A stretch of 64,000 nucleotides of DNA from a virus. Below are positions 1-64,000 of this stretch, piece by piece (within the stretch, counting starts at the first letter, position 1; every line of letters begins with the position of its first letter). Below the pieces are notes generated by a model that had not been told where the DNA came from, made no database searches, and was given only the letters and a program-made list of their open reading frames with translations. The translations under genes were made by a program, and so were the position numbers. The DNA lies in the IMG/VR virus record IMGVR_UViG_3300035698_005189, positions 1-64,000 of that record. The stretch is one strand, 5' to 3'.

Positions 1-2254
1 CCCCATCGGTGTTGTAGCGGACCGTGTTCTGGATCAAGAGGCGGGCGTGCCTCGTGTTGAGCGCCTGCGCCAGGGTCTTCGCGTCTGCGAAGGTTGTGGC
101 GGCGGGGGCTCCGAGAACGACGTCACGCTCGGACCTACCTGCCCCAGCCATGTAGGCGGCGTGGGCGACGGCAGCCGCGTGAACGGCCGGGTCGGTGGTC
201 AGTGGGCAGACGGTGTTGACTCGCTCGCCCTTCAAGAGGTCCAGGGCGGCCTGCCAGTGCGCGAACATCGTCACGCCTTCGATCCCGCCGGTGAGGAACA
301 CCGGGCTGGTCGTGTTGGAGGGCGCACCCGTGGCAAGGGCGGCGGCGGCGGCTGTCACCAGCTCGCCTGTGTTGAGGACCTCCACGATGCGGTAGAGCAC
401 GGCGGCGAAGTCGAGTTGCACCGAGAGACAGGTGGCGGCGGCAGCCAGGTCCATGTCAGCGATCAGGAAGGCCGAGGCGTCACCAGCCTCGAGGGTGGCA
501 GCCCAACCGTCCAGAGCGGCGAGAACTTCGACGACGTCTCCCACGGTGTCGTAGTCAGCGATGGCCATGTCAGCGCAGGTGGCCGAGATGGTGAGCGTCC
601 GGGCCGGGTCGACGTGGCCGATGGCGAATCCGGTCACCTCACGCCAGGTGGACACGCCGGGGGCAGCGACTGCACCTGTGCAAGTGATCAGCTCAGTCTG
701 GGTGCTGAGGTCGGGGGCGACACCGACCGCCATGATCTTCGGGACACCGGCCCCGTCAAGAATGGCGGAGATGGTTGTCGAGTCAACCCGGAAGTTGTCG
801 ACGGCGATGAAGCCGGCGGACAAGCTGAGGGCAGCGACGGAGAACAACGCGACTGCGGGGTCGGCCCCGTAGACTGTCAGGGTGCCGGCGCAGGCGACGT
901 TGAGGACCACAGCGAAGACTTCACCCCAGGTCCCGACGGTGGCGACAGGGACAGCGCCGGTAAGCACTACCGACTCGACCTGAGCGATTCCGCCTACGGT
1001 GGTCCCGTAGATGGTGGCGATCTGGGTCAGGTCGGCCGCTCCTGCCGTCATGGTGACGACGTCTCCGGAGTCGAAGATGATGCCGGTAGTCGTGACCACG
1101 ACGGGCGCGGTGACGAGGCCAAGCCCGTAGGCGACAATGCTCTCCCAGGTGGTCGCGCTTGGAACGGGGGCCACACCGTTGAGGGTGAGCAGCTCGATCT
1201 GGGGTGCTCCGCCGAGGGCGGTGCCTATGACCAGCATCGTATCCACACAGGCACCGTCGGCTTCGACGGTGAACCCGCTGCCGTCGGAGGCCGATACCCC
1301 GAGTGAATCGGTGAGGACTTTCGCGCCTTGCTCCGTCTCTCCGATGGCGAAGGAGTAGTTGAGGGTCATCGCACCGACGTCGGAGACGGTGATGGGGGCC
1401 GCGCCGATGGCGGCGGACGAGAGGACCGCCCCGTAGACGTCGGTCCAGTCGATGGCCCCTACGACCGGCACAGCTGCGGTGAGGACCAGGGTCTCGGAGG
1501 TCGGGAGGCCAGTACCGTTGTCCACGCCGTAGAGGGTGATGCTCTGGAGGTCGCCTGCCCCACCTACGACGGAGGCCTTGGTTCCTGCAACCCAGACGCC
1601 TGCCTTGTCGGCCGACAGTCCGGGCTCATCGTGGGTGCCGATGTAGTCGCCACCCAGACCGAGACCCAGAGAGGCCTTGGCCAGCAGGGCGATGACGCCG
1701 GTCGCCGGGTCGATAGCCACGGTAGCTGCGGTGGGCCCGTTGACGCCCGGGGTGAACTCGGCGGAGAAGATGGGGTCGATGCCGACGTCGTCGTACTCTT
1801 CCTCGGTACCGCCGAGAACGACCGTGATGAGCTTCCCGCCGAGGGTGCCAGTGCCGACCTCCACGTTGATCTGGGTCGTGAAGAGGCCCCAGTCGGCCGA
1901 GGTCAGCTCCAGGGCGTTGCCGGCCCCGTTGGCGAGGGTGAGCAGCGACTGCGTGGATGGGTTGACCTTGACAAAGACGAGCGACTGCGCTCCGCCGGGG
2001 ATGTCGTCATCCTTGGACGGGTCGAACAGGAAGTTGCCGGCCTCGAGCAAGTCGCCCGAGCGGTAGGTCTGGCGGACACGTCCGGGAGCCGTCACGGGGG
2101 TAAGGACACCAGGGGCTCCGCCTTCGGCTTCGCCGAGGACCGCCACGATACCAGAAGCACCGAGGCCGATCCGGGACATGCCGGACGCGTCTACCTCGGA
2201 GTAGGAGCCGGGAACATGGGTGACCCGCCCGTTGAAGAAGATGCTCGTGGCCAT
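1..2254 (-). CDS. Contractile tail sheath protein (3' end outside window)
   Basis: Open from the ATG at 2254 (Shine-Dalgarno GAGGTAG) to the left edge with no stop, so at least 751 residues are visible. The N-terminus (FFNGRVTHVPGSYSEVDASG, then GLGASGIVAVLGEAEGG) has the form of phage sheath N-terminal domains. Near the left edge, the run around GRSERDVVLGAP resembles the conserved core of the sheath subtilisin-like domain. Residues about 237-560 are four degenerate copies of a beta-rich unit with the core GAVPV-x5-W-x-EV, inserted between these parts, which makes the protein longer than the usual 450-660 residues. It should polymerise around the tail tube and contract on infection. Its position after the neck genes fits. 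The sheath call is fairly secure; the role of the insert is unknown. Confidence 0.8.
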   Translation of the reverse strand, partial: MATSIFFNGRVTHVPGSYSEVDASGMSRIGLGASGIVAVLGEAEGGAPGVLTPVTAPGRVRQTYRSGDLLEAGNFLFDPSKDDDIPGGAQSLVFVKVNPSTQSLLTLANGAGNALELTSADWGLFTTQINVEVGTGTLGGKLITVVLGGTEEEYDDVGIDPIFSAEFTPGVNGPTAATVAIDPATGVIALLAKASLGLGLGGDYIGTHDEPGLSADKAGVWVAGTKASVVGGAGDLQSITLYGVDNGTGLPTSETLVLTAAVPVVGAIDWTDVYGAVLSSAAIGAAPITVSDVGAMTLNYSFAIGETEQGAKVLTDSLGVSASDGSGFTVEADGACVDTMLVIGTALGGAPQIELLTLNGVAPVPSATTWESIVAYGLGLVTAPVVVTTTGIIFDSGDVVTMTAGAADLTQIATIYGTTVGGIAQVESVVLTGAVPVATVGTWGEVFAVVLNVACAGTLTVYGADPAVALFSVAALSLSAGFIAVDNFRVDSTTISAILDGAGVPKIMAVGVAPDLSTQTELITCTGAVAAPGVSTWREVTGFAIGHVDPARTLTISATCADMAIADYDTVGDVVEVLAALDGWAATLEAGDASAFLIADMDLAAAATCLSVQLDFAAVLYRIVEVLNTGELVTAAAAALATGAPSNTTSPVFLTGGIEGVTMFAHWQAALDLLKGERVNTVCPLTTDPAVHAAAVAHAAYMAGAGRSERDVVLGAPAATTFADAKTLAQALNTRHARLLIQNTVRYNTDG

Positions 2255-2257
2255 GGG

Positions 2258-2635
2258 CTACCTCGCGTCGGAACGGTTGGGGCGATGGTTGCCGCCACCC
2301 GGACCACGACGATGGCCGTGGATGGCGCGGGAGGCGAACTCGTCGAGAAGAGAAAGCCACTCGGTCCGAGGGCGACGGGTGGCGGGCTCGCCGCGCTGCC
2401 TGAGCCAGGCCATGAACGCCTGGCCACCACCAGCGAAGGCCTTGCAGGCCTCACCGGCGGACATGGCGGAGACGGACGGGGCCCGGGCGGAGGGCTTGCG
2501 GGCCCCAGCGACTCCGGAGTGCGGGGCGGGCGTCCTCTTCGTGGTCTTCGGGAGGGACCCAGGCGCGAGGGCGGCGACACCACTACGGGGCGGCGTCGGG
2601 GTCTTCGGGGGCTTTGGGGCGGTCTTCTTGGGCAT
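2258..2635 (-). CDS. Small basic Pro-rich protein upstream of the sheath
   Basis: 125 residues. The ATG at 2635 is preferred because GGAGG lies six bases upstream; an in-frame ATG at 2659 has no such site. The first half is Lys/Pro/Ala-rich and probably disordered, and the C-terminal part carries a short helical stretch around WLRQRGEP and a basic Arg/Gly-rich tail. It lies tightly between the tail-completion gene and the sheath, which suggests a virion or tail-assembly role. I do not recognise the family. Confidence 0.6.
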   Translation of the reverse strand: MPKKTAPKPPKTPTPPRSGVAALAPGSLPKTTKRTPAPHSGVAGARKPSARAPSVSAMSAGEACKAFAGGGQAFMAWLRQRGEPATRRPRTEWLSLLDEFASRAIHGHRRGPGGGNHRPNRSDAR

Positions 2636-2655
2636 GGGAGCCTCCACGGTTGGGA

Positions 2656-3324
2656 TCATAGTACAAACGGCGCGACTCCGCCCCCCGCGGCCTCATGCGA
2701 GACGGCTACTGAGGTGCCTCTGGCTTCCGGGTCGCCTGAGATGGCTGCCTGGAGCTTGGCCGAGCCAGTCCCGTCGGGACCGCCGCTGAGTTCTTCGAAG
2801 TCGATGGATACGGTCAGTCGTCGGACGTACAGACTCGCAGGGGTGAACCTGGGGTCGGGTACAAGCTCGGAGCCCTGCAGGTCGGGGTTGTCCATCCCGA
2901 CGGATGGGAAGGCCCGGGTGGCGGCCCGCATGATCGCGCGTAGGACGCGATAGTACCACGCGCAGATGTCGGGGTGCTCGGCGTAGACGAGGATCGTGTA
3001 GTTGCCCTTGACCCACCAGTGGAGGTCAGTACCTACGACCTCGTCTCCGTCGAGGAAGGCTTCTTCGCCGGCCCCTATGTAGTCCCCCGCGTTCGTCTCG
3101 GACGTCATCACGACCGCGTAGCACGGCATCGCTGTGTCGCGGCGGGCGTGCCCAGCGAATACGTCGGGAGGGTTGGTGCCCCACCGAGTCTTCGCTGAGA
3201 TCAGTTCGTCGGCGGGGAGGCTCTGGAGGACGTCATCGAGGATGGTCACGTCAGCTGTGATGGCGGCCACACCCAGCCGGACGAAGCGAAGGATCTCTCT
3301 GTCTGGGGCTGAGTTGGTGGTCAT
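2656..3324 (-). CDS. Probable tail-terminator or tail-completion protein
   Basis: 222 residues; the ATG at 3324 overlaps the stop of the preceding gene (ATGA). Acidic/aromatic central sequence with VKGNYTILVYAEHPDICAWY and a C-terminal half resembling beta-structured tail terminators (SLYVRRLTVSIDFEELSGG). No catalytic motif is visible. Position directly after an HK97 gp10-like gene and before the sheath is where head-tail joining and tail-terminator proteins are normally encoded. The functional label is by context; the reading frame itself is secure. Confidence 0.6.
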   Translation of the reverse strand: MTTNSAPDREILRFVRLGVAAITADVTILDDVLQSLPADELISAKTRWGTNPPDVFAGHARRDTAMPCYAVVMTSETNAGDYIGAGEEAFLDGDEVVGTDLHWWVKGNYTILVYAEHPDICAWYYRVLRAIMRAATRAFPSVGMDNPDLQGSELVPDPRFTPASLYVRRLTVSIDFEELSGGPDGTGSAKLQAAISGDPEARGTSVAVSHEAAGGGVAPFVL

Positions 3325-4136
3325 CGTGACTCCGTGAGGGCTGCGATAGCGTCCTCGATCAGAATGTCGGCCTCTGCCTGAGCCTCATCGTGGGCTTCCT
3401 CGAAGAGGTGGTGACCCTCGATGCCTGGGTGCAGCCAGGCCTGCGGGTCGGAGTTGGTGCTGACGGCGCGGAACGTCGTCTGGGATGGCTGGCGGGCGCT
3501 GGCGTAGGTCTTCGCCTTTCGTACCATACCGGCGAAGACGTCCGACTTGTGATGGGGCTTGAGTAGCCCGGCCTGGCCTGACGGGAGGCGACCGCCCCAG
3601 GATGTCTTCTCACCGGGCATCCCTGTGGTAGGCTCCAGCTCCTTCACGTCAGCAGCGATGTCGCGCCCGAGAGCGGCTGCCTCCTCCGTTGACCGATCCC
3701 CAAACTCCTCGAAGCCGCCCTCGGACGCAACAAAGTTACGAATATACGCGCTGCCCAGCGCCGGGGCGTTGTCGCCCGAGGCTCCCGGGAGCATATGGCG
3801 GAAGGGGACCACGTTCATACGACCCCCGTCAGCGGTGGCCTTGGAGTTCTTACCGGCCAGGAGCCAGATCTTCATGTCGCCGCCTTCCCAGCCCTGCTCG
3901 ACGGCGTTGGGCAGCCAGCCAACCAGGGTGATCGTAGAGGAGACTCCCCGGAAGTCCTCAGCGAATACGGCCTCTGACAGGCCAGCGATGTACTCCGCTG
4001 CGGTGGAGCCCAGCCCCTCGAGGGCCAGGCGCTCGATGGCGTTGCGTGAGGTCCTGGCGACGTCCCGAACCAGGGTACGCCAGATCTCGGTCTCGGCAGC
4101 GAACTGCGCGGGAATGTCGACTTCGACGGAGATCAC
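3321..4136 (-). CDS. HK97 gp10-like neck/tail-completion protein
   Basis: 271 residues starting with GTG in a GTGA overlap with the upstream stop, preceded by AAGGTGG. The C-terminal segment contains FRAVSTNSDPQAWLHPGIEG, a pattern typical of HK97 gp10/tail-completion proteins, whose Trp-x-His-Pro-Gly turn is commonly conserved. The N-terminus is helical (RTLVRDVARTSRNAIERLAL). It should act at the head-tail interface. Gene order (connector, this gene, tail terminator, sheath) supports that. Confidence in the family is moderate. Confidence 0.65.
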   Translation of the reverse strand: MISVEVDIPAQFAAETEIWRTLVRDVARTSRNAIERLALEGLGSTAAEYIAGLSEAVFAEDFRGVSSTITLVGWLPNAVEQGWEGGDMKIWLLAGKNSKATADGGRMNVVPFRHMLPGASGDNAPALGSAYIRNFVASEGGFEEFGDRSTEEAAALGRDIAADVKELEPTTGMPGEKTSWGGRLPSGQAGLLKPHHKSDVFAGMVRKAKTYASARQPSQTTFRAVSTNSDPQAWLHPGIEGHHLFEEAHDEAQAEADILIEDAIAALTESR

Positions 4137-5008
4137 GATCCCACCTTGTGAGTCATAAAGTCGAGTTTGGCCTGGAACGTCGTCGGGAACTGGCGCGGCC
4201 CTCGCTTCCCGGCCTTGGCTGTCCCGGCGGGCAGTCGCGCTGCGTTGACCGTGAACACACCTGACTCGACGACCCAGACAGGACGGCAGATGTAGTGAAC
4301 GACATACAGGACGTCGACGGCAGGGCCCCGCCCGATCAGCCAGGTGAGCTTGGCTGGCTGGGTGTGGGTCTGCTCACTCAGGACGTAGTCGGTACCCTCA
4401 ATATAAACGGAGTCATCGTCAGCTACGACGTTGATCTGGATCGGCTCGTACCGGAGGGCTGCCAGTTGCTCGTCCTTGGGTCGGCCGAAGTAGCCTACGG
4501 GGACGGACAGCGCGGCGTCACGGCGGATCAGCTGGGACCAGACCATCTCTTGCTCGATGCCGACGAAGTAGTCACCCGGGCCGACCTTCATCTCCGTCTG
4601 CACCGTGAGGGTGGCCTCGCCCGTGGCGAGCGGGGTAGTCTCGACGGTACCGTCTACGCGGGTCCGGGCGGACGAGAAGATGGCGTGAACCTTGGCGGCT
4701 TCGTAGCCGCCGTAGAAGTGGGTGTCGCCGATGTACAGGTCCCGCCGGGCCGATAGGTCTGGGCTGACGTGCCACTCGCCCGTACCATGGCAGCGATGGC
4801 AGTTGGGGTCGCCATACTCCTGCCGGTCAGCGCCAGCGCGACACGGGCAGCCGAGTGTCCGCTGCCACAGGAACAAGAGCCCGAGTCCCTGGATGGTCCG
4901 GGCCACCCCATCGAGGTCGACGAACGGGAGCGGCGTTGTCCTGTGGTTCTCGCCTGGGACGTCTCGCCGACCGCTTACGGTCCGGGCTCTGGTAGGCGGC
5001 GTCGCCAT
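4133..5008 (-). CDS. Neck-region protein with an N-terminal CxC...CxxC cluster
   Basis: 291 residues. Residues about 53-82 hold CPC, then YGDPNCHRCHGTGEW: four cysteines plus a CHRCHGTG turn that looks like a zinc- or iron-binding knuckle. Similar cysteine knuckles near the N-terminus occur in neck proteins of several tailed phages. The remainder is beta-rich with no catalytic signature. It lies between the connector-like 451-residue protein and the gp10-like gene, which implies a head-tail connector role. Confidence 0.6.
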   Translation of the reverse strand: MATPPTRARTVSGRRDVPGENHRTTPLPFVDLDGVARTIQGLGLLFLWQRTLGCPCRAGADRQEYGDPNCHRCHGTGEWHVSPDLSARRDLYIGDTHFYGGYEAAKVHAIFSSARTRVDGTVETTPLATGEATLTVQTEMKVGPGDYFVGIEQEMVWSQLIRRDAALSVPVGYFGRPKDEQLAALRYEPIQINVVADDDSVYIEGTDYVLSEQTHTQPAKLTWLIGRGPAVDVLYVVHYICRPVWVVESGVFTVNAARLPAGTAKAGKRGPRQFPTTFQAKLDFMTHKVGS

Positions 5009-5009
5009 C

Positions 5010-6365
5010 TCAGGACACTACCATCTTGATCGTCTTGCCAAGGCGAGCCTTGATGGCCGGCAGCAGCTCCTTGATCTCTTTCTGGTACTCGATGATCCGA
5101 GCACCGTAGCCGGCGTTGGTGGCCGATGACGTCGTGTTGATACTCTGCGACAGTCCCGGCACCGACAGGCTCCAGCCAGCCAGGCCTGCACCACCGACGA
5201 GGTCGCCAGCGATATTGAGGGCACCGATGGAGGCGGCCATACCGATGAGGTGCCTGATGTCGTCGGGGGCCTCACCTGGCTCGAAACCAGCGCGATAGTC
5301 CACCCGCCACACAGACGGAACGACCTGGACTCCACCGTGCCACATCGGCATAAGCTGGCCAGGGATCAGGAGGACGTCTGCGATGGAGCCCTGCCCGGGA
5401 ACCACCTGCACGACGCCCCTCGCACCGCCATCCTGCAGCACGATCCAGCGGGAGTCGATCTCGGCCCCTTCGGTCATGGCGGGGTAGCGGAAGGCGAGCT
5501 TGTCGACTCGGATGACCGGCCAGCTATGCAGCTGAAGGTAGCCCCAGGCAGCCCAGTCCTGGCCTCGGTGGTCGTGCGTCTCTTCGACGATATCCGTGGC
5601 GGTCAGGACTACATCCAGCTCGCCCTCGGCCCACCGGATGGCGGATCGGATGTACTGCTCGAGCATGGAACGGGGGAAGGGGTTGCCTTCTCCATCCATG
5701 AGTCGCACGCCGAAGAGGTACGTCTCCGTCAGTTCTGCCACGGACAGGACGAGGTCGTCAACCAGGGCTTCGGTGCCGGGTAGTGGGTCGCACGAGTCGG
5801 ACTCAACCAGACTGGCCGTATCCAGGTAGTGCGATCGGTACCACGAGGCCGCTGTGCCGGCGTCGTCGGTGAGAAGATACGACACGGTGGCTGCGTACAG
5901 GTCCAGTGCGTCGACCTCGACCCAGGGCCCGACGGCGGACGCCCCGCGCTCGACGACGATGGTGTCGAACCGGGACCGGACGGTCGGAAGGCGTAGCACA
6001 CCGATGTGAATCTCGACGTGGTCAGCCCCGTCGGCATCGGTGTAGGGGGAGGCCTGGGTGACCTCGGGGACGAGACCAAGCAGCTCGAAGGAGACGGTAC
6101 TCGTCGCCGGGGCTATGAAGACTTCGTCATAGGCGAGCGCCGGGATATCGAGACGATACGCGTAGCCCTGCAGGGCGTTGACCGAGAACTCCCCGGCGGC
6201 GTTGGTGAACGTCTCTACCGGGTCCATGACGACACCGAAGCCACCACGGGCCTCTGGCGTGTCAAGGTCGCGTTGGTGAGGCGACAGCCTCACTACGATA
6301 TTCTCAACGCCGGTCCCGGTGGCGTCTACCACCGTGCCGACGATGGCGACGACGGCGGGGGCCAT
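5010..6365 (-). CDS. Head-tail connector protein with an N-terminal carboxypeptidase-regulatory-like domain
   Basis: 451 residues. The first ~95 residues (IVGTVVDATGTGVENIVVRL, then TNAAGEFSVNALQGYAYRLDIP) match the transthyretin-like/carboxypeptidase regulatory fold, a beta-sandwich often used as a surface decoration. The central and C-terminal region has the connector-like pattern of helices followed by SWPVIRVDKLAFRYP and VWRVDYRAGFEPGEAPDDIRHLI, reminiscent of head-completion proteins that sit under the portal. The protein is probably structural. The two-domain reading is by eye and the exact connector family is uncertain. Confidence 0.55.
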   Translation of the reverse strand: MAPAVVAIVGTVVDATGTGVENIVVRLSPHQRDLDTPEARGGFGVVMDPVETFTNAAGEFSVNALQGYAYRLDIPALAYDEVFIAPATSTVSFELLGLVPEVTQASPYTDADGADHVEIHIGVLRLPTVRSRFDTIVVERGASAVGPWVEVDALDLYAATVSYLLTDDAGTAASWYRSHYLDTASLVESDSCDPLPGTEALVDDLVLSVAELTETYLFGVRLMDGEGNPFPRSMLEQYIRSAIRWAEGELDVVLTATDIVEETHDHRGQDWAAWGYLQLHSWPVIRVDKLAFRYPAMTEGAEIDSRWIVLQDGGARGVVQVVPGQGSIADVLLIPGQLMPMWHGGVQVVPSVWRVDYRAGFEPGEAPDDIRHLIGMAASIGALNIAGDLVGGAGLAGWSLSVPGLSQSINTTSSATNAGYGARIIEYQKEIKELLPAIKARLGKTIKMVVS

Positions 6366-6368
6366 GGC

Positions 6369-6836
6369 TTAGCTCGCTGTCTGGTGGCGAACGCCCCTGA
6401 CAGTCAGGCGGGAGTTGGCCGCGTTGGTGCCGGGGGTCCATCCACGGAATCGCATATATTTACCGACCGTCGGGATACTGAACCCGAGGGCGATCACTAC
6501 GCCTGACGTGATGACGTAGTTGTGGGGTGCCACCACGCCTGCGATCTCTTCGGAGAGGCCGAACCAGTCGACGCCGTTCCACGACGTCTGGACAGCGACA
6601 GTGGCCCCGGTGGTGGCGGTGCCGGCTGTGTAGTCGACGAGAACGGTGAGGGCCTCGTACCCGAGGACCGCGACCTTCTCGCCCCAAGCCGATCCGGCAG
6701 GAGCCAGGACCGCGTTGATCTCTTCGAACTGGACGTGCAGGTCAACCGGAAGCCGGTCGGTATAGCGCGTCCGGCGCAGCTCATGCGATCGGAGGGCGGG
6801 GGTCTGCGACTGGGGAACACGGACGGGGGGCGGCAT
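6369..6836 (-). CDS. Beta-sandwich virion protein, unknown
   Basis: 155 residues; AAGGTAG lies just upstream of the ATG. The sequence alternates short hydrophobic strands (EKVAVLGYEALTVLVDYTAG, ATVAVQTSWNGVDWFGL, GKYMRFRGWTPGT), as in small capsid- or fibre-decoration folds and discoidin-like sandwiches. It is separated from the decoration-like genes by a strong hairpin. Probably structural; no specific family recognised. Confidence 0.5.
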   Translation of the reverse strand: MPPPVRVPQSQTPALRSHELRRTRYTDRLPVDLHVQFEEINAVLAPAGSAWGEKVAVLGYEALTVLVDYTAGTATTGATVAVQTSWNGVDWFGLSEEIAGVVAPHNYVITSGVVIALGFSIPTVGKYMRFRGWTPGTNAANSRLTVRGVRHQTAS

Positions 6837-6854
6837 AAGCTACCTTCGGCGCGA

Positions 6855-6880
6855 TAGGGAGGGCGACACCGCCCTCCCTA
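6855..6880 (-). terminator. Hairpin between decoration-like and neck genes
   Basis: Perfect 11-bp inverted repeat TAGGGAGGGCG / CGCCCTCCCTA with a 4-base ACAC loop, placed between the stop at 6888 and the next start at 6836. No T-run follows, so it may be a partial terminator or an RNA-processing or stability hairpin lowering expression of downstream genes relative to the abundant capsid genes. Confidence 0.5.
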
Positions 6881-6887
6881 CGACGAC

Positions 6888-7655
6888 TTACGGGGTGGCG
6901 GTGACGACGCTGGTGGCGCCGGGGACAGCCACGGAGTACGCGAAGTTCTTGGCACCGTTGGGCATCGAGGTGGGCGAGAAGCCCATCGACTGCGCGGTAT
7001 TGTCGAAGGTGGCGTCCTCGGTGACACCGTTCACAGCCACGCTGCCGACGGGCTTCACCGGGGTCTCCAGGATGCCGAGCTTGTGCCAGGTGTCGATGGA
7101 AGCAGTCTGACCACCGGCACCGATCAGCTTGCACTCGGCGGCGGTCACGGTCTTGAAGACCTTGGTCGTCTGCACGGCGAAGCCGGGGTTGTCTGCCACG
7201 ATCTCGACGCAGGCCTGGTCGCGGATGTCAGTACCAGTCACGGTCACATCGCCACCATCCCAACCACCGCTAAAGGTCAGCGACAGGTTGCGTGGGACAT
7301 CGGGGTCGGTGAAGGCACCGGGGAAGTTGACGTTGACACCGGTCGCATAGGCGGCGTGGACGGCGCCGACACCGTCGGCGAGGGGGGCGACGATCTCGCC
7401 GCTGAAGATGTCCTCGACGTCGGCGGCATCTTCGAAGGTGGCCTTGGAGTCGAGGCCCTGATCCCAAGCCGCGCCATCCCAGATGTACTCGCTACCGGCG
7501 ATTGCTCCGCCGATACCGATGATCTTGGAACCGATGGGTCGGGTCCAACCGGTGATGGCCTCGGGGGTGCCGGTGGCGGGGGCATCGCCGGAACCATGCT
7601 CGATCGAGGGGGCACCGTCCTGCCGGAAGGTGAAGCGGGTGTGTACATAGGCCAT
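6888..7655 (-). CDS. Capsid decoration-like protein, paralogue A
   Basis: 255 residues. The C-terminal ~150 residues align by eye with the next upstream gene product: both contain VPRN-(x)-(S/T)-(I/L)-(T/S)-F-x-G-x-W-x-GGD-(V/I)-T-(V/L)-TGTD, then KVFKT-(V/I)-T, L-I/V-GAGG and a GHKLG or WHKLG turn. The N-terminal halves differ. Abundant small Ig-like beta modules next to the major capsid protein commonly decorate capsids. Function is inferred; the paralogy is seen directly. Confidence 0.6.
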   Translation of the reverse strand: MAYVHTRFTFRQDGAPSIEHGSGDAPATGTPEAITGWTRPIGSKIIGIGGAIAGSEYIWDGAAWDQGLDSKATFEDAADVEDIFSGEIVAPLADGVGAVHAAYATGVNVNFPGAFTDPDVPRNLSLTFSGGWDGGDVTVTGTDIRDQACVEIVADNPGFAVQTTKVFKTVTAAECKLIGAGGQTASIDTWHKLGILETPVKPVGSVAVNGVTEDATFDNTAQSMGFSPTSMPNGAKNFAYSVAVPGATSVVTATP

Positions 7656-7688
7656 TGTGGTACTCCGTAGAGTGGGGGGTGTAGTGGC

Positions 7689-8477
7689 TTAGATGACGAC
7701 AGCCCAGCTGTAGTTGTGGGAGGCGTTGGGAAGGGTGGTCGGGCTGAACCCGTGGTAAACGTTGTCCCAGACTGCTGCCTCGGAGATCGCATCGACGGAG
7801 AGGAGACCGAGGGGGGAAGCCATGACCTTGGGGACACCGAGCTTGTGGCCCCAGCCGATTGTGGCACCATGACCACCACCGCCGGCTCCGACGAGTTCGT
7901 TGACAGCACCGGTGATGGTCTTGAAGACCTTGGTACCGACCACGAGGAGGCCGGCGGCGTCGGCGACGACTTCGGTGATGGGTGCGTCGAACTGGTCGGT
8001 ACCCGTCAGGGTGATGTCGCCACCAGCCCAGGCACCTTCGAAGGAGATAGTCGCGTTGCGAGGTACAACCGGGGAGGTGAAACCACCAACCCAGATCCCG
8101 CCTGCGACGTTGTCCTCTTCCCGGGCGGCGACGCCAACCGCCGAGTCAGCGGCGGGGGCTGCGATAGTCCCGGTGTGCATCTGGACGGCGGCGGAAAGCA
8201 GGGAGTCAGCGCTGGCCAAAGCAGCCTGGAGGCCGCCGGGAGGGAAGTAGGTCAGCAGGCCTTCGACATCGATCTCAGTCGCGTCGTGCTTGGAGGTTCC
8301 ACCGTTCTCGTGGGTAGTGATCTGCAGCTGGGTCGCAGCGGTGACCACGCCGACTGCGGTCGCGTAGGAGTTCAGCAGCAAGCCGAGGTCGATGCCCTGA
8401 CGATTACCGAGGCTGGGCTCGTTGTCACGGAGGAAGCGAAGCTCAGCGGCGGAGAGGATGTAGGTGGGGGCAGGCAC
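7689..8477 (-). CDS. Capsid decoration-like protein, paralogue B
   Basis: 262 residues, GTG start with AGGAG eight bases upstream. Shares its C-terminal module with the adjacent downstream protein (GGDITLTGTDQFDAPITEV, KVFKTITGA, GWGHKLGV). The N-terminal ~110 residues are unique and start with a helix (LSAAELRFLRDNEPSLGN), perhaps a capsid-binding segment. The tandem arrangement suggests duplication followed by divergence. Likely a head protein; a trimeric cement role is speculation. Confidence 0.6.
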   Translation of the reverse strand: MPAPTYILSAAELRFLRDNEPSLGNRQGIDLGLLLNSYATAVGVVTAATQLQITTHENGGTSKHDATEIDVEGLLTYFPPGGLQAALASADSLLSAAVQMHTGTIAAPAADSAVGVAAREEDNVAGGIWVGGFTSPVVPRNATISFEGAWAGGDITLTGTDQFDAPITEVVADAAGLLVVGTKVFKTITGAVNELVGAGGGGHGATIGWGHKLGVPKVMASPLGLLSVDAISEAAVWDNVYHGFSPTTLPNASHNYSWAVVI

Positions 8478-8480
8478 GGG

Positions 8481-9185
8481 CTACTCCTTCGACGCCTTCA
8501 CGGCGTAGGCGGATCGGATGGCATCGACGAGAGCGGCCTTGGGCTTCGTGGCCCGCTCTTGCGGAGTGAGGTCAAGGTGGAGTCCGTCGGCGAGGGCAAG
8601 CCACTCGCGGATGGTCAGGTCGCTCACCTTATCGGGGATGGGCGTCTCAGCCGCATCCGGGGCGTGCGTGGGAGGCTCCTGCTCGACCACAGCCGCTGGG
8701 GGTGGGGGCGGCCGACGCAAGGGCGCGGGAGGAGCCTTCGGGGGCGTGGGGGCGGCCTTGGGGGCTTCGTCCACGGGAGGCTCGGGTTCCGGAGCGACGA
8801 CGGGAGGCTTGGGTTCCGGCTCTGGGGCCTCGTAGACGGGGGTACCGGGCGGGATCTCGATCTCGACATCCTCACTGGTGACACCGACGTCGCCTTCTTC
8901 TGTGATGAGGGCAGGCGGAGAGGGCTCCAGGTCAGCCACGACAGGCTCATCGGGGACAAGCACCGGCTCGGCCTCGACGACGTGGAAGCAGGCTCCCCCA
9001 GCTGGCGAACCAAGCTCGGCTGCGTCATCCGGGTGACACCCGGGCTCGGCAGACGCCACGCCTCCATCGAGGTGGTGGAGGCGAAGGGTACTCGGGTCGA
9101 CCAAGTACAGTCGGCCATCGGCCACACCGCCTACGCGCTGGCCGCGTAGGTGGTTGAGCTTGGCAGTGACGATAATCAGGTTCAC
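8481..9185 (-). CDS. Pro-rich linker protein with a C-terminal helical domain
   Basis: 234 residues, GTG start with GGGAGGG upstream. The N-terminus is compact with YLVDPSTLRLHHLDGG. About residues 70-180 are a long Pro/Glu/Ala-rich spacer. The last ~45 residues (SDLTIREWLALADGLHLDL, then KPKAALVDAIR) form a SAP/HeH-like helix-extension-helix, a fold that often binds DNA or protein in virion proteins. It directly follows the major capsid gene. Function unknown. Confidence 0.5.
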   Translation of the reverse strand: MNLIIVTAKLNHLRGQRVGGVADGRLYLVDPSTLRLHHLDGGVASAEPGCHPDDAAELGSPAGGACFHVVEAEPVLVPDEPVVADLEPSPPALITEEGDVGVTSEDVEIEIPPGTPVYEAPEPEPKPPVVAPEPEPPVDEAPKAAPTPPKAPPAPLRRPPPPPAAVVEQEPPTHAPDAAETPIPDKVSDLTIREWLALADGLHLDLTPQERATKPKAALVDAIRSAYAVKASKE

Positions 9186-9223
9186 AAAGCCCTCCCGGAG
9201 GGGTCTGACTCGCTAATGGCGGT

Positions 9224-10699
9224 CTACGCCTCGGCACCCGTGGGCAGCTTGCCGACGTTGACGAAGATGCCGTTCTGCAGAGGCTTCATGATCTGGAGAG
9301 CGCCGTACAAGATTTGCATCCAGCGCACGGACGAATCCACGATCGCCAAGGGAATCTTGGTGAAGGGTGCGAGCTGCTTCCACTTCAGGACGTCGGCCTG
9401 CTGCGAGAGCATGTAGGCACGACCCGTGTCGGGCAGGAATCGGTTGACGTCGACCAGGGTCTGGACGGCTGCGGTGCGCGGGATGCGAAGGATCAGGCGG
9501 CAGGAGGCGGCGGTCCCGTTGATGTCGGACCGGTAGACCTCGTAGTAGGAGGTGTTCGGGCCGTTGTCGGTCACAGCAAGGCTGACCTGATCGGCGGCGG
9601 ACACCACGACGGCTGCGGAGAGCGCTGGGGCGCTCTTTCCGTAGCGGCTGCCGGCGACGACCTTGTAGATGTAGGTACCGGCGTCGGCAGCGGTCCAGAA
9701 GGTCGTGTTGGCTCCCGCGTAGGCCGGGCTGGTCGGCGCGGCGATGGTGGGGGTCAAGGGGCGGGCGGTCGCACGACCGATACCGGCTGCGACCGGGATG
9801 GTCGAGCGCGGGATCATGATCGAGGAGTTGAAGTCGATCTCACCGAAGGGGGTCACGATGGCATTGATGGCGACGCCAGCCTTGCCCTTGGCCCCGATGG
9901 TGGTGCGCTCCTTGGGGTACAGGATCTTGGAGAGGTCCTTGGCGATGCCGGTATCCATCCAGAGATCCGAGGGGGCACCGTAGTTCGGCTCGGCGATGAG
10001 CCGCTCCGTCATGTCGGTGATGTAGTCTTCGGACATAGGCTGGCCGCGCATGTCGATGACGTTGACCTCGTCTTCCCAGCCGGAGAGCTGGCCGTCGTCG
10101 AGGGCGGTGTTGCCCCAGGCGCTGGTCAGGAGCTTCTCGAGGCCATCGAACTGGATGGACACGAGCGACTCGTCGCCGGTGAACAGGGCGCGTTCGAGCT
10201 GGCGCAGGATGTGGAGGGTACCGTTGACCGTCTCACGAGCGACCGCGTTGCCGTGGGCGGCCTTGATTACCGACATGACATGCGTCACGCGGCGGGTCGT
10301 GCCCAGGAACTTGATCTTGGTGTAGTTGCGGCTGTAGGTCGAGTCGTCCTCTTCCGCCAGGTCGCCTTCACCCATGAAGACCGCGTCGGTGGAGCCGTAG
10401 GCCTCGAGGCGGTTGTACTCCTCGACGGTGTTGTAGGCTGCGTCCTTGGCCAACGCCTTCCAGAACTTGATATCCTTCGCTGCGAAAGTGGTCGTGAAAA
10501 GTGTCGCGTCCAAGGACTCGACGCGAAGTGGGAAACCCTCACCGGCGGCGGTACCTGGGTTGTTGATGTCGTCACCGGCGGTCAGAGCCTTGTTCAGCTC
10601 AGCGACGTCGCCGGGAGAGGTCACGCATGCGACGTCACCGGGCTCGGTGCTGGCACCGAGGTAGTCACGCCAGGAGACGGAATCGAGATTGGGAAGCAT
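9224..10699 (-). CDS. Major capsid protein (HK97 fold) with inserted fibronectin-like domain
   Basis: 491 residues. The N-terminal two thirds have the layout of HK97-type capsid proteins (RVESLDATLFTTTFAAKDIKF, a long helix, and GQPMSEDYITDMTERLIAEP with a Trp/Met-containing strand). Residues about 316-415 read as an inserted Ig/fibronectin-III-like domain (GTYIYKVVAGSRYGKSAPAL, then SYYEVYRSD), followed by the return to the capsid core (DVLKWKQLAPFTKIPLAIVD). Located after protease and scaffold genes, as expected. The insert probably projects from the capsid surface. The capsid call rests on synteny plus fold-like pattern. Confidence 0.75.
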   Translation of the reverse strand: MLPNLDSVSWRDYLGASTEPGDVACVTSPGDVAELNKALTAGDDINNPGTAAGEGFPLRVESLDATLFTTTFAAKDIKFWKALAKDAAYNTVEEYNRLEAYGSTDAVFMGEGDLAEEDDSTYSRNYTKIKFLGTTRRVTHVMSVIKAAHGNAVARETVNGTLHILRQLERALFTGDESLVSIQFDGLEKLLTSAWGNTALDDGQLSGWEDEVNVIDMRGQPMSEDYITDMTERLIAEPNYGAPSDLWMDTGIAKDLSKILYPKERTTIGAKGKAGVAINAIVTPFGEIDFNSSIMIPRSTIPVAAGIGRATARPLTPTIAAPTSPAYAGANTTFWTAADAGTYIYKVVAGSRYGKSAPALSAAVVVSAADQVSLAVTDNGPNTSYYEVYRSDINGTAASCRLILRIPRTAAVQTLVDVNRFLPDTGRAYMLSQQADVLKWKQLAPFTKIPLAIVDSSVRWMQILYGALQIMKPLQNGIFVNVGKLPTGAEA

Positions 10700-10756
10700 G
10701 GCTGGGCTCCAGCGTCAGAGGGCGATAGTCGCGGTGTTGACGGGTGAGGGGGAGTG

Positions 10757-11647
10757 CTAAAAGGCTTTGCCGAGGTGGACGCGGACAGCGGCCTCGACGT
10801 TGGGGGGCAGCTTGCCCGAGGTCTCGAAGAGGGCGGTCGCAGTCCCAAGGGTCTGGATCGCGCCCAGGTCACCGGCGGCGTCGGCCTTGATGACGAGGGT
10901 CTCGAGGGCACCCTTGACTTCGCTCTTGGTGAACTGCTGGTCTTCGGTTCCGCCGGTGGCCCCACGGGCGGGCTGTCGGACGGAGCGGGGGTCGGCGGTC
11001 TTGCCTCGGGGCGCGGCGGGGGTGGCTTCGACGACGCCGAGGCGCTGGGCCAGGGACTTGAGCAGCCGCCCCTGGATGACGGCGTTCTCGGCGACGGCGC
11101 GAGCCACGCGGCCCTGGGCCTTGACCAGCTCGAGGGTCCGGTGGTCGCCTTCGAGAACGCTCGTACCGAGGGCGTCGATTCGGCTGCCGATGCTGTCGGC
11201 CATCGCCTTGAGGACGTCGGAAGCGTCGAACATGTTGCCGACGTCCTCGTCATCGACGAGGGTCTCGGTGAGCGACTTGTTGAGGGCCTCACCACCGCCG
11301 GCGGGGGTACCCGTCCAGATGGCAGCCAGCTCGGTCTTCTCGGCCTTGGAGATGGTGCCGTCGACATGCTTGGCCGTCAGCTCTTCTTCGCGCTGGCCGG
11401 CGGGGTCCAGGCCCTGCTCAACGGCGGCGTAGTCGGCGAGGGCCTTCTGCAGGTCGTCACCACTGAGGCCCTTGCCGGTATCCTCGTCCTCTTCCTCGGC
11501 TTCGGGGAGGGCGTCGTAGTCTTCGGCAGTGACGGTGTCGTCGGCGCCTGCGGACTTGGCCATCTTGGTGTACTCGGAGAAGGGGAGCCCGGCGGGACGC
11601 TTGCCGCCCTTGACGATGCCGTAGGCCTTTTTGTAGGTCATGTTCAT
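10757..11647 (-). CDS. Probable capsid scaffold protein
   Basis: 296 residues, Ala/Glu/Lys/Asp-rich and almost entirely helical, with an acidic patch (PEAEEEDEDTGKG) and long heptad-like stretches (DVLKAMADSIGSRIDALGTS, RVARAVAENAVIQGRLLKSL). Lies between prohead protease and major capsid protein, the usual place of the scaffold. Start ATG overlaps the protease stop region (TAATG-type junction at 11647). Contains several h-x-K-(A/S) sites that could be protease targets. No motif proves the role. Confidence 0.6.
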   Translation of the reverse strand: MNMTYKKAYGIVKGGKRPAGLPFSEYTKMAKSAGADDTVTAEDYDALPEAEEEDEDTGKGLSGDDLQKALADYAAVEQGLDPAGQREEELTAKHVDGTISKAEKTELAAIWTGTPAGGGEALNKSLTETLVDDEDVGNMFDASDVLKAMADSIGSRIDALGTSVLEGDHRTLELVKAQGRVARAVAENAVIQGRLLKSLAQRLGVVEATPAAPRGKTADPRSVRQPARGATGGTEDQQFTKSEVKGALETLVIKADAAGDLGAIQTLGTATALFETSGKLPPNVEAAVRVHLGKAF

Positions 11648-12438
11648 TAGTCGCTCCGTTCGGCGGTGTCGAGGATTGTTTCGATCGTACGGTATGAAAG
11701 GTCGGGACGCCAGCGCTTGAGCGCTACGCGGGATTCCGCCTTGGTAAGCCGTACCGGCTCGGTCGTGATCTCACTGATGGAGGCTGCGACCGCGTCGGCC
11801 CACTCTTCGGCGTAGGCGAGTTCGGTGATATCGTCCAGAACCCGGAGGGCCCCGCCGTCCCCAGCGGACCCACCGGCTCGAGAGTCGAACGACTCTGAGG
11901 ACGGGTAGCCGGCGGACAGTGCCTTGGCGAGCACCGAGAGGTGAGTCTCTCCGTTGACGGGAACATGGGTGATGGCGACGTTGCGGACACGGGCGGATGC
12001 AATCTTGCTCGTGTCGCTTGGGTCGCGGCGGCCGACCTTCCCCTCGATGGAGAAGCCGAGTCGCCTGGGAGTGCCCTTCAGTGCCTTGGCCTTATCCCAG
12101 AGGGCCCGTCCAGGTACGTCGTCGAGTAGGTAGCCTTCGGTCCACCAGCCCCGGTGCTCCGCTACGGTCCCGTCGGGGAGGCTGGCTCCCTTTTCCACGA
12201 GCCTGGCAGCGATCGGGTAGCCGAGGATGTCTACGGTCTTGTTGCCGTGGTTGTCGTTGTACCAGCCGATGTCGAGGAACTCGGAGAAGTCCAGGCCGTC
12301 CTGTACGACGGTCTCATCCTGTTTGTCGAGTCCCTCCGTAGAGACAATCCCACCGATACGCAGGGGATTCGCGTCGCCGGCCTTCTCGAAGGCGACAAGC
12401 GATGCGAATACCTGGAATCCGTTGGAGTCGGTTGGCAA
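11647..12438 (-). CDS. Prohead protease (S78 family)
   Basis: 263 residues as drawn. The catalytic His is H64 in GWYNDNHGNKTVDILGYPI and the catalytic Ser is S130 in RLGFSIEGKVGRRD, followed by VRNVAITHVPVN, the standard herpes/HK97 prohead protease pattern. It cleaves scaffold and capsid-associated proteins during head maturation. The start is uncertain: TTG at 12438 lacks a good ribosome site, and the frame stays open to a CTG at 12492 with GAGG ten bases before it, which would add 18 residues. Order protease-scaffold-capsid is classical. Confidence 0.85.
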   Translation of the reverse strand: MPTDSNGFQVFASLVAFEKAGDANPLRIGGIVSTEGLDKQDETVVQDGLDFSEFLDIGWYNDNHGNKTVDILGYPIAARLVEKGASLPDGTVAEHRGWWTEGYLLDDVPGRALWDKAKALKGTPRRLGFSIEGKVGRRDPSDTSKIASARVRNVAITHVPVNGETHLSVLAKALSAGYPSSESFDSRAGGSAGDGGALRVLDDITELAYAEEWADAVAASISEITTEPVRLTKAESRVALKRWRPDLSYRTIETILDTAERSD

Positions 12439-12504
12439 CAGGCTCTCGGCCGGTGCCCCTTGCCAGTTAGGCGGGCCTGTCGGTCGCTCCAGTTATACGT
12501 CGCC

Positions 12505-12738
12505 TCATCCCAGGCGTCCAGCCCTTGCCACGAGGCCTGGGCTGGCGTCCTGAATATCAGCCATATCGTCCGCCATGGTTCCGCCCGTCACCACGACGAC
12601 GTCGGCCCCGCAGCGCTGGCAGGGGCCGTGTACTCGCCCTGTCTCCGGGTCGACCAGGACGATCCCGATACGGACCTTGAGGCCACCCTCAGACGAGGCA
12701 CCGCCGATGGAGCGGTGACACCCAGGACAGCGAATCAT
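12505..12738 (-). CDS. Small zinc-ribbon protein
   Basis: 77 residues; the start overlaps the upstream stop (TAATG at 12738). CPGC at residues 4-7 and CQRC at 40-43 form a four-cysteine ribbon, with basic and Val-rich strands between. Such ribbons occur in many tailed phages beside head genes. Role unknown; could bind DNA or be structural. A longer open frame through this region beginning near 13140 is an out-of-frame reading of the genes upstream and was not used. Confidence 0.65.
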   Translation of the reverse strand: MIRCPGCHRSIGGASSEGGLKVRIGIVLVDPETGRVHGPCQRCGADVVVVTGGTMADDMADIQDASPGLVARAGRLG

Positions 12739-13040
12739 TAGACGACCCGCAGATCCAGGTGGAGGGCAATGGACGCCACGCGGGGCGACATGGGAGCCCC
12801 GACCTCCGCAGCAGCCCGGGCGGCACCGACGAGGATGACCCGAAGCGCGGCTGCGCCGTTGTGCTTCATGATCTTCGTACAGGTGTCCTGGGCCTCGAGG
12901 ATCACGCACAGCCGAGCGATGTGGTCCGGATGAGGCTTCGACTCGGCCAGCCGGCGGAACGGCTCCGGGTCGACGAAGGCGTCGGGCCAGGTGGTCAGCA
13001 CCGAGTCGAGGTCGAATCCTACCGGGATGGTGGGGGCCAT
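12738..13040 (-). CDS. Small helical protein in the head block, unknown
   Basis: 100 residues, immediately downstream of the giant helicase gene and overlapping the zinc-ribbon gene by its stop codon. Contains FDLDSVLTTWPDAF and PDHIARLCVILEAQDTCTKI, then an Ala-rich helix. No recognisable domain. Translational coupling to its neighbours suggests it belongs to the same late transcript. Confidence 0.6.
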   Translation of the reverse strand: MAPTIPVGFDLDSVLTTWPDAFVDPEPFRRLAESKPHPDHIARLCVILEAQDTCTKIMKHNGAAALRVILVGAARAAAEVGAPMSPRVASIALHLDLRVV

Positions 13041-13042
13041 GC

Positions 13043-16000
13043 CTACCTCGGGGTCTGTGGGGTCTGTGGGGCGCTGAGACGTAACCCGGGGATGGCCTTG
13101 GCGAGGTCCAGCCTGGATGCCGAGGACACGTCCTCTGCATGTACGGTGTCGTAGTGGAGCGGGTCCCTGATGGCGACGCCGGCTTGGACGTCCCGCATCA
13201 CAGTCTCATTGACGACCTGGCGGGCGCGGCTGGTGGCGCGGACCGATACCTCGGTCAGCACTGGGTACTGGCGCTCGTAGCCGGCGTGGACCGTCTGATC
13301 CTTGGTGCCCTTCTGCTTGTCGCCCTTGATGGTGACCGTCTTCGGCATGACACACGACACACCGAATCGCGTCACGTTGACGAGATACTTCTTGGTCTTG
13401 AGGATGGCGCGGTCGGTTGGGCTGAGTTCGTCGATGACGGCTCGGGCGATATCCTGGTCAGTCACAACCACTCCGCCGGGGGCGGCCCGCATGGAGGCAC
13501 CGACGCGCACCCGGCGCTTGTCGATATAGCTCATGATCTCGTCGGCCCTGATAGCCAGGTAGATCGCAGTCGGATCAAGGGAGGACGTACCCTCGAGGAC
13601 GTACTCGGCCCCGGCGAAGGCGGCCCGGTCCTCTGGGCTCAGCTTGTCGATCGCTGCGGTGACGGCAGCCACGGCGCTGTCGGTGAGAGCCACCGGGTCG
13701 TCGTAGGTCCCGACAGCCGGGTCGGTGGCCGTCACGCCGCCGATGGGGAAGTCGATGACGTTACCCGACCCACCTGGGATCGGCGTGGTCTTCAGGTCCT
13801 CCAGGACGGCGGCTGCGTGCTCCGTCCCAAGGGTGGCGGCGACGTTCGCCTTGTTCGACAGGGCGGCCCACTCCTTGACCTGGGTGTCTGTGGGGTCGTT
13901 CGTGTCGCTGTGAACCATCATCGCGGCCGACTGGCTGGCGATGACCCGGCACGCGGCCTCGATGCTCTGCGTCGGCAGCTGCTTGCTGGCGTATTCGCCG
14001 AAGCTGAGGGTGAGGCCCTTCACCTCGCCCTGAGGGGCTCCACGCGGGGCAGGGCGGAAGGCATCGGGTTCCATCTCCTTGAGCTTGGTCACCGGGCCTG
14101 GGGTCGTGACGATATCCTCGACGTTGACCCACTTGTAGCCGGTGGCTCCGTCGGCCTCCTTGTACGACACTGGGACCACGGAGAACTTGGGGGACTCGCC
14201 AGGGGCGGCCTCGGTATCGAAGCGAGCCTCGGGTCGCTCCGGGTCGGGAGCGAGGTCGCGGTTCATGAACGCGACTCCGGTCGCACCGGCTGGGACACCC
14301 AGGGCTGAGACGATCCGGTCATCCTTGAGGGACTGACGGACTGCCGGCGGGAGCATACGAGCGCAGCGCGTGATCCGCTGCATCTCGGAGGCGGGGGAGC
14401 CGAGCGAGTCATACATGGCCAGCTCGGTGGCGTTGCCGAAGTTGAGGCCGACCTGGGCGGCGTCGGAGCACACAATGGCTTCGCAGTTGTTGAAGACGTC
14501 GCGCTTCTTCGGTGTCAGGGCCTCCGTGGTGGTGGCCTCCTTCTTGACGATCCCGGCGTACTCTTCCTTGAGGACCGCGTAGGCTTCCTTGCCGGCGGCG
14601 AAGGCGGCCTTGGCTTCCTTCTGCTCTTCGGGGGTCTTCTTATTGAGGTCGATCAGAAGGTCGTTCGGGTCACCAGCCAGGGCCATCTCGCGGAGGATAG
14701 CCGCCGATCGCTTGGTCCCGTAGAAGTACTTTTGAACCGCGTTGGGCCCGGACCCGTCGACCCAGAAGGCCTCCGGGGCATCGATCTTGAACTGCTGCCT
14801 GATCTTCTTTCGCGTGTCGTCGGTGAACTGGCTCATCTTGATGCCGGTTTCGTCTACCTCACCGGAGTAAGCGACCCACTTTCGGCCCCGCCCGAGCTTG
14901 TCCACGAAGACAGAGGTCTCCATGTCGCGCCCGAGCCTGTCCTTTACCTTCTTGAAGATCTCGGCGTTCAAGTCGCGGTTGCCTGTGTAGGTGGACCCGA
15001 TGTAGGTCACGAAGTAGCGACCGTTAGGGGAGGGTCCGGAGTCGGCTGGGTCGTAGTGCGGGCTACCCTCGATGGACTCGTTGACGTCCCTGAAGCCCAT
15101 CGTCCTCATGGTGGCCTCCATGGTACGACACCCGTCGAGGATGCCCCCAGCCATCATCACGAGTTGGCGGCGGCCCTCGGGCCCGTCGATGCCGCCTGGC
15201 CCATGGAACTGACCGACCCAGCCGGCCAGCTGCTCGGCCTTGGCGTTGCCGACCACCATCGCTACGTCGGCCTTGGCGCGCTCGTCACGGTGGCCGGGGT
15301 CGAAGATGCACGAGACGCGGGCCGCGACCTTCTTCTGAGCCACCCAGGTCGCTGCTCCGTCATCCTGGTTGACGACCACGCACTCCCCGACATGCTGCCC
15401 GGCCTCATGGGCCTCGGCGGTGGCTTCGGCGTCGTACTTGAACAGCGGGGGCTCCCACTCCTTCTTTTCAGTCGCTGACAGGCCACGGTCAGGCCTGACC
15501 CCGGCGTTGCCCTTGACGTCCACGATATCGCCTGGCTTGACCTTGTCGAAGCCACCGGCGCTCCTGGGCTTGCCGGTGTCCGGGTCGATGTCCTCGGGAC
15601 GGTAGAGAAGGTGGAGCGAGCCACGGGTATCGGACACCCAGCCCTCGCCCTCCATCACTGTGACGCCGCCGTAGGTTACGAAGTCGTGGTGGATGGTCTG
15701 GTCGGGTCGGATGCTCATGAGGCGCGACACCTCAGCTGGGTCGGACCCATCCTCGGTGGCGATCTGCTTGATGGTCTCGGGCATCCCCATGACGACCACG
15801 CGCTCAGACGGCTGGCCTTCGTCGTCGACCACGACGGCTACGCCCTTCTTGCCGATAAGCTCCCGGGCGCGGCGCTGGATCTCGATCGCCTTGTCGATGT
15901 CTGGGTCTGGCGGGGCGGGGGTGTCGGACCCGCGACAGCGGATACCGAGGGGACCCGCCTCCGGGTTCTGCACCTTGCGGGGCCAGCCATCGGCTCGCAT

Positions 16001-19000
16001 GGCCTTCAGTTGGGCCTTCGTGATCTTGGTACCAGCCACAGCACCGTAGTCGGCTCCGATGATATCGCGGAGGTGGAGCGTGTAGACGTCGGCCTCACCG
16101 GGACCACCCTCGAGGTCGGTGACCTCAGGCCAGCGACCAGCCCACTTGCCCCTGATCTTCTTGTCTGTGAACCAGTCAGGAGACCGAGTGTAGAAGTCGC
16201 CCTTGATGGCGTTGTCACCGGCGGACCGGCTGATCTGTACAAACTTCGAGTCGGACTGCGGCTTGTAGGCCGGGCAGTTGGAGATGGCCTTGGCTGCCAG
16301 GACGTTGCGCTTCGCGTCTCCGCTGAGGCCACGGAGTTCGTCTGCGCCGACCCAGCCACCCTCTGTGATCTTGTCCTTGTCGGCGTCGGTGAGCTTGGCC
16401 AGGTAGGCTGCGTACAGGATCGCCTGCGTGCCGGTCATATGGGCAAAGTGGGTCTCGTCCATGCGGGTAGCTGGGAGGGCCTTGCCCTTGACATCCTTCG
16501 TAGTGACGATGTGAGTCCAGCGACCGATGGTAGCGGCCACTTCCTCCCGCTTCTCGGGCTTCACGGAGATCTTCGGCCCAGCCGTTGCGGCCCCGGTGAG
16601 TCCGGGTACGACCGACTCTTCGAGGTACTCCTCGACGAAAGAATTGCGACTCATGCCGCCCCACTGCTCACCACGCGACAGGATCTTGACGTACTCGAGG
16701 AAGTCGGCGGGGCTGGTGGTCATCGGCGTGCCCGTCATGAGCACGACCATCTTCATCTTGTCGTTCCACCGGCGGAGGGCCTTGTTGCGGAGCGACGTGG
16801 AGGACTTGAGCCCGAGATGGGCTTCGTCTCCGACGAGGCCGTCGAAGCCAGCCGCGATGAGCTTATCTTCGTTGAGGGCCCAGTACTCGGGCCCGACTAC
16901 GACTGTGTCCTTACCGTAGGTCCCATTCTCGACACCCTTGAGGAAGGCGTCGGCTGGGATGTCGTTGGAGCCGGCCCCGACGACATGGCAGCCTACCGTG
17001 GTGAACGTATCGGAGGCTTCCCGCCACTGGTCCACGGTGTTGAGGGGAGCGACGATGATCACCTTCTTAGGTGCGTCGGGGTGGCGCTGGGTCGGATCGG
17101 CTGGGTCAAGGAGCGCCATCATCGTGCGAGCGCAAGTCAGGGCTGTTACGGTCTTGCCGGTCCCCATGAAGTGACCCAGTAGTCCTCGTCCCGCGTTGTC
17201 GAGGACGAGCTGGGTGCCGGCGGCCTGGTGGTCGGCCAGGGTGAAGGGCACCCCGTTCGGGAGGACGGCTCGCAGGCCTGTGGGGGCGAGGACGCCCGGG
17301 ATGCCGGCGGCCAGGACCTTGGGGTCGATATCGCGTAGCTCGAGGATGTGCTCCTTCTTAACGGCGCGGGCAGCGATCTCGTTCAGGTGGTCGGCCCTGT
17401 CGCGTAGGATGGCTTCGGCCTCTGAGGTAAGCGACAGACCGCCAACGGTCTCGCGGAGATTGGCGAACCCGGCGATAGACACGACCAGCGCGCTACCTGG
17501 CCCCTTGTGCTTATCAATCCGGTTGATGCCTGGCAGCTCCATAAGGTCGCCGTCATTCACACGACCCGACGCAGGGGTCAAGATCCGGAGTTCAGATGCG
17601 ACCACAGCGCCAGTCCGCTTGTCGACTTCGTCATGGCGGTAGATAAGTAGGCCGTCGGCCAGCCGCTCGGGGGTGGTCCCGGGAGCCACGGGGCGGACGG
17701 TCCGCCTGATCTCGTCCTGAGAGAACCGGACAAGACGACGCCCGGCGGCTCCGCCGCCTCCGACGCCGATGAAGATGTGTCGGTCAGGCCAGTCCTCAGC
17801 TGTCCAGTCCTCGACGTTCTCATCGTGGTTCTTGGTAGCAGGGTCGAGGATCGCAGTCTTCCAGTCGCGGTGAGCGGCGTCTTCTGGGTACCACCCAGGC
17901 AGTAGGCCGCCTCGCATGAGCTTCACTTCGGCCTTGGTGGGCTTGAAGGGTACAGGCGGCTCACGGTCGCTGCGCTGGAGTTCCTGGGGGTCGCCCTCGG
18001 CTGACGGTGGCATCCGGTCCCAGCCCGGGGGCGACGGCTTCTCGCCAGCCGGCTTGCCGGGCTCGATCCCGGTGTACTTGGCGATAACGTCCTTACCGCT
18101 CTTCCGGTCGAGTTCGGCTGGGGAGGCCTCGACGACGACGTTGTCGTATTTCTCGGGTACCCACTTCTCGCTGCGGACAGCAGGCTTCTTGATCCTGATC
18201 TTTTCGCCAACCACTGGCGCACGCGATACCTCGGTTCCGCCGAGCTTGACGACCGTCTCCCGGATGGTGTCATCGGGGACGGGGGTCGAGATGATGATAC
18301 CACCTTCGCCGTCGAGGATGGGGTCAGCGTCGTAGCCCTTGGCTATCAGGGCGGCGGCGAGTGCCGTGAGCCCGGCCCGGGTCTTGTCGTTCTTCTTGGG
18401 CTCCTTGGGGGTGCGATTCTTCGCCTTCTTGCCCGGCTTCTTGGGTACGACCAGCCGCAGGTTGGCGGGCTCGATCTTTACTCCGGTACCGCTGTAGGTG
18501 ACGTGGACGAGGGATTGGTCTTTCTTGATTCCCAGCTCATGGCCCATCGCCTCGAGGTCGGCCTTGATGCGATACGCCAGATCCTTCGACGCGGTCCGGT
18601 GCTCACCGGGGGTCGCTGGGACATGCTCGACGTCGGTGTGGCGGTAGCCGCCCACAATCCGGCCCTGACCCAGGAGGTCGTCGAGACGAGGCTCCTTCTT
18701 GCCGGTACGACGCTCCCACTCGGTACCGAGCAGTCGGGGCTGACCCCGCCCGTCAAACTCGACCTGGACGTGGAAAAGGTGACCGGTGTCGCCGCCGGTA
18801 GTATCGGTTGCGACCGAGATCCAGGCACGACGACGCTCCGAGGCGGCCTTTTTGCATAGATCCTGCAGGTGCTCGGGCGAGCGGACGTCTTCGAAGCCGC
18901 CGGGGGTCAGTAGCTCTCGCCACATCGGGGACTCGATGAAGAAGCGACCGTGACGACCGTCCTCCCCGGACGTATCGGCCAGGACGTCTATCGCAGTCTT

Positions 19001-20950
19001 GGTGCCGTCCGGGTTGTCGTTCAGGTAGGTGATGCGGGCCCGCCGGGGGAGCATGGAGCCATCGGCTTGCTTGTCGAGGATCAGCTGGTTCGCCAGGAAC
19101 TTGCCGGTAGTCGGGTCCCTGGTGACCTCTCGCATAGCGTGTCGTGTATTCTTGGTCAGCCAGCCCTTGAGGGCCTCGGCGTGAGCCTCGGGGGTGGTCG
19201 CAGCGCGGAGGGCGTCCCACTCCCGATGGCCTGCGGCGTCGAAGGCGTCATAGGCGAACGTTCCTGACTTCTGTCTAAAGTCGTTGGCTGTGATCTCGAC
19301 GGGAAGGTGGGGGAGGGCGGCCTCGGCCTCGGTGGCGTCTTTGCCGAAGGCGGTCCGTCCCAGCGCCCGGAGGTACTCGTTGAGCTGACGGCGGCGGAGG
19401 GCCTTGATGTTCTTGGGGTCCCGGGAGTCGAACCCCATGAGGTCGGCTACGTCTGCGTGCTCGTCTGGGAGGGCGTCCTGGTTCAGGTACCACCAGGCCT
19501 TCATCGTGGTGAGCGGGTTGCCGTCTCCGTCGTACATCTCCTTGAGTTCGCCGATGCGTGGGCGGACCTTGGAGGCCTCGGGGTTGGTCGGGTCCCAGCC
19601 CATGACTGGCTTGTCTGGGGAGATGGGGCCGACTCGCATGAACATGGTTCGACCGGATACGCTCATCTCGTAGAAGCGGTCGTAGTTGCCCTGGTTGCCG
19701 GTGGCTTCCCGGTTCGGTGGCGGCATCTGCAGGAACCCGGTCGCTGGCGGGCTTTCGGAGACACGGAGGGCTGTGGCGACAGCCGTCTCCTTGGTTTTCC
19801 ACCAGGCCAGCCGGTCATCGTCCTTGGCCATGTCGAGGATGCCGACACACCAGTCGGCCTTCTTGGCAGCCTCCCGGGCGGCAGCTGGGTTGGTACCAGA
19901 CAGGCTCTCTGCGATGGCCAGGTGCTTGGCTTGGCCTGCCTCATCGGTCGCCAGGGGGCGGAGGACGTCTTTACCGAAGAACGACCTGAAGAACTCGTAA
20001 GCCCCAGGCGCGGCGACAGCGAGGTCGTGGGGGTACATCACAGCGGCAGTGAACGACTCAGCCCAGCGCTCGAAGTCATTCGTCAGGGAGTAGGGGGTGA
20101 CGCCCTTCTCCTTATCGCCGCCATCTCGCATGAACTTGATCCAGTCAGCCCAGACAGGTCCGTCGTAGTCTTTGTTGACGTCCCGCGCCTTTTCGCCTCC
20201 GTGAGCCCCGAGCTTGTTGTGTACGGCGTGCGCCATCTCGTGTACGAGGCACTCGACCATGAACGCCGAGCCCTTCATTCGGTGGCCCCAGCCGCCCTGG
20301 CACTTGTCATCGAGGATGGTCAGGTCTGTGACCATGTCGCCATTAGCGTCGTAGGAGGGGGAGGCCAGGCCTGCCCAATTCACGCCGTTGATCTTCTTTC
20401 GTCCCCGGGGGTCCTCGTCGGCGGTCGTGAACTTGATGTTACGAATCAGGCCATCGAAGTTGTCCCGAATGATGGGCGGGAGCAGTCGCTGGGCGGTGTC
20501 GACGGCGCGGTAGTTGGAGATCTGGGCGCCATGCGGATCGTCAGGCTCGGTGTCGCCGCCGTTGTAGAGCTTGTTGATCCCGTTCTCGTACACCTTCTCC
20601 GCCTGCTTCGACAGGACGATGTGAGGCGGCTTCTCCCAGCCCAGGTAGGCCTCGAGGTACTCCGATGACAGGGCCGATAGTCGCTTTCGGGCTCCCTCAG
20701 TCTCCGGGTTCTCCTTGGCGAAGTCGGCCTTGGTCCGATGCACCAGCTTCTGGTGGGTCGCATCGGCTGCTGTGACGTCGGCAGCGAGGCGCTCCATCCA
20801 CTTCCGGCGCTTGTTGTCGTCTGGGTAGTAGTAGACCCACGCGAGCTTCCCGTTGACCATTCGCCTGACGCGCTTCCAGTACTTGTGCGACCGTGAGGTG
20901 CCACGCGAGAAGCCACTGGCGGCCTTTGCGATGCTGAGTCCGGGCTTCAT
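13043..20950 (-). CDS. Giant 2635-residue virion-type protein with zincin and superfamily 2 helicase domains
   Basis: Residues 1-50 carry a basic aromatic segment (HKYWKRVRRMVNGKLAWVYYYP) preceded by IAKA. Residues about 230-305 contain HEMAH (237-241) and, downstream, FERWAESF with a Glu spaced as a third zinc ligand, so a zincin metalloprotease is likely. Around residue 1262 is Walker A GTGKT, then VIIVAPLNTVDQW, DEAH near 1373 and LMTGTPMT, all typical of SNF2-like/superfamily 2 motors. The C-terminal RecA lobe is near 2160-2200 (AAQVGLNFGNA, QRITRCARML). The rest is long linker and unassigned domains. It resembles the polyvalent proteins described for phages and conjugative elements. Injection with the genome is inferred from position between MuF and protease genes. 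Confidence 0.75.
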   Translation of the reverse strand: MKPGLSIAKAASGFSRGTSRSHKYWKRVRRMVNGKLAWVYYYPDDNKRRKWMERLAADVTAADATHQKLVHRTKADFAKENPETEGARKRLSALSSEYLEAYLGWEKPPHIVLSKQAEKVYENGINKLYNGGDTEPDDPHGAQISNYRAVDTAQRLLPPIIRDNFDGLIRNIKFTTADEDPRGRKKINGVNWAGLASPSYDANGDMVTDLTILDDKCQGGWGHRMKGSAFMVECLVHEMAHAVHNKLGAHGGEKARDVNKDYDGPVWADWIKFMRDGGDKEKGVTPYSLTNDFERWAESFTAAVMYPHDLAVAAPGAYEFFRSFFGKDVLRPLATDEAGQAKHLAIAESLSGTNPAAAREAAKKADWCVGILDMAKDDDRLAWWKTKETAVATALRVSESPPATGFLQMPPPNREATGNQGNYDRFYEMSVSGRTMFMRVGPISPDKPVMGWDPTNPEASKVRPRIGELKEMYDGDGNPLTTMKAWWYLNQDALPDEHADVADLMGFDSRDPKNIKALRRRQLNEYLRALGRTAFGKDATEAEAALPHLPVEITANDFRQKSGTFAYDAFDAAGHREWDALRAATTPEAHAEALKGWLTKNTRHAMREVTRDPTTGKFLANQLILDKQADGSMLPRRARITYLNDNPDGTKTAIDVLADTSGEDGRHGRFFIESPMWRELLTPGGFEDVRSPEHLQDLCKKAASERRRAWISVATDTTGGDTGHLFHVQVEFDGRGQPRLLGTEWERRTGKKEPRLDDLLGQGRIVGGYRHTDVEHVPATPGEHRTASKDLAYRIKADLEAMGHELGIKKDQSLVHVTYSGTGVKIEPANLRLVVPKKPGKKAKNRTPKEPKKNDKTRAGLTALAAALIAKGYDADPILDGEGGIIISTPVPDDTIRETVVKLGGTEVSRAPVVGEKIRIKKPAVRSEKWVPEKYDNVVVEASPAELDRKSGKDVIAKYTGIEPGKPAGEKPSPPGWDRMPPSAEGDPQELQRSDREPPVPFKPTKAEVKLMRGGLLPGWYPEDAAHRDWKTAILDPATKNHDENVEDWTAEDWPDRHIFIGVGGGGAAGRRLVRFSQDEIRRTVRPVAPGTTPERLADGLLIYRHDEVDKRTGAVVASELRILTPASGRVNDGDLMELPGINRIDKHKGPGSALVVSIAGFANLRETVGGLSLTSEAEAILRDRADHLNEIAARAVKKEHILELRDIDPKVLAAGIPGVLAPTGLRAVLPNGVPFTLADHQAAGTQLVLDNAGRGLLGHFMGTGKTVTALTCARTMMALLDPADPTQRHPDAPKKVIIVAPLNTVDQWREASDTFTTVGCHVVGAGSNDIPADAFLKGVENGTYGKDTVVVGPEYWALNEDKLIAAGFDGLVGDEAHLGLKSSTSLRNKALRRWNDKMKMVVLMTGTPMTTSPADFLEYVKILSRGEQWGGMSRNSFVEEYLEESVVPGLTGAATAGPKISVKPEKREEVAATIGRWTHIVTTKDVKGKALPATRMDETHFAHMTGTQAILYAAYLAKLTDADKDKITEGGWVGADELRGLSGDAKRNVLAAKAISNCPAYKPQSDSKFVQISRSAGDNAIKGDFYTRSPDWFTDKKIRGKWAGRWPEVTDLEGGPGEADVYTLHLRDIIGADYGAVAGTKITKAQLKAMRADGWPRKVQNPEAGPLGIRCRGSDTPAPPDPDIDKAIEIQRRARELIGKKGVAVVVDDEGQPSERVVVMGMPETIKQIATEDGSDPAEVSRLMSIRPDQTIHHDFVTYGGVTVMEGEGWVSDTRGSLHLLYRPEDIDPDTGKPRSAGGFDKVKPGDIVDVKGNAGVRPDRGLSATEKKEWEPPLFKYDAEATAEAHEAGQHVGECVVVNQDDGAATWVAQKKVAARVSCIFDPGHRDERAKADVAMVVGNAKAEQLAGWVGQFHGPGGIDGPEGRRQLVMMAGGILDGCRTMEATMRTMGFRDVNESIEGSPHYDPADSGPSPNGRYFVTYIGSTYTGNRDLNAEIFKKVKDRLGRDMETSVFVDKLGRGRKWVAYSGEVDETGIKMSQFTDDTRKKIRQQFKIDAPEAFWVDGSGPNAVQKYFYGTKRSAAILREMALAGDPNDLLIDLNKKTPEEQKEAKAAFAAGKEAYAVLKEEYAGIVKKEATTTEALTPKKRDVFNNCEAIVCSDAAQVGLNFGNATELAMYDSLGSPASEMQRITRCARMLPPAVRQSLKDDRIVSALGVPAGATGVAFMNRDLAPDPERPEARFDTEAAPGESPKFSVVPVSYKEADGATGYKWVNVEDIVTTPGPVTKLKEMEPDAFRPAPRGAPQGEVKGLTLSFGEYASKQLPTQSIEAACRVIASQSAAMMVHSDTNDPTDTQVKEWAALSNKANVAATLGTEHAAAVLEDLKTTPIPGGSGNVIDFPIGGVTATDPAVGTYDDPVALTDSAVAAVTAAIDKLSPEDRAAFAGAEYVLEGTSSLDPTAIYLAIRADEIMSYIDKRRVRVGASMRAAPGGVVVTDQDIARAVIDELSPTDRAILKTKKYLVNVTRFGVSCVMPKTVTIKGDKQKGTKDQTVHAGYERQYPVLTEVSVRATSRARQVVNETVMRDVQAGVAIRDPLHYDTVHAEDVSSASRLDLAKAIPGLRLSAPQTPQTPR

Positions 20951-21255
20951 GGGCGGCTCCCACCGACGGATGCGTCGGGGATGGCGTAGCAGGCGTGAGC
21001 GAAGTGGAGCGGGTGGCCCGGCTCCACGAAACCCCGGCCCTCAGCGATGCTTCCGTCCTCGAGGGTTTCCGAGGTCCGGGCGATCGTGGGGGCGGCGATA
21101 ACGTCGTGGACTGCGGCCAGGAACGACCCGGTAGCCACGTCTGGATCATGGGAGTCGACAGTAAACGATCCGGCTCCCGCCTTGGTGATGCGACAGGCCC
21201 ACCGCCGGAACGGGGCCGACGGGTACTCGCGCCAGAGGTCTACTGAGTCGGACAT
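20947..21255 (-). CDS. Small protein between the two large virion-type genes, unknown
   Basis: 102 residues, ATGA overlap with the giant helicase gene downstream. Begins with SVDLWREYPSAPFRRWACRI and contains VDSHDPDVATGSFLAAVHDVI. Mixed alpha/beta, no cysteine cluster or membrane segment. Position between the sigma-like and helicase proteins suggests a virion or assembly role, but nothing in the sequence proves it. Confidence 0.55.
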   Translation of the reverse strand: MSDSVDLWREYPSAPFRRWACRITKAGAGSFTVDSHDPDVATGSFLAAVHDVIAAPTIARTSETLEDGSIAEGRGFVEPGHPLHFAHACYAIPDASVGGSRP

Positions 21256-21259
21256 GCGA

Positions 21260-23371
21260 TTACCTCGTGCCGGTTCCGTTCTTGAAGAGTGCGGTCATCA
21301 TACCAGACAACCCACCGCTGGGCTGCTTTGCGTTGACGTCGTGGACCGTCCCAGGGGCGCTAATAGCCAGCTCTGGATCTACTTCCGTGTGAGCGGTCAT
21401 CGCTCTAAACTGAGCAATCCGCTCCTTGTCGCGCTGCTGCATGTATGCTCGTCTGGTCGACTCGACCTGCGACGGCGTGCTCGTGCCGGCTACTTCGGCG
21501 TCGAGCTGGGCTCCTACGGCATCGGCTGTGCCAGCCCGGGAGGCGGCCTGGTAGACGTAGACTCGCTCGTCGGTGCCGAATCGCTCCTTGAGGTCACGGT
21601 GCGATGGGCCCGAGGCCTCGAACTCAGGCCAGACCTCTTCGGAGGCCACCCACTGGTCGATCCGGTCCCGGAACGACGCATCGCGTGCGGTGGCGACTCG
21701 CTTGAAGCTCTCGGTTGCTGTGTCGAGCGCAGCGGCGGCTGCCCTGCGCTTGGTCGGGCGGGACTTGCCCTCGGCGAGCCCCAGCGCCTCTGCGACGTCA
21801 TCGAGGGAGCCTGGCTCGCCGTCATTGTCGAGACCGAACCTGACCCGGAGGGCTGTGCGGTTGTCGCCGTCGGCCATGGCCCCGAGGACGTCGTCTACTT
21901 CCTCCCTGACGTGGAGGGCGGTGCCGGCTGTGTAGGCCCCAGCCCCGCTCATCGGTAGGATGGCTTCCTGGTGGATGAGCCACTCTTCATTTCCGACCAC
22001 CCGGTCGCCACGGACGAGGTCGCCCAGGGTGTGGACGAGTTGCACCTTGCCGGGGTGGTCCTTGCCGAGTTCGTCCCCGTTGGGGGTCTTGATCTTCCAG
22101 GGACCGTCGGGGACCTCTTCGGAGCCCTGGTCGATGGTCTTACCGTCGTCGGTGACGTAGTTGCCGAGGTCCTTGCCCTGGTAGACGTCCCGCTTCTTCA
22201 GTCGCCATTCCGTAGCGGTCTTCTCCGGGGTCGGCTCGATGCCGAGGCCCTTCTTGCGGGCTCTGGTCCTGGCAGCGATGAGCCCGCCGATTACCTTCAT
22301 CTTCCTGTCGGGGATGGTGATGCCGGCCCCGAGTTCGGTCCGGGCCGCCTGCAGGGCGTAGGTCATGGCGAAGTCTTTGGCGTGCCCCAGGAATGGGGAG
22401 CCTCCTCCGTACGTCGACAGGCCCATCGCGAATCCGTAGTGGGCTCCGCCCAGAAGCTCTTCGTACGCGGCGGATGGGCCGCCTCCGGGAGCTACGCGTG
22501 CGATACCGTACCGCTGAGCGATACGCTTGGCTGCCCCGTGGATGAGCGGACGAAACTCAGCGAGCGTGGCAGCCTGTTGCTGCTTGGGGACCGCTACGCC
22601 GTCCCGCCACTTGCCGAGCGAGTTCTTCACCCGCAGGACAGCGAAGCCGCTGTGCTCCATGTCGTGCAGGATGGTGCCGGGCTCTGCGCGTGACTCAGCG
22701 AAGGGCTTGAGGCGACGAGCGGCGTCGGACACCGGGCCCTCTTCGGATGGCTTTTTGGGAGGCTCCACATTTACCGGCCTGCGCTGAGGCGGGGGCGGAG
22801 GTGGCTGGTGGCGCTTAGGAGGCGGGGGCGCGTCCTCTGGGGGCTTGGGTGGCTTCGCCTTCGGCTTCGGCGACTCCCGGCGGAGGGGGACGAGAGTAGT
22901 CTCCCTGGCCAGGTGGTGGCTGCCGGGGCTGGTGACCGAGGTCACCCAGACACCGCCTTCGGGCGCGGCGGCGTGGTCCGGGGTGACCCGGTAGAGGCCC
23001 TGCCTGCCTCCGACCTCAACGACGTCGCCGGCCTTCACGTTCTCGTAGGTCCTGGTGGGGTCGCGTTCCCAGGGGTGGGCGTCGTGCTCACGGTGTCCTG
23101 GGTACCAGTACTCGTAGCCCTTAGAGCCCTTGGCCTTCTTACGATATCCGCCCTTCTTGCCGCCGGGGATGGCTGCCCAGCCAGCGCCGGGTGGGGCATG
23201 AATCGCCTTGCTCAGGTCGGCCTGAGATTCCTCAGCTGCGATCTCGTCCCAGGCCTCACGGAGGCCGGCGGGGACGGGGTACCACTCGACATCGCGGGTT
23301 CCGTCGTCAGCGAAGTCACCGTCAACCATCCGAGGGTCCACCGGGACCGGGAGGGCTGCTACCTTGGCCAT
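21260..23371 (-). CDS. 703-residue virion-type protein with a sigma-70-like domain
   Basis: Residues 53-56 are LSKA, followed by a Gly/Lys segment (PGGKKGGYRKK, 69-79) and YEYWYP (86-91), then a small beta domain (about 107-165), a Pro-rich linker (168-210) and a C-terminal half with sigma-factor layout. Residues 270-348 (RPLIHGAAKRIAQRYG, YEELLGGAHYGFAMGLSTYG, FAMTYALQAARTEL) resemble region 2. Residues 352-392 (IPDRKMKVIGGLIAARTRA, EPTPEKTATEWRL) resemble region 3. Residues 500-550 (LRVRFGLDNDGEPGSLDDVAEALG, PTKRRAAAALD) resemble region 4. If real, it would be a virion-borne transcription factor. The family is by eye; confidence in the reading frame is high. Confidence 0.65.
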   Translation of the reverse strand: MAKVAALPVPVDPRMVDGDFADDGTRDVEWYPVPAGLREAWDEIAAEESQADLSKAIHAPPGAGWAAIPGGKKGGYRKKAKGSKGYEYWYPGHREHDAHPWERDPTRTYENVKAGDVVEVGGRQGLYRVTPDHAAAPEGGVWVTSVTSPGSHHLARETTLVPLRRESPKPKAKPPKPPEDAPPPPKRHQPPPPPPQRRPVNVEPPKKPSEEGPVSDAARRLKPFAESRAEPGTILHDMEHSGFAVLRVKNSLGKWRDGVAVPKQQQAATLAEFRPLIHGAAKRIAQRYGIARVAPGGGPSAAYEELLGGAHYGFAMGLSTYGGGSPFLGHAKDFAMTYALQAARTELGAGITIPDRKMKVIGGLIAARTRARKKGLGIEPTPEKTATEWRLKKRDVYQGKDLGNYVTDDGKTIDQGSEEVPDGPWKIKTPNGDELGKDHPGKVQLVHTLGDLVRGDRVVGNEEWLIHQEAILPMSGAGAYTAGTALHVREEVDDVLGAMADGDNRTALRVRFGLDNDGEPGSLDDVAEALGLAEGKSRPTKRRAAAAALDTATESFKRVATARDASFRDRIDQWVASEEVWPEFEASGPSHRDLKERFGTDERVYVYQAASRAGTADAVGAQLDAEVAGTSTPSQVESTRRAYMQQRDKERIAQFRAMTAHTEVDPELAISAPGTVHDVNAKQPSGGLSGMMTALFKNGTGTR

Positions 23372-23372
23372 G

Positions 23373-24863
23373 CTACACGTCCTCGAAGAGAGTCGGATTC
23401 GCCCCGGCCCGCTCCACAGCCCACTTCCGGAATACTTCGGGGTGGATGTAGGAGGCCCGGGCGACAGCTGGGGTATTGTTGATCAGGGAGGCGACCTTCT
23501 TGGATGCGACGAACATGGCCTTAGCCAGGAGGCGCTTATCGCTCTTGGTGTCACCCGTGAGCGGCGGAGGGGTGTCGGTGGCGTTGATGGATCGCTCCGC
23601 CTCCTTCGTCGCCAGGATTGTCCGCAGATCCTTCAGGTACATCCCAGCGGGGAGGATGTCGCGCGACGCAGCGAGGGCCGCTCTGCCGAACAGCGGACGG
23701 TTGCGATGGCCGCCTCCCTTGGTGTAGTGGGACACGGCCTCAGCGATAGCCTTGTTCCTGATCGTGGCGGTGTTGGTCTTGCCCTGTTTCCCGACGAAGT
23801 CGAACTTGACCACGTTGCCCTCGACGGAGACGTGAGCCGACGTCAGGGTGGAGACGCCGTAGCGGCCTGCCAGCATCCCTGGCCCACCAGGCCGGAGGCC
23901 AGTCTTGGCGATAATCGCAGTGATAAGCGCGGCCTGATGGTGACGCGACCCAGGCTCGGCCCGGGACAGCTTCGACTGGATGCCTCGCACGATCTTGGGG
24001 TGGTCCTCGATAAACGACTGGACGCGGGCCCACTTGGCGGCGTCGGAGGCAGCGTGGAACTCGGGGGTATACCCGGACTGCGGCCGACCGGCCCTGTCTT
24101 TCCATCGGATGACAGCCGTCTTGTGCGGGTCGCCGTCGAGGCGCATGGTGATGGCTGGCAGGGGGATGGCGGCCTCGGGCAGCTTGCTTACGCCGAGGGC
24201 CTTCAGTCGCGCCAGGACGTTCGGATGTAGCTGGGAGCCTGGCGGGCGGTGCTTCTCGGGCTTCTTGGGTCGCCCTCGCGTAGCGGGAGCCCCAGCCTTC
24301 CACGGGATCGTATGCTTGGCGTCGGCCCACTTACCGCCTCGAGGCCCGATGAAGGGGCCGCCCGACTTGGCCAGGATGATGGCGGCACCGAGGGAGGCCT
24401 CACCTGAGGCAACCATGGCCCCGAAGTCATCGAGGGAGATCTCGGTGACCCCGGCTACGGCCTTGCCTCCCAGCGGGTGATGGGCGCAGAAGGCGTCGAG
24501 GGCTGCATCGCGGTCTGGGAACCACAGGAAGATCTTGTCTTCGTCATACCCGATAGCGCTGGGGTCGTAGTCTTTCTGGTGAACGACGTAGACCATTTCG
24601 TTGGTCGGGTCGGGTCCGACGTAAGCATCCACAGGCTGCCCATCGGCCCCGAGAGTGCCTTCGACCTCGCCGTACGGGAATCGCATCACGGCGGCCCACG
24701 GCTTGCCCTCCGGGTCCCGGCCCCGCCGGACCTGGCCGGCTGCGTTCTCGACTGCGACGGTGACGCAGGGCGAGATGGCTATGCGGCCGACGAAAGGGAA
24801 CGGGTCCCGGTTGGGGCTTGGGGGAGGGAGCATGGCCCGGCCACCCTTCGACGCGATGATCAT
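23373..24863 (-). CDS. Fusion of a pyrophosphatase-like domain and DNA topoisomerase IB
   Basis: 496 residues; ATG at 24863 in an ATGA overlap with the MuF-like gene and AGGAAG upstream (the frame itself opens earlier). Residues 20-150 (FVGRIAISPCVTVAVENAAG, YGEVEGTLGADGQPVDAYVG) match the inorganic-pyrophosphatase-like domain found in polyvalent phage proteins. Residues 166-190 are a tag-like segment (KSGGPFIGPRGGKWADAKHT). Residues 230-480 show topoisomerase IB: Arg324 (TGLRPGG), a hairpin Lys (FVGKQGK, 359/362), Arg414 (YLKDLRT) and the nucleophile Tyr472 (SYIHPEVF). Expected to relax supercoils through a 3'-phosphotyrosine intermediate. All key residues appear present. Confidence 0.85.
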   Translation of the reverse strand: MIIASKGGRAMLPPPSPNRDPFPFVGRIAISPCVTVAVENAAGQVRRGRDPEGKPWAAVMRFPYGEVEGTLGADGQPVDAYVGPDPTNEMVYVVHQKDYDPSAIGYDEDKIFLWFPDRDAALDAFCAHHPLGGKAVAGVTEISLDDFGAMVASGEASLGAAIILAKSGGPFIGPRGGKWADAKHTIPWKAGAPATRGRPKKPEKHRPPGSQLHPNVLARLKALGVSKLPEAAIPLPAITMRLDGDPHKTAVIRWKDRAGRPQSGYTPEFHAASDAAKWARVQSFIEDHPKIVRGIQSKLSRAEPGSRHHQAALITAIIAKTGLRPGGPGMLAGRYGVSTLTSAHVSVEGNVVKFDFVGKQGKTNTATIRNKAIAEAVSHYTKGGGHRNRPLFGRAALAASRDILPAGMYLKDLRTILATKEAERSINATDTPPPLTGDTKSDKRLLAKAMFVASKKVASLINNTPAVARASYIHPEVFRKWAVERAGANPTLFEDV

Positions 24864-25819
24864 TTCTTCCTCCTGACGAGCCTGCCGGCTACGCCGATAA
24901 CGGTCGGGACCGCCTGGCCAGACCTCCAATCCTCGGGAAACCGTAACATATCGGGAACGCGGAGCATCGAGCAGGCGCACCAGGGATGCATCGTGCCCAC
25001 CACGGCCTGCCAGTCGGCTTGCTTGCGACCGACGTTGGTTCCATTGTCGGTAAGATCGTCCAGGTAGAAGATCCGGGGGACACCACCCGAGAGGTAGAGT
25101 CGGATGCAGTGAGGGCAGGCGGTCGCACGCGGGAGCTTGTAGACGCGCTGGCGGCGGCCCTGCGGGGCGGACTCCTGCCACCGGGCGGCCTTGCCTTCCT
25201 GCACTGTGTTCTGGAACTCGGTCTGAGCTATTCGCTGCAGGTCACGGGTCCAGTCTTTAGTGAGGTGTCCCATGTCGCTCGTCATGCGGCTGACGGTGGA
25301 GCGGAACTGGCCGTCGAGGAAGTCGTCGGTCAGGCCTTCCTCCGCCCCGATCTCCTTGAGGCGGGCGGACGCATCCTCGTCGCCAAACCTGGCGGCCACG
25401 ACATCGCGCATGATGCCCCGGAGGCGGCGGTCCAGCGCGGCGTCGGCTTCGACGAGCATCTTGCCGGTGGCCTCTTCGACCCGGTTGCCCAGGCCGACGA
25501 CATACTGCGCGGCACGGGCGGACGCGATCTCAGCTGAGAGGCGCTCTTCCCGAGTCTGCGGGATCGGGCGGTCAGCGAAGTGCGCCATACCAAGATCGTA
25601 TCCGGGGCTGCCGCTGGCGGCGATGGCTGTCCCGGCGGCGAACACAGGAGCCACCAGGCCAGGCGACGCGTCCTCAACGAGTCCGAGCCCAACGGCTGCA
25701 CGCCAGTCGAGCTTGGTGGCGGAGGACTTGCCTCCGATGGCGGCGGCGGCAGCCGCGTGGTTCCGTCTGAGGACCTCGGCTACGCGTCGTCGCACCTCTG
25801 GGGTGACGAGGCGGGCCAC
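24860..25819 (-). CDS. MuF-like minor head protein
   Basis: 319 residues. The C-terminal part is the MuF signature: RIAQTEFQNTVQEGKAARWQ, then a CPHC pair, Asp-rich loop (YLDDLTDNGTNVGRK) and HPWCACSM, a Cys/His set probably binding zinc. The N-terminus is helical and variable, as usual. MuF proteins sit inside the head near the portal and are often fused or linked to injected effector domains; here the effectors are in the adjacent genes. Overlaps the next gene by ATGA. Confidence 0.85.
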   Translation of the reverse strand: MARLVTPEVRRRVAEVLRRNHAAAAAAIGGKSSATKLDWRAAVGLGLVEDASPGLVAPVFAAGTAIAASGSPGYDLGMAHFADRPIPQTREERLSAEIASARAAQYVVGLGNRVEEATGKMLVEADAALDRRLRGIMRDVVAARFGDEDASARLKEIGAEEGLTDDFLDGQFRSTVSRMTSDMGHLTKDWTRDLQRIAQTEFQNTVQEGKAARWQESAPQGRRQRVYKLPRATACPHCIRLYLSGGVPRIFYLDDLTDNGTNVGRKQADWQAVVGTMHPWCACSMLRVPDMLRFPEDWRSGQAVPTVIGVAGRLVRRKK

Positions 25820-25823
25820 CGGG

Positions 25824-26117
25824 TCAGCCTGCGAAGATCTTGATGAGCGCGATGGTGCCTGGGATAGCCCCAGCCCCGACCCAGGCGAGCTTGCTGATCC
25901 AGGCTGCCCCTACGGCCTTATCGCGTAGGACTGTGAGGGTCTCGACCTTGGTCTTGAGTTCGGCAATCTCGCCCTGCATAGAGACGACGTTGTCGCTGAC
26001 ATGGCAGCCACGGCAGAGAATCTCGACCTCGCCGATGCGCTCTGCCATCCGGTCGATCTTACCCTCGAGCCTCTCCAGCATCGTGTATACCCTGTCAAGT
26101 TCGTCTGCCATGGTCAA
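25824..26117 (-). CDS. Coiled-coil protein with one C-terminal membrane segment, XhlA/holin-like
   Basis: 97 residues. N-terminal heptads (ELDRVYTMLERLEGKIDRMAER, then MQGEIAELKTKVETLTVLRD) are followed by a hydrophobic stretch (AAWISKLAWVGAGAIPGTIALI) ending in a short basic tail. This is the architecture of XhlA-like and related holin-associated proteins. It lies in the head block rather than beside the endolysin, so a virion membrane role is an alternative. A CRGC pair occurs in the middle of the coil. Confidence 0.6.
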   Translation of the reverse strand: MTMADELDRVYTMLERLEGKIDRMAERIGEVEILCRGCHVSDNVVSMQGEIAELKTKVETLTVLRDKAVGAAWISKLAWVGAGAIPGTIALIKIFAG

Positions 26118-26407
26118 ACTCCGTCAGGGTCGTGGACCTCCGCCAAGATCTCAGCGATCTCAGCGAGGGCGAGGTCCATGGCACGACGGTAGATGTCAAC
26201 CGCCGCAGCGGTGGCTTCTCTGACTACCTCGTACCGTGGTTCGGCGTCGACGGGGACCGCTACGCGGGACCCACCAAGAGCCTTGACTGCCTCGTCTGTC
26301 CAGCCTGCGTCCGCACCATCGGCGACGGCGGCTGCACGGAGGGCGACCACGGCTCCCCCCGGGTCCCTGGCGAGAGACCCGGGAGCAGCTTCGACCGCCA
26401 GCCTCAC
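26114..26407 (-). CDS. Small Ala/Val-rich protein, unknown
   Basis: 97 residues, overlapping the coiled-coil gene by ATGA. Contains RDPGGAVVALRAAAVADGAD, similar by eye to a stretch in the 112-residue protein at 35042-35380 (RDPAAVVALRAYAKATDD), so the two may be distant relatives. The C-terminal half is a long helix. No function recognised. Confidence 0.5.
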   Translation of the reverse strand: MRLAVEAAPGSLARDPGGAVVALRAAAVADGADAGWTDEAVKALGGSRVAVPVDAEPRYEVVREATAAAVDIYRRAMDLALAEIAEILAEVHDPDGV

Positions 26408-26410
26408 CGA

Positions 26411-26941
26411 CTACTCGGAGCTGGTGAAGGCGGAGGAGACGTTGGAGATGGCCGACCGGGTCGTGAAGTCGATCACGCCGTTGATGGCGGTATCGGCGGT
26501 CCGGTTCAGGGTCCAGTCGCCGAGGCAGGTCCAGTTGTCCGCATAGCCGAGGGAGGTTTCGACTTCGGCGTCGGTGGGTGCGACGGCGAGGCCGGCACCG
26601 GCGGGGGTACCCCAGACCACGCCGAGGACGGGGGTGTCGTTGTCGGCACCGGTGGCGAGGACGATGCGACCCACGATCTGGCCGGGGTTGGCCATGATGG
26701 CGACGGGCGACACGGTCTGCGCGTTGATGAACTCGAGGCTGTGCTTCAGCCCCTGCACCTTGGCGAAGAGGGCCTCGAGGTCGAGGATGGCGACACAGGC
26801 AACGGCACCGCTGCCTTGGGTCAGGGTGTCTTCGACAGGCACGCCGCCTTCGATGACACGATTGAACTCGAACGCGGCCTGCGCGTTGAGGAAGTCGAGG
26901 ACCTGCTGCGACTGCGCGGCGAGGAGTGCGGGGCTACCCAT
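26411..26941 (-). CDS. Virion protein between portal and MuF genes, unknown
   Basis: 176 residues. Starts with a helix (LLAAQSQQVLDFLNAQAAFEF) and continues with alternating strands and Gly-rich turns (GRIVLATGADNDTPVLGVVWG). No known motif. Genes between portal and MuF in this type of phage usually encode head components. The frame is well supported by tight spacing. Confidence 0.5.
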   Translation of the reverse strand: MGSPALLAAQSQQVLDFLNAQAAFEFNRVIEGGVPVEDTLTQGSGAVACVAILDLEALFAKVQGLKHSLEFINAQTVSPVAIMANPGQIVGRIVLATGADNDTPVLGVVWGTPAGAGLAVAPTDAEVETSLGYADNWTCLGDWTLNRTADTAINGVIDFTTRSAISNVSSAFTSSE

Positions 26942-26971
26942 GATGGATCTCCAGGGGGTGTTGGGTCAAGG

Positions 26972-28627
26972 TCATACGTTGATCTCGTATCGAGTCACCC
27001 GCGCCGGGCGGGCTGGCCACTCTGACCTTATGGCCTTCTCAGCGGTGTCGTCCAGCTCGTCGCCCCAGGCACCGTCCCCGTCCTCGGGACTGAAGTCGAA
27101 GTCGGCATCGGATGCCTCGTCCTCCTGAGCCGGTTCGCCAGGCGCTCCGGGCTCACCAGGACCACCCGACCCGCCGCCCATGTCGGGCTGCTCTGCGGCT
27201 TCCTGGGCTTGCTTGTTCTGGAGCCAGGTCGGGTCGAGGATGATCTCACCGAGCCCGTCAGGCATCGGCTCCATCCCGGCGGAGTCGCGGGCTTCGTCGA
27301 CCGTAACGAAGACCTTGGTCTGCTTGGCGAGAAGTTCGGCTTCGGCGTCGGGGCCCTTCTCGGACAGGCCCACGGGGACCGCCTCGAAGTCGTCGTCGAG
27401 CTGCCGGACGAAGTAGGTGTTGAGGCACTCGAAGAGCCACTCGACCAGCGGTCGCAGACCGAGGTCGCGCGACGCCTTGAGCTTCTCTTCGATGGACGAC
27501 TGACCCATGGCCCCAGACTGCCCGGTGTTCCCGTAGCTGAAGTTGACCTCTTCGGGTGCGATCTGGAACCGGGCGCAGACGACCTTGATCAGGAAGTCCA
27601 GCCAGGAGCTGTACTCCATATCACGATTCGACATCTGCATGTTAATCCACTGCAGCTCTTCGGCGTTCGTGATCGGGGTGCGCCAGGCGTTGGATACGCC
27701 GCTGACCATCGCGTGCCACTGGCGGCGGAAGCCGTCCAGCTGGCGCGACGGGATCGGGCCCTTGAAGTTGAGGATTCCCTTGGTCGCTGAGCCCTGTGAG
27801 AAGAAGCGACGATTGTACTCCATACCCCACAGGAACCCCGTGATCTCACGGACCAGGGTCTCGATCTCGGAGATGCCGTAGCCGTAGGCATGTAGAGACG
27901 TCCTGGGGTTGCGGGTGCAGAACGCCATCTCGTCTGGGGCGAAGTCGGCGAAGACCGACCCGTTGATGACCTGGACGGCGTAGGGGTCGCCTGACGACCG
28001 TGTGCCTGGGTCCAGCAGGCGGATGGTGTCGGCTGCGAGTAGGGACAGGTAGGCCGGCTGGCCCTTCCGGTTGCGTACGATCTCGAAGGGGGCCTGGTCC
28101 CAGATCAGGGAGTTCTCGACCATCATGCGGCCGAAGGTCCGGAGGGGTACGCCGTCCTGCGGGCGGTTGTCTGGGACCACGCCGGTCGTCAGGAGCAGCG
28201 CCTCCAGCTCACCGGCTCGCTTGTCGGAGGCCCGGGTGACCTTGGCCTTCTTGTCGCGGAGGCGGACCCGGAAGCCAGCCCCATGGCGATCCTCGGGCTG
28301 GACAAGGAACGTCGCCACCTGATTCGCCCGGACCTTGATGACGTCGGCGACGACAGGTACTCCACGACCGATCATCTCCATAGCCCCGTAGGACAGCGAC
28401 GTCGGCCGCTCCCGGTAGCCCATGGCAGCGACGAGGTCGAACGGGTCCCAGTGGAGCCCCTTGGGAGCCTCTTCGGTATCCTTGACGTTGCGGGCGGGGC
28501 TCGTGATGGTCCCGGGGTCGGCTGGCTGCGCCGACCGTGGGGCCTTGCTGATGGAGTCCTCCACGGCGACCGTAGCCCGTCGGGCCACGGCTCCGCCGAG
28601 AGATGTGAGGTCGTCGCGCAGGCCCAT
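26972..28627 (-). CDS. Portal protein
   Basis: 551 residues. The HK97/SPP1-type portal pattern is visible: a crown/wing region with ANQVATFLVQPEDRHG, the stem part with LHAYGYGISEIETLVREITGFL, YNRRFFSQGSATKGILNFKG, and NREMEY-like sequence (MSNRDMEYSSWLDFLIKVVCARFQIAPEEVNF), then a long acidic Pro/Gly-rich tail. It forms the dodecameric ring for DNA passage. Close to TerL, as expected. Residues 26-29 are ISKA, a possible protease site. Confidence 0.9.
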   Translation of the reverse strand: MGLRDDLTSLGGAVARRATVAVEDSISKAPRSAQPADPGTITSPARNVKDTEEAPKGLHWDPFDLVAAMGYRERPTSLSYGAMEMIGRGVPVVADVIKVRANQVATFLVQPEDRHGAGFRVRLRDKKAKVTRASDKRAGELEALLLTTGVVPDNRPQDGVPLRTFGRMMVENSLIWDQAPFEIVRNRKGQPAYLSLLAADTIRLLDPGTRSSGDPYAVQVINGSVFADFAPDEMAFCTRNPRTSLHAYGYGISEIETLVREITGFLWGMEYNRRFFSQGSATKGILNFKGPIPSRQLDGFRRQWHAMVSGVSNAWRTPITNAEELQWINMQMSNRDMEYSSWLDFLIKVVCARFQIAPEEVNFSYGNTGQSGAMGQSSIEEKLKASRDLGLRPLVEWLFECLNTYFVRQLDDDFEAVPVGLSEKGPDAEAELLAKQTKVFVTVDEARDSAGMEPMPDGLGEIILDPTWLQNKQAQEAAEQPDMGGGSGGPGEPGAPGEPAQEDEASDADFDFSPEDGDGAWGDELDDTAEKAIRSEWPARPARVTRYEINV

Positions 28628-28629
28628 GG

Positions 28630-28992
28630 CTACCCCCGGGCGAGGATGGAGAGGGGGTCGACGAGTCGGCCACTGGGGGAGCGGACGGGCGCTCCCCGGT
28701 TGTCGATGGCGCCCACGGTGGCAGCCTTGACGACCGGCGCAGCCTCGAGGCCTGGGCCCCGGGTCCGGTCGCCCATGGTCAGGGCGGCCTGAGCGGTGTA
28801 GTCCGGAGCGACGTCGTAGCTGCAGACACCGACGAGGAGCGGTTCGGCCTTGACGACCTGCTCCACAGCCGCAGGGCTATCGGCCACGACAGGGGCCACC
28901 GGGGCGGCTTTGACGAGGTCGGGGTCGGCGGGGGATACGCGGGCGGGGTGGCCAGCGGTGAGGATGGCGAGTGCGAGGCGGTCGGTGGTCAT
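28630..28992 (-). CDS. Small virion protein with three h-x-K-A repeats
   Basis: 120 residues between the 853-residue protein and the portal. It contains DLVKA, QVVKA and PVVKA at residues 25-29, 45-49 and 86-90, which look like three equivalent processing sites separating Ala/Pro-rich pieces. No known domain. If the prohead protease recognises this sequence, this would be cut into short peptides, perhaps a minor scaffold or internal head peptide. Confidence 0.5.
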   Translation of the reverse strand: MTTDRLALAILTAGHPARVSPADPDLVKAAPVAPVVADSPAAVEQVVKAEPLLVGVCSYDVAPDYTAQAALTMGDRTRGPGLEAAPVVKAATVGAIDNRGAPVRSPSGRLVDPLSILARG

Positions 28993-31550
28993 TCTCTGCT
29001 CCTGAGTGTGGCGACCAGTTCGGTGGCCTGGCTGGTATTCATGCGGACCTCGTCATCGCTGACAAAGGAACCGGCGGGGACGGGGCCGAGGTCGCCGACG
29101 TCGCCCTTGATGACGACTGTCTCGTCATCGTGGTCTACCGTCATGCCGCCGAGCGACTTGACGAGGTTGCCGATGACGGCGGCCTTGGCGGCTGCCTTCT
29201 TGGCTTCGCCGCCCAGCCCGAAGTACCGGCGGACGGTCGTCTTGTGCTTCTTGGTGCCGTGGACAGCCGACAGGAGGCTGCCGGCGGTACTATGGACGGT
29301 GCCCTTCCAGCGGAAGGAGCCACCAGCCAAGACTTCGGCGTGACGATGGTCTTCGCCGTGTTCCTGGGCGTGACGGTCCCTGACCCGCAGGACCATGCCG
29401 GGCTGCAGGTCGTCTCGGTGGCCGTGCTCGTTGGTGGCGTGGGCCGCTCCGCGCTTCGGGCCCTTGGGGAGGGAGGGGGTCTTCTTCTTGGGTGGAGTCG
29501 GCTTCTTGGGTGCGACCTTCTTCTTGGTCGGCGACGTGTGAGCGCCGGCCTTGGTGCTGGCTCCATCCGCCATGTCGGAGCTGTACTCAGCCTCGATCCT
29601 TTTGCTACTGGACCCGCCGATAGCGTCCATATTGTCACGAGCGGCGGCTTCGTGGGCGCGGGCTGCGGCGGTATGCTTGGTTGCTCCCTTGGTGTCACCG
29701 GCGGCTCTGAGCTTCTTAGCCGATGCATGATGTGTGCCGGCTGTGCTCTGGTGGGCGTCTGCTTTCACGGTGTGAATCTTGCGGGACTTACTGCCTGGTG
29801 TGGGCTTCGCTGGGGGCTTGTGGCCGATAAGGCCGACGACGTCTGGGACCTTAGCTGCGGTCGCCTCACGACTGGACACAGACGCGGCCTCGGACGCGGC
29901 CTCGGCCCTCTTCGAGACGCGGAAGATCCCCTTTCCGCCAGCGTGGGCGGCTGCTGCCTCGTCGTGGGCCATGGCTGCCGTGTAGTGCGCCAGTGCGGCT
30001 GTCCTACCGGCGATGCCGGCGGCACTACTTCCGCTGCCGGCCTCGTCCTCGTGGCTGGCGGCCTTCTCCCTGTGCTCTGCAGCCTGGCGGCCGTGGTGGT
30101 GGGCGGCCTCGTTCACGGGCTTCTGGGTGCCTGTCTTGGGCTCTGTGTACTGGTACTCCCAGCCAGCCCCCTTGCGGCGTCGCTGTCCACCGTGCTTACC
30201 CCCAGGGATCGCTTGCCAGCCGCCTTCAGCCTTCACGATAAACCCGGAGTCGGCGGTCTGGGTACGGGGGAGAAGGAGGCGACCGGAGGTCGTGAGCATG
30301 GGGTTCGACATGGACTTTCGCACCTTGCTGGCGACCTTGTCGGACGCCGTTACGATCTTGCCGTGGTTGCGGTGGGCGAAGGCTGAGCCCATCGCAGCAC
30401 CGGCGGGACCCAGGAGGACGGCTCCCACAGTCGCGCCGAGGGCGAGGACTGCGAGGGTACGCAGGCTGTGGCCAAGAACGGACAGGCCTGCGCGGGTCGG
30501 ATGGGAGCGGCTGTGTCGTGCCTGGTGGCGGAGGGCAGCGATTTGCTTGAGCAGTTTCGCGTGCTGGGCCTTGTGCTTCCCGCCCGGGTCCAGGGTCTCC
30601 TCGATGGTCTTCGTAGTCCGCTCGACGACATGGGCGGCCCCAGCCAGCGACGCCGCCTCACGGGGGTCGGTCGGTGGCTGGTGGTCTTCGTCGGTCAGGT
30701 CGGCTGGCTCTACGACGCCGGCCCAGGCTGCGATGTACGCCGCCTCGTCGACAGGGGAGGTGTCAGCCCCGTCTGCGGGCTCAGGACCGGCTGGGGTATT
30801 GCCAGGGGCCTCCGACGGTGCTCCCGGGGCGGGGGCTGCGCCCAGCTTCTTGCCGGACGCCTTCTCCATTCGCGTCACGAGGGCGTCGAGGTGCTCCATC
30901 GTGTGGCCGGGCTTGAGCTTCCCACGGATGCGGATGCCGGCGGACTTCGCCTGCTTCCGGATCTCGCGGAACCGGGCGGCGACCTTAGGGTCGGCGTCGC
31001 CCTTGGCTGGGGGAGTGACCTTGTCGCCCTGGATCGGCTCACCGGGCTTCCTGCCTGGCAGGTTAGACGACCCGCCCCGCCAGTACTCGTACCCGTTGCC
31101 CTTCTTGCGGCGAAAGCTGCCCTTCTTGCTCCGGGGTGCCGGCTCCCAGCCAGCACCCGGGGGCCCAGCCTTCCTGAGTCGCACGCCATGGTCGATGACC
31201 TGGGGCGCGAGTGAGTCGGGAATGCCGGCCTGGCGGAGGACCTTGGGGACGTCGAATAGCTCGCAGGCGTCGTTCGCTACAGCATCGATGACGTTGGCCA
31301 GCTGCCGGGCGGTGGAGACGTCCAGACCGAAGGCGGACGCGGCCTCTTCGGCTGACTCGAAGTCGCGCTTGATGGGGCGCTGCTTCGGTCGCTCGGTCAC
31401 TGGGAACTTGGCAGAGAGCCACGCAGCCCGGTCAGGGTCGTTGACGTCATGCCAGACCCTATCGTCAAGTTCGGGATGCTTGCCTGTGGCGCGGCGTCGG
31501 GAGTCAGGGATCACAGTATGGACCTCCGACCTAATGTTACGCCGTCCCAC
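28989..31550 (-). CDS. 853-residue virion-type protein with two tag segments, a membrane-like region and Ala/His repeats
   Basis: Residues 125-158 (LRKA, then PPGAGWEPAPRSKKGSFRRK and YEYW) and 438-470 (IVKA, EGGWQAIPGGKHGGQRRRK, WEYQY) repeat the segment seen in the sigma-like protein. Residues 355-392 are hydrophobic and Gly/Ala-rich (LAVLALGATVGAVLLGPAGAAM), possibly membrane-spanning. Residues 480-650 are a long run of Ala/His-rich helices (AHYTAAMAHDEAAAAHAGG). The C-terminus has a beta-rich module (QPGMVLRVRD). The start overlaps the TerL stop by 14 bases. Probably a packaged protein; the enzyme content, if any, is not recognisable. Confidence 0.65.
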   Translation of the reverse strand: MGRRNIRSEVHTVIPDSRRRATGKHPELDDRVWHDVNDPDRAAWLSAKFPVTERPKQRPIKRDFESAEEAASAFGLDVSTARQLANVIDAVANDACELFDVPKVLRQAGIPDSLAPQVIDHGVRLRKAGPPGAGWEPAPRSKKGSFRRKKGNGYEYWRGGSSNLPGRKPGEPIQGDKVTPPAKGDADPKVAARFREIRKQAKSAGIRIRGKLKPGHTMEHLDALVTRMEKASGKKLGAAPAPGAPSEAPGNTPAGPEPADGADTSPVDEAAYIAAWAGVVEPADLTDEDHQPPTDPREAASLAGAAHVVERTTKTIEETLDPGGKHKAQHAKLLKQIAALRHQARHSRSHPTRAGLSVLGHSLRTLAVLALGATVGAVLLGPAGAAMGSAFAHRNHGKIVTASDKVASKVRKSMSNPMLTTSGRLLLPRTQTADSGFIVKAEGGWQAIPGGKHGGQRRRKGAGWEYQYTEPKTGTQKPVNEAAHHHGRQAAEHREKAASHEDEAGSGSSAAGIAGRTAALAHYTAAMAHDEAAAAHAGGKGIFRVSKRAEAASEAASVSSREATAAKVPDVVGLIGHKPPAKPTPGSKSRKIHTVKADAHQSTAGTHHASAKKLRAAGDTKGATKHTAAARAHEAAARDNMDAIGGSSSKRIEAEYSSDMADGASTKAGAHTSPTKKKVAPKKPTPPKKKTPSLPKGPKRGAAHATNEHGHRDDLQPGMVLRVRDRHAQEHGEDHRHAEVLAGGSFRWKGTVHSTAGSLLSAVHGTKKHKTTVRRYFGLGGEAKKAAAKAAVIGNLVKSLGGMTVDHDDETVVIKGDVGDLGPVPAGSFVSDDEVRMNTSQATELVATLRSRE

Positions 31551-33180
31551 CTACTTCGTCCACGGCCCCGAGGCCAAACCAGTCGGTCCCTGATCCGTCG
31601 TTAGGGTAGTCGTCGGCTGGCGCGACTGCTGGGACGTCCCCGACCATGTCCCCGGAGCCGGTCTCGTCGACAAGGTCGAAGGCGTCTCCGATGGCGGCTG
31701 CACGGTCGGCCATCCAGAGGGCCATCACAGTGTCATCGTGGGCCCCGACGCCCTGCAGCTTGCCCTGCGCCCACGAGAACGATGTCATCTCACCGATCCA
31801 GAGGCTGACCAGCTCGCGTGTCTCTTCGGCCCAAGCGATCCTGAACTTCCCATTCTCGAGAAGCATCCGTAGGGCGGGCACGCCCTGGTCGAGGGCATTC
31901 TTGTTCGACGAATAGGTCTTCTGCATACCACGCCGCATAGTCGAGGCCTGCTTGGCGCCTCCGCGACCCGTCGTGTAGAAGGCCTTGATGGGGACGTCCG
32001 ACTCCTGTACGACCATGTCAGTAATCACGCGTTGGTACTGATTCGCTTCGCAGAAGACGAGCCCACAGCCGTACTTACGCGACAGGCTGACTATGATGTC
32101 GATCTGGGTCTGGTAGCCGATCCCCTGGCGGCGGACAATATCGACGATGTATCGGTCCCCATTCTCAGCCACTGCGATGACGAAGCACACGAACCAGTCA
32201 GCCTTGGCTGATGCGGACAGGGCGAGGTCGACCCCCATGTAGGTCGCGCAGTTGTTAGCCCGCCAGTACGAGCCCGGGAGCCCGAGCGGATAAGGGAGCT
32301 TGACTCCGGGCGTGTCGAAGAGGGTGGACGGGAATAGCGATGAGTCGTCCGAGATGGGCGTGCAGAGCAACTCACGCGACCAGCGGAGCGACGAGCCCAG
32401 GATGCGCTTCTTGACAGCCAGGGCGGGGAGGTCGTAACGCGCCGGCCAGAGGGGGTCGCCCTCGGGGCCGATAGCTGGGTGCTTGCCGACACTGAACTCA
32501 CCCGTCTCTTCCAGGTGCGCGTACAGGTCCTGAGCGTGGAACGGGGTGCCGACCACGATGAGCTGACCGCCGGGGACGATCATGGGCTCGATGGCGGACA
32601 GGAAGTAGTCGATGGCCTTCTTTCGGACGGTGTAGCTCCACAGGTGGTCATCGTTCAGGACGTCGTCGGCCACCGCCCAGAATGGGTGGCCACCACGAAC
32701 GCGAGTACCGAAGCCACGGGCGCGGATCTCGGAACCGTTGGCGAACCGGAGGGCGCGGGCTGTGTCCTTTTTCAGGGGCAGGAGGTGAGCCAGCTTCGGG
32801 TTGCCGTACTCACCGAATTCGCCATCGCCACAGACCTCAGCGCGGATCTTGGCGAGGTGCTCCTCGGCCTGGGTGGATGTGGCCGAGAAGATGTACCCCA
32901 GCGACCTGGGGGCCTTGATGTCGGCCATCCAGATCGGGTATGCGAAGTCGAAGAAGTAGCTCTTGCCGTGGTCACGGGCGGCCAGCTCGAGGACGCGCCG
33001 GGACGAGCCCAGCGTGTCTCCCCAGTCGATGTGGTGGGGCCCAAGGATGAATCGCCCACCGTAGGCGGGCGGCCCTCTGAGGGTCTCGGAGGCGTAGAAG
33101 GGCAGGTAGGAGCGACGCATCGACTCGTAGTCGGTGCGCCACTTAGGGTCGTCGAGCCTTTTTGCCCTTGCTGCATCCAC
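31537..33180 (-). CDS. terL: Large terminase subunit
   Basis: 547 residues. Walker A is ARDHGKSY (68-75), with Walker B FWAVADDV (167-174) and a coupling-type VVGTPFHAQD. The nuclease domain shows Asp318 (MGVDLALS), Glu378 (VFCEANQYQR) and Asp482/483 (GAHDDTVMALW), the RNase H-like triad. It cuts concatemeric DNA and drives it into the prohead at the portal. The C-terminal tail is acidic and Gly-rich. Lies directly downstream of the sliding-clamp-like gene. Confidence 0.93.
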   Translation of the reverse strand: MDAARAKRLDDPKWRTDYESMRRSYLPFYASETLRGPPAYGGRFILGPHHIDWGDTLGSSRRVLELAARDHGKSYFFDFAYPIWMADIKAPRSLGYIFSATSTQAEEHLAKIRAEVCGDGEFGEYGNPKLAHLLPLKKDTARALRFANGSEIRARGFGTRVRGGHPFWAVADDVLNDDHLWSYTVRKKAIDYFLSAIEPMIVPGGQLIVVGTPFHAQDLYAHLEETGEFSVGKHPAIGPEGDPLWPARYDLPALAVKKRILGSSLRWSRELLCTPISDDSSLFPSTLFDTPGVKLPYPLGLPGSYWRANNCATYMGVDLALSASAKADWFVCFVIAVAENGDRYIVDIVRRQGIGYQTQIDIIVSLSRKYGCGLVFCEANQYQRVITDMVVQESDVPIKAFYTTGRGGAKQASTMRRGMQKTYSSNKNALDQGVPALRMLLENGKFRIAWAEETRELVSLWIGEMTSFSWAQGKLQGVGAHDDTVMALWMADRAAAIGDAFDLVDETGSGDMVGDVPAVAPADDYPNDGSGTDWFGLGAVDEVGGTA

Positions 33181-33186
33181 CAGCGA

Positions 33187-34362
33187 CTATCCCCCGGGCG
33201 GGGGTGGTGGCGGCTTCCTCTTGGTCGCCTTCTTGCGCTTCTTCGGCTTCTTGGCGGCGGGGGCGGCCTCTTCGACGCCACCTTCGTCGAGGCGGAGGGG
33301 CATGGTCAGTACCTCGACCTGGACTTCGCCGCCGCCCCAGACGATGACGCCCTGAAGGGGTCCGTTGACGGACAGGGCGAGGATGTCGCCGCCGGCCTTG
33401 GCGATGACGCCTGCTGCCAGCGACATGGCTGCCGGGGAGATCCCGAAGAGCACTCCCTCAGCCAGGGTAGCGACGTCGGCCTCCCCGTCGGGCTTGCCCT
33501 CGACCTCCACGTCCCCGACGAACTCACCGATGCCGGTGGCCGTGGCTCCACTCGAGCCCTGGCAAGCGATGCGTCGGCCGCTGACGGTGATACGGAAGGC
33601 TACCAGGGGATTGTCGGCCACAACGGAGGCACGGTCGAACATACCCGCTAGGACCTTCCCAGCGACGTCCACCCTGACCCGGGCTGCGTCGTTGCGCTGC
33701 GCGACCAGGACATTCTCGACGGCGGAGTCGGGCCACTCGAGGCCGATGCCGGTACACCAGCGGATCTGACCGGAGGACGCCTCGCGTACGAAGACCCGGT
33801 GGTTGTCCAGGGAGAACTCGCAGTCTCCGCGCAGGCCAGCGAGCGTGTCGGCCGGCATGGTGAAGGGCTCGGGCAAGACTCCGCCCTTCCATGCGACCGC
33901 AACCGTGGTGGCCGAGGCCGCCGCAGTCCATTCGTGGTGGAAGCGGATGCCGCTCAGGGCGTAGGCTGCGGCGTCGCGTGGGGCTGCCCCGGCTGCGATG
34001 GCAGCGATAGCCGACATCTCAGCGCCGGTGACCTTGACCCAGCCCTCGGTTGGGATGGGCGGCGGAGCCGCCACGGCCTCTTCTTCGAGGACCTGTAGGG
34101 TGTATCGTCCTCCGGAGCCTTCGACGACCAGCCGGTCACCCTTGCGGGACAGGGTGGGCTCGTTCAGGGCCTTTACCATCTTGGCCAGGGTCGCACAGTC
34201 CACGGCGGCGCTGACGGTTGCTGCCTCGCACGGGATGCGGACGCCTGACTCCACGTTCTGGGCGACGATGTGACCGTCTCCCAATACCGCGCAGTTCAGG
34301 CCGTTGTCGGGTCGGCTGGCGGCGTACTTGCCGGCCACACCGAGAGCAGAGTTGAGGTCCAT
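33187..34362 (-). CDS. Beta-type DNA sliding-clamp-like protein
   Basis: 391 residues using the ATG at 34362, which has GGAG six bases upstream (ATG at 34374 has none). Three repeats of beta-clamp-like sequence can be traced. The first includes VDCATLAKMVKALNEPTLSRK, GDRLVVEGSGGRYTLQVL. The second includes ALSGIRFHHEWTA, CEFSLDNHRVFVRE, LEWPDSAV. The third includes VRVDVAGKVLAGMFDRASV, RRIACQGSSG, GDILALSVNGPLQGVIVWGG. The C-terminus is a Lys-rich tail and a Pro-rich end. It would encircle DNA as a processivity factor. Its place beside TerL rather than a polymerase is unusual. Confidence 0.65.
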   Translation of the reverse strand: MDLNSALGVAGKYAASRPDNGLNCAVLGDGHIVAQNVESGVRIPCEAATVSAAVDCATLAKMVKALNEPTLSRKGDRLVVEGSGGRYTLQVLEEEAVAAPPPIPTEGWVKVTGAEMSAIAAIAAGAAPRDAAAYALSGIRFHHEWTAAASATTVAVAWKGGVLPEPFTMPADTLAGLRGDCEFSLDNHRVFVREASSGQIRWCTGIGLEWPDSAVENVLVAQRNDAARVRVDVAGKVLAGMFDRASVVADNPLVAFRITVSGRRIACQGSSGATATGIGEFVGDVEVEGKPDGEADVATLAEGVLFGISPAAMSLAAGVIAKAGGDILALSVNGPLQGVIVWGGGEVQVEVLTMPLRLDEGGVEEAAPAAKKPKKRKKATKRKPPPPPPGG

Positions 34363-34443
34363 GCAGATCTCCATGGAGTTGCCGGGGGCCTGTGTCGTCG
34401 CGCGTGGGGTCGGCGGTCACCTCGTCACCATAACCCAGAACGA

Positions 34444-34480
34444 GCCAAGGCCCGGGAGCGATGTGCTCCCGGGCCTTGGC
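34444..34480 (-). terminator. Strong intergenic hairpin
   Basis: Perfect 16-bp inverted repeat GCCAAGGCCCGGGAGC / GCTCCCGGGCCTTGGC around a 5-base GATGT loop, between the stop at 34645 and the clamp start at 34362. The minus-strand downstream sequence has only interrupted T residues, so it may be a terminator with weak U-tract or an RNA end-stabilising hairpin. It would separate the 110-residue gene's transcript from the late block. Confidence 0.75.
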
Positions 34481-34644
34481 GGTGGTCTGTGCTATCCTTC
34501 CTCGTCATCATCCATGTCCTCGAACTCGTCGCGCTGCAGGTCGGTGCCAGCGATGATGTCGGCAAACACCCTGACTCTTGGGCGGCTCCCCGGCGGTGTA
34601 ACCCGTCGTGACGCGCACCCGACTCGTACGCGTCTCCAAAAGGT
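34481..34644 (-). other. Intergenic stretch with a possible acidic micro-ORF
   Basis: Between the 110-residue gene and the hairpin terminator. The only coding candidate is an open frame ending at 34495 in an acidic tail (DEFEDMDDDEEG), possible from a GTG near 34572 without a clear ribosome site. Codon pattern is compatible but evidence is too thin to call a gene. Confidence 0.25.
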
Positions 34645-34977
34645 TTAGGCGGCGTGGACGTTGATGATCTTGCGGCCCTTCACGTCGACGAGGTCGGTGA
34701 TGGCGTTGACACTGGCCAGCGCGAGGTGGTCACTGTCCTGGTCGGCGTCCACGAGGCCGATGGTCAGGAGGATGTTCATGGCCACGAAGTCTACGAGGTC
34801 GCACTCTTCTTCGACGATGACCCACTCACCGAAGACACCCGTCTCGAGGTCGGCGCGGCGTACGCGGATGTAGCCAGACCACTCGTCGTCTTTGTTGTCG
34901 TCGAAGCGCTCGATGAGGATGCGGGTGGCGTCAATTTCGAGGGTCTCGGTGGGCAGGGCGGCTGCGGTCTCTGGCAT
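34645..34977 (-). CDS. Acidic 110-residue protein in its own transcription unit
   Basis: Begins with ATG 85 nt downstream of the repeated promoter-like box, with GGAGTC as ribosome site, and is followed by a strong hairpin, so it is likely transcribed alone. Composition is acidic (DDNKDDEWSGYIRVRR, EEECDLVDFVAMNILLTIGLVD). No known domain. The dedicated strong-looking signals suggest high expression at some stage of infection. Confidence 0.65.
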   Translation of the reverse strand: MPETAAALPTETLEIDATRILIERFDDNKDDEWSGYIRVRRADLETGVFGEWVIVEEECDLVDFVAMNILLTIGLVDADQDSDHLALASVNAITDLVDVKGRKIINVHAA

Positions 34978-34998
34978 AACGACTCCGTGATGGTTGGC

Positions 34999-35062
34999 GG
35001 CGGGACACTCCCGCCTTCACCAATATAGGGAGTGCGCCCAGCTACGCCGTGATCATTCGTCT
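34999..35062 (-). promoter_or_regulatory. Promoter-like element, copy A: 40-bp box plus 5' hairpin
   Basis: The box (35023-35062) is 38/40 identical to 41274-41313. On the minus strand it ends in CTCCCTATAT, with TATAT placed as a -10 sequence; no standard -35 is visible. Seven bases further a hairpin GGCGGGA-GTG-TCCCGCC follows, where a transcript would begin. Downstream CCAACC and GGAGTC are shared with copy B. Drives the 110-residue gene at 34977. The upstream part of the box overlaps the end of the previous gene. Confidence 0.6.
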
Positions 35063-35380
35063 CATGTTTTCTGCAGCGTGCCCAGCTATTCGTCTTAGGG
35101 CAGTCTCCAGGTCCATGTCCCCGGCCCGGACCTCGTCGGCCAGCACCTCGACCCAGGCATCCAGCGCACCCAGCTCCACGACAGGCGGGGGAGGGGGGAC
35201 GCCCAGCCAGAGGGCGAGGCCGTTCGCTACCTCTACGTCGTCGGTGGCCTTGGCGTAGGCGCGGAGTGCGACGACGGCAGCGGGGTCCCTGCCCGGCACC
35301 AGCACGAAGGCCTCCCGATCACCCAGCGGGCCCCGGTGGTGGTGGACTACGCTGAACTTACCAGCGAGCCAGCCGCTCAA
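35042..35380 (-). CDS. Small protein, unknown (related to the 26114-26407 product)
   Basis: 112 residues from a TTG in a TTGA overlap with the upstream stop. Contains GRDPAAVVALRAYAKATDD, similar to the 97-residue protein at 26114-26407, a Pro run, and a C-terminal helical part (ADEVRAGDMDLETALRRIAGHAAENMRRM). The last residues are encoded within promoter copy A. Function unknown. Confidence 0.55.
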   Translation of the reverse strand: MSGWLAGKFSVVHHHRGPLGDREAFVLVPGRDPAAVVALRAYAKATDDVEVANGLALWLGVPPPPPVVELGALDAWVEVLADEVRAGDMDLETALRRIAGHAAENMRRMITA

Positions 35381-36018
35381 GGGAGGACCTGTACGAAGCC
35401 GGCTGCCTCAGCTGCAAAGAGGGCGCGGAGGATACCGGACTCGATGAGGTCCACGACCTCGGGCGGGTAGCCCAGCAGCGTGATCTGGGTGTTGGGTCCG
35501 ACGGGCGTCACGATCGGCGGGGGCACAATGAGGGCCTCTGCCGGGGTGTCGTCGGCCAGGACCGCCACAGGCTCCGACTTCGAGGCGGCCTTGTGGGTCG
35601 TCTGCTTGGGGAGCCACTCCTGACGACGGATGGACTCGGGGAGGCGGGGCGGGGGCCAGTTGGCTGGCGTGGTCTGGCCCCAGCACTCGGCCGGTGTCTC
35701 GTCGTAGGGACCGTAGGCGTTGAAGAGGGCGATCCAGCGTACGCGAAGCCGAGCTTCGCCCGTGCCCACGGTACCCCACCACGTCGCCCCATCCGACTTC
35801 CGCTTCCTGAACAGGCGGAAGCGCCCGGGCGACGCGTCGGCCCGGGTGATGGCGCTCCGAAGGGTCTTGTGCCAGCGGTCGGCTGGGACGCGGGCCAGGT
35901 AGCGCATCGCTTCGGTGGCTTCCTCGGTCGTGGCGTCGTCACCCCTGACTGGGAGGCCCCGTACCTCAGCGAAGGTCAGGGCGACGTAGCGATCGGTTTC
36001 TACCTTCTTGCGGGCCAT
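35377..36018 (-). CDS. Basic 213-residue protein, unknown
   Basis: Starts MARKKVETDRYVALTF. An N-terminal helical region (EATEAMRYLARVPADRW) is followed by RFRLFRKRKSDGATWWGTV and RLRVRWIALFNAYGPYDETP, a Trp-rich beta-like segment, then a Pro-rich linker and a short C-terminal helix. No motif recognised. Belongs to the string of overlapping accessory genes upstream of promoter copy A. Confidence 0.55.
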   Translation of the reverse strand: MARKKVETDRYVALTFAEVRGLPVRGDDATTEEATEAMRYLARVPADRWHKTLRSAITRADASPGRFRLFRKRKSDGATWWGTVGTGEARLRVRWIALFNAYGPYDETPAECWGQTTPANWPPPRLPESIRRQEWLPKQTTHKAASKSEPVAVLADDTPAEALIVPPPIVTPVGPNTQITLLGYPPEVVDLIESGILRALFAAEAAGFVQVLP

Positions 36019-36045
36019 GGCTCACCTCTGCAGTGTAGTCGCCGC

Positions 36046-36396
36046 TCAGCCGTCTGCTGGCTTCGTCATGTAGCCCCGGAGCATTTCCCGGGGGTCGGAT
36101 AGTACAGATCCGCCCTCGCCTGTGGTAACGGTCACGATCGGCACACCAAGGGCAGCACCGGCTCCGTGCAGCGCCGCGATCCCGTCGGGTGAGCCATTGC
36201 CGATCTCTGGAACGAGCACGGCTCGCAGTTTACCCTTTTCCGCAGCCCGTCGGCATAGCTCCCCAGCCTCGGAGGCTGTCGTCAAGGTACAAGGGCTCTC
36301 CATGACCCACCCTGTGCTGTCCTTAGACAGCACAGAGGCGATGAGGCCGATGCGGGCGGGGATGGCTCCAATCCAAAAGTCAGTAGGGAGCGTCAT
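36046..36396 (-). CDS. Rossmann-like 116-residue protein, nucleotide-related by context
   Basis: Start overlaps the preceding gene (ATGA). Contains KLRAVLVPEIGNGSPDGIAALHGAGAALGVPIVTV, a strand-loop-helix-strand layout like that in nucleoside deoxyribosyltransferase or DUF4406-type proteins, and like its upstream neighbour (YGECLAAAAYATGVPVVVT). The pair may have arisen by duplication. No catalytic residues can be assigned with confidence. Confidence 0.45.
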   Translation of the reverse strand: MTLPTDFWIGAIPARIGLIASVLSKDSTGWVMESPCTLTTASEAGELCRRAAEKGKLRAVLVPEIGNGSPDGIAALHGAGAALGVPIVTVTTGEGGSVLSDPREMLRGYMTKPADG

Positions 36397-36896
36397 GGCT
36401 TCCTCGGCTTTCGACCGCGTGGCTTGCGGTCGTACGGGCGTTCCCGATGGGGGTGGACCTTCTCACGGCGGAGGCGGGGAGCAAGCTCGGCGTCGGCTGT
36501 GTCCCAGCATCGCTGGCCTGCCGGTGCCTTGCACGTCGGGCAGTCGTAGGCTGACCGGCGGGCGTCCCACTGGAGATCGTGGGCCTCGAGGTAGCCCAGA
36601 GCCTCTGCGATAGCGGAGTGTATGTCCCGCACCACGAGGCTGCTGGCTGTGACGATCATCGGCTTCCACGGGGCCTCTGTGGTCACGACCACTGGAACCC
36701 CCGTCGCGTAGGCAGCAGCCGCAAGGCACTCGCCGTAGGCGTTCGTCGGGCCGACCAGGATCACCTGGGCTGCGCGCATGGCCAGGATCTGGTCGTCGAG
36801 GGTTGGCTCGCAGCAGGGGCGGCCCATATACCCGGCCAGCTCGAGTGCCTCGTGGGCTAAGTCAGGCACGTTGCCGATGTCGAGGAAGTGAGCCAT
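36393..36896 (-). CDS. Deoxyribosyltransferase-like domain fused to a zinc ribbon
   Basis: 167 residues. Residues 35-75 (AMRAAQVILVGPTNAYGECLAAAAYATGVPVVVT) resemble the core of nucleoside-deoxyribosyltransferase/DUF4406 folds. Residues 117-155 hold CPTC, AGQRC and HPHRER, a Cys/His ribbon seen in many actinophage proteins, followed by a Lys/Arg/Pro tail. The fusion suggests a nucleic-acid or nucleotide-related role; no substrate can be inferred. Confidence 0.5.
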   Translation of the reverse strand: MAHFLDIGNVPDLAHEALELAGYMGRPCCEPTLDDQILAMRAAQVILVGPTNAYGECLAAAAYATGVPVVVTTEAPWKPMIVTASSLVVRDIHSAIAEALGYLEAHDLQWDARRSAYDCPTCKAPAGQRCWDTADAELAPRLRREKVHPHRERPYDRKPRGRKPRKP

Positions 36897-37465
36897 TATC
36901 GTCTCCCGAGATACTTGAGCATCCGCGTCTGCAGGTCGACGGGGCGGAGGGTCGGCTCCGGGTGGCCGCAGACAGGGCAGCGACGGTCAGCGATACGGCC
37001 CGAGGGGGTGGAGTCGCTCTCGTCAGCGCGGGGGTAGGGGTGGGCTGGGCGGCTGCATACCGCGCAACGGGGGCCGAGAGCCTCCCGCTTTGGCTGTGCC
37101 GCCTTCTGGGGCGTAGCGGCTCCCGCCTGGGTGAAGACTCGGGCACCGTCCCAGGTCGCGGGGAGGCCCTGCGGGATATCGGTCGCAGCTGGGACTACTG
37201 CCACGACGACGTCGGCCTTGGCTGGCTTCGTGGCCTCCAGGATAGCGACCTTCCAGTCATCCTCGGTGAACGGGTATGAGACGGAGACGACGCGCCCCCG
37301 CGTAGCCAGCTCGAGGCCGACATCGGTGGGCGTCACGGAGGCTGTCGGGTCCTCCACCTCGTCGCACACGATGAGGGTCAGGGCGGCCTCGGCATCCTCG
37401 TGGTCCGACGGCTCTCCGCCGACCAGCCAGGCGAAGACCTCCAGGTAGTCGGTAATTGTCCTCAT
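36896..37465 (-). CDS. Protein with a C-terminal four-cysteine zinc ribbon
   Basis: 189 residues. The N-terminal ~95 residues are acidic and alpha/beta (DYLEVFAWLVGGEPSDHEDAEAALTLIV). The C-terminal part has CAVC (about 138) and CPVC (about 167) framing a basic loop, followed by RPVDLQTRMLKYLGRR. Probably a DNA- or RNA-binding accessory protein; not recognised further. Confidence 0.5.
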   Translation of the reverse strand: MRTITDYLEVFAWLVGGEPSDHEDAEAALTLIVCDEVEDPTASVTPTDVGLELATRGRVVSVSYPFTEDDWKVAILEATKPAKADVVVAVVPAATDIPQGLPATWDGARVFTQAGAATPQKAAQPKREALGPRCAVCSRPAHPYPRADESDSTPSGRIADRRCPVCGHPEPTLRPVDLQTRMLKYLGRR

Positions 37466-38166
37466 GATCGTCTCCCAAGAAGGTGCTCAATATCCATGAT
37501 GCTGAGGCCTGAGCCTCTGAGTCGGGCTTCCGTGACCATACCAGACACCTGCAGCTCACGATTACCGAGGGTGACGTCCCACGCGAGGCCGACGTTGTGC
37601 CTAATCACGCACAGGGCGATAGTCGGGCGGCTGGCCGGTAGTCGCAGGCTGCGCTCAACGGACGGATGACTCGCACCGACCAGGGTGGCGTACACCCGGA
37701 TGGCCCGCAGGGCGTCTTCGTCTGTGAGCGAGACCAGGCGAACCGGGCGTGCGGCTGTGGGCTTCTCAGCGAGCTTCGCCTCCAGCTCCCGCTCCTTCTT
37801 ACGAAAGGCAGCCATGACGACCTTCTGCTGGCTGTCCACCCGCGAGCGGTCCCGGGCGGCCTTGTCGAAGGCCTTGTTGGCGGCGCGCAGGGCGGTCCGG
37901 GAGTCCTCCAGCTCAACCTCGGTCTCGCGCCAGCCCTTGGCTACGTCGGCTGTGCGCTTCTTCTGGTCGTGTAGTTCGGTCCGGAGGGCTGTGACGGCAG
38001 CCTCCCTGGTGGCGTCTGCGCTCGGAGGGAAGTCGGGAACATCCGTGTCGTCAGGGACCGGGTCCTCGTCGGCCCGCGGTGCTCGGTTCCTGCGGCGGGC
38101 CTCCATAAAGGCATCGTCGCCAGCGGTGGACCAGGGACGGGGGCCCGGGCGTGGAGGGTTGGTCAT
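37462..38166 (-). CDS. Coiled-coil protein, unknown
   Basis: 234 residues. A disordered Pro/Asp-rich start is followed by a long coiled coil (about 55-130: AVTALRTELHDQKKRTADVA ... FRKKERELEAKLAEK) and a compact C-terminal domain (ALRAIRVYATLVGASHPSVE, IALCVIRHNVGLAWDV). Could be a DNA-associated accessory protein. Overlaps both neighbours by 4 bases. Confidence 0.5.
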   Translation of the reverse strand: MTNPPRPGPRPWSTAGDDAFMEARRRNRAPRADEDPVPDDTDVPDFPPSADATREAAVTALRTELHDQKKRTADVAKGWRETEVELEDSRTALRAANKAFDKAARDRSRVDSQQKVVMAAFRKKERELEAKLAEKPTAARPVRLVSLTDEDALRAIRVYATLVGASHPSVERSLRLPASRPTIALCVIRHNVGLAWDVTLGNRELQVSGMVTEARLRGSGLSIMDIEHLLGRRS

Positions 38167-38561
38167 GCGATCATCCCGGCCGCGATCATCCTGGCCACGG
38201 CGTAGGTGGTGTCGTCTTTCCAGGCAGCCCCGGAGGGCGCAAGGAGTTCGGGGTTAGGGAGGGCGGGGACGAGGTCGGACGCGTACCACCACTGGGTGAA
38301 CGGCCGGCCGTTGGGGCTGACCAGGGGCCGGTGCTTTACGAGGTACTCCGTCTCGCCCGGGCCTATCGGGTGGCGGACACTGACGACCACTCCCGCCCGG
38401 GAATCGCCCAGGCCAGGTGCGTGGCCATCCCGACCGGCAAAGCGACGAATCCGCATGAGCTGAGACGCGGTCCCCTCTGTCGTGGCCTCTTCCCACAGGG
38501 CGGCCCGGAGGCAGACTTTCTCGCCTTCTACGAACTTGCACATAGCGGAACGATCACCCAC
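38163..38561 (-). CDS. 132-residue protein, unknown, with a ribosome site inside a hairpin
   Basis: GTG at 38561 with AGGAGG seven bases upstream; the sequence ACAGGA-GGTG-TCCTGT forms a 6-bp hairpin covering the ribosome site, which may lower or regulate translation. The protein has beta-strands around GVVVSVRHPIGPGETEYLVK and ends in an Ala-rich helix. An internal ATG (38543) is an alternative start. Confidence 0.5.
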   Translation of the reverse strand: MGDRSAMCKFVEGEKVCLRAALWEEATTEGTASQLMRIRRFAGRDGHAPGLGDSRAGVVVSVRHPIGPGETEYLVKHRPLVSPNGRPFTQWWYASDLVPALPNPELLAPSGAAWKDDTTYAVARMIAAGMIA

Positions 38562-38610
38562 AGGACACCTCCTGTCCGGTTAGTCGCTGGTAGACGCCCT
38601 GGGCTGGTCG

Positions 38611-38871
38611 TCACCGACGGCGTTTACGAGGCCTCATGCAGGACATATCGGCTACCGTGTTGCCCCGCTCGGACTTGCCGGGGACGTTGATCCCGAGGTC
38701 GGCGCAGTGCTCCCGTGCCCACCAGCCCTGAACGAGTAGGCAGCTGGGGCCGTCGAAGCCGATGATGACCGAGCGGGGGACGAAGACGGCCTTCCCGTCG
38801 AGCAGGCGCATCTTGCGCGACTTGACTCGTTCCTCGAGGATAGGGGTATCGGGGTCGAGTTGAACTCTCAT
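38611..38871 (-). CDS. Small basic protein, unknown
   Basis: 86 residues from ATG at 38871, in an ATGA overlap with the Cys-rich gene and with AAGGATG upstream; a longer frame exists but lacks support. Contains DGKAVFVPRSVIIGFDGPSCLLVQGWWAREH and a very basic end (RPRKRRR). Possibly nucleic-acid binding. Confidence 0.5.
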   Translation of the reverse strand: MRVQLDPDTPILEERVKSRKMRLLDGKAVFVPRSVIIGFDGPSCLLVQGWWAREHCADLGINVPGKSERGNTVADMSCMRPRKRRR

Positions 38872-39107
38872 CGCATCCTTCCATCTGTGCAGATCCCGGG
38901 AGAGGCGCAGAGGCGTCGTGTCGTCAGGCAGCAGTCCCCGTTGACGTAGTAGACACACTCGGTCGCTGGGGCGCCGACGGGCTCGGCTTCAACGAGAACG
39001 CGCCCTACCTCGCAGATCTCGGTGAGATCGCAGGGTAAGGCGCGCAGGGCGGACCGGGAGCAGGCGCAGAGCCCGTTCGGTCGCCGATAGAGGCAGGCAG
39101 CCGTCAT
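38868..39107 (-). CDS. Small Cys-rich protein (ten cysteines in 79 residues)
   Basis: Starts one base downstream of the preceding stop. Cysteines are spread as single, C-x-C and CC pairs (CACSR, CDLTEIC, CVYYVNGDCC, CASPGIC). Such density suggests a metal-binding or disulphide-stabilised mini-protein. No family recognised. Confidence 0.55.
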   Translation of the reverse strand: MTAACLYRRPNGLCACSRSALRALPCDLTEICEVGRVLVEAEPVGAPATECVYYVNGDCCLTTRRLCASPGICTDGRMR

Positions 39108-39108
39108 G

Positions 39109-39780
39109 TCAGCAGCCCACGACGTAAGCGATGAGCCACGCAGCGAGGGCCAGACAAGTGAAGACCAGGGCGGCTCCCGCTGACTGGAGCCGGGACTCGG
39201 GGCTGCGGGGGTGGATAGGCTGGGGGTCGTCGTCAGGTCCCTCGGTCGGCCAGACTTCGCACAGGTCCACGACCTCCGGAGGGATGCGGTCGGGTACTGG
39301 GAGGTCGTCGGGACGCCCGACTCCCTTGTAGTTGTAGTTCCCATGCCGCACAGCCGAGTCGCAGGCTGCGTGGGCGGCGTTGAAGGCGGGGTGCTCGCGC
39401 TCGGCCTCAGCGCAGGGGGTGCAGATCTCGGACCCGTCGAAGAAGGAGCCGGTCGTGGTACGGGCGGCGTTGCGACAGGTCCCGCAGGTGCCGGTGTAGT
39501 CCATCGGCTCGATGGCGGGGGCGTTGAGCCCGAGCATCCAGGCTGCGGAGAGATGAGTCATGGTCTCGGGTCGGCCGCCTTGGGGATTCCAGACCACGAG
39601 GCCCGGGTGCTCCGGGTCGTAGACCAGGAGCCCGGTGAGGCCGCCAAGCCGTACCACGATGCGGTCGGAACAGTCGGGGTCCACAGCCAGGCTGACGGCG
39701 CGGAGGGCCATACCTTCGTAGACGGTCGAGCAGCCAGAGGACTGGACACGGAAGGAGTCGGCGAGGGAGCGTCGGTTCAT
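39109..39780 (-). CDS. Membrane-anchored protein with an internal zinc-knuckle
   Basis: 223 residues. The central part has CGTCRNAAR and, after a loop, CTPCAEAE, a CxxC...CxxC knuckle, then FNAAHAACDSAVRHG. The C-terminus is a single hydrophobic helix (AGAALVFTCLALAAWLIAYVV) ending in GC, so the protein is probably tail-anchored. Directly upstream is a hairpin terminator, so it may start a new transcript or be read through. Confidence 0.55.
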   Translation of the reverse strand: MNRRSLADSFRVQSSGCSTVYEGMALRAVSLAVDPDCSDRIVVRLGGLTGLLVYDPEHPGLVVWNPQGGRPETMTHLSAAWMLGLNAPAIEPMDYTGTCGTCRNAARTTTGSFFDGSEICTPCAEAEREHPAFNAAHAACDSAVRHGNYNYKGVGRPDDLPVPDRIPPEVVDLCEVWPTEGPDDDPQPIHPRSPESRLQSAGAALVFTCLALAAWLIAYVVGC

Positions 39781-39794
39781 GCGGGATCTCCTGT

Positions 39795-39818
39795 GCCCCC
39801 TCCGTCGTCGGAGGGGGC
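39795..39818 (-). terminator. GC-rich hairpin after the four-gene unit
   Basis: Perfect 10-bp stem GCCCCCTCCG / CGGAGGGGGC with a TCGT loop, between the stop at 39835 and the start at 39780. It closes the unit that begins at promoter copy B (41227-39835). No clear T-run follows. Confidence 0.6.
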
Positions 39819-39834
39819 GGGGGTGTAGTCGTGG

Positions 39835-40323
39835 TTAGTACTCGCCGCTGTGGTGGCCGTACTCGTCGGGGTCTTCGATGCTGCAGCCCATCGTGTCGTT
39901 GTAGGCAGCGCAGCCGCCACCCATCCCCGCCATCATGGCGTTCTCGCGCCGGTCGTTGGCGTCGTCGATGCTGTCCTGCTCGTCATCGGTGAGCCAGAAG
40001 CCGAAGTCGGACCCGTCTCCCTCGTGGGTGCCGAAGCGGATGCCCTCGATCTCGTAGGTCCGTAGGATATCGTCGATGAGGTCGGACACCGTCTCCAGGT
40101 CCCACTCGGTATCGGTGGCCTTGGAGCGCTCCACGCCGCCGAGGATGGCCTGGCACGCGGCCTGGAAGCCGACGAGGTAGGGGGTGTCGGCCTTCGGGGT
40201 CCAGGTGCAGGCTTCGAGGAGGTTGGTGGCTCCCGTGACGTAGGCAGCCAGGACGGCCGCTTGGCGAAGGTCACCGTGCGACACGGTACCGATGATGTTG
40301 AGGGTAGATCCGTGGGTGGTCAT
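39835..40323 (-). CDS. Acidic 162-residue protein, unknown
   Basis: ATG at 40323 is chosen because GGAG lies seven bases upstream; the frame opens 23 codons earlier. N-terminal helix (LRQAAVLAAYVTGATNLLEA) then a strongly acidic C-terminal half (DDEQDSIDDANDRRENAMMA). Contains a few cysteines near the end. Last gene of the promoter-B unit. Confidence 0.5.
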   Translation of the reverse strand: MTTHGSTLNIIGTVSHGDLRQAAVLAAYVTGATNLLEACTWTPKADTPYLVGFQAACQAILGGVERSKATDTEWDLETVSDLIDDILRTYEIEGIRFGTHEGDGSDFGFWLTDDEQDSIDDANDRRENAMMAGMGGGCAAYNDTMGCSIEDPDEYGHHSGEY

Positions 40324-40324
40324 G

Positions 40325-40669
40325 TCAGGCTCCAGGCGCGGCTGGTGGGGTGTTTCGGAGGTCTTCGGGGAGGATGGCGCGGTAGGCGTCACGCGCCGAC
40401 TCGTCGGGGCGGAGGTTGGCGGCTTCGCGGAGGGAGGGGATGTGGTCCCGTAGGTACGAAGCGACGGTAGCCGCCTCGATGAGCTTCAGCGACTCCGAAG
40501 ACTGCGGCGCGTAGGCCCGACCCGTCTGCTCGGCCTGCTCGGCGGCCTTGCTCAGGCCGTCGGCCAGGTTGCGGGCGCAGTTGATGAAGTCGTTAACGGC
40601 GCGGGTGTGTGTCCGCTCGGCGGAGATGACTGCCTGCAGTAGGTAGGCTCGGGACTGAAAGGCGTTCAT
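40325..40669 (-). CDS. Small helical protein, unknown
   Basis: 114 residues, almost entirely helical (AYLLQAVISAERTHTRAVNDFI, LADGLSKAAEQAEQTG). No motif. Second to last in the promoter-B unit, spaced by one base from its neighbours' codons. Confidence 0.5.
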   Translation of the reverse strand: MNAFQSRAYLLQAVISAERTHTRAVNDFINCARNLADGLSKAAEQAEQTGRAYAPQSSESLKLIEAATVASYLRDHIPSLREAANLRPDESARDAYRAILPEDLRNTPPAAPGA

Positions 40670-40670
40670 G

Positions 40671-40988
40671 TCAGGTTCCTTGAGAGTCGTAGGGGCGGGG
40701 GAAGTTGATGGCGTCTGCGGACCACGCGACGAGCTGGGCAGCCGTCATGCGGGGACCGTCAAAGGACAGGCGGAGGTCAGGGCCGACGTCGAGCTTGAAG
40801 GTGAAGTCGCTGGTGATTCCGCCGACGTTGCCCCGGGGCGGACCCCAGCGGAGGATGTGGACGGCTCCGTTGATCGTGCCCCGGGCGTACTCGCGACCCT
40901 CGGTGTCGTACGCCATGACCTCACGCTCCCGACCGCAGCGGTAGTGGCGGCCGACGGACGGGGAGACGAGGTGGTTGGTGGTGCCCAT
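40671..40988 (-). CDS. Small beta-rich protein, unknown
   Basis: 105 residues. Begins SPSVGRHYRCGREREVMAYDTEG and continues with strands (DFTFKLDVGPDLRLSFDG) and a short helix (TAAQLVAWSADAI). Starts on the stop of the upstream gene. Function unknown. Confidence 0.5.
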   Translation of the reverse strand: MGTTNHLVSPSVGRHYRCGREREVMAYDTEGREYARGTINGAVHILRWGPPRGNVGGITSDFTFKLDVGPDLRLSFDGPRMTAAQLVAWSADAINFPRPYDSQGT

Positions 40989-41227
40989 TAGACTGCCTGG
41001 GGGTTGACGGTGGTTTCGAGGGTGATCTTGTGGCTGGTCACGGAGGCCTCACCGGCTGCGGCGGGGCGAGCGTCCTGCAGTGCGATGGCTGCCTCGCAGT
41101 GCCCGATGAGGGTTCCGAGGTAGACGTCGGTGAAGACGAAGGCACCGTCGCCGTGGTCGTTGATGTCTTCAGAGACGGAGAGGCACTCGGCGGCGAGGGC
41201 GCGCATGGCGGCAGTGAGGTTGGACAC
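40988..41227 (-). CDS. First gene of the promoter-B unit, unknown
   Basis: 79 residues with a GTG start at 41227, chosen because GGAGTC lies just upstream and the promoter box with its hairpin lies directly before it (the open frame extends further back through the box). Helical start (NLTAAMRALAAECLSVSED) then beta-like segment. No family recognised. Confidence 0.55.
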   Translation of the reverse strand: MSNLTAAMRALAAECLSVSEDINDHGDGAFVFTDVYLGTLIGHCEAAIALQDARPAAAGEASVTSHKITLETTVNPQAV

Positions 41228-41247
41228 GGTGACTCCAGTCGGTTGGT

Positions 41248-41313
41248 GACGAGGAGAGTCCTCGTCTTCAACGATATAGGGAGTGCGCCAGGCTACGCCG
41301 TGATCATTCGTCT
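41248..41313 (-). promoter_or_regulatory. Promoter-like element, copy B: 40-bp box plus 5' hairpin
   Basis: Box at 41274-41313, 38/40 identical to copy A and ending on the minus strand in CTCCCTATAT. After the same 7-base gap comes a hairpin GACGAGGA-CTC-TCCTCGTC whose sequence differs completely from copy A while pairing is preserved. CCAACC and GGAGTC then precede the GTG at 41227. Overlaps the end of the DUF2786-like gene. Confidence 0.6.
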
Positions 41314-42080
41314 TCGATAAGTCCCCGGACACCCCCACCTACGGCCTTTTTATCGCTGTGCAGGGCCAGGCTCCTTCCGGCCTCGTACGCGTCTTGATTC
41401 CACCCGTCTCCGGAGCCGAACCCACGACCTGAACCGGCGCTGAAGGTGTAGTTTGAGTCGACCCACTCGCTGACCTTTGCGCGGCGGTCGAGGACGAGGG
41501 CGTAGTCTTCAGCGTGGTCGCGCTTGACTTCACGAGTCAGCTCCGTGAACTTCGACTCGAGGCCAACCACCGCTGTCTCACGGTACTCGTGGCTGGCGTC
41601 CCGTCTACGACTGGGATCAAAGAACCGCCCAGCGCGGAGGGTGTCTACTTCGAGGTCGAATACATACGAACGAGCCAGGGTATCGATCTGCGCGGCACAG
41701 ATCCCGTACAGCTCCTTAGCCATATGGGTATCGGACTGGTGGCCGTGAAACTTCCAGATCGGGGTCCCTTCGTGGTACGACGCCCGTAGGCCGACGTAGT
41801 CCGATACCGCCTGGGCGAGGGAACGCTTCCACCCTGACGTAGTGCGATACCGCTTCCTGCGCTCTTCTCGCGTGGACAGACACAGCCCGTCAAACCTAAG
41901 GGTCAGGCTGATCAGCGGGTCGGTGGAGAGATCCAACGAGTCGACGTCGTGCTGCGATACCGCGTGCTCCAGCATCATCTCCATGGCCCGGCGGGCAGCC
42001 TGCTCCGCTTCGTTACCCTCGGAGCCGCCAGCGAGTGCCTGCAGCTTCTTGATCCGAGTCAATACCTTCTGCGACTTCAT
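41304..42080 (-). CDS. DUF2786-type protein
   Basis: 258 residues. The N-terminus (TRIKKLQALAGGSEGNEAEQAARRAMEMMLEHAVS) matches the DUF2786 helical pair, including the NEAE turn. The rest (GWKRSLAQAVSDYVGLRASYHEG, THMAKELYGICAAQIDTLARSY) is like the domain commonly following DUF2786 in phages. Ends Ser/Gly-rich. Biochemical role is not known. Its stop lies inside promoter copy B. Confidence 0.7.
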   Translation of the reverse strand: MKSQKVLTRIKKLQALAGGSEGNEAEQAARRAMEMMLEHAVSQHDVDSLDLSTDPLISLTLRFDGLCLSTREERRKRYRTTSGWKRSLAQAVSDYVGLRASYHEGTPIWKFHGHQSDTHMAKELYGICAAQIDTLARSYVFDLEVDTLRAGRFFDPSRRRDASHEYRETAVVGLESKFTELTREVKRDHAEDYALVLDRRAKVSEWVDSNYTFSAGSGRGFGSGDGWNQDAYEAGRSLALHSDKKAVGGGVRGLIEDE

Positions 42081-42081
42081 A

Positions 42082-43068
42082 TCAGTCCTCCTCGCCGATT
42101 GCTGTGGCGGCGTCGAACCAGTCGCGCGTCCGCATGAGCTGCCTCATCGTCGCACGCCTCTTGTTGATCTGTTTATGGAGCCTCGCGTACAGTGTCGCGT
42201 CGAAGTATTCGCCGACGCTGCTCCGTACCATGTCAACGGTGTCGTCTGGTGAGAGGGCGTCAAGCTCCCACGCGTCCTCGACGCCGAACCGCTCGCAGTA
42301 CTTGTCGAAGTCGGCCGACGTCTGCTTTGCTGGGAACGGAGGGAGGTCGCGCTCGAGCGCCTGCTCCAGCGTGATGCCGATCCGCCTGAACTCCAGGGGG
42401 AAGGGTCGCTCACTGAGGCCCATGAACGTCCTGACGGTCCGCTCCGCTGTCTCCGGGATTCTGATCCCTGTCGGGTCGTGGTCGCCGAAGTACAAGACGA
42501 CGGAACGCTTCGCCATGCCCCGATGGAAGGCACCGGCTGAGTCCCGCCATCCGGCTTCGTTGTCGATCCCATGTATGCGACCAGCCCCGACGAGCCACTC
42601 GTATAGCGAGGCATGGGACGGGTCCCCTCGGCACGAGAAGCACGACACACCCAGTTCACGACATACGGGCTCAAAGACCCCGGCCAAAGCGTCTTTCTCG
42701 AACCAGACAGAGACGTGAACCGGCTGACCGAACCACATATCGCGGTGAAGGTACTTATCTGGGAGTCGCTTCACGGCTTCAGCTGCACGGATCAGGGCGT
42801 TGTCTACCTTCGTGTCGCAGCGCGTAGCCACGCCGGGGCGGACGTATCGTGTCCTGTCTACGAGGGCGTTGAGCGGGAACCCGCCACGGAGCCTCTCCCG
42901 GGACAGGACGACCTTGAAGCGTTCGTACACTGCCCCGTCGGAGGGTACGAGCTTCCTGACCACAGCCTGGTAGTATAGGCCTCGAAGGGTGAGACTCCAT
43001 CCGCGTGCCCGGTACTCCGCGCAGACGCGGTGAGCTATCTCAAGGACGCGTTCAGTCGGGATCGTCAT
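42082..43068 (-). CDS. Spo11/TopVI-A-like TOPRIM protein
   Basis: 328 residues. N-terminal TLRGLYYQ (27-34) matches the catalytic-Tyr motif of Spo11/TopVI-A. A TOPRIM domain follows with Glu124 (VWFEKDAL) and the DxD acidic pair in YFGDHDPTGIRIPE (193-206), expected metal ligands. The size is close to that of phage-encoded short TopVI-A homologues (mini-A). If active it would make DNA breaks with covalent attachment to Tyr; it lacks a visible B subunit. Overlaps the nuclease gene by 17 bases. Confidence 0.7.
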   Translation of the reverse strand: MTIPTERVLEIAHRVCAEYRARGWSLTLRGLYYQAVVRKLVPSDGAVYERFKVVLSRERLRGGFPLNALVDRTRYVRPGVATRCDTKVDNALIRAAEAVKRLPDKYLHRDMWFGQPVHVSVWFEKDALAGVFEPVCRELGVSCFSCRGDPSHASLYEWLVGAGRIHGIDNEAGWRDSAGAFHRGMAKRSVVLYFGDHDPTGIRIPETAERTVRTFMGLSERPFPLEFRRIGITLEQALERDLPPFPAKQTSADFDKYCERFGVEDAWELDALSPDDTVDMVRSSVGEYFDATLYARLHKQINKRRATMRQLMRTRDWFDAATAIGEED

Positions 43069-43987
43069 CTTTGGTGACCTCGGCTACGACGCGAGCGGCG
43101 GCCTCATCGGCTGCAGCCTCCAGCATCGCGGAGAGGCGCTTGGCGTCCTCACTCAGTCGCTGAGCCCAGTTCTGGGCTCGTTGTACTACAGGAATAGCTA
43201 CGGCTGAGTCACCAGCGGCTCGTGTTTCGAGCCAGCGACGGAAGGCCCAGGCCTCAGGTTGTGCCTGCCCCATGGCTTCAGCGACGGCTTCAACCAGGAG
43301 GGCGGTGCGCTCGTGTTCCCGGCTGGACCGGTCCCGGCGATTGTCTACCGCATCTTGAACAGCCCGACCCAAGACCTTCTCAGCGAAGGCTACCAGTCCG
43401 TCCTCGTCAATCGCCGCCCCAGCCAGGAGCCAGGAGGCCTTGCGCGGCACTGGCTTCGTCTCGCCGTGCAGGCCTGACCAGCCGGAAGCACGACGGGCCA
43501 CCGCGGCCAGGGTCTCACGGGGGACGGTGGAGCCGACGTCCCGCTGGGTGGCGTGCTTCTTGATGACGAGGCCACCACGGTTGAGCACCAGGAGCCCCCA
43601 GCCCTCTGGGACCTCGGAGATGTCGTTGACGACGCCCGGACCTACGGCGAACCAGCACTCGTCGCACATCTCCCTCATGAGGGCGCGCTTCTCGGGCTGG
43701 CGCAGCTCCCTGGTGAAGTCGCCACGCGATCTCTTGATCTCGTAGCCGATCATGCGGCCTCGGACAGCGCTCCAGCAGTGGATGGCCAGCACATCCCACG
43801 ACCGACTGGTCAGGCGGCCTTGGCCGGTGCCCGGAACGAACTCATCGAAGACGGCCCACTCACCGCGCTCCTGAGGGTGCCTGCCCCGTAGGAGGCCCCG
43901 TATGGCTCCCGTGCAGTCCACGGGCGGCCAGGGGTTTTTTGGGAGGCTCTTGTTTTTGACTGGGGGAGGGGGGACGGCCTTACCCAT
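43052..43987 (-). CDS. PD-(D/E)XK nuclease, MmcB-like
   Basis: 311 residues; ATG at 43987 has GGGGAG upstream and overlaps the methyltransferase stop by 8 bases. Residues 60-135 show the fold pattern SWDVLAIHCWSAVRG, GYEIKRSRGDF (Asp65, Glu83, Lys85) and CDECWFAVGPGVV, then PEGWGLLVLN, all typical of MmcB-like nucleases. The C-terminal half is helical. Probably a DNA nuclease. The adjacency to a cytosine methyltransferase suggests a restriction-modification-like pair, which is inference. Confidence 0.7.
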   Translation of the reverse strand: MGKAVPPPPVKNKSLPKNPWPPVDCTGAIRGLLRGRHPQERGEWAVFDEFVPGTGQGRLTSRSWDVLAIHCWSAVRGRMIGYEIKRSRGDFTRELRQPEKRALMREMCDECWFAVGPGVVNDISEVPEGWGLLVLNRGGLVIKKHATQRDVGSTVPRETLAAVARRASGWSGLHGETKPVPRKASWLLAGAAIDEDGLVAFAEKVLGRAVQDAVDNRRDRSSREHERTALLVEAVAEAMGQAQPEAWAFRRWLETRAAGDSAVAIPVVQRAQNWAQRLSEDAKRLSAMLEAAADEAAARVVAEVTKDDDPD

Positions 43988-45260
43988 GGAGATCTCCCCA
44001 CCAGCTGACCACGTCGCCTGCGATAGCCTCGCCGACCTGGACACAGACAGCGTTGCCGGTCCCAGCGAGTCGGTCCTGGCGGTCGAGGGTGTCCTCGGGT
44101 CCGCCCCAGGTGGACAGGCTGGGAATGTCAGCCCAGGCCCGGGAGGGCGCATCGGCCATCGACTCGCCCTCGGCGGCGGTCCAGCCTTGCGGGAACCCCA
44201 TGAGCCACTCGTTGTAGGAGGGCTGCATGATCCCGCCGTCGTCTGGGAGCTTCGAGGGCTTGCGCTGGGCCTCCAGAAGCTGAGGGCCGGCTCCGCCGAG
44301 TCGTGGGTCCAGGTAGACGCCCCGCTCAGCGATCTTGCGGGCCGTCCGGTGACAGGTCTCGGTCATCACGAATGACCACAGACGACGGGCCTCAGCGAGC
44401 ATGGCCGGGTAGTCCGGGAGCTTGGCCTTGCGGACGGCCTCAGCGATCTTCTGGACGTGGTAGGCATGGCCTGCCGTCGTCAGGCTCAGGTAGTTGTAGG
44501 CCTCGAAGCTGAATCGTCCGAAGGCGGTCGGCGTCGGGATGCCGTTGTGGTACGCGACGACGGAGGCAGCCTCGTGGGCCGGGAGTGAGGTCAGGGCTCC
44601 CTTCTCCCGGATCAGCCACCACGGATCGCACGCGTGCTTCGGGGTCGGGTGGAGTACTCGGCAGGTCGTCAGGACCCCCGACTCCCAGCGACCAGCCAGG
44701 GGCCAGTTGCCGTGGCGGCCCGGGATGGCTGATGTCTGGTGAGACACCTCCCAGACGGGAGGGAGGCCACGCTGGCGACCGATGAGGAAGATCCTGACCC
44801 GCTGGTGGGGTCCGCCCACAGCCGACACGGACAGGGGCTGCCATTCTACATCGTAGCCGTTGTCGTCGAAGGTGGTGAGGACGGCCTCGAGGGTCCGGCC
44901 CGAGTCATGCGCCACGATGGCGAACGGGTTCTCAGCCACAATAGCTGTCGCGCCCAGGGACCGGCCCAGTCGGATGTAGTCCCCCCAGAGCCAGCGCTCG
45001 TCATCCTGGCCCTTGCGGGGCCCGGCGTTGCTGACGGGCTGACACGGTGGGCCGCCTGAGAGGATGTCGCACTCCCCAAGGTCGGCTGCCGTGACCTTGG
45101 TCACGTCGGGGAAGCGGACCACATCGGGCCAGTGCCGTCCGAGCACACGACGAGGGTAGTCGCCCAGCTCGATAAAGGCCGTATGCGACCCGCCTGCGCG
45201 ATGCCAGCCCAGGGCGAGGCCACCGACGCCAGCGAACGACTCTACTACGCGGGGCTTCAT
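43980..45260 (-). CDS. DNA cytosine-C5 methyltransferase
   Basis: 426 residues from ATG at 45260 (the frame opens earlier without support). Motif I FAGVGGL (9-15), motif IV GGPPCQP with Cys73, motif VI AEN (109-111), motif VIII QRVRIFLIG (153-161) and C-terminal GTGNAV are all present. A long region between VIII and IX is the probable target-recognition domain. Transfers methyl to C5 of cytosine, probably protecting phage DNA from host restriction. Overlaps neighbours at both ends. Confidence 0.9.
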   Translation of the reverse strand: MKPRVVESFAGVGGLALGWHRAGGSHTAFIELGDYPRRVLGRHWPDVVRFPDVTKVTAADLGECDILSGGPPCQPVSNAGPRKGQDDERWLWGDYIRLGRSLGATAIVAENPFAIVAHDSGRTLEAVLTTFDDNGYDVEWQPLSVSAVGGPHQRVRIFLIGRQRGLPPVWEVSHQTSAIPGRHGNWPLAGRWESGVLTTCRVLHPTPKHACDPWWLIREKGALTSLPAHEAASVVAYHNGIPTPTAFGRFSFEAYNYLSLTTAGHAYHVQKIAEAVRKAKLPDYPAMLAEARRLWSFVMTETCHRTARKIAERGVYLDPRLGGAGPQLLEAQRKPSKLPDDGGIMQPSYNEWLMGFPQGWTAAEGESMADAPSRAWADIPSLSTWGGPEDTLDRQDRLAGTGNAVCVQVGEAIAGDVVSWWGDLHG

Positions 45261-45538
45261 GCGACAGCGTGCATGTCGAAGTCGAGAAGGGCCTCTCCCG
45301 GGACATCCTCTGCCATGCGGTCGGGCCCGATCCAGGCCTCCACAGCGACGAGGGTCTCTTCGCTGCCGCCAGTAGCTCCGGAGGTGGGGAGGGCGCCGTC
45401 GCCCGACTCCCCACCACGCAGCCACCAGCGGGAGTCGCCCTTGGCCTGCGCGTGACCGAGCATGAGCCGCTGTGGGCCTGGCTCCACGCCGAGGGAGCGT
45501 GCGATACGTCGGAGGCGGAGTTGATAGTCGTTGAGCAT
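45257..45538 (-). CDS. Small protein upstream of the methyltransferase, unknown
   Basis: 93 residues, ATGA overlap with the methyltransferase start, so translationally coupled. A basic helix (DYQLRLRRIARSLG) is followed by a Gly/Trp-rich part (DSRWWLRGGESGDG) and an acidic end. Possibly a partner of the methyltransferase; no motif supports this beyond position. Confidence 0.5.
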   Translation of the reverse strand: MLNDYQLRLRRIARSLGVEPGPQRLMLGHAQAKGDSRWWLRGGESGDGALPTSGATGGSEETLVAVEAWIGPDRMAEDVPGEALLDFDMHAVA

Positions 45539-45546
45539 GGAGTCTC

Positions 45547-46158
45547 CTACCAGAATACGAGGCGGCCGGGCGGGCTGATCCAGGAGGCGCTGACCTCACC
45601 CGGGTACGGGAGCAGCAGTCGCGCTGCGTGAACAAGGTCCAGTCGGTGGCGGTGCCTGAGTTCCTCTGGGTGGTAGCAGAGCACGGGGCTCTCGCCTACA
45701 ACCGCAGACCGGCTTTCGCTCACGTAGAGGTGCTGGACCTGTGCGGGGTCCTGGCCAATATCGCGCTGGGTGGTCCGGGCGGTGGAGTGAGCGATCAGGG
45801 TAGTGTCGGCGTCAATTCGGGCGGCGGCGAAGTTGGCAGCGCACGTCAACGGAGCGAAGGTCTCACATACGAGCACCGTGAGGCCACGGCGAAGGCACCG
45901 GACCCCCATCTCCCAGGCCGTCCGACCGGCCATACAGGCAGCGAAGGGTAGCTTGCCAAGGTCGCCTTCCTGCGGGGAGGCACCAATCGGCCAGTCTGTG
46001 CGAATACCGATAGGCCCAGGGCAGCGATACCGGTTGGCCTCACGCCAAATCTCCTGCACAAGGTCGCCCTCGTCGGTCACCTCGTGCTGGCGGGCGCACA
46101 GGCGCGGGCCCATGGCAGCGACGTTGGCCCGGTGGCGGTCGATCTTGCGCCAGATCAT
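45547..46158 (-). CDS. Alpha/beta protein, unknown
   Basis: 203 residues from ATG at 46158 (ATGA overlap). Contains GRTAWEMGVRCLRRGLTVLVCETFAPLTCAANFAAARID and TLIAHSTARTTQRDI, giving a Rossmann-like impression with several cysteines. No catalytic signature recognised. Confidence 0.5.
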   Translation of the reverse strand: MIWRKIDRHRANVAAMGPRLCARQHEVTDEGDLVQEIWREANRYRCPGPIGIRTDWPIGASPQEGDLGKLPFAACMAGRTAWEMGVRCLRRGLTVLVCETFAPLTCAANFAAARIDADTTLIAHSTARTTQRDIGQDPAQVQHLYVSESRSAVVGESPVLCYHPEELRHRHRLDLVHAARLLLPYPGEVSASWISPPGRLVFW

Positions 46159-46862
46159 GGCTTCTTCGGGTTGACGTACTCGTCTACCTGGAGCCACATT
46201 CCCTCCTGGGCCGTGTCGACAGGCGGAGAATCGACAGGCTTTGTATCGTCGTAGAGCTTGTCCGTGAGGTCCTTAGCAAAGGCCGCCGATGGCTCTTCGT
46301 GCTTGCAGCCCGGGTACAGGCACTCATCCCCATACGGGTAGGCGGAGCACATCGATGGGCGGTCATCGTAGATGGTGCAGAGGCTACCGTCGTGGTGGCG
46401 ACAGGTGTACCAGTGCCGATGGGGGGCCGCAGCCTTCCCGTCGGACTGGACGTCCGACCACTCGAGGTAGATGACCATCTCAGCGATCTGGTGGATGTCC
46501 CGCCGTGGCCGGAAGGGGTGGTCGATGCCGGCTACACTCGTCCAGGTGTCGGGGTAGTCCGTGCCATCGCCATGGGCTGCAGCGAAGGCAGCCAGGTCGT
46601 CGGGGCTGAGTTCGAGGTTGAACCGCTTGCAGCAGGCACCGTTGCAGCCACCCGTAGGCGACGGCGCGGGTGTGGCCTCCGGGACCAGCTGGATGAGGCC
46701 AAGGGGGTCGTCTGGGTCGAGCTTGGCCAGCCCGGCTGTCGTGTCCGGGTCGGTGCAGACGACCATGGCTTCGCCGGCCATCACAGCTCGGCTGTCCTCG
46801 TCGTTCAGAACCACCGTGTCGCCCTCAACACCTTCAAACGATACTTCGATGGTGCGGGTCAT
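46155..46862 (-). CDS. YkgJ-type cysteine-cluster protein
   Basis: 235 residues. Cysteines are arranged as GGCNGACCKRF (about 72-82), then YTCRHHDGSLCTIYDDRPSMCSAYPYG (about 152-178) and a CLYPGC tail, matching the YkgJ-like Fe/Zn-chelating cysteine-cluster family (CxxxCC...C...C..RP..C..FP). Likely binds a metal or Fe-S centre. Target unknown. Overlaps both neighbours. Confidence 0.8.
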   Translation of the reverse strand: MTRTIEVSFEGVEGDTVVLNDEDSRAVMAGEAMVVCTDPDTTAGLAKLDPDDPLGLIQLVPEATPAPSPTGGCNGACCKRFNLELSPDDLAAFAAAHGDGTDYPDTWTSVAGIDHPFRPRRDIHQIAEMVIYLEWSDVQSDGKAAAPHRHWYTCRHHDGSLCTIYDDRPSMCSAYPYGDECLYPGCKHEEPSAAFAKDLTDKLYDDTKPVDSPPVDTAQEGMWLQVDEYVNPKKP

Positions 46863-47206
46863 TCGCCGACCCTCTGGGCGGAGTACTCGGGGACAGACCG
46901 GCCTGCTACGGCGTACTCGATCCAGGGACCTTCCTCGTCGTCTTCGGACAGCTTCCGGAGTCGGATGTGGGCGTCGCTGCCGCCTACGATGTCGTAGTCC
47001 CCTTGGGCGTCCTCTTCCTCAGCCCACCGTTCGGCGACTGCAGACGGGTCGCTCCCGTGGACCGTAGTACAGTCCTCCCACTCGGGATCGGGGGTGGGCT
47101 TACGATCTGGGTCGTAGTTCCAGTCGCGCTGGATCTCCCAGACGATACAGGGGCAGGCAGTGAGGCCCTTGTACTGGCCACAGCGACCGCAGAAATTGTC
47201 ACTCAT
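46859..47206 (-). CDS. Small acidic protein with an N-terminal zinc knuckle
   Basis: 115 residues. The N-terminus CGRC-(9)-CPC makes a probable zinc knuckle; the rest is Asp/Glu-rich with SVPEYSAQRVGE at the end. Role unknown. ATGA overlap with the YkgJ-like gene. Confidence 0.5.
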   Translation of the reverse strand: MSDNFCGRCGQYKGLTACPCIVWEIQRDWNYDPDRKPTPDPEWEDCTTVHGSDPSAVAERWAEEEDAQGDYDIVGGSDAHIRLRKLSEDDEEGPWIEYAVAGRSVPEYSAQRVGE

Positions 47207-47418
47207 GGAGCACTCCTAATAGCGAGTGGTGCGTGTCTTACTGCGTGGACGTAGATGGCAGCCACCCAGACGACCCCGGACTTATTGGGGATGGCCGGGG
47301 CGTTGAGGTCAGGCACGACCACGAACGAGCAACCAAAGGCGAACCCACCGCCACCCAGCCAGCCGTACCAGGCCTCTTGGTCCGATACGCCGCGCGAGAT
47401 CTTGACCCGGATTCGCAT
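47203..47418 (-). CDS. Small Gly/Val-rich protein, unknown
   Basis: 71 residues, start overlapping the upstream stop (TAATG). Beta-like, Gly-rich (WYGWLGGGGFAFGCSFVVV, KSGVVWVAAIYVHAV). Could insert in a membrane but the hydrophobic runs are short. Not recognised. Confidence 0.5.
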   Translation of the reverse strand: MRIRVKISRGVSDQEAWYGWLGGGGFAFGCSFVVVPDLNAPAIPNKSGVVWVAAIYVHAVRHAPLAIRSAP

Positions 47419-47987
47419 TAGATGCGGGCCTGGCGGCGGACGCAAGGGACACCAGCCTTCTTGACGAGGTCGAGGACTTCGTCGGGTGTTTCGTGGACCC
47501 GCCAGACGTGGTCGTCAACGGGGTACGCCTCTCGGAACAAGTCGTTGTCTCCGGGTTCGGCTACCTGTAGCCAGCGCGGTCCCTGCCAGACGAAGGTGGA
47601 GCCGTGGTGGAGGTCGTCGTGCTCAGCCTTGGCGGAGGCGATGACGTCCTCCATGAGGGCATCCCACGCAGTCTGCTCGGACTCGAGGCAGTCGTGGGCG
47701 TAGGCCCGGACGGCAGCCTCGTGCGCCCTATGGGAGTTGGCTATGGCGTCGTATTCGTCCCGCGTGACCGTCTGCTCAGGGGAGCGGCTCAGACGGTCGT
47801 CTGGGACTTCGGTATTAGCCCGATCAAAGTGCTTCGCGCTGGGGTGAGTCGGTCGTACCCCGTGCTTCGGGTGCTTGATCGGCACCACGAACCGGACTGG
47901 GTCGGCCGGCTCGAAGGAGATCGTGCCCGCCTGGACATGGAAGGCGACAGGACCTGTGCGCGGGCCTCGGTGGAGTTCGATCAGCAT
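47418..47987 (-). CDS. 189-residue protein, unknown
   Basis: Mixed composition with His-rich parts (HDDLHHGSTFVWQGPRWLQV) and a helical middle (YDAIANSHRAHEAAVRAYAHDCLESEQTAWDALMEDV). Its first codons overlap an inverted-repeat arm shared with the terminator region of the endolysin. No family recognised. Confidence 0.5.
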   Translation of the reverse strand: MLIELHRGPRTGPVAFHVQAGTISFEPADPVRFVVPIKHPKHGVRPTHPSAKHFDRANTEVPDDRLSRSPEQTVTRDEYDAIANSHRAHEAAVRAYAHDCLESEQTAWDALMEDVIASAKAEHDDLHHGSTFVWQGPRWLQVAEPGDNDLFREAYPVDDHVWRVHETPDEVLDLVKKAGVPCVRRQARI

Positions 47988-48001
47988 GACAGCCTTGGGG
48001 T

Positions 48002-48040
48002 CGGGGTCGGGCCCCCTGATCGTCGCCCCTCCCGACCCCG
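48002..48040 (-). terminator. Hairpin downstream of the endolysin
   Basis: 10-bp stem CGGGGTCGGG / CCCGACCCCG with a 19-base loop, 11 bases beyond the endolysin stop at 48051. No clear T-run. Flanked by a longer inverted repeat, AGGCGACAGGACC at 47942-47954 and GGTCCTGTCGCCT at 48040-48052. Confidence 0.5.
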
Positions 48041-48050
48041 GTCCTGTCGC

Positions 48051-48791
48051 CTACAGTGCGTTGGCTCGCGCCTCGAGACGTTCCCTCGTGATGGGCCCGA
48101 CGATACCGTCTACCTGCAGTCCCTCGTGTCTCTGGAAGGCTTGGACGTTCGCATAGCCGAGGGCGGTGAGGGCAGCCGTCACCTGGGCCTGGGTGACCAG
48201 GGCGACGCCGATCTCACGGTGAGAGTCGGCTGCCTCGACCATGGCGCGGAGGGTGTCGCCTGGGCAGGCGGGCTTGCCGAGGGCGTAGTGGCCGGTGTAC
48301 TCGAACTCCGGGCCCCACAGCTCTCGCACAGCCAGGAACACAGAGGCGACGGCGCGCATCTGGGCTGCGGTGGGCTCCGAGGCGGGGTGGTTGTCGCTCG
48401 TGAAGTCACCGACGACGAGCACAGCCAGGAAGTCTGCGTTCTCATCCCCGGCCCGGGTGCGAGTGCCCTGGCTCCAGGTGGCTACGTCCAGGTCGTGGCA
48501 GAGGACGACCTGACCTTCGTCGGTGACAGCCAGGGTGTAGAGGATGCCGGGGGCTCCACCCCCGCTCGTGGGGACGTGGCACTCGTCGCTGACGTGGTAG
48601 TCAGCGATGGCCTGGACCCGACTGACTCCGCCGGACCGCCCTGCGCTGTGGTGCAGGCACAGGCCTGCGATGGCGTCGGGGGCGCGCTCTGCGAAGCGCC
48701 TGGTGGGATGAGTCGGGAAGCTGCCCCGACGATCGAGGACAGCGAGACCCTGACGGACCAGAGCCTCAGCGAGCTGGATGGTGGTGGGCAT
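48051..48791 (-). CDS. Endolysin: N-acetylmuramoyl-L-alanine amidase with peptidoglycan-binding domain
   Basis: 246 residues from ATG at 48791 with AGGAGG nine bases upstream. Amidase_2 motifs: LCLHHSAG (about 45-51), YTLAVTDEGQVVLCHD, and the C-terminal zinc ligands in TGHYALGKPACPGDTL. Residues about 195-246 (QVTAALTALGYANVQAFQRHEGLQVDGIVGP) are a PG_binding_1 module. Cleaves the amide between MurNAc and L-Ala. A structured leader and two tiny genes precede it. Confidence 0.85.
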   Translation of the reverse strand: MPTTIQLAEALVRQGLAVLDRRGSFPTHPTRRFAERAPDAIAGLCLHHSAGRSGGVSRVQAIADYHVSDECHVPTSGGGAPGILYTLAVTDEGQVVLCHDLDVATWSQGTRTRAGDENADFLAVLVVGDFTSDNHPASEPTAAQMRAVASVFLAVRELWGPEFEYTGHYALGKPACPGDTLRAMVEAADSHREIGVALVTQAQVTAALTALGYANVQAFQRHEGLQVDGIVGPITRERLEARANAL

Positions 48792-48863
48792 GGGGAGCCT
48801 CCTGTCTGGGGTTCGGTCGTAGGTTACCACGGCAGCCACCGATCGTGCCAGTGGCCTGACGTA

Positions 48864-48902
48864 CGAACGCCCCCTTCGAGGCAGGGGGCTAACGGCGTTC
48901 GT
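48864..48902 (-). promoter_or_regulatory. Structured leader hairpin before the endolysin gene
   Basis: On the minus strand ACGAACG / CGTTCGT (7 bp) encloses an inner stem CCCCCT / AGGGGG with loop GCCTCGA and an asymmetric bulge. It lies within the 225-base leader (48792-49016), which contains no gene. May be a terminator/antiterminator or a translation-control structure timing lysis. Confidence 0.4.
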
Positions 48903-49016
48903 CGCCGACGCGATGCTGTGCGGTCTGTACATGCGGGAGCGTCTGCCCCCGGAGGGCCGACCAACCGGCTCCCAGGATTACTGGTCAGGGGTCGCGTGCC
49001 CCGTCAAGGATGGCCC

Positions 49017-49172
49017 TCAGTCGTAAAATGGGTCGTAGCTGCCGCCGACAAGGGCCTCTCGCTTGGCGGTGGCCTCGTGCTTCTGGGCGATCCGGGCCAG
49101 GGTCTCGGCGACTGCCTCGACACGATCGAGTTTCTCTTGTACTTCGCGGAGGCGATCGTGGTGGTCACTCAT
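49017..49172 (-). CDS. 51-residue helical protein
   Basis: Starts inside the end of the 26-codon membrane peptide gene (ATGAGTGA overlap). Sequence is a single amphipathic helix (HHDRLREVQEKLDRVEAVAE, then LARIAQKHEATAKREAL) ending GGSYDPFYD. Together with the membrane peptide it precedes the endolysin, so a lysis accessory role is possible. Confidence 0.55.
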   Translation of the reverse strand: MSDHHDRLREVQEKLDRVEAVAETLARIAQKHEATAKREALVGGSYDPFYD

Positions 49173-49245
49173 CGGGGTTGTCCTTGGACTCGAATAGGCT
49201 GAAGAGGTTGAGGGCGATGATCAGGATGACGAGGACAGTCTTCAT
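49165..49245 (-). CDS. 26-residue single-span membrane peptide
   Basis: ATG at 49245. MKTVLVILIIALNLFSLFES is a compact hydrophobic helix with a polar tail (KDNPDE). Overlaps the next gene by 8 bases. Such short transmembrane peptides next to an endolysin are candidates for a pinholin or lysis regulator, but evidence is only hydrophobicity and position. Confidence 0.5.
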   Translation of the reverse strand: MKTVLVILIIALNLFSLFESKDNPDE

Positions 49246-49256
49246 CGCTCGGTCCC

Positions 49257-49613
49257 TCACAGGGCCCACGCGGTAAACATGCGTCGCTCGCGTGGAGTCA
49301 GGGTGAGGGCCTTGCGCTCCGCGTGGGAGGGGTGGTAGGCGTCGAAGTCGGTCACCGACCTGTCGAGGGCCTCCCGGCAGGCGCGGGCTGCGTGGGCCGC
49401 CGCGATACGGACCTCCGCCTCACGGAGGGCGCGGTTGGTGGCTTCGTCGGCGAACACGGCCTCATCGACATGCTCAGCCAGCACCTTGTCGGGGTCGGCC
49501 TTGGGCTTGGGCCGGCGGATGCCACAGCGCTGCGCGTAGGCCTGTCGCTTGCGAATGGGTGCCAGGGCTGCCTCACGGCGGGCCTTGGAGCGACGTCGGC
49601 TGGTCTTACCCAC
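49257..49613 (-). CDS. Basic Arg/Ala-rich protein, unknown
   Basis: 118 residues, GTG start overlapping the upstream gene by 8 bases. N-terminus very basic (KTSRRRSKARREAALAPIRKRQ), then helices (AEHVDEAVFADEATNRALREA). Could bind nucleic acid. No known domain. Confidence 0.45.
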   Translation of the reverse strand: MGKTSRRRSKARREAALAPIRKRQAYAQRCGIRRPKPKADPDKVLAEHVDEAVFADEATNRALREAEVRIAAAHAARACREALDRSVTDFDAYHPSHAERKALTLTPRERRMFTAWAL

Positions 49614-50049
49614 GAGGCACCGCCGGGGCGGGGTACTCGCCCAGCTTCAGCGACACAGCCCAGAGGATGTACTCCCCGCGCAGTGGGATGCCCTTCGCCG
49701 ACTTCTCCCCGGTGAGGGCGCGGCGGTTGCCGACCAGCCAGTACTCGAAGCGATCACGGTAGACAGCGACGTCTACCGACCCCATCTCGCTTTCGAGTTG
49801 GGCCGGACCCACGAGCGTCCCCAGTGGGAGGCTGTTCATGTCGGCTACGGTCTTACGAGTGTTTACGGCGCGGCGCTCGTCGACTCCACGCCTGAAGGGA
49901 CCCATCCGCATTTCTACGACGCGGCCATCGTGGCGACCCCAGACTTCCTTCGTGGGGCTGGAGAGCTGGGTGTCCATGGTGGGGCGTCGCACTGGTGCAG
50001 GGGGAGGTGCGGAACGGGCGGGCGGGGGCGGGGGAGGTGGATGGTTCAC
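49606..50049 (-). CDS. 147-residue protein with Pro-rich start, unknown
   Basis: GTG at 50049 with AGGA seven bases upstream. A Pro run (NHPPPPPPPARSAPPPAP) precedes a beta-rich domain (GSVDVAVYRDRFEYWLVGNRRAL, GEYILWAVSLKLGEYP). Unknown; the Pro run resembles other genes in this block. Confidence 0.5.
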   Translation of the reverse strand: MNHPPPPPPPARSAPPPAPVRRPTMDTQLSSPTKEVWGRHDGRVVEMRMGPFRRGVDERRAVNTRKTVADMNSLPLGTLVGPAQLESEMGSVDVAVYRDRFEYWLVGNRRALTGEKSAKGIPLRGEYILWAVSLKLGEYPAPAVPRG

Positions 50050-50057
50050 GATTCGTC

Positions 50058-50633
50058 CTATACGGTGAGGGAGAGGCCCTTACGACGAAGGAGGCCGAGG
50101 CGGGCGTTGCAGGCTGCGCGACCGCACCCAGGGACTCCGATCAGGCCACCATCGGCAGGCGGGTCGCAAGGGAGGGTCTGCTGTGGCGGCCCCTCGAGGA
50201 TGACGTCTTCGGCGGCGGTCCACCGGGCACGAGGGGCGGGGACCGGCACACCAGCGAGGGCGGCATCCATGGCGCACACGATAGACGCCGTCTCGGTAAC
50301 GAGGTCAGCAAAGTCGGCCTCGGTCTTCACCGTCCAAATTTGCTTGACCGTGGTGGAGAGGCCGCGCACCTTCACGGTCATGGACACCGAGTCGCCATTG
50401 ATGGACCGGACTCCGTCGACCCCCACGACGTACCAGCCCCAGGGGAGGCGCTTGACGATCTGGCTCGAGGCCCGGCTCGCCAGGTCAGCGACGGCGTGGC
50501 GGTAGCGTCGGCCCGTGTCCTGGTTGGAGTACTCGGCCTCCCTGAGCTGCCGACGGAGGTCAGCGACATTCGGGGACTGCGGGGACTGCTGCGGGGCACT
50601 GATGAGGGCCAGGGCGGCGACGAGGCTGAGCAT
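50058..50633 (-). CDS. Probably exported 191-residue protein
   Basis: ATG at 50633, GGAG upstream. The N-terminus is signal-peptide-like (LSLVAALALISAPQQ) without a positive charge; helices follow (VADLRRQLREAEYSNQDTGRR) then a beta-rich part (WGWYVVGVDGVRSINGDSVSM). Cysteines cluster near the end (TLPCDPP, GCGRAAC). Exact function unknown. Confidence 0.5.
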   Translation of the reverse strand: MLSLVAALALISAPQQSPQSPNVADLRRQLREAEYSNQDTGRRYRHAVADLASRASSQIVKRLPWGWYVVGVDGVRSINGDSVSMTVKVRGLSTTVKQIWTVKTEADFADLVTETASIVCAMDAALAGVPVPAPRARWTAAEDVILEGPPQQTLPCDPPADGGLIGVPGCGRAACNARLGLLRRKGLSLTV

Positions 50634-50686
50634 GGTTTCTCCGTGCTGGCCTGAGTAGTCGCCCGGAGCCCCGTGCGTCCTGTCGT

Positions 50687-50935
50687 CTACTCGAACCACT
50701 TGAGCGCCAGGGACTCTTCGCTGAGCTGTGAGCACACCAGGCACAGCCGATGGCCGTCTCCCCAGCAGTCGCCGTGGCCAGCGACCCCGGCCTCGTACCG
50801 GGAGCACTCGTCCTCAGCCGTGGGATTGGCGACGTGGTGCTCTCGCCCGGGCTTTCCTGGGGGCGGCTCCACGCGTGCCTTGGCCTTGGCGACGAGATCG
50901 GTCGCCCGGGCGCGGATACGGTCACGCAGACCCAC
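50687..50935 (-). CDS. Small protein with Cys pairs, unknown
   Basis: 82 residues from GTG, sharing one base with the upstream stop (TAGTG), with GAGGGTG upstream. Basic amphipathic start (RDRIRARATDLVAKAKAR), then a Cys/His-containing end (GDCWGDGHRLCLVC). Unknown. Confidence 0.5.
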   Translation of the reverse strand: MGLRDRIRARATDLVAKAKARVEPPPGKPGREHHVANPTAEDECSRYEAGVAGHGDCWGDGHRLCLVCSQLSEESLALKWFE

Positions 50936-51329
50936 TACACCCTCGCCTTGCGGTAGCCCGCGTCGTCATCCCATGCGGCTCCGATGGGTGTGCCTTCGCC
51001 TTCCTGTGCAGCGTCGTACGCGGCGAAGATCTTGGCGGCAGCCTTCTCGACAGAGACCTCCGTGATTGCCTGGTGTTGGGTGACGTAGCAGCATTTACCG
51101 TCGACGCGTCGTGTCACCGTGTATATCGCTGCCACAGGGCCGAACGAAGCCGAGTAGGCGTGGTCAACACCGATCCAGACCTGACCACGAGGCGGGGTGT
51201 CCCCGTAGCCGGTCCCGAGTGTCGGGTCGGGCCCGGGCTCACCCATAGCTGGGACGATGTCGGGGGTAGTCTCCATCATCCGTCGGATGTCTTCGGGGTC
51301 GAAGAAAGGACCTTGGTCAGCCAGCTCAT
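50935..51329 (-). CDS. Protein with an apparent -1 frameshift near its start
   Basis: The main frame (from ATG at 51279, 114 residues) has no good ribosome site and continues open upstream with sensible sequence (ADQGPFFDPEDIRRMMETT), but has no start there. An ATG at 51329 with GGGGAG and an ATGA overlap with the previous gene begins in another frame (MSWL, stop at 51276). A -1 shift at TGG-CTG would join them into a 131-residue protein. Either a base is missing in the sequence or there is programmed frameshifting. Central part: GQVWIGVDHAYSASFGPVAAIYTVTRR; function unknown. Confidence 0.5.
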
Positions 51330-51576
51330 GAGCGACTCCCCGGCAGTGCGAGCTTCATGCGGAGGATATGGGCCTGAGCCAGCAGGTCACCAAGCTCCAG
51401 CATGACGACGGGATTGGCCCGGTTGGGGATCGTGCCGCCGCCGGGCAGGGTGTGGCTGTAGATGCTGGCTCGCTTGGCCTTTGACAGCTGGCCGTCCCGT
51501 GCGATCTGGGCAAGGGCCTCGGCGCGGAGTGTCTCGGTCGGGACTGCTGACAGGTCATGTCTGCGATAGGAGTCAT
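51326..51576 (-). CDS. Small protein with an apparent -1 frameshift near its start
   Basis: The readable frame after the shift is TETLRAEALAQIARDGQLSK, HTLPGGGTIPNRANPVVMLELGDLLAQAHILRM, ending at 51326 in ATGA overlap. It has no ATG/GTG/TTG start; an ATG at 51576 (MTPIADMTCQQS) begins in the +1 frame and would join after a -1 shift at a TCCCG run, giving about 83 residues. One missing C in that run would explain it. Unknown function. Confidence 0.5.
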
Positions 51577-51578
51577 GG

Positions 51579-52769
51579 TCACCTCACGCTACCATCGTCG
51601 CGCTCCCAAGACCGCTTGCGGGCCGACTCGAACCTCTGTCGCACGAGCGCCATGAGGTCCAGACCTTCCGCCTCTGCCATCCCCAGCAGGACGATTGCTA
51701 CGTCGGCCAGTTCGTCGGGCAGGTGCCCACGGGTGGACGGGCGGATATCCTGGTCGGTCTTGAGCACCACACGAGCAACCTCGCCGCACTCCTCGGCCAG
51801 GCACAACGCCTGCTGCAGCCTGGTCGGCTTGCCGAAGGTGGTGTCGCGCCACATCATGATCTCATGCTGGAGGGATACATTGTCGCTGACTGGGGGAGTT
51901 GGTACGAGCGTAGTCTCAGCCACCACAGCGATACAGCCATCCGGTATCTCTACAACCGGGATCTGCGGCGGAGCGACCACGACTACGCAGCCTCCGCTGT
52001 CCCCAGCGACCTCCCTCGGGGCGGGGCGGTGAGCGACAGGCCGGTTGAGCCAGACGACTTCGACCTTGTCGGGCGGGGGCCCGGGCTTCTCTCCGATACC
52101 AGCCGCCAGCCGCATCTTGTGCCACACCGGCCAGTCGACCTTGATCCGGGTGATACCAGACCGCAGCCCGCGCCGGACGATACCGCAGGCACCGGCCTCT
52201 TCGGCCACGACACGCCGGATGGTGCTGTCTCCGATACCGAATCGCTCCCGCAGGGCTACACGGCTTCCGGCGGTCAGAGCAGCGGGGTCGCGCAGGAGCA
52301 CGGCACGCACTCGGCCCCGGGCTGCCTTGGTGGCGGGGGCCTCCCCTCGGGTGCCTCTGGGCTTCCCGCGCTTGGGGGTGGCGCGTGGGGCAGGCTTGGC
52401 CTTCCGGGCGGCCTTGGGCTTTACAGGAGCCTCCTGCTTTGCCTTCTTGGCGCGTGGGGCGCGTGGCTGGACGGGTGGAGCCCGCTTGGGACCGACCAGG
52501 ACCCGCTCACAGGCGGCGTTGAAGCGACCGACGTCATACGACAGCACCTCGACTGGGACGTAGGCCTTCTTGGCTGCCTGGCTCCAGCGCTCCATCGTGG
52601 TCTGTGGGAGGTCGGGCGAGATCAAGACAGCCCGTAGTCCCTTGGTGACACCGACTGGAGCCATGCGGCCACGGATCAAGTCGGGCTTGACCTGTCGCTC
52701 AGCCAGCTTCGGCATCCACTCCCAGGGGACGTGGGAAACAAGCAGGACACGGGTCGGCTGGGCGCTCAT
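51579..52769 (-). CDS. MazG-domain protein with N-terminal extra domains
   Basis: 396 residues. Residues 1-95 are an alpha/beta domain (RVLLVSHVPWEWMPKLAE, GLRAVLISPDLPQTTMERW). Residues 96-150 are a Lys/Ala/Pro linker, and 155-200 look like a winged-helix segment (VALRERFGIGDSTIRRVVAEE). Residues 300-382 are MazG-like: LQQALCLAEECGEVARVVLK with Glu327/330 and PDELADVAIVLLGMAE with Glu353/Asp356. Predicted to hydrolyse NTPs or dNTPs, perhaps (p)ppGpp-related. The first domain is not recognised. Confidence 0.7.
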   Translation of the reverse strand: MSAQPTRVLLVSHVPWEWMPKLAERQVKPDLIRGRMAPVGVTKGLRAVLISPDLPQTTMERWSQAAKKAYVPVEVLSYDVGRFNAACERVLVGPKRAPPVQPRAPRAKKAKQEAPVKPKAARKAKPAPRATPKRGKPRGTRGEAPATKAARGRVRAVLLRDPAALTAGSRVALRERFGIGDSTIRRVVAEEAGACGIVRRGLRSGITRIKVDWPVWHKMRLAAGIGEKPGPPPDKVEVVWLNRPVAHRPAPREVAGDSGGCVVVVAPPQIPVVEIPDGCIAVVAETTLVPTPPVSDNVSLQHEIMMWRDTTFGKPTRLQQALCLAEECGEVARVVLKTDQDIRPSTRGHLPDELADVAIVLLGMAEAEGLDLMALVRQRFESARKRSWERDDGSVR

Positions 52770-53275
52770 CGCTGCCTCCGGAGGGCGCGACGGAGTCGGG
52801 TCATCCCACGGGCGATGGTTTGGTGTAGGGCGAGCCGAGCCTCGAGGTCGGCTACGCGGGTCCGGCAGGCATACTCGGACACGACCAGCCGCGGGACAGC
52901 CGCCTCGGCCACCTTGGCTCGTGCGACTGCCGTGTCTACAATAGTTTCGGCGGCATCGAACCGGGTTGCGTCTTGCGCCTCCAATGCCGCGATATCAGCC
53001 ACGAACCTATCCGAAGCGGCTCGGCTTTCAGCAAGCTCGGTCGTCAGCTCCTCCACCAGAAGCGCAGCCTCGGTAGCCCGCATGTTGGCAGCGACCCGCA
53101 ACCGCTCGAGGGACTGGAGGCAACCATCGTCCGGGTCCGGTGCGCCGGCTTTGACGAACCAGACGACTGCGGTGTCGGTGAAGCCGACAGCGTCACTCAG
53201 TCGCCCGGCGGTGGCAGCGGTCAGCGCTGACTGCAGGAAGCCGATGGCCTCCCGGATGGGCTCGTCTGCTGCCAT
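52766..53275 (-). CDS. Coiled-coil protein, unknown
   Basis: 169 residues, ATGA overlap with the MazG gene. Long helices (LVEELTTELAESRAASDRFV, RFDAAETIVDTAVARAKVAE) and a basic end (RGMTRLRRALRRQR). Could bind DNA or act as a scaffold. No motif recognised. Confidence 0.5.
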   Translation of the reverse strand: MAADEPIREAIGFLQSALTAATAGRLSDAVGFTDTAVVWFVKAGAPDPDDGCLQSLERLRVAANMRATEAALLVEELTTELAESRAASDRFVADIAALEAQDATRFDAAETIVDTAVARAKVAEAAVPRLVVSEYACRTRVADLEARLALHQTIARGMTRLRRALRRQR

Positions 53276-53283
53276 ATCGGCTC

Positions 53284-53724
53284 CTACTGGCCGTAGCCGG
53301 TGTCGGGCTGGCCGTGGGGGTAGAGGTCGGGCTCGAGGCCCATAGGTGCTGCGTCGCCGCTGGCGGGCCCGGTGTCCTCGGGGACGTGGGGCGGTGGCTC
53401 GTGGAGAGGGCCGCCGATGATGAGAGGCACCGGACCCGTGCGGACGGGCGCACCACCGACCGGAGCGATGGGCTGGTCTGCGAGGGTACGGGGCTCCACG
53501 AGGTCTTCGAGTTCAGGCAGGACACCTGCGTCGCCCAGGCTGGTCACGAACGAAGCGATGGCCTGGCCAGGTGTGGTCTGTCCACCGACGCCACCGACAC
53601 CGGTTCCGATCAGGAAGGTGATGAGCAGCTGAATGAGCCGCATCCACCAGTCGCGCTTGGCGCGTCGGTCGGCGTACTCCAGCCGGGCGATGTCGAGGTC
53701 TTCGTGGTCGTGGGTCTTGGTCAT
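53284..53724 (-). CDS. Membrane protein with one span and a Pro-rich tail
   Basis: 146 residues from ATG at 53724 with GGAGG seven bases upstream. A charged helix (DLDIARLEYADRRAKRDW) leads into WWMRLIQLLITFLIGTGVGGVGG, a single transmembrane segment, then a long Pro/Gly-rich C-terminus ending GQPDTGYGQ. Topology resembles holin or spanin-like proteins, but no family is recognised. Confidence 0.5.
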   Translation of the reverse strand: MTKTHDHEDLDIARLEYADRRAKRDWWMRLIQLLITFLIGTGVGGVGGQTTPGQAIASFVTSLGDAGVLPELEDLVEPRTLADQPIAPVGGAPVRTGPVPLIIGGPLHEPPPHVPEDTGPASGDAAPMGLEPDLYPHGQPDTGYGQ

Positions 53725-53788
53725 GCTGTCCTCCAGGGGCGGCAGGATCACTCCGCCGCCGTGGCTCATATGGCTCCAGACCATAGTA

Positions 53789-54277
53789 TCACGACCCCGA
53801 CGGTCGGGCCCCGACTGGGAGGTTGCTGGGGGCGGGAGCGACCGGCAGCTCTTCGAAGGGGCTCGGGCAGGGCGGGTTGGTATGGGCTGGGCCGGGAGGC
53901 GGGGCGAGCACAACCAGCTGGTTGTCGTCCCCGACCGTCCGGACCTCCCGCGTCCCGGTGAGTAGGGACGCGATGACCAGCAAGAGCGCACCTTCGATGT
54001 CGGCCGCCGTAGCGTGCGCGGTCGTGTCGGCCAAGCCGGACTCGAGCCTCTTCCAGCTCTCGGCCCCGATGCCGTCCAGGCCGACCATCTTCTCGATGAT
54101 TACGCCGTTGCCTCGGACGGAGGTACCTGTGACCACGCGGTAGCGGTCGTCGTCGCCGTAGGACCGCTCGACCGCGATCTCGAGGACTGCTTGGGGTCTG
54201 CGTAGGTCGCGCCCGTGGTATCGCTGGTTCGTAGCGAATCGGATGGTGGTAGGCGTACTTTGGGGGTGGCGAGGCAT
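53789..54277 (-). CDS. 162-residue protein, unknown
   Basis: Beta/alpha sequence (AVLEIAVERSYGDDDRYRVVTG, NGVIIEKMVGLDG) with a helix (DIEGALLLVIASLLTGTREV) and a Pro-rich C-terminus. Between the lipoprotein and the membrane protein, so possibly envelope-related. Not recognised. Confidence 0.5.
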   Translation of the reverse strand: MPRHPQSTPTTIRFATNQRYHGRDLRRPQAVLEIAVERSYGDDDRYRVVTGTSVRGNGVIIEKMVGLDGIGAESWKRLESGLADTTAHATAADIEGALLLVIASLLTGTREVRTVGDDNQLVVLAPPPGPAHTNPPCPSPFEELPVAPAPSNLPVGARPSGS

Positions 54278-54286
54278 GTCGGCTCC

Positions 54287-54475
54287 CTACAGGCAGTCGC
54301 GGTCGGGACAGGGGATGGCGATCTGGGGGTCTTCGGTGATGTCCACGACCACATCATCCTCGATGAGGTCCCAGTGCGGGACGAAGCCGGTGTCGGCGGT
54401 GTCGGTCGTGGTGCCTGTGTCGGTGTCGCCGCAGGCGACCACGAGGGACAGGGTGAGGGCGATGATGCGGGTCAT
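54287..54475 (-). CDS. Predicted small lipoprotein
   Basis: 62 residues from ATG at 54475 with AGGAG upstream. A short basic-hydrophobic signal (TRIIALTLSLVVAC) ends in a lipobox VVAC, followed by a Thr/Asp/Gly-rich linker (GDTDTGTTTDTADTG) and an acidic C-terminus with a Cys pair. Would be lipid-anchored outside the host membrane. Candidates are superinfection exclusion or an outer spanin subunit; neither is proven. Confidence 0.65.
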   Translation of the reverse strand: MTRIIALTLSLVVACGDTDTGTTTDTADTGFVPHWDLIEDDVVVDITEDPQIAIPCPDRDCL

Positions 54476-54523
54476 GTCGGCTCCTGGGAAAAGGGCGATC
54501 GGTCCCGCACCCAAGGCGCACCA

Positions 54524-54658
54524 TCAGGAGTCGTTTACCGACGCCGGGCGGGCGGGGGACCTCTCACACAGGGTCTGTCGCTTGTCGCCGTGGAGGTCTG
54601 CTCGCGCGTGAGGGGCTGCGGGGGACTCGCCCCAGACCCGCCCCCTCGTGCATCGCAT
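54524..54658 (-). CDS. Possible 44-residue ORF, weakly supported
   Basis: In the 230-base gap between the lipoprotein gene and the 229-residue gene. ATG at 54658; high GC at third positions, contains VWGESPAAPHARADLHGDKR and a Cys near each end. No strong ribosome site. The gap also contains a short GGGG-ACTCG-CCCC hairpin at 54621-54633. Confidence 0.25.
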   Translation of the reverse strand: MRCTRGRVWGESPAAPHARADLHGDKRQTLCERSPARPASVNDS

Positions 54659-54705
54659 TCCGATAACACGAGTCGCTGGCCTACGACCCCCTCCCAGTCA
54701 TCCCC

Positions 54706-55395
54706 TCAGAACGGGTCGCCATCGGGTCCCACTGGCGGGGCCAGCCATCGCTCGCCATTGCCCCCAGCCGACGCCGACTCCCGTCGGTCCTGCTCCAGCA
54801 GCCACCGACCCACTGGGGACGCCGCTGTAGCGAATCGCGTTAGGTCCACGACCCAACCCGATCGGAATGTGGCGCTCACGCGGCCACTCGGCAACGTCCT
54901 GCCGACTCGTACCCCAAAGGGGCACGCGGCTGGGCTGCACTCCAGGCGATCCAGTGCAGCACGAACACGGGGGGCGACCGAGTCCCACAGCCCGTCAGGG
55001 TCCCTGCCCTCATCATCCAGGTCCAGCATGAGCCTGACGTTGGATGAAGTGAGGGCCTGCATGGTTATCGCAGCCGCAGCTCGTGCTACGCCTGTCGTGC
55101 TCTGGGGTCTGCTGGGGGTACTCATCTGCGTGTCCTCGAGGGAAGGGGCGCGTATTTCGCGGACCACTACCGGGTATTTCCACATCGGTCGTTCGTATGG
55201 TGGGCCGCCGTGCTCGACGACGTCGGCGAATAGCCTGGCTTCCACGTCGTCACCCACCTCACAGGCCCCGGGCGGGATCGGGTCGGTGGGCCTGGCCAGG
55301 AACATGATGCCGGAGTAGTCGTCATACCACCAGCGAGGGCGCGGCCGAACGGCACCCATCGGCACAGCCCGGTCGTGCGACTCAAAACGCCTCAC
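54706..55395 (-). CDS. 229-residue protein, unknown
   Basis: GTG at 55395 in a GTGA overlap with GGAG upstream is preferred to the ATG at 55419. The N-terminal half has RPRWWYDDYSGIMFLARPTDP, VEARLFADVVEHGGPPYERP; the C-terminal half begins at MSTPSRPQ and has NVRLMLDLDDEGRD and CSPAACPFGVRVGR. May be two fused small domains. Function unknown. Confidence 0.5.
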   Translation of the reverse strand: MRRFESHDRAVPMGAVRPRPRWWYDDYSGIMFLARPTDPIPPGACEVGDDVEARLFADVVEHGGPPYERPMWKYPVVVREIRAPSLEDTQMSTPSRPQSTTGVARAAAAITMQALTSSNVRLMLDLDDEGRDPDGLWDSVAPRVRAALDRLECSPAACPFGVRVGRTLPSGRVSATFRSGWVVDLTRFATAASPVGRWLLEQDRRESASAGGNGERWLAPPVGPDGDPF

Positions 55396-55733
55396 CCGTG
55401 CTCCGCCTGCCACTTCCAAAGGCGATCATATGCCTCGGTCACGGCTGGGCCGCACGGGATGGCCTTGTGGGTCGTGGCGGGGGCGTCGTCGAGTAACTTC
55501 GCGTCGCCGACCTTCTGGGTCGTCTGGAGGGCGGACCACAGCTGCCGGGCGACTACGACGCTGCGGCTGCCGTTGCCAGCCGATAGCGTGAGAACCCAGG
55601 TACCCGGCCGACCCGACTCGAACCAACCTGGACCGCAGACCAGGAAGGTCGCCTTGGTCCCCTGGTACCAGCGACCTGGGATCAGCACGACACCCTTGTA
55701 GGATGTGGGGTGCTTGGGGGTCCGGTACCTCAT
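55392..55733 (-). CDS. Small basic protein, unknown
   Basis: 113 residues from ATG at 55733 (ATGA overlap). Beta-rich start (YKGVVLIPGRWYQGTKATFLV) and an end with a helix (EAYDRLWKWQAEHG). No known domain. Confidence 0.5.
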   Translation of the reverse strand: MRYRTPKHPTSYKGVVLIPGRWYQGTKATFLVCGPGWFESGRPGTWVLTLSAGNGSRSVVVARQLWSALQTTQKVGDAKLLDDAPATTHKAIPCGPAVTEAYDRLWKWQAEHG

Positions 55734-56035
55734 GCTGACATTCCTGCAAGGATATAGCGGAGGATGACTGCCTTCGCCGTCGCTATGTCGGTATCGCCTG
55801 TCTCGGCCAGTCGGTATCCGAGTCGGGCGTGGGTGATAGCCAAGGTGTCGCTGTCCCACGGGCGGCGGTGGTCTACACAGGCGACAGCCTTATGTAGGCG
55901 ACCAGCCCTGCCCTGCTGTGGGGCAGGGATGCTGCCTGAGTAGACCGCGTAGGCGGAGTCGGACACCAGCGCTGCTCGCACGACCTTCTCCAGTGCGGGG
56001 GTGAGGTGTGGTGGTGGTGCTACGGCTTTCGCCAT
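55730..56035 (-). CDS. Small helical protein, unknown
   Basis: 101 residues. Helices (LTPALEKVVRAALVSDSAYAVY, TLAITHARLGYRLAETGDTDI). Overlaps the upstream gene by 16 bases. Function unknown. Confidence 0.5.
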   Translation of the reverse strand: MAKAVAPPPHLTPALEKVVRAALVSDSAYAVYSGSIPAPQQGRAGRLHKAVACVDHRRPWDSDTLAITHARLGYRLAETGDTDIATAKAVILRYILAGMSA

Positions 56036-56445
56036 GGGTGCCTCCAGTCGACTGTCGGGTTGCAGTACTTCGGCCAGTCGTCGTACATCGACTCGGTGCC
56101 GGGGCCGATCGTGGGTAGGTCCAGTCCAAACTTAGGCAGGGGACGTCGCAGGTTCCCGTCGAGCAGCGACAGGATGGTTGAGGCGACGACGTTGGTGGCG
56201 GCCAGCCTGCGCTCTTCCTCGGTGTCCCCGGGTGGCGGTTCGTCTACTGCGTAATGATGGGCGATCATGGCCACGAGACGAAGGAAGTCCTCCCGAGGCG
56301 TGACGACCTCCGGGAGGACTGGTAGGGTAGGCTTGGCGACCGGTAGGGGCGGCGGGCTTGGTGGGGCGGGCGCTGCCCATACCGGAGGCGGAGGACCTAC
56401 GCTGGGTCGGGATCGGGAAGGTGGGGGCGGAGGTGCGCTACGCAT
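56020..56445 (-). CDS. Pro-rich protein, unknown
   Basis: 141 residues with a long Pro/Ser/Ala run at the N-terminus (MRSAPPPPPSRSRPSVGPPP) and a helical middle (REDFLRLVAMIAHHYAVDE, ERRLAATNVVASTILSLLDG). Overlaps the upstream gene by 49 bases, a long overlap that may mean a later start. Unknown. Confidence 0.45.
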   Translation of the reverse strand: MRSAPPPPPSRSRPSVGPPPPVWAAPAPPSPPPLPVAKPTLPVLPEVVTPREDFLRLVAMIAHHYAVDEPPPGDTEEERRLAATNVVASTILSLLDGNLRRPLPKFGLDLPTIGPGTESMYDDWPKYCNPTVDWRHPWRKP

Positions 56446-57239
56446 GGGGGCTCCTGGGGCTCACCCTCTTCGTCGCCGCCGGGGGCTGGGGGCGTGTCGC
56501 CCCATCCCGTCTTCAGGGGCTGGTGATGGAAGCACATCGGCGGCGGCGGGTCGTCGGATGCGTGGGCCGCCACGACGAGGCCCGTACCCTTGGCGTCCAA
56601 TTCGACCGTTGACCACGAATACTGCGGCAGACGGAACCGCGTCTCGAGGAAGGCGATCACGGCCTTCTCTTCGGCCTCCAGCATGGTGGTCGCGGTGTCA
56701 CCCACGAGGGCATCCATCGCTCCCGGCGTCAGGAGGGATGGGTCCACGGCCAGGCCGATCTGCCGGTAGGCAGCTCTCGCGTACGACTCCACCAGGCGAT
56801 GGCCAGTGAGCGGGTCCCGGTAGGGGTCATCCCACTCGGCCAGGTGCAGGACGGGGACGCCGACGCTCGTGGCGTAGGCTACCTCGTGCTGCAGGCCTTC
56901 GCTCGAGTGTAGAGGCGCTCCCTGCCAGAACTGATCGGCCAGGCCGATGAGGACTTCGTCATCCTTGAGCCAGTCGATGGCGGGGCGATCTGGGATGAGT
57001 CCACCTTCGACCACGAGGTCGGTGTGAATCCACGACAAGACGACGTAGCCGGCGTTGATGGCCAGGCCGACGAGGCTCAGGTAGCGACCGACGTTCCGGT
57101 CATGATCCCCCCACTCCGGGATGCCGTCGCCGCGCAGGGGGTGGCCGATGTACACGGTCGGCTTGCGGAGCCGCTTGCGTAGGGTCTTGGGCTCTTCGTC
57201 TTCGGCGGTGGTCGGGTCGGGGATGACTTCGGTCTGCAT
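56397..57239 (-). CDS. Nucleoside deoxyribosyltransferase/DUF4406-like protein
   Basis: 280 residues from ATG at 57239. Residues about 25-150 (TVYIGHPLRGDG, NVGRYLSLVGLAINAGYVVLS, DDEVLIGLADQFWQGAPLHSSEGLQHEVAYATSVGVPVLHL) follow the nucleoside-deoxyribosyltransferase fold with Ser-x-Gly and a helix start Glu. The C-terminal part is unrelated, including a Pro/Cys/His-rich end. Could act on modified nucleosides or nucleotides; substrate unknown. Confidence 0.6.
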   Translation of the reverse strand: MQTEVIPDPTTAEDEEPKTLRKRLRKPTVYIGHPLRGDGIPEWGDHDRNVGRYLSLVGLAINAGYVVLSWIHTDLVVEGGLIPDRPAIDWLKDDEVLIGLADQFWQGAPLHSSEGLQHEVAYATSVGVPVLHLAEWDDPYRDPLTGHRLVESYARAAYRQIGLAVDPSLLTPGAMDALVGDTATTMLEAEEKAVIAFLETRFRLPQYSWSTVELDAKGTGLVVAAHASDDPPPPMCFHHQPLKTGWGDTPPAPGGDEEGEPQEPPCVAHLRPHLPDPDPA

Positions 57240-57244
57240 GGGGG

Positions 57245-58108
57245 CTACCTCGGGGGTGGTCCGGATCTGGTGGGGGTCACTGACTCTGTCGCTTCGAACC
57301 ACGTTGGTCTCATCGATGGGCGGTTCGTGGTGAGCCATTCGGTCTGCTGCTTCGAGAAAGTTCGCTTTTGTCCACGTCGCTCACTGTCGAGGTTGGTCTC
57401 GTACCAGCCCGGACCCATGAGGGAGGCCAGGGGTCGCGCTTCCGATATCAGCACGACAGCCCCGCGTGAGGACCACACCAGGAGGCACTCCCGGAGGTCC
57501 TCGGCGTAGATGTTATTCGCGTAGCCGGTCGTGTCCCGGTAGCTGGGGTCGGCGAATACCACGAAGCCACTGCAGTCGGCTGGGATCGGGACGTCAATAC
57601 CCGATGTATGGAAGGCGCGCACAGGCACCGACCACTTACGAAGCCGAGTGACCAGCTTCCGTGCTGTCGGGCCGTGGGCGTTGAACCCGCTCTCGGGCTG
57701 CCCGGCCCTGAACGACCTGGAGGCGCACAGGAGCCACCGGGCGGCTGCCTCCGTACGCAGGTCGAGGTCGGGCGAGGTCAGGTCGTCGTATCCGATGGTG
57801 TTGAGGCGCAGCCAGAGGGGCTTTGGTTCCTCATCGCCCCAGGAGCGGATCAGGGTAGCGACCGCGTCGACTCCGCCGGCTGTGCCGAGGATGTCGTGGA
57901 CTGCGCCCCAAGGGCCGGGGTCGCTCAGCCAGATCTCGTCGGCCCCGAGGCCGGACCGTAGGCCTGCGACGGCGAAGATGGGGTCGGCGTAGCTGCGCTT
58001 CCCGCCCATATACGAGATGGGCGGGTTGGCTTTGCCTCCGCCGTCGAGTCGCTCAGCCAGGGCGGCACTGCCGGCGCACATCTCAAACCATACGAGAGGG
58101 CGCTTCAT
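57245..58108 (-). CDS. D12-class DNA adenine methyltransferase-like protein
   Basis: 287 residues. Motif SYMGGKRSYADPI (32-44) is the D12-class PYxGGK region. Motif I is an unusual FEMCAGSAALA. Motif IV reads FADPSY (185-190) instead of the common DPPY. The size is normal for Dam-type enzymes. Predicted to methylate N6-adenine, but the DPSY change may lower activity or alter specificity. Overlaps the neighbouring methyltransferase gene by 4 bases. Confidence 0.7.
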   Translation of the reverse strand: MKRPLVWFEMCAGSAALAERLDGGGKANPPISYMGGKRSYADPIFAVAGLRSGLGADEIWLSDPGPWGAVHDILGTAGGVDAVATLIRSWGDEEPKPLWLRLNTIGYDDLTSPDLDLRTEAAARWLLCASRSFRAGQPESGFNAHGPTARKLVTRLRKWSVPVRAFHTSGIDVPIPADCSGFVVFADPSYRDTTGYANNIYAEDLRECLLVWSSRGAVVLISEARPLASLMGPGWYETNLDSERRGQKRTFSKQQTEWLTTNRPSMRPTWFEATESVTPTRSGPPPR

Positions 58109-58977
58109 CGCTTCTTCCTGTGGGTCATGTCTACGACCGTGGGACGGGGCGGGGGACCGACGGGAGCCCCAGCACCAGGCTCAGCGAAGCGAGCCACGAT
58201 GGACGAGTCGGCTACGGCAGATACGCGGGCGTTGGCACGATCGGCCCACCACGGGCGGATCTCGGAGCCCAGCACCGACATACCACAGCGACTGGCTCCC
58301 GCGAGTAGGGCACCCGTCCCGCTATGCGGGTCGATGCAGAGGGCCCCAGGCGTCCCGTACCGGGTCGCAACCCACTCCGCGAGCCAGACCGGCTTCTCCC
58401 CTGAGAGGCGGTCCTCACCGTCTGGGGCACCCGGGCAGCGCAGTCTGGCTGAGGGTGGCGCGGTGGGTCCCTCGAGGAAGTTGTGGCCCTCACGATGCAT
58501 CCCCATCCAGTTGAACTTGGACTTCGCCCCGTCACGCCTGACCACGATGGCGATCTGCACACCTGACAGGGGGCGGGCCCGGCGGAGGGTTGGGGCTGGG
58601 TTGGTGACGTGCCACGCCAGGAAGTAGGCGTCGGTCGTACGGGGGTCGGCCTTGGCTACGGCGATAATCTGGGAGAACTGGACGTCGGAGCACCAGATCA
58701 CGGCATGGCCTCCCGGCGTCAGGACGCGCAGCCACTCGTTGAGGTGAGGCCGGAAGTCGTACGGGGCTACGTCGTAGCACCCTCCGCCCATTACGGCCTT
58801 CCCGCCGTGAGTCGACTTCGCCTTCGCTGAGGCTGTGTTGGAGCCGAAGGCATCGATGACCAAGGCGGACGTGTCGAGGTTGTAGGGGACGTCCACGCTC
58901 ACGAGATGGACCGAGCCATCGTCGAGGGTCGGGTACAGCACCTCGAGTGCATCACCAGCCAGGATTCGACGACTCAT
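58105..58977 (-). CDS. DNA N4/N6-methyltransferase-like protein
   Basis: 290 residues. The N-terminus carries SVDVPYNLD (27-35), a catalytic motif IV variant DVPY in place of DPPY. Motif I (CIDPHSGTGALLAGASRCG) lies near the C-terminus, the beta-class order. An internal basic loop around RARPLSGVQIAIVVRRD is likely the recognition region. Together with the adjacent D12-type gene it suggests phage self-methylation. Catalytic state uncertain because of the altered motif. Confidence 0.7.
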   Translation of the reverse strand: MSRRILAGDALEVLYPTLDDGSVHLVSVDVPYNLDTSALVIDAFGSNTASAKAKSTHGGKAVMGGGCYDVAPYDFRPHLNEWLRVLTPGGHAVIWCSDVQFSQIIAVAKADPRTTDAYFLAWHVTNPAPTLRRARPLSGVQIAIVVRRDGAKSKFNWMGMHREGHNFLEGPTAPPSARLRCPGAPDGEDRLSGEKPVWLAEWVATRYGTPGALCIDPHSGTGALLAGASRCGMSVLGSEIRPWWADRANARVSAVADSSIVARFAEPGAGAPVGPPPRPTVVDMTHRKKR

Positions 58978-59204
58978 GCTGGACTCCCGAAGCGGGCGGC
59001 GGTGCAGGCCTTGGCCGCCAGCTCGACGGTGACGACGTCGGCAGGAGACCCTTCGCGCTTGGCGACACGGGCCTGGGCGGCCAAGACTCTACGGACTCGC
59101 CAGGGCAGTGAGGCGGCTGCCTCACCGACAAGGTCGTCGGCGTGGGACTCTGACGGTAGGGCCCTCAACGCGACACAGACAGGGCAGGTACACTGGGGGC
59201 TCAT
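58974..59204 (-). CDS. Small protein with a CxCxxC start, unknown
   Basis: 76 residues, ATGA overlap with both neighbours. SPQCTCPVC at the N-terminus could bind a metal; the rest is helical (EAAASLPWRVRRVLAAQARV). Function unknown. Confidence 0.5.
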   Translation of the reverse strand: MSPQCTCPVCVALRALPSESHADDLVGEAAASLPWRVRRVLAAQARVAKREGSPADVVTVELAAKACTAARFGSPA

Positions 59205-59896
59205 TTTTCCTCCACGGCGACAGCGGTCGCCACGGTAACGGGGGCTGCGACGGCTCGCTTGGCGGCAATCTGGCGGGCGAGGGCTGTGTACTCGGCCTCC
59301 TCGAGAAGGTCGGGGACGGCGGGGCCCAGGGACCCTGTACCTGTCGCGGTTGCCGCCGCAGGTGCTGCCGCCTGCGCGGCGGTAGCGGCGGCTGCGGTGG
59401 CATCCGAGATCCGCTGTCGCTTGTCCGACCGATGCTTGTCCAGCCGGATCATAGCCGAAGCCATGCCCTCGAAGGTATTCGCCCCGACGGCGTCTTCGCC
59501 GGTCATCCTCTTCAGGCCCTCAGCCCAAATCGTATTCAGCTTGTCCAGCTCATCCAGCTCACGACCGACCGCGTCGCTGGCGGCGTAGGCGAGGACGCGC
59601 CCCTGGATGTGCCTCCAGTGCGCTGCCCGGCGGTCAGGCCATCCGTCCCGGGTCGCCCTCTCAGCCGTACGGGGCAGGCTGATGACGTCCTTAGCTAATG
59701 CCGACTCGGGCCCGTCGATGCGGGTGGACTCCCACGCCTGCCGGATCGTTATGTCCGGGTCCTGCATGTAGGCCAAGAAGACAGCCATCACGGCTCGCTG
59801 TCCTGGCTTGCCTCCCCGCATGTCGATGACCGCGACCCCGCGCTCGAGTACTGTACGCGGGGGTGGGGGCGGGGGCGGGGTATGTCGCCGCCCCAC
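59201..59896 (-). CDS. Possible small terminase subunit
   Basis: 231 residues from GTG at 59896, directly after the upstream stop and preceded by GGAGGTAGC; a GTG at 59956 lacks a ribosome site. Following a Pro run, helical sequence (QRAVMAVFLAYMQDPDITIRQAW ... RRAAHWRHIQGRVLAYAASDAV ... GANTFEGMASAMIRLDKHRSDKR) is reminiscent of TerS central domains, and the end is Ala-rich. Distant from terL, so this is a tentative call. Confidence 0.4.
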   Translation of the reverse strand: MGRRHTPPPPPPPRTVLERGVAVIDMRGGKPGQRAVMAVFLAYMQDPDITIRQAWESTRIDGPESALAKDVISLPRTAERATRDGWPDRRAAHWRHIQGRVLAYAASDAVGRELDELDKLNTIWAEGLKRMTGEDAVGANTFEGMASAMIRLDKHRSDKRQRISDATAAAATAAQAAAPAAATATGTGSLGPAVPDLLEEAEYTALARQIAAKRAVAAPVTVATAVAVEEK

Positions 59897-59897
59897 G

Positions 59898-60587
59898 CTA
59901 CCTCCGGACCGGGGGCGGGGGTGCGCGGTGTCGCTTGGGTCCGGTGAGCCACTCACGACCGAGGACGTTGATGGGGTTGCCCTTGGTGACTCGGTTGAAC
60001 ACCTGGCGCTGCTTCTCGCGGAGGTCGGTGAGGCGGAGGGTCCCGGCCCTGAGCTTGGCTTCGTCTATGACGACGGCCGCCACAGCCACGGCATCGCAGA
60101 GGTCCTCTGCGACCGAGGGGTGGAGGTCAGCCAGGAGTGTCCGATCTGGGAAGTAGCGCACGGTCGCCTCCCGCATGTCGGGCTTGTCCGCGTTGGCGTT
60201 GTCGGCGACGTACATCTTGACTGATGAGGGGTCGATCGTCCTGAAGGGCCTGGAGGCCTTGTGGAGTGCCAGGCGACCGGCTCCGCCAATCTCACCAGAC
60301 TCGTGACCACGACCCGAGCCGAAGGAGTAGCCCTCCAGCCCGTAGAAGTCGGCCTCGGCGGCGGGGACCGCCACAGCCAGCCACGTCTCCACACCCAGCA
60401 GTCGGTCCACGCCCCACTGCTCCTTGTCCTTTGTCGTACGCAGGAGGCGAGTTACCCTCCCGCCTCCCTTCTTCACAGCCGCCTGCGTCAGCGAGTAGGC
60501 CCACCAGTCAACCAGTAGGCCTGTGTGATAGTCCACGACAGCGATGGCTCCGTGGTTGGGGGATACGTCGAGTCCAGCTACCCTCAT
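59898..60587 (-). CDS. RuvC-like resolvase (RNase H fold)
   Basis: 229 residues. RuvC-type acidic positions: Asp7 (GLDVSPNHG), Glu in LEGYSFGSGRG, and Asp-rich C-terminal SVAEDLCDAVAVAAVV. GHESGEIGGAGRLALH is a typical inserted glycine-rich loop. Predicted to cut Holliday junctions or other branched DNA for recombination or packaging. Located after SbcC, in keeping with a recombination cluster. Overlaps SbcC by 4 bases. Confidence 0.75.
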   Translation of the reverse strand: MRVAGLDVSPNHGAIAVVDYHTGLLVDWWAYSLTQAAVKKGGGRVTRLLRTTKDKEQWGVDRLLGVETWLAVAVPAAEADFYGLEGYSFGSGRGHESGEIGGAGRLALHKASRPFRTIDPSSVKMYVADNANADKPDMREATVRYFPDRTLLADLHPSVAEDLCDAVAVAAVVIDEAKLRAGTLRLTDLREKQRQVFNRVTKGNPINVLGREWLTGPKRHRAPPPPVRR

Positions 60588-62449
60588 GAGACAGTCTCCT
60601 CGACGACGGTAGAGTCGTCTTCTCCACGGGTCACTCTCACCGACCTGGGCATGGAGGCCGACAGTCGGGGGTCATGGTCTACGACAACGACGTCGGCCAC
60701 ACCGACCGCTGCGATAGCAGCGGCTACGGAGGACTTACCGGCCTCATCGAGCCCGGAGAATACTTCCTCGTCAAGGACAAGAAGCGAAAGGGGCGACGCC
60801 CCGAGGGCTGAGAAGGCCCCGGCCACGGCCAGGTCGGCAGCCAGGTTGACCCGCCGCCGCTCGCCGCCGGACAGCGCCATGAGGGCGCACTCTTCCGGCT
60901 TCCCGCTCCTGAGATCAGTGACCACAGTCCGGATCTCGTCTTTCTGGGCTCCGCGTGCGGTCTTGCGGGTGGCGGGGAATGCGATCTCGAAGGCCCCATC
61001 GGACAGGGCGACGAGCCATCGGTTGGCGTCCGTAGCGATGGCCGACAAGGCGGCCTCGGACAGGTGAGCCCTGACGCCCTTAGGGCCCAAGGCAGCTTCC
61101 CATCCGGCGGCAGTGTCGCGTGCGCGTCTGGCCTGGCTGGCGGCGTAGGCGACCTGAACCAGGAGGCGCTCATCTCCGCGCAGCTTGGCCTCGGCGTCGC
61201 TAACCAGGCCGGTGTACGGGTTCTCGGCTACCTCGGCGTCAGCCAGGGTCCTGCGGGCTGTCGTCAGGGCGGCGTCGGCCAGGGCGACGGTGGAGGCTTC
61301 CGGGCGGGAGAGGGCCCGCAGCTGGGTGCTGTGGGCGACTGTCTCAACGCGCAGCCACTCGAGCGCGGAGTCCCGGGTGGCGACTGCGTCGGTGTGATAG
61401 GCCTTCAGGGCAAGGCACGCTTCGGCCTGGGTCGCCTGGGCGGTGCGCTCGGTGGCGAGTTCGGTAGCCAGGTGGCCATCGGCCCGGACCGACTCACCGC
61501 AGGTCGGGCACGGGTCCCCGACCTTGACGGCAGCCAGCTTCGCCACGGCAGCGACGTGGGCCCGGGAGGTGGCGGCTGCGATCCCGTGAGCCCGGGAGGC
61601 TTCGTTAACTGCGTCGTCGTAGGGTTGCCGGTTCAGTGACGGGGCCTCGGCCTCCTTGGCGAGAATCGCCGCAGCCAGGGTCTTGCCGGCTGCGTCGGTC
61701 GCGTGGGCAGCTGCCAGGACAGCCTCGCAGGCAAGGACAGCAGAGAGGGCTTCGGCTACCCTGGTGTCCCGTCCCTCGGCCCACGAATCGGCTCTGGCAC
61801 GGATGGCGTTGACATCGGACGCCTCCACGCGGGCCCGTACGCCTCTCTCGCGCTCACCCAGGATGGCTGCCTGGCCTTCGTGCGACTTGCGGGCCTTGGA
61901 AGCTGCAGCCCGGTAGGGCTCCAGGCGCTCGGCCCCGCTGACGGCATCCACGATCTCGCGCTTCTTGGCGTCGGTCGCCTCAGCAAACGACCACGGATCT
62001 CCCTGACCACGGAGGACGGTCCTGCAGAAGACTTCGTGTGTCCCGATCATGGCGATAAGCCCAGCCTCACCACCAGGCATCGGCTCCCATGTCTTGCCGT
62101 CCTGAGAGGCCTCGTAGATCGCTTCCTCGGCCTTCCGACCACGGCCCCGGGTCCTGGTCACCTGCAGCAACCAGTCGCCGTCGCGCATGATGACTGCGAC
62201 ACAGCAAGACTTGGACCCACGACGAATCACGGAGGCACCCGACGCGCAGGACGTACCAGACCCCATCCGCTCAGGCGCTGCCTTGCCGTAAAGGCACCAG
62301 GCGAGGGCCTTGCTCGCCATCGTTGACTTGCCGGCCCCGTTCGGGCCTGTGACGGCCACCGGACCACGACCCCCGAGGGTCAGGGTCTGCGTACCGGCTA
62401 CAGGTCCGAAGTCGGTAACCTCTACGCTTTCCAGGGTCAGTCGCTTCAT
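60584..62449 (-). CDS. sbcC: SbcC/Rad50-like ATPase
   Basis: 621 residues from ATG at 62449 in an ATGA overlap. Walker A GPNGAGKST (35-43), zinc hook CPTC near residue 314, ABC signature LSGGERRR near 523, Walker B LLVLDEE near 553 and a D-loop SGLD follow. Coiled-coil arms are Ala/Glu-rich and shorter than those of cellular SbcC (about 1050 residues). Pairs with SbcD as a nuclease for DNA ends and hairpins. Confidence 0.9.
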   Translation of the reverse strand: MKRLTLESVEVTDFGPVAGTQTLTLGGRGPVAVTGPNGAGKSTMASKALAWCLYGKAAPERMGSGTSCASGASVIRRGSKSCCVAVIMRDGDWLLQVTRTRGRGRKAEEAIYEASQDGKTWEPMPGGEAGLIAMIGTHEVFCRTVLRGQGDPWSFAEATDAKKREIVDAVSGAERLEPYRAAASKARKSHEGQAAILGERERGVRARVEASDVNAIRARADSWAEGRDTRVAEALSAVLACEAVLAAAHATDAAGKTLAAAILAKEAEAPSLNRQPYDDAVNEASRAHGIAAATSRAHVAAVAKLAAVKVGDPCPTCGESVRADGHLATELATERTAQATQAEACLALKAYHTDAVATRDSALEWLRVETVAHSTQLRALSRPEASTVALADAALTTARRTLADAEVAENPYTGLVSDAEAKLRGDERLLVQVAYAASQARRARDTAAGWEAALGPKGVRAHLSEAALSAIATDANRWLVALSDGAFEIAFPATRKTARGAQKDEIRTVVTDLRSGKPEECALMALSGGERRRVNLAADLAVAGAFSALGASPLSLLVLDEEVFSGLDEAGKSSVAAAIAAVGVADVVVVDHDPRLSASMPRSVRVTRGEDDSTVVEETVS

Positions 62450-63444
62450 GGTCCGGCCTCCGTCATCCCGAGTTCGTCTGCGGCGTAGGCGAGCATGTCT
62501 GCCGGGTCGACCTGCAGCGGGTCGGGGCCGTGGGTCCTGAGCACCCATCGGATGGCAGCCTCTTCGGGGGTGTCGCCGCGCTCGACGACGCCCCGGCTGG
62601 AGCCGGTGGCGGCTGCGGTGAGGATTGGGACCCCAGCCAGGCCGGCATCGGCTATGGTCTTCGCGTGGACGTCGGCCTCCTTCCGGGTGGCCGTGGTCAC
62701 TACCCTGACCTTGTCGCCCTCGCGCACCCAGTCTGGTCGCACGGGGGCTCCGTCATCCGGGTTCCATCGGATCGTGCAGTGCCTTGGGGCTCCGATATCA
62801 CCGAAGGCGACACGGCTGGGGGCGGACCCGAGGGCGGTGTCCGGCGTCACGACCAGGAACCCCTTGGTGTGGCCCTCTTCGGCAAAGGTCCGCTCGTAGG
62901 GTGAGCCGCAGTAGACGACGCGACCGACATTCTGGGGGGCGTGGTAGTGGCCAGCGATAACAACGCCCTTGGGGACGACGTCGCCCGTAGTGTCCCGCCG
63001 AGCCGAGTTCTGGTAGGCACCCCTGAAGGCTGCGTGGGTCCAGGTCAGCGGGTGAGGTGAGAGGGGTAGGGAGTCGCGGGCGGCAGCGAAGCCGCCAGCA
63101 CCGGGCCACGGAACCATCGCCCCGACCTCCGTCTCTACGGGCGCGGTTACGACCGTGACTCTGGGACCGGAGAGCAAGGTCAGCGGGGTACCCCCGCAGG
63201 GAGCGATGTCGTGGTTCCCGGTCACGAGCCAGACGTGCCCAGGCCAGTCCCGCAGGCACTCGACAAGGGCGAAGACCGTGGGAACGTGCAGGGTGTCGGC
63301 CTGGTCGAAGATGTCGCCGCAGACCACGAGGTCGGCCCCGTCGAATGTCTGGGCGTGGGCCCGCATGACGCGGAAGGCCTCGACGACCCAGCCGATAGTC
63401 ATCGGGGTGACGTGAAGGTCGGCTGTGCCGAATACGTGGCGCAT
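62446..63444 (-). CDS. sbcD: SbcD/Mre11-like nuclease
   Basis: 332 residues from ATG at 63444. Metallophosphoesterase motifs TADLHV (7-12), VCGDIFDQAD, VTGNHD and AGHYH are all present. Partner of the downstream SbcC product in a DNA end-processing complex. The C-terminal ~100 residues are a helical accessory domain. Start is preferred over 63486 because of the close RecA-like stop at 63447. Confidence 0.9.
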   Translation of the reverse strand: MRHVFGTADLHVTPMTIGWVVEAFRVMRAHAQTFDGADLVVCGDIFDQADTLHVPTVFALVECLRDWPGHVWLVTGNHDIAPCGGTPLTLLSGPRVTVVTAPVETEVGAMVPWPGAGGFAAARDSLPLSPHPLTWTHAAFRGAYQNSARRDTTGDVVPKGVVIAGHYHAPQNVGRVVYCGSPYERTFAEEGHTKGFLVVTPDTALGSAPSRVAFGDIGAPRHCTIRWNPDDGAPVRPDWVREGDKVRVVTTATRKEADVHAKTIADAGLAGVPILTAAATGSSRGVVERGDTPEEAAIRWVLRTHGPDPLQVDPADMLAYAADELGMTEAGP

Positions 63445-63446
63445 AG

Positions 63447-64000
63447 TCACCTCGCCTCGAGGTAGAGGCCCCGGAGGGTCAGCCACAGCCGGGGGTCCTC
63501 AGACATGAGATTCGAGAGGGCGGTCCAGCCTCGGAATGACCGATTCGCTGCGCCCAGGATGGAGGGGTCTGTGAAGCTCGACCAGCCACCGCCGACCCGG
63601 ATGATTCCGCGCATCTTGAGGTCTTCGTATACAGCCCAGGCGTTGTCGGCACCACGACCGAAGATCAGGCCATACTTTTCGGTATGGAATGGCGACTCGA
63701 CCTTGTTCTTGGGAATCCTGATACGGACGATCTGCCCCATAGGTACGGGGTGGCTATCCTTGGCCGAGCCGGGAGGCAGGACTTCGCCGATCTTGTCAAC
63801 CTCGATCCGGACGGTCGAGTGATACTTGATGCCGCCTCCGCCGTAGGTCTCGGACGAAGGCCCGTAGGTGTTGCGGCCCATCTTGATCGTCTCATAGCGC
63901 TGGTTGACGAGCACAAAGGCGATAGCCTCATCATCGATCAGCTGGATGAGGCGTCGCAGGTTGGATCGGATGACCTTGGCAGCGGCTGCCGGGTGGACGT
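63447..64000 (-). CDS. RecA-like recombinase (5' end outside window)
   Basis: Open to the right edge; the visible C-terminal part reads AFVLVNQRYETI, YGPSSETYGGGGIKYHSTVRIEVDKIGEV and VRIRIPKNKVESPFHTEKYGLIFGRG, matching the RecA core after Walker B (NQ-R, ETYGGGG-KYH, KNKV-PF). It ends with a helix and a short C-terminal domain. Predicted to perform strand exchange; with SbcCD and the RuvC-like protein it forms a recombination module. Confidence 0.8.
   Translation of the reverse strand, partial: VHPAAAAKVIRSNLRRLIQLIDDEAIAFVLVNQRYETIKMGRNTYGPSSETYGGGGIKYHSTVRIEVDKIGEVLPPGSAKDSHPVPMGQIVRIRIPKNKVESPFHTEKYGLIFGRGADNAWAVYEDLKMRGIIRVGGGWSSFTDPSILGAANRSFRGWTALSNLMSEDPRLWLTLRGLYLEAR

Follow-up and report, generated by a model that had tools for sequence, protein, structure and literature searches.

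We proposed that P0001, a protein of 2635 residues encoded among the head genes of an uncultivated myovirus, is a capsid cargo of the polyvalent class that is directed into the procapsid, loses both of its termini to the prohead protease and is finally ejected; the probability of this reading was estimated at roughly 60%. We infer packaging from the sequence, and it is backed by more than gene position, since the ends of P0001 are of the head-protein type and carry a putative protease motif. As a protein, P0001 is a further member of the polyvalent class. The novelty lies outside its zincin and SNF2 domains, in a predicted code of sites and tags at the termini and between the domains. If true, terminal peptides of the kind that P0001 has in common with other suspected cargo of the phage could account for the loading and trimming of giant phage proteins.

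Gene, neighborhood and homologs

The window analyzed here is a stretch of 64,000 nucleotides and represents a portion of a 98,094-base virus record. Baseplate_J, baseplate proteins, a family A DNA polymerase and a DnaB-like helicase are encoded outside the window in the same record, and a CobT-like vWA-domain protein of 800 aa (L002:7363-9765, minus strand) was observed in the same phage. The initial annotation had claimed a single open frame of 2635 residues at 13043-20950 and named no strand. The frame was located on the minus strand, with an ATG start and a length of exactly 2635 aa, and the plus-strand reading of these positions was interrupted by stops.

All of the genes listed in this paragraph are on the minus strand. 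Read 5' to 3', the large terminase TerL (31537..33180) is followed by g853 (28989..31550), a 120-aa protein (28630..28992), the portal protein (26972..28627), three small frames, a MuF-type minor head protein (24860..25819), an InPase-topoisomerase IB fusion (23373..24863), g703 (21260..23371), g102, P0001 (13043..20950), g100, a prohead (head maturation) protease (11647..12438), a scaffold-like protein (10757..11647) and an SPO1-type major capsid protein (MCP, 9224..10699). The place of P0001 between the MuF-type gene and the prohead protease, as annotated, was thus confirmed by the gene order. The protease was assigned by phrog_1028 (E 6e-35), the MCP by phrog_752 (E 8e-79), SU10_MCP and its SPO1-type relatives, and the portal by Pfam/PHROG-type matches. 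The MuF-type protein was recognized by eye from a CPHC...HPWCAC signature and gave no Pfam or PHROG match, and the scaffold-like protein was named from its position and its count of Phi-x-K(A/S) sites.

P0001 alone found no relatives in a whole-protein scan of the viral contigs and no match among the PDB sequences (phmmer), and only short helicase-lobe matches, in Parabacteroides phages, were obtained among the annotated phages. The homologs were reached via the capsid-protein loci first and by an alignment search second. In six contigs, the loci of which had been fetched with the capsid protein, a P0001 homolog is encoded immediately upstream of the protease, and the alignment search resulted in 27 loci. 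The identity to P0001 was 25-51% in the 17 aligned sequences, and both the zincin and the SNF2 domains are conserved in these homologs. Since full-length homologs of such identity are found at the equivalent position of further viral contigs, the architecture of P0001 is not due to chance. The regions of residues ~380-1100 and 2240-2635 gave no Pfam or PHROG match, which does not in itself point to a new fold.

Zincin and SNF2 domains

Two RecA lobes of an SNF2 ATPase were located at residues 1255-1522 (16385..17188; GTGKT, DEAH and TGTPMT) and at residues ~1926-2204 (14339..15175; SDAAQVG and QRITRCAR), and motifs I, II, III and VI are all present across them. The Pfam matches were SNF2-rel_dom at 1255-1522 (E 2.5e-12) and Helicase_C at 2154-2199 (E 2e-5), a PHROG DNA helicase matched with an E of 4e-32, and Foldseek related this part of P0001 to the SNF2 structures of Rad54, ISWI, CSB and SsoRad54 of Sulfolobus. 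Invariant in the 17 homologs are K1266, D1375, E1376, G1407, T1408 and P1409 of lobe 1 as well as Q2191, R2192, R2195 and R2198 of lobe 2. Based on these profile matches, motifs and fold similarities, P0001 is classified as an SNF2-type dsDNA translocase, in agreement with the earlier reading of a full SNF2-like helicase with GTGKT, DEAH and a C-terminal lobe. No methyltransferase domain was detected in P0001 by Pfam or PHROGs, and a match to phrog_11801 was confined to the helicase part (1236-1317). Being devoid of a methyltransferase domain, P0001 is therefore not a methylase-helicase dyad of the DarB type. A separate DNA methyltransferase gene is present at 58105-58977 of the window, apart from P0001.

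The zincin domain covers residues ~90-328 (19967..20683), with the active site H237, E238, H241, Y287 and E294. The HEMAH motif that had been pointed out together with a downstream Glu corresponds to residues 237-241, and the assignment held: H237, H241 and E294 were each found in 16/17 homologs, E238 in 17/17 and Y287 in 15/17. The AlphaFold2 model of residues 1-1075 had a mean pLDDT of 68, mostly >80 over residues 230-380. Aligned by VIA-align, its 90-328 part scored a Z of 12.8 to the M34 peptidase domain and 9.9 to PPEP-1. Domain-by-domain structure prediction had been suggested as a check, and both folds were recovered by AlphaFold2 and fold search. The peptidase domain is a zincin of the M34/PPEP fold, a likeness that says nothing of its substrate. 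It shares with these peptidases the fold, the HExxH motif and the spacing of the Tyr and the third Glu ligand. The sequence identity to them is 12-20% only, and no Pfam match to the family was obtained.

One homolog (L111:6621-13400) carries REVGR in place of the active-site motif, as well as Y287F and E294H, and retains E298. Both His are lost and the zincin is dead, yet the leader and the hairpin described below and the helicase are intact. Because E294 was lost jointly with the His and Tyr residues, the comparison points to E294 as the third metal ligand. The same pattern of loss shows that the peptidase can disappear from a protein that otherwise persists.

Terminal sites and tags

P0001 starts with MKPGLSIAKA. 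Residues 1-9 form an N-terminal leader (20924..20950) that ends in the site IAK|A, with a predicted cut at K9|A10, and K9 is kept in 16/17 homologs. The full-length homologs possess a short leader ending in Phi-x-K(A/S/G), e.g. MKYVIPTRRLGVTEDVLEKA and MKFGLNLDHPTYTPDELEKA, and leaders of the MKYVIPxRR..LxKA type occur in relatives. The leader is followed by a hairpin tag, tag C (residues 22-45, HKYWKRVRRMVNGKLAWVYYYPDD; 20816..20887), which was modeled by AF2 as a two-strand beta-hairpin with strands 26-32 and 35-42. A tag of this type, HKYWRRV...GKxxYxYYY, is conserved after the leader in 17/17 homologs, and it is the basic and aromatic N-terminal tag that the initial annotation had correctly recognized. 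At the other end, the C-termini of the homologs contain K(A/S) and then a short trailer, e.g. TQKSFSRFFIPFSKFKGDA and ELAKALKLVFDVQKLRSMAWN. In P0001 itself (LAKAIPGLRLSAPQTPQTPR), the trailer comprises residues 2619-2635 (13046..13096) after the site LAK|A, with a predicted cut at K2618|A2619.

The strict Phi-x-K(A/S) motif was found within the last 40 aa of 18/30 homologs compared with 10.9% of the control windows (P~1e-10). With P3 relaxed (K[AS]), as was needed for the homologs lacking the strict site, 28/30 homologs had a C-terminal site versus 36.5%. The P0001 family as a whole showed no enrichment of the motif (309 vs 288); hence, the sites are located at the ends. The internal motifs ITKA near residue 1642 and IDKA near residue 1686 are not conserved in the aligned homologs, and they could be cut too.

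The motif was also counted in the head genes against shuffled sequences, the shuffles and the binomial tests ignoring relatedness. The scaffold homologs (n=59) contained 561 sites against 66 in the shuffles, and the ratios were 585/116 for the protease, 324/122 for the MCP and 147/78 for the portal, part of the protease and MCP sites being conserved fold positions common by descent. TerL is absent from the mature head; used as a negative control, it showed no enrichment (15 vs 21). When triads were scanned without a preset motif, L.KS was the most enriched in the scaffold homologs (211 vs 9.9). In the MCP, a candidate site LNK|A is present near residue 35 (10586..10597), where LxKAL is near-invariant among the MCP relatives listed, while the surroundings and the N-terminus vary. 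Scaffold and capsid proteins are classical substrates of prohead proteases and, because the motif is enriched in these proteins, the prohead protease of the clade most likely cleaves at Phi-x-K|(A/S). P0001 thus has a terminal leader with a motif shared by the scaffold and the MCP, as is characteristic of capsid targeting of the T4 type, the protease being the putative reader of the motif.

The prohead proteases of the clade, in the loci of the MCP relatives, begin with F-x-F-x-(I/L)-P...(W/F)EK(A/S), in which a strand and a targeting peptide are indistinguishable from sequence. The F-x-F-x-I-P start was set aside as a targeting peptide, since it is explained equally well as the initial strand of the protease fold.

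A different function of the motif was also considered. Phi-x-K(A/S) may be a docking motif, that is, helical or linker peptides that join scaffold, capsid and cargo, with the hairpin tags acting in binding and the cargo left uncut. A binding motif would be expected to be most frequent in the scaffold and to mark cargo ends, as is observed here, and cleavage at the motif is so far a prediction. However, a short site with a small P1' residue, dense in the scaffold and placed between domains, looks like the substrates of T4 gp21 and SPN3US gp245 (PMC5694885, PMC10052503). Moreover, the prohead protease gene adjoins the scaffold gene. Docking was consequently regarded as unlikely, and the motif is treated below as a candidate cleavage site.

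Three short tags, A, B and C, recur across the proteins of these phages, with a Phi-x-K site preceding them. Tag B (consensus GGPFIGPRGGKWADPxHTIPW) occurred in 108 distinct contexts within the loci analyzed, and a Phi-x-K site stands just before 89/99 copies of GPRGGKWAD, compared with 7.5% of random positions in the same proteins (P 3e-88). The tag C hairpin was found in 53 contexts and many genes, 48 of them with the site upstream, and tag A has the consensus GxGWxxIPGGKKGGxRRR...YEYWYP. Known polyvalent domains (ddrB-ParB, SNF2, InPase, zeta toxin, ART, RadC, DarA_C and LPD1) were identified in 33 tag-B proteins, and wherever the domains could be located the tags lie outside them. Clustering of the tag-B proteins with the tags masked resulted in one large linked group; as mosaic domains link all of them, no count of independent families is given.

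In the window, the site ILAK|S with tag B (GGPFIGPRGGKWADAKHTIPW; 24300..24377) is placed exactly between the InPase (Pfam E 2e-27) and the topoisomerase IB (Topoisom_I E 8e-16) of the fusion protein, the likely ATG start of which overlaps the stop codon of the MuF-type gene. The 703-aa g703, homologs of which adjoin the P0001 homologs, contains LSK|A with tag A (GAGWAAIPGGKKGGYRKKAKGSKGYEYWYPG; 23096..23215). Two copies are present in g853, which adjoins TerL: LRK|A with a degenerate tag A (31080..31178) and FIVK|A with tag A (30147..30242). The 120-aa protein between g853 and the portal has the sites LVKA, VVKA and VVKA (3 observed vs 0.25 expected) and could be a small core protein that is cut to pieces. 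Additionally, one P0001 homolog (L010:3-3425) has a post-helicase extension with tag B and tag A segments, so that an additional portion of the polypeptide is linked to the tags.

Proposed pathway and related systems

In the proposed pathway, the terminal peptides would target P0001 into the procapsid through the scaffold, and the prohead protease would cut off both the leader (at K9|A10) and the trailer (at K2618|A2619). Given the few internal sites, the trimmed protein would be essentially whole, ~2609 aa. It would then be ejected with the DNA, the SNF2 motor would travel along the incoming duplex in the host and clear or block host proteins such as restriction enzymes, and the zincin would cut one or few host proteins. 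We infer these host roles by analogy, from the protein families only. The neighboring tag-bearing proteins have the same code but internal sites, and would therefore behave as polyproteins, the InPase-topoisomerase IB protein being cut between its two enzymes. Extended to the whole clade, the proposal is more tentative and was given slightly less than an even chance: a Lys-specific site Phi-x-K|A/S/G and one of three transferable tags of 20-30 residues would form a common code, polyvalent proteins would be true polyproteins, their many different enzymes would be separated by the capsid protease while still in the head, and the tags would act as mobile cassette joints in a large, almost wholly uncultivated phage group.

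Polyvalent proteins were described in 2017 by Iyer et al. (PMC5512222) as disparate enzymes in one polypeptide among head genes. P0001 resembles them in its very large size, its unrelated enzyme domains and its proximity to head genes. The assignment to this class made in the initial annotation was supported by the unrelated zincin and SNF2 ATPase and by the portal, MuF-type, protease, scaffold and MCP genes around. The combination of the two domains, which had been called notable, is real but less unusual than thought, since the Acetonema longum prophage protein WP_004096050.1 was listed with SWI2/SNF2 and zincin together in the same text (PMC5512222). P0001 differs from proteins of the Acetonema type in that no methyltransferase was found in it. 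The available text of PMC5512222 names no terminal targeting peptides, prohead-protease punctuation or such tags. In the open-access literature, that paper was the only one found to deal with both polyvalent proteins and a prohead protease, and no earlier statement of the code was met there.

It was proposed in the same 2017 text that domains are released by embedded zincin peptidases (PMC5512222). Accordingly, the zincin of P0001 might itself be the processing enzyme that frees polyvalent domains by autoproteolysis; according to that paper, no polyvalent domain is commoner than the zincin and processing occurs in P1 DdrB, and the catalytic residues are conserved in 16/17 homologs of P0001. 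However, both His, the Tyr and E294 are gone in L111, which retains the leader, hairpin and helicase, the InPase-topoisomerase IB protein has a site and a tag and no zincin was detected in it, and the distribution of the motif follows the scaffold and capsid proteins, which are known protease substrates in other phages. Processing by the zincin is thus improbable, and trimming by the prohead protease was preferred.

For such trimming, capsid targeting sequences cleaved by gp21 are known in T4 (PMC5694885), and P1 DarB needs no more than its first 30 residues to be loaded into the capsid (PMC9024508). Both are direct precedents for the ends of P0001. The T4 internal proteins and Alt share with it a short leader at the N-terminus, the last residues of which form a protease site common to the scaffold and the capsid protein. 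The T4 gp21 motif has Glu at the P1 position. P0001 differs in having Lys at this position and a C-terminal trailer too, as well as a hairpin tag that would stay on the mature protein. The ejection proteins of SPN3US and phiKZ are similar in that several of them have propeptides cut at a common motif, but the site is of the AxE type, the propeptides are long and no domain-separating tags are described in the available text (PMC5694885, PMC10052503). Phage P1 DarB resembles P0001 in being >2000 aa long with an SWI2/SNF2-type helicase and an N-terminal targeting sequence (PMC9024508, PMC12810830). It contains an N6-adenine methyltransferase before the helicase, whereas P0001 has the zincin instead and no methyltransferase match. 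The MCP of phage P1 is cut after Glu (E120|S121; PMC9024508, PMC12810830), in contrast to the Lys predicted at the P1 position in the clade of P0001.

That P0001 is made in the infected cell and merely located in the head operon, where a large DNA motor could, judged from its SNF2 domain, serve replication or packaging, is the least probable reading considering its conserved place beside the protease and scaffold genes in several viral contigs, its ends of the head-protein type and the precedent of DarB loading.

For the loading and cutting of very large multi-enzyme phage proteins, self-cutting by zincins was the proposal of 2017, and the predicted site/tag code offers an alternative that can be tested specifically and cheaply. 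The code may also serve to search for capsid cargo of unknown function. The predicted cuts would escape standard tryptic proteomics, as trypsin itself cuts behind the Lys in question. Should the leader prove active on reporters, T4 and P1 would be joined by another targeting system.

Further, the tags were sought in other genomes. Among 50,697 phage records, none matched tag B, a 30-residue query being at the limit of tblastn; among 84,980 species genomes, the tag was found in 3 contigs. A search with the terminal leader returned matches at E 6-8 only, of which the one in Microbacterium phage Hendrix was meaningless; the match in Thermus phage Lalka led to the hairpin tag. In the cultivated Thermus phage Lalka27b, gene 5 (PQ109077; L226:12016-13299) starts with MAKA...GHKYIRRWWDAKAGRWRYEYY, a C-type hairpin tag, and it is located near the portal and a DarB-like gene. 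A Myxococcales chromosome (CP070713.1, MAG) contains a portal gene (43% identity), after which a tag-B protein and an InPase-type gene are encoded; this locus may be a prophage and hints at the host group.

Follow-up and report, generated by a model that had tools for sequence, protein, structure and literature searches.

To our knowledge, phages start transcription in one of two ways, by relying on the sigma factor of the host or by injecting an RNA polymerase. In the case of N4, a whole single-subunit polymerase is injected: this virion-carried transcription part is encoded near virion genes and is used before phage gene expression. The 703-aa protein described here is likewise encoded near virion genes and would have the same role, but it would bring in only a sigma-type specificity part, the core being that of the host. 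Phages are also known to encode diverged sigma factors of their own, including T4 gp55, the phiEco32 sigma and ARK07826 of Aeromonas phage phiA8-29, which are in this respect like the 703-aa protein. Unlike the injected sigma factor that we propose, the phiEco32 factor acts once it has been synthesised in the cell, where it drives middle and late genes.

A second closely related system is that of polyvalent proteins, which are described in the main text of a 2017 survey (Iyer et al., PMC5512222) that covers 131 domains and in which the N4-like RNA polymerase is the named transcription payload. According to that text, InPase is a phage-specific polyvalent domain that is likely packaged into the virion. 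The gene block studied here resembles such proteins in several ways: its products are large, multidomain and encoded near portal and head genes, they include InPase, zincin and SNF2 domains, and their domains are shuffled between the proteins of related viruses. The sigma-70 module, in contrast, is not among the domains discussed in the main text of the survey, where the word sigma does not occur. A jumbo phage review deals with free sigma factors only, and a search of the open-access literature for packaged or virion sigma factors yielded reovirus sigma proteins and free sigma factors of phages or hosts, but nothing else. We found no earlier report of a packaged sigma factor in that literature, and read the 703-aa protein as a polyvalent protein with a sigma-70 module. 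In addition, we know of no phage sigma factor with an InPase fusion or a head-block tag.

The 703-aa gene within the head gene block

The window, a stretch of 64,000 nucleotides, is taken from a virus record of 98,094 bases with a GC content of 66%. The record corresponds to a tailed phage genome that codes for a DNA polymerase, a primase, a helicase and a RecA-like protein of its own, as well as for baseplate proteins. Among those phage genes that were scanned, none was recognised as encoding an RNA polymerase, so that the host enzyme is presumably used. The phage also has two DNA methylases, of the C5-cytosine and the N6/N4 type (window 43980-45635 and 58105-58977).

The 703-aa ORF starts with an ATG at 23371 and its stop codon ends at 21260, a single base separating its start from the stop codon of the preceding InPase-TopoIB gene. 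It lies between the portal and head protease genes in one run of minus-strand genes, in the order clamp, terminase, 853-aa tagged protein, 120 aa, portal, 176 aa, p319, InPase-TopoIB, 703-aa gene, 102 aa, zincin/SNF2 giant, 211 aa, head protease, 296 aa and major head protein. The first-pass annotation had placed the gene between a topoisomerase and a giant helicase in a head gene block, and the Pfam and PHROGs matches of its neighbours bear this out. The main genes of the block are:

28989..31550, minus strand: 853-aa protein between terminase and portal, with two tag segments (iterated HMM)
26972..28627, minus strand: portal
24860..25819, minus strand: MuF-like minor head protein p319 (homology; fusion to InPase in relatives L025 and L066)
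23373..25181, minus strand: InPase (PF18823) and topoisomerase IB (Pfam)
21260..23371, minus strand: 703-aa polyvalent-type protein with sigma-70 module (ORF; homologs in relatives L022 and L024 at 39% and 33% identity)
13043..20950, minus strand: giant polyvalent protein with SNF2 helicase (Pfam, PHROGs) and zincin-like HEMAH motif (seen in the sequence)
11647..12438, minus strand: head protease
9224..10699, minus strand: major head protein

The true start of the InPase-TopoIB protein is probably inside the listed ORF. As for p319, we take it to be MuF-like because of its C-terminal CPHC...HPWC pattern, its place beside the portal gene and the weak head-morphogenesis PHROG match (E 0.0011) of its L024 homolog. 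The gene order is kept in L034, an extended version of L022, as portal, p319, InPase-sigma, p102, giant, p211 and protease.

A diverged sigma-70 module with regions 2, 3 and 4 in order

The 703-aa protein holds a diverged sigma-70 module in which regions 2, 3 and 4 are colinear with those of cellular sigma factors. Its segments are arranged as follows:

23096..23194, minus strand: tag segment, residues 60-92, PGAGWAAIPGGKKGGYRKKAKGSKGYEYWYPG (iterated HMM, all ORFs of the virus and its relatives)
22736..22885, minus strand: proline-rich linker, about residues 163-212 (sequence)
22331..22558, minus strand: region 2-like sigma helices, residues 272-347 (hhalign; model and Foldseek ranking)
22199..22321, minus strand: region 3-like sigma segment, residues 351-391, ITIPDRKMKVIGG...EPTPEKTA (hhalign)
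21932..22186, minus strand: conserved insert between regions 3 and 4, residues 396-480, beta structure (secondary structure of the model)
21677..21904, minus strand: region 4-like sigma helix-turn-helix domain, about residues 490-565 (phmmer, hhalign, superposition at 2.9 A)
21344..21676, minus strand: C-terminal helical domain, residues 566-676, conserved in the homologs (alignment, model)

The first-pass annotation had already read sigma-70-like regions 2, 3 and 4 in this protein from a set of peptides, and sequence, profile and fold agree with it on their order and coordinates. All these peptides are present (residues 272-281, 303-313, 330-347, 351-363, 379-391, 508-531 and 540-550), one of them having been miscounted: "TKRRAAAALD" is really TKRRAAAAALD.

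When the whole 703-aa protein was compared by phmmer with 177,635 PDB sequences, the top three matches were SigB (E 0.0088), SigA and again SigA, all three falling at region 4. Local alignment of residues 257-560 with E. coli RpoD gave a score of 54 that was reached by 0 of 500 shuffles (mean 32.2, sd 4.7). This alignment is colinear through ITIPDRKMKVIGG/IRIPVHMIETINK, GIEPTPEKTA/GREPTPEELA and LRVRFGLDNDGEPGSLDDVAEALG/LRMRFGIDMNTDYTLEEVGKQF, so that the region 3-like segment runs alongside IRIPVHMIETINK...EPTPEELA of RpoD. The same test was weaker for the L022 homolog (6 of 500 shuffles reached its score) and negative for the L024 homolog (158 of 500), showing that the homologs alone hold less sequence signal.

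Profile comparisons were then made by hhalign, with a query profile of the three homologs (703-aa protein, L022 and L024) and a target profile of 20 cellular sigma factors (RpoD plus 19 others, taken from six diverse genomes). The score was 34.5 over 193 colinear columns extending from region 2 to region 4, compared with at most 24.5 for 60 column-shuffled profiles and about 20 for reversed profiles; a profile comparison of this kind had been among the checks proposed in the first-pass annotation, and its score lay above every shuffle. When the query was split, region 4 alone scored 33.6 and regions 2-3 alone scored 21.8 in the correct register, against a shuffle maximum of 18.3 (80 shuffles for regions 2-3), while neither the insert between regions 3 and 4 nor the C-terminal domain rose above shuffles. 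Region 4 therefore clearly stands out, whereas regions 2-3 are insufficient on their own. Among the other genes of the block, each searched as a single sequence against the sigma profile, the best score was 26.3, for a 30-residue match at region 4 of residues 136-165 of the minor-head-like protein (24860-25819), a likeness that is probably a chance helix-turn-helix resemblance.

Other searches gave little. Pfam and PHROGs scans of the 703-aa protein and its homologs returned no sigma match, and the Pfam models of sigma regions 2 and 4 (PF04542 and PF04545) matched nothing in the whole virus record. Likewise, no sigma match was obtained when the profile of the three homologs was compared with PDB sequences, nor when the homologs were searched singly, and regions 2-3 alone had no significant sequence match. 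A cellular sigma profile searched by hmmsearch over 3137 phage ORFs ranked the 703-aa protein first, but only at E 0.5.

The predicted fold was examined with an AlphaFold2 model of a 420-residue region built from three sequences. Despite the low confidence of this model (pLDDT 58, pTM 0.37), a Foldseek search against 350,542 PDB chains placed sigma chains at ranks 1-23, in line with the sigma fold that the first-pass annotation had suggested looking for in a structure prediction. The best E value was 8.2e-4, the sigma alignments mostly covered about 280-340 columns, and region 4 of the model superposed on SigA region 4 at 2.9 A. The long alignments had low TM-scores (0.14-0.19 on the query), so the model does not predict how the domains are placed relative to one another, and what supports the result is local structure, sequence and order. 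Regions 2-3 modelled alone (pLDDT 67) again had sigma chains at Foldseek ranks 1-14, with E values near 1 or worse, which makes this an argument from ranking only. Against viral structures, the two best Foldseek matches were annotated phage sigma factors of Ackermannviridae, the best being phiA8-29 ARK07826.

Compared with the primary sigma factors SigA, SigB and RpoD, the 703-aa protein has in common the order of regions 2, 3 and 4, the RFGLD and EPTPE motifs and the helix-turn-helix of region 4, the part that binds the -35 element in sigma factors. It differs from them in an insert of about 80 residues before region 4, in an extra C-terminal domain, in altered residues of regions 2.2 and 2.3, and in falling below every Pfam cut-off. 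As read from the alignments, all three homologs have GG or SG in place of the clamp-contacting Gln-Glu of region 2.2, and none of the three has the tryptophan pair of region 2.3, the melting region, so that the protein may bind polymerase and melt promoters differently or no longer do so. Diverged sigma factors do not always keep these conserved residues; among those of phages, T4 gp55 for example lacks classical residues as well. AT-rich promoter-like stretches were also sought in the 98-kb genome, and these gave nothing useful for promoter specificity.

A shared tag and domain fusions in related viruses

The tag of the 703-aa protein is a 32-residue segment that reads roughly PGAGWxxIPGGKKGGxRKRKGxGYEYWYP. 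An HMM started from residues 56-102 and iterated matched the 703-aa protein once and the 853-aa protein twice, and the tag was also found in head-block proteins of most relatives (L006-L025), sometimes as two copies per protein. The idea that this segment is common to several large proteins, which came from the first-pass annotation, is thereby confirmed. The giant protein gave no match to the HMM and has merely a loosely similar KYWKR...WVYYYP stretch. The sharing of a tag by otherwise unrelated proteins of one block suggests a common destination or partner, and the tag may serve as a signal for packaging or docking. Another motif, GPFIGPRGGKWADAKHTIPW, is present in the InPase-TopoIB protein and again in L066 and L008, and the N-terminal segment 12-46 of the 703-aa protein also heads a 199-aa ORF of L008.

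The relatives were located through their portal protein, and homologs of the 703-aa protein were then identified in two of them: an 890-aa ORF in L022 (39% identity) and a 1630-aa open frame in L024 (33-34% identity). Further searches of viral contigs returned just these two again, together with one tag-only match, and no homolog was found in 50,697 phage records or, with the patterns used, in GTDB genomes. In L022 and L024, InPase, a tag-like stretch and the sigma part are on one chain, which thus combines at least two functionally unrelated domains, as polyvalent proteins do. The chain that carries InPase in L025 and L066 also includes the minor head protein. Together, and with InPase as the link, these fusions tie the sigma part to a head protein. 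The window itself has separate, adjacent ORFs for InPase-TopoIB and sigma. No sigma part was detectable in L025 and L066, showing that the module is not universal.

Other payload domains vary as well. The TopoIB domain stands behind InPase in the window (23373-25181) and in L021, while in L008 (11620-15291) it forms the C-terminal portion of a 1224-aa protein encoded directly after the terminase, at 59% identity; this presence at differing loci indicates that payload domains are shuffled among related viruses. A 1008-aa protein of L066 (1098-4121) joins the minor head protein and InPase to a zeta-toxin-type kinase domain (PF06414). In L024 (3738-5600), the part of the 1630-aa protein that precedes InPase has an LTHNHP motif that recalls JAB-type metalloproteases, with no Pfam match.

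Competing explanations and a possible role at the start of infection

We considered that the protein might not be a sigma derivative at all, but a helical protein with a helix-turn-helix that resembles region 4 by chance, as the absence of matches to curated models, the poor values for regions 2-3 alone (no significant sequence match and a Foldseek E of about 1) and the hhalign score of 26 reached by a helix of the minor head protein might suggest. This is very improbable, since regions 2-3 align in the correct register and outscore each of 80 shuffles, the colinear alignment of the whole extends over 193 columns, and two unbiased PDB searches, by sequence and by fold, both rank sigma factors first; on the strength of the shuffle controls and these two rankings, we rejected chance resemblance.

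Two other explanations accept the sigma ancestry of the module. One, which we regard as unlikely, is that the protein is an ordinary phage sigma factor of the late type, which is synthesised in the course of infection and whose gene lies in the head operon by chance; it would not be packaged, and the tag and the InPase link would serve some other purpose. Phage sigma factors in the reviewed literature are indeed free proteins, the best-matching sigma gene, that of phiA8-29, sits among recombination genes whereas the 703-aa gene is in the head block, and every phage sigma factor that we know of acts after synthesis in the cell. Against this stand the InPase fusion, with InPase tied to the minor head protein in relatives, and the tag common to neighbouring head-block proteins; moreover, a late sigma factor inside the late operon that it serves would need another factor to start. 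The other, distinctly unlikely, is that a sigma-derived domain is packaged and injected but no longer initiates transcription, and instead occupies the host core or displaces the host sigma factor (host shut-off), or only binds DNA. That all three homologs have lost the Gln-Glu of region 2.2 and the tryptophan pair of region 2.3 would fit such a role, as would the anti-host activities described as frequent in polyvalent proteins in the main text of the survey (PMC5512222). Regions 2, 3 and 4 are nevertheless kept in order across three diverged viruses, which favours retained use of both promoter-binding parts. A further point against this reading is that diverged phage sigma factors of the T4 gp55 kind lack classical residues too.

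Considering these points, we lean towards the explanation that the 703-aa protein is polyvalent, carried in the capsid and injected, and that its main payload is the diverged sigma-70 module with its lineage-specific insert before region 4. We infer virion delivery, which the first-pass annotation had also raised, from context: the position between portal and protease genes, the InPase fusions, the fusion of InPase to the minor head protein, the shared tag, and neighbouring genes that are themselves of polyvalent type (InPase-TopoIB and the zincin/SNF2 giant). That the phage delivers in its virion a sigma factor which, from the outset, guides the host core polymerase to phage early promoters is in our view about as probable as not. 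In such a scheme, the protein would be packaged with the head and would enter the cell together with the DNA; the sigma module would then bind host RNA polymerase core, which would be steered to phage early promoters before any phage gene expression, while the neighbouring TopoIB and SNF2 proteins would handle the incoming DNA.

Since sigma homologs can fall below standard annotation cut-offs, others may sit unseen in head gene blocks. If the proposal is true, the injection of a sigma factor would give phages a third route to transcription initiation, it would free phage early promoters from the need to resemble host promoters, and it would add a promoter-choice payload to the repertoire of polyvalent proteins.
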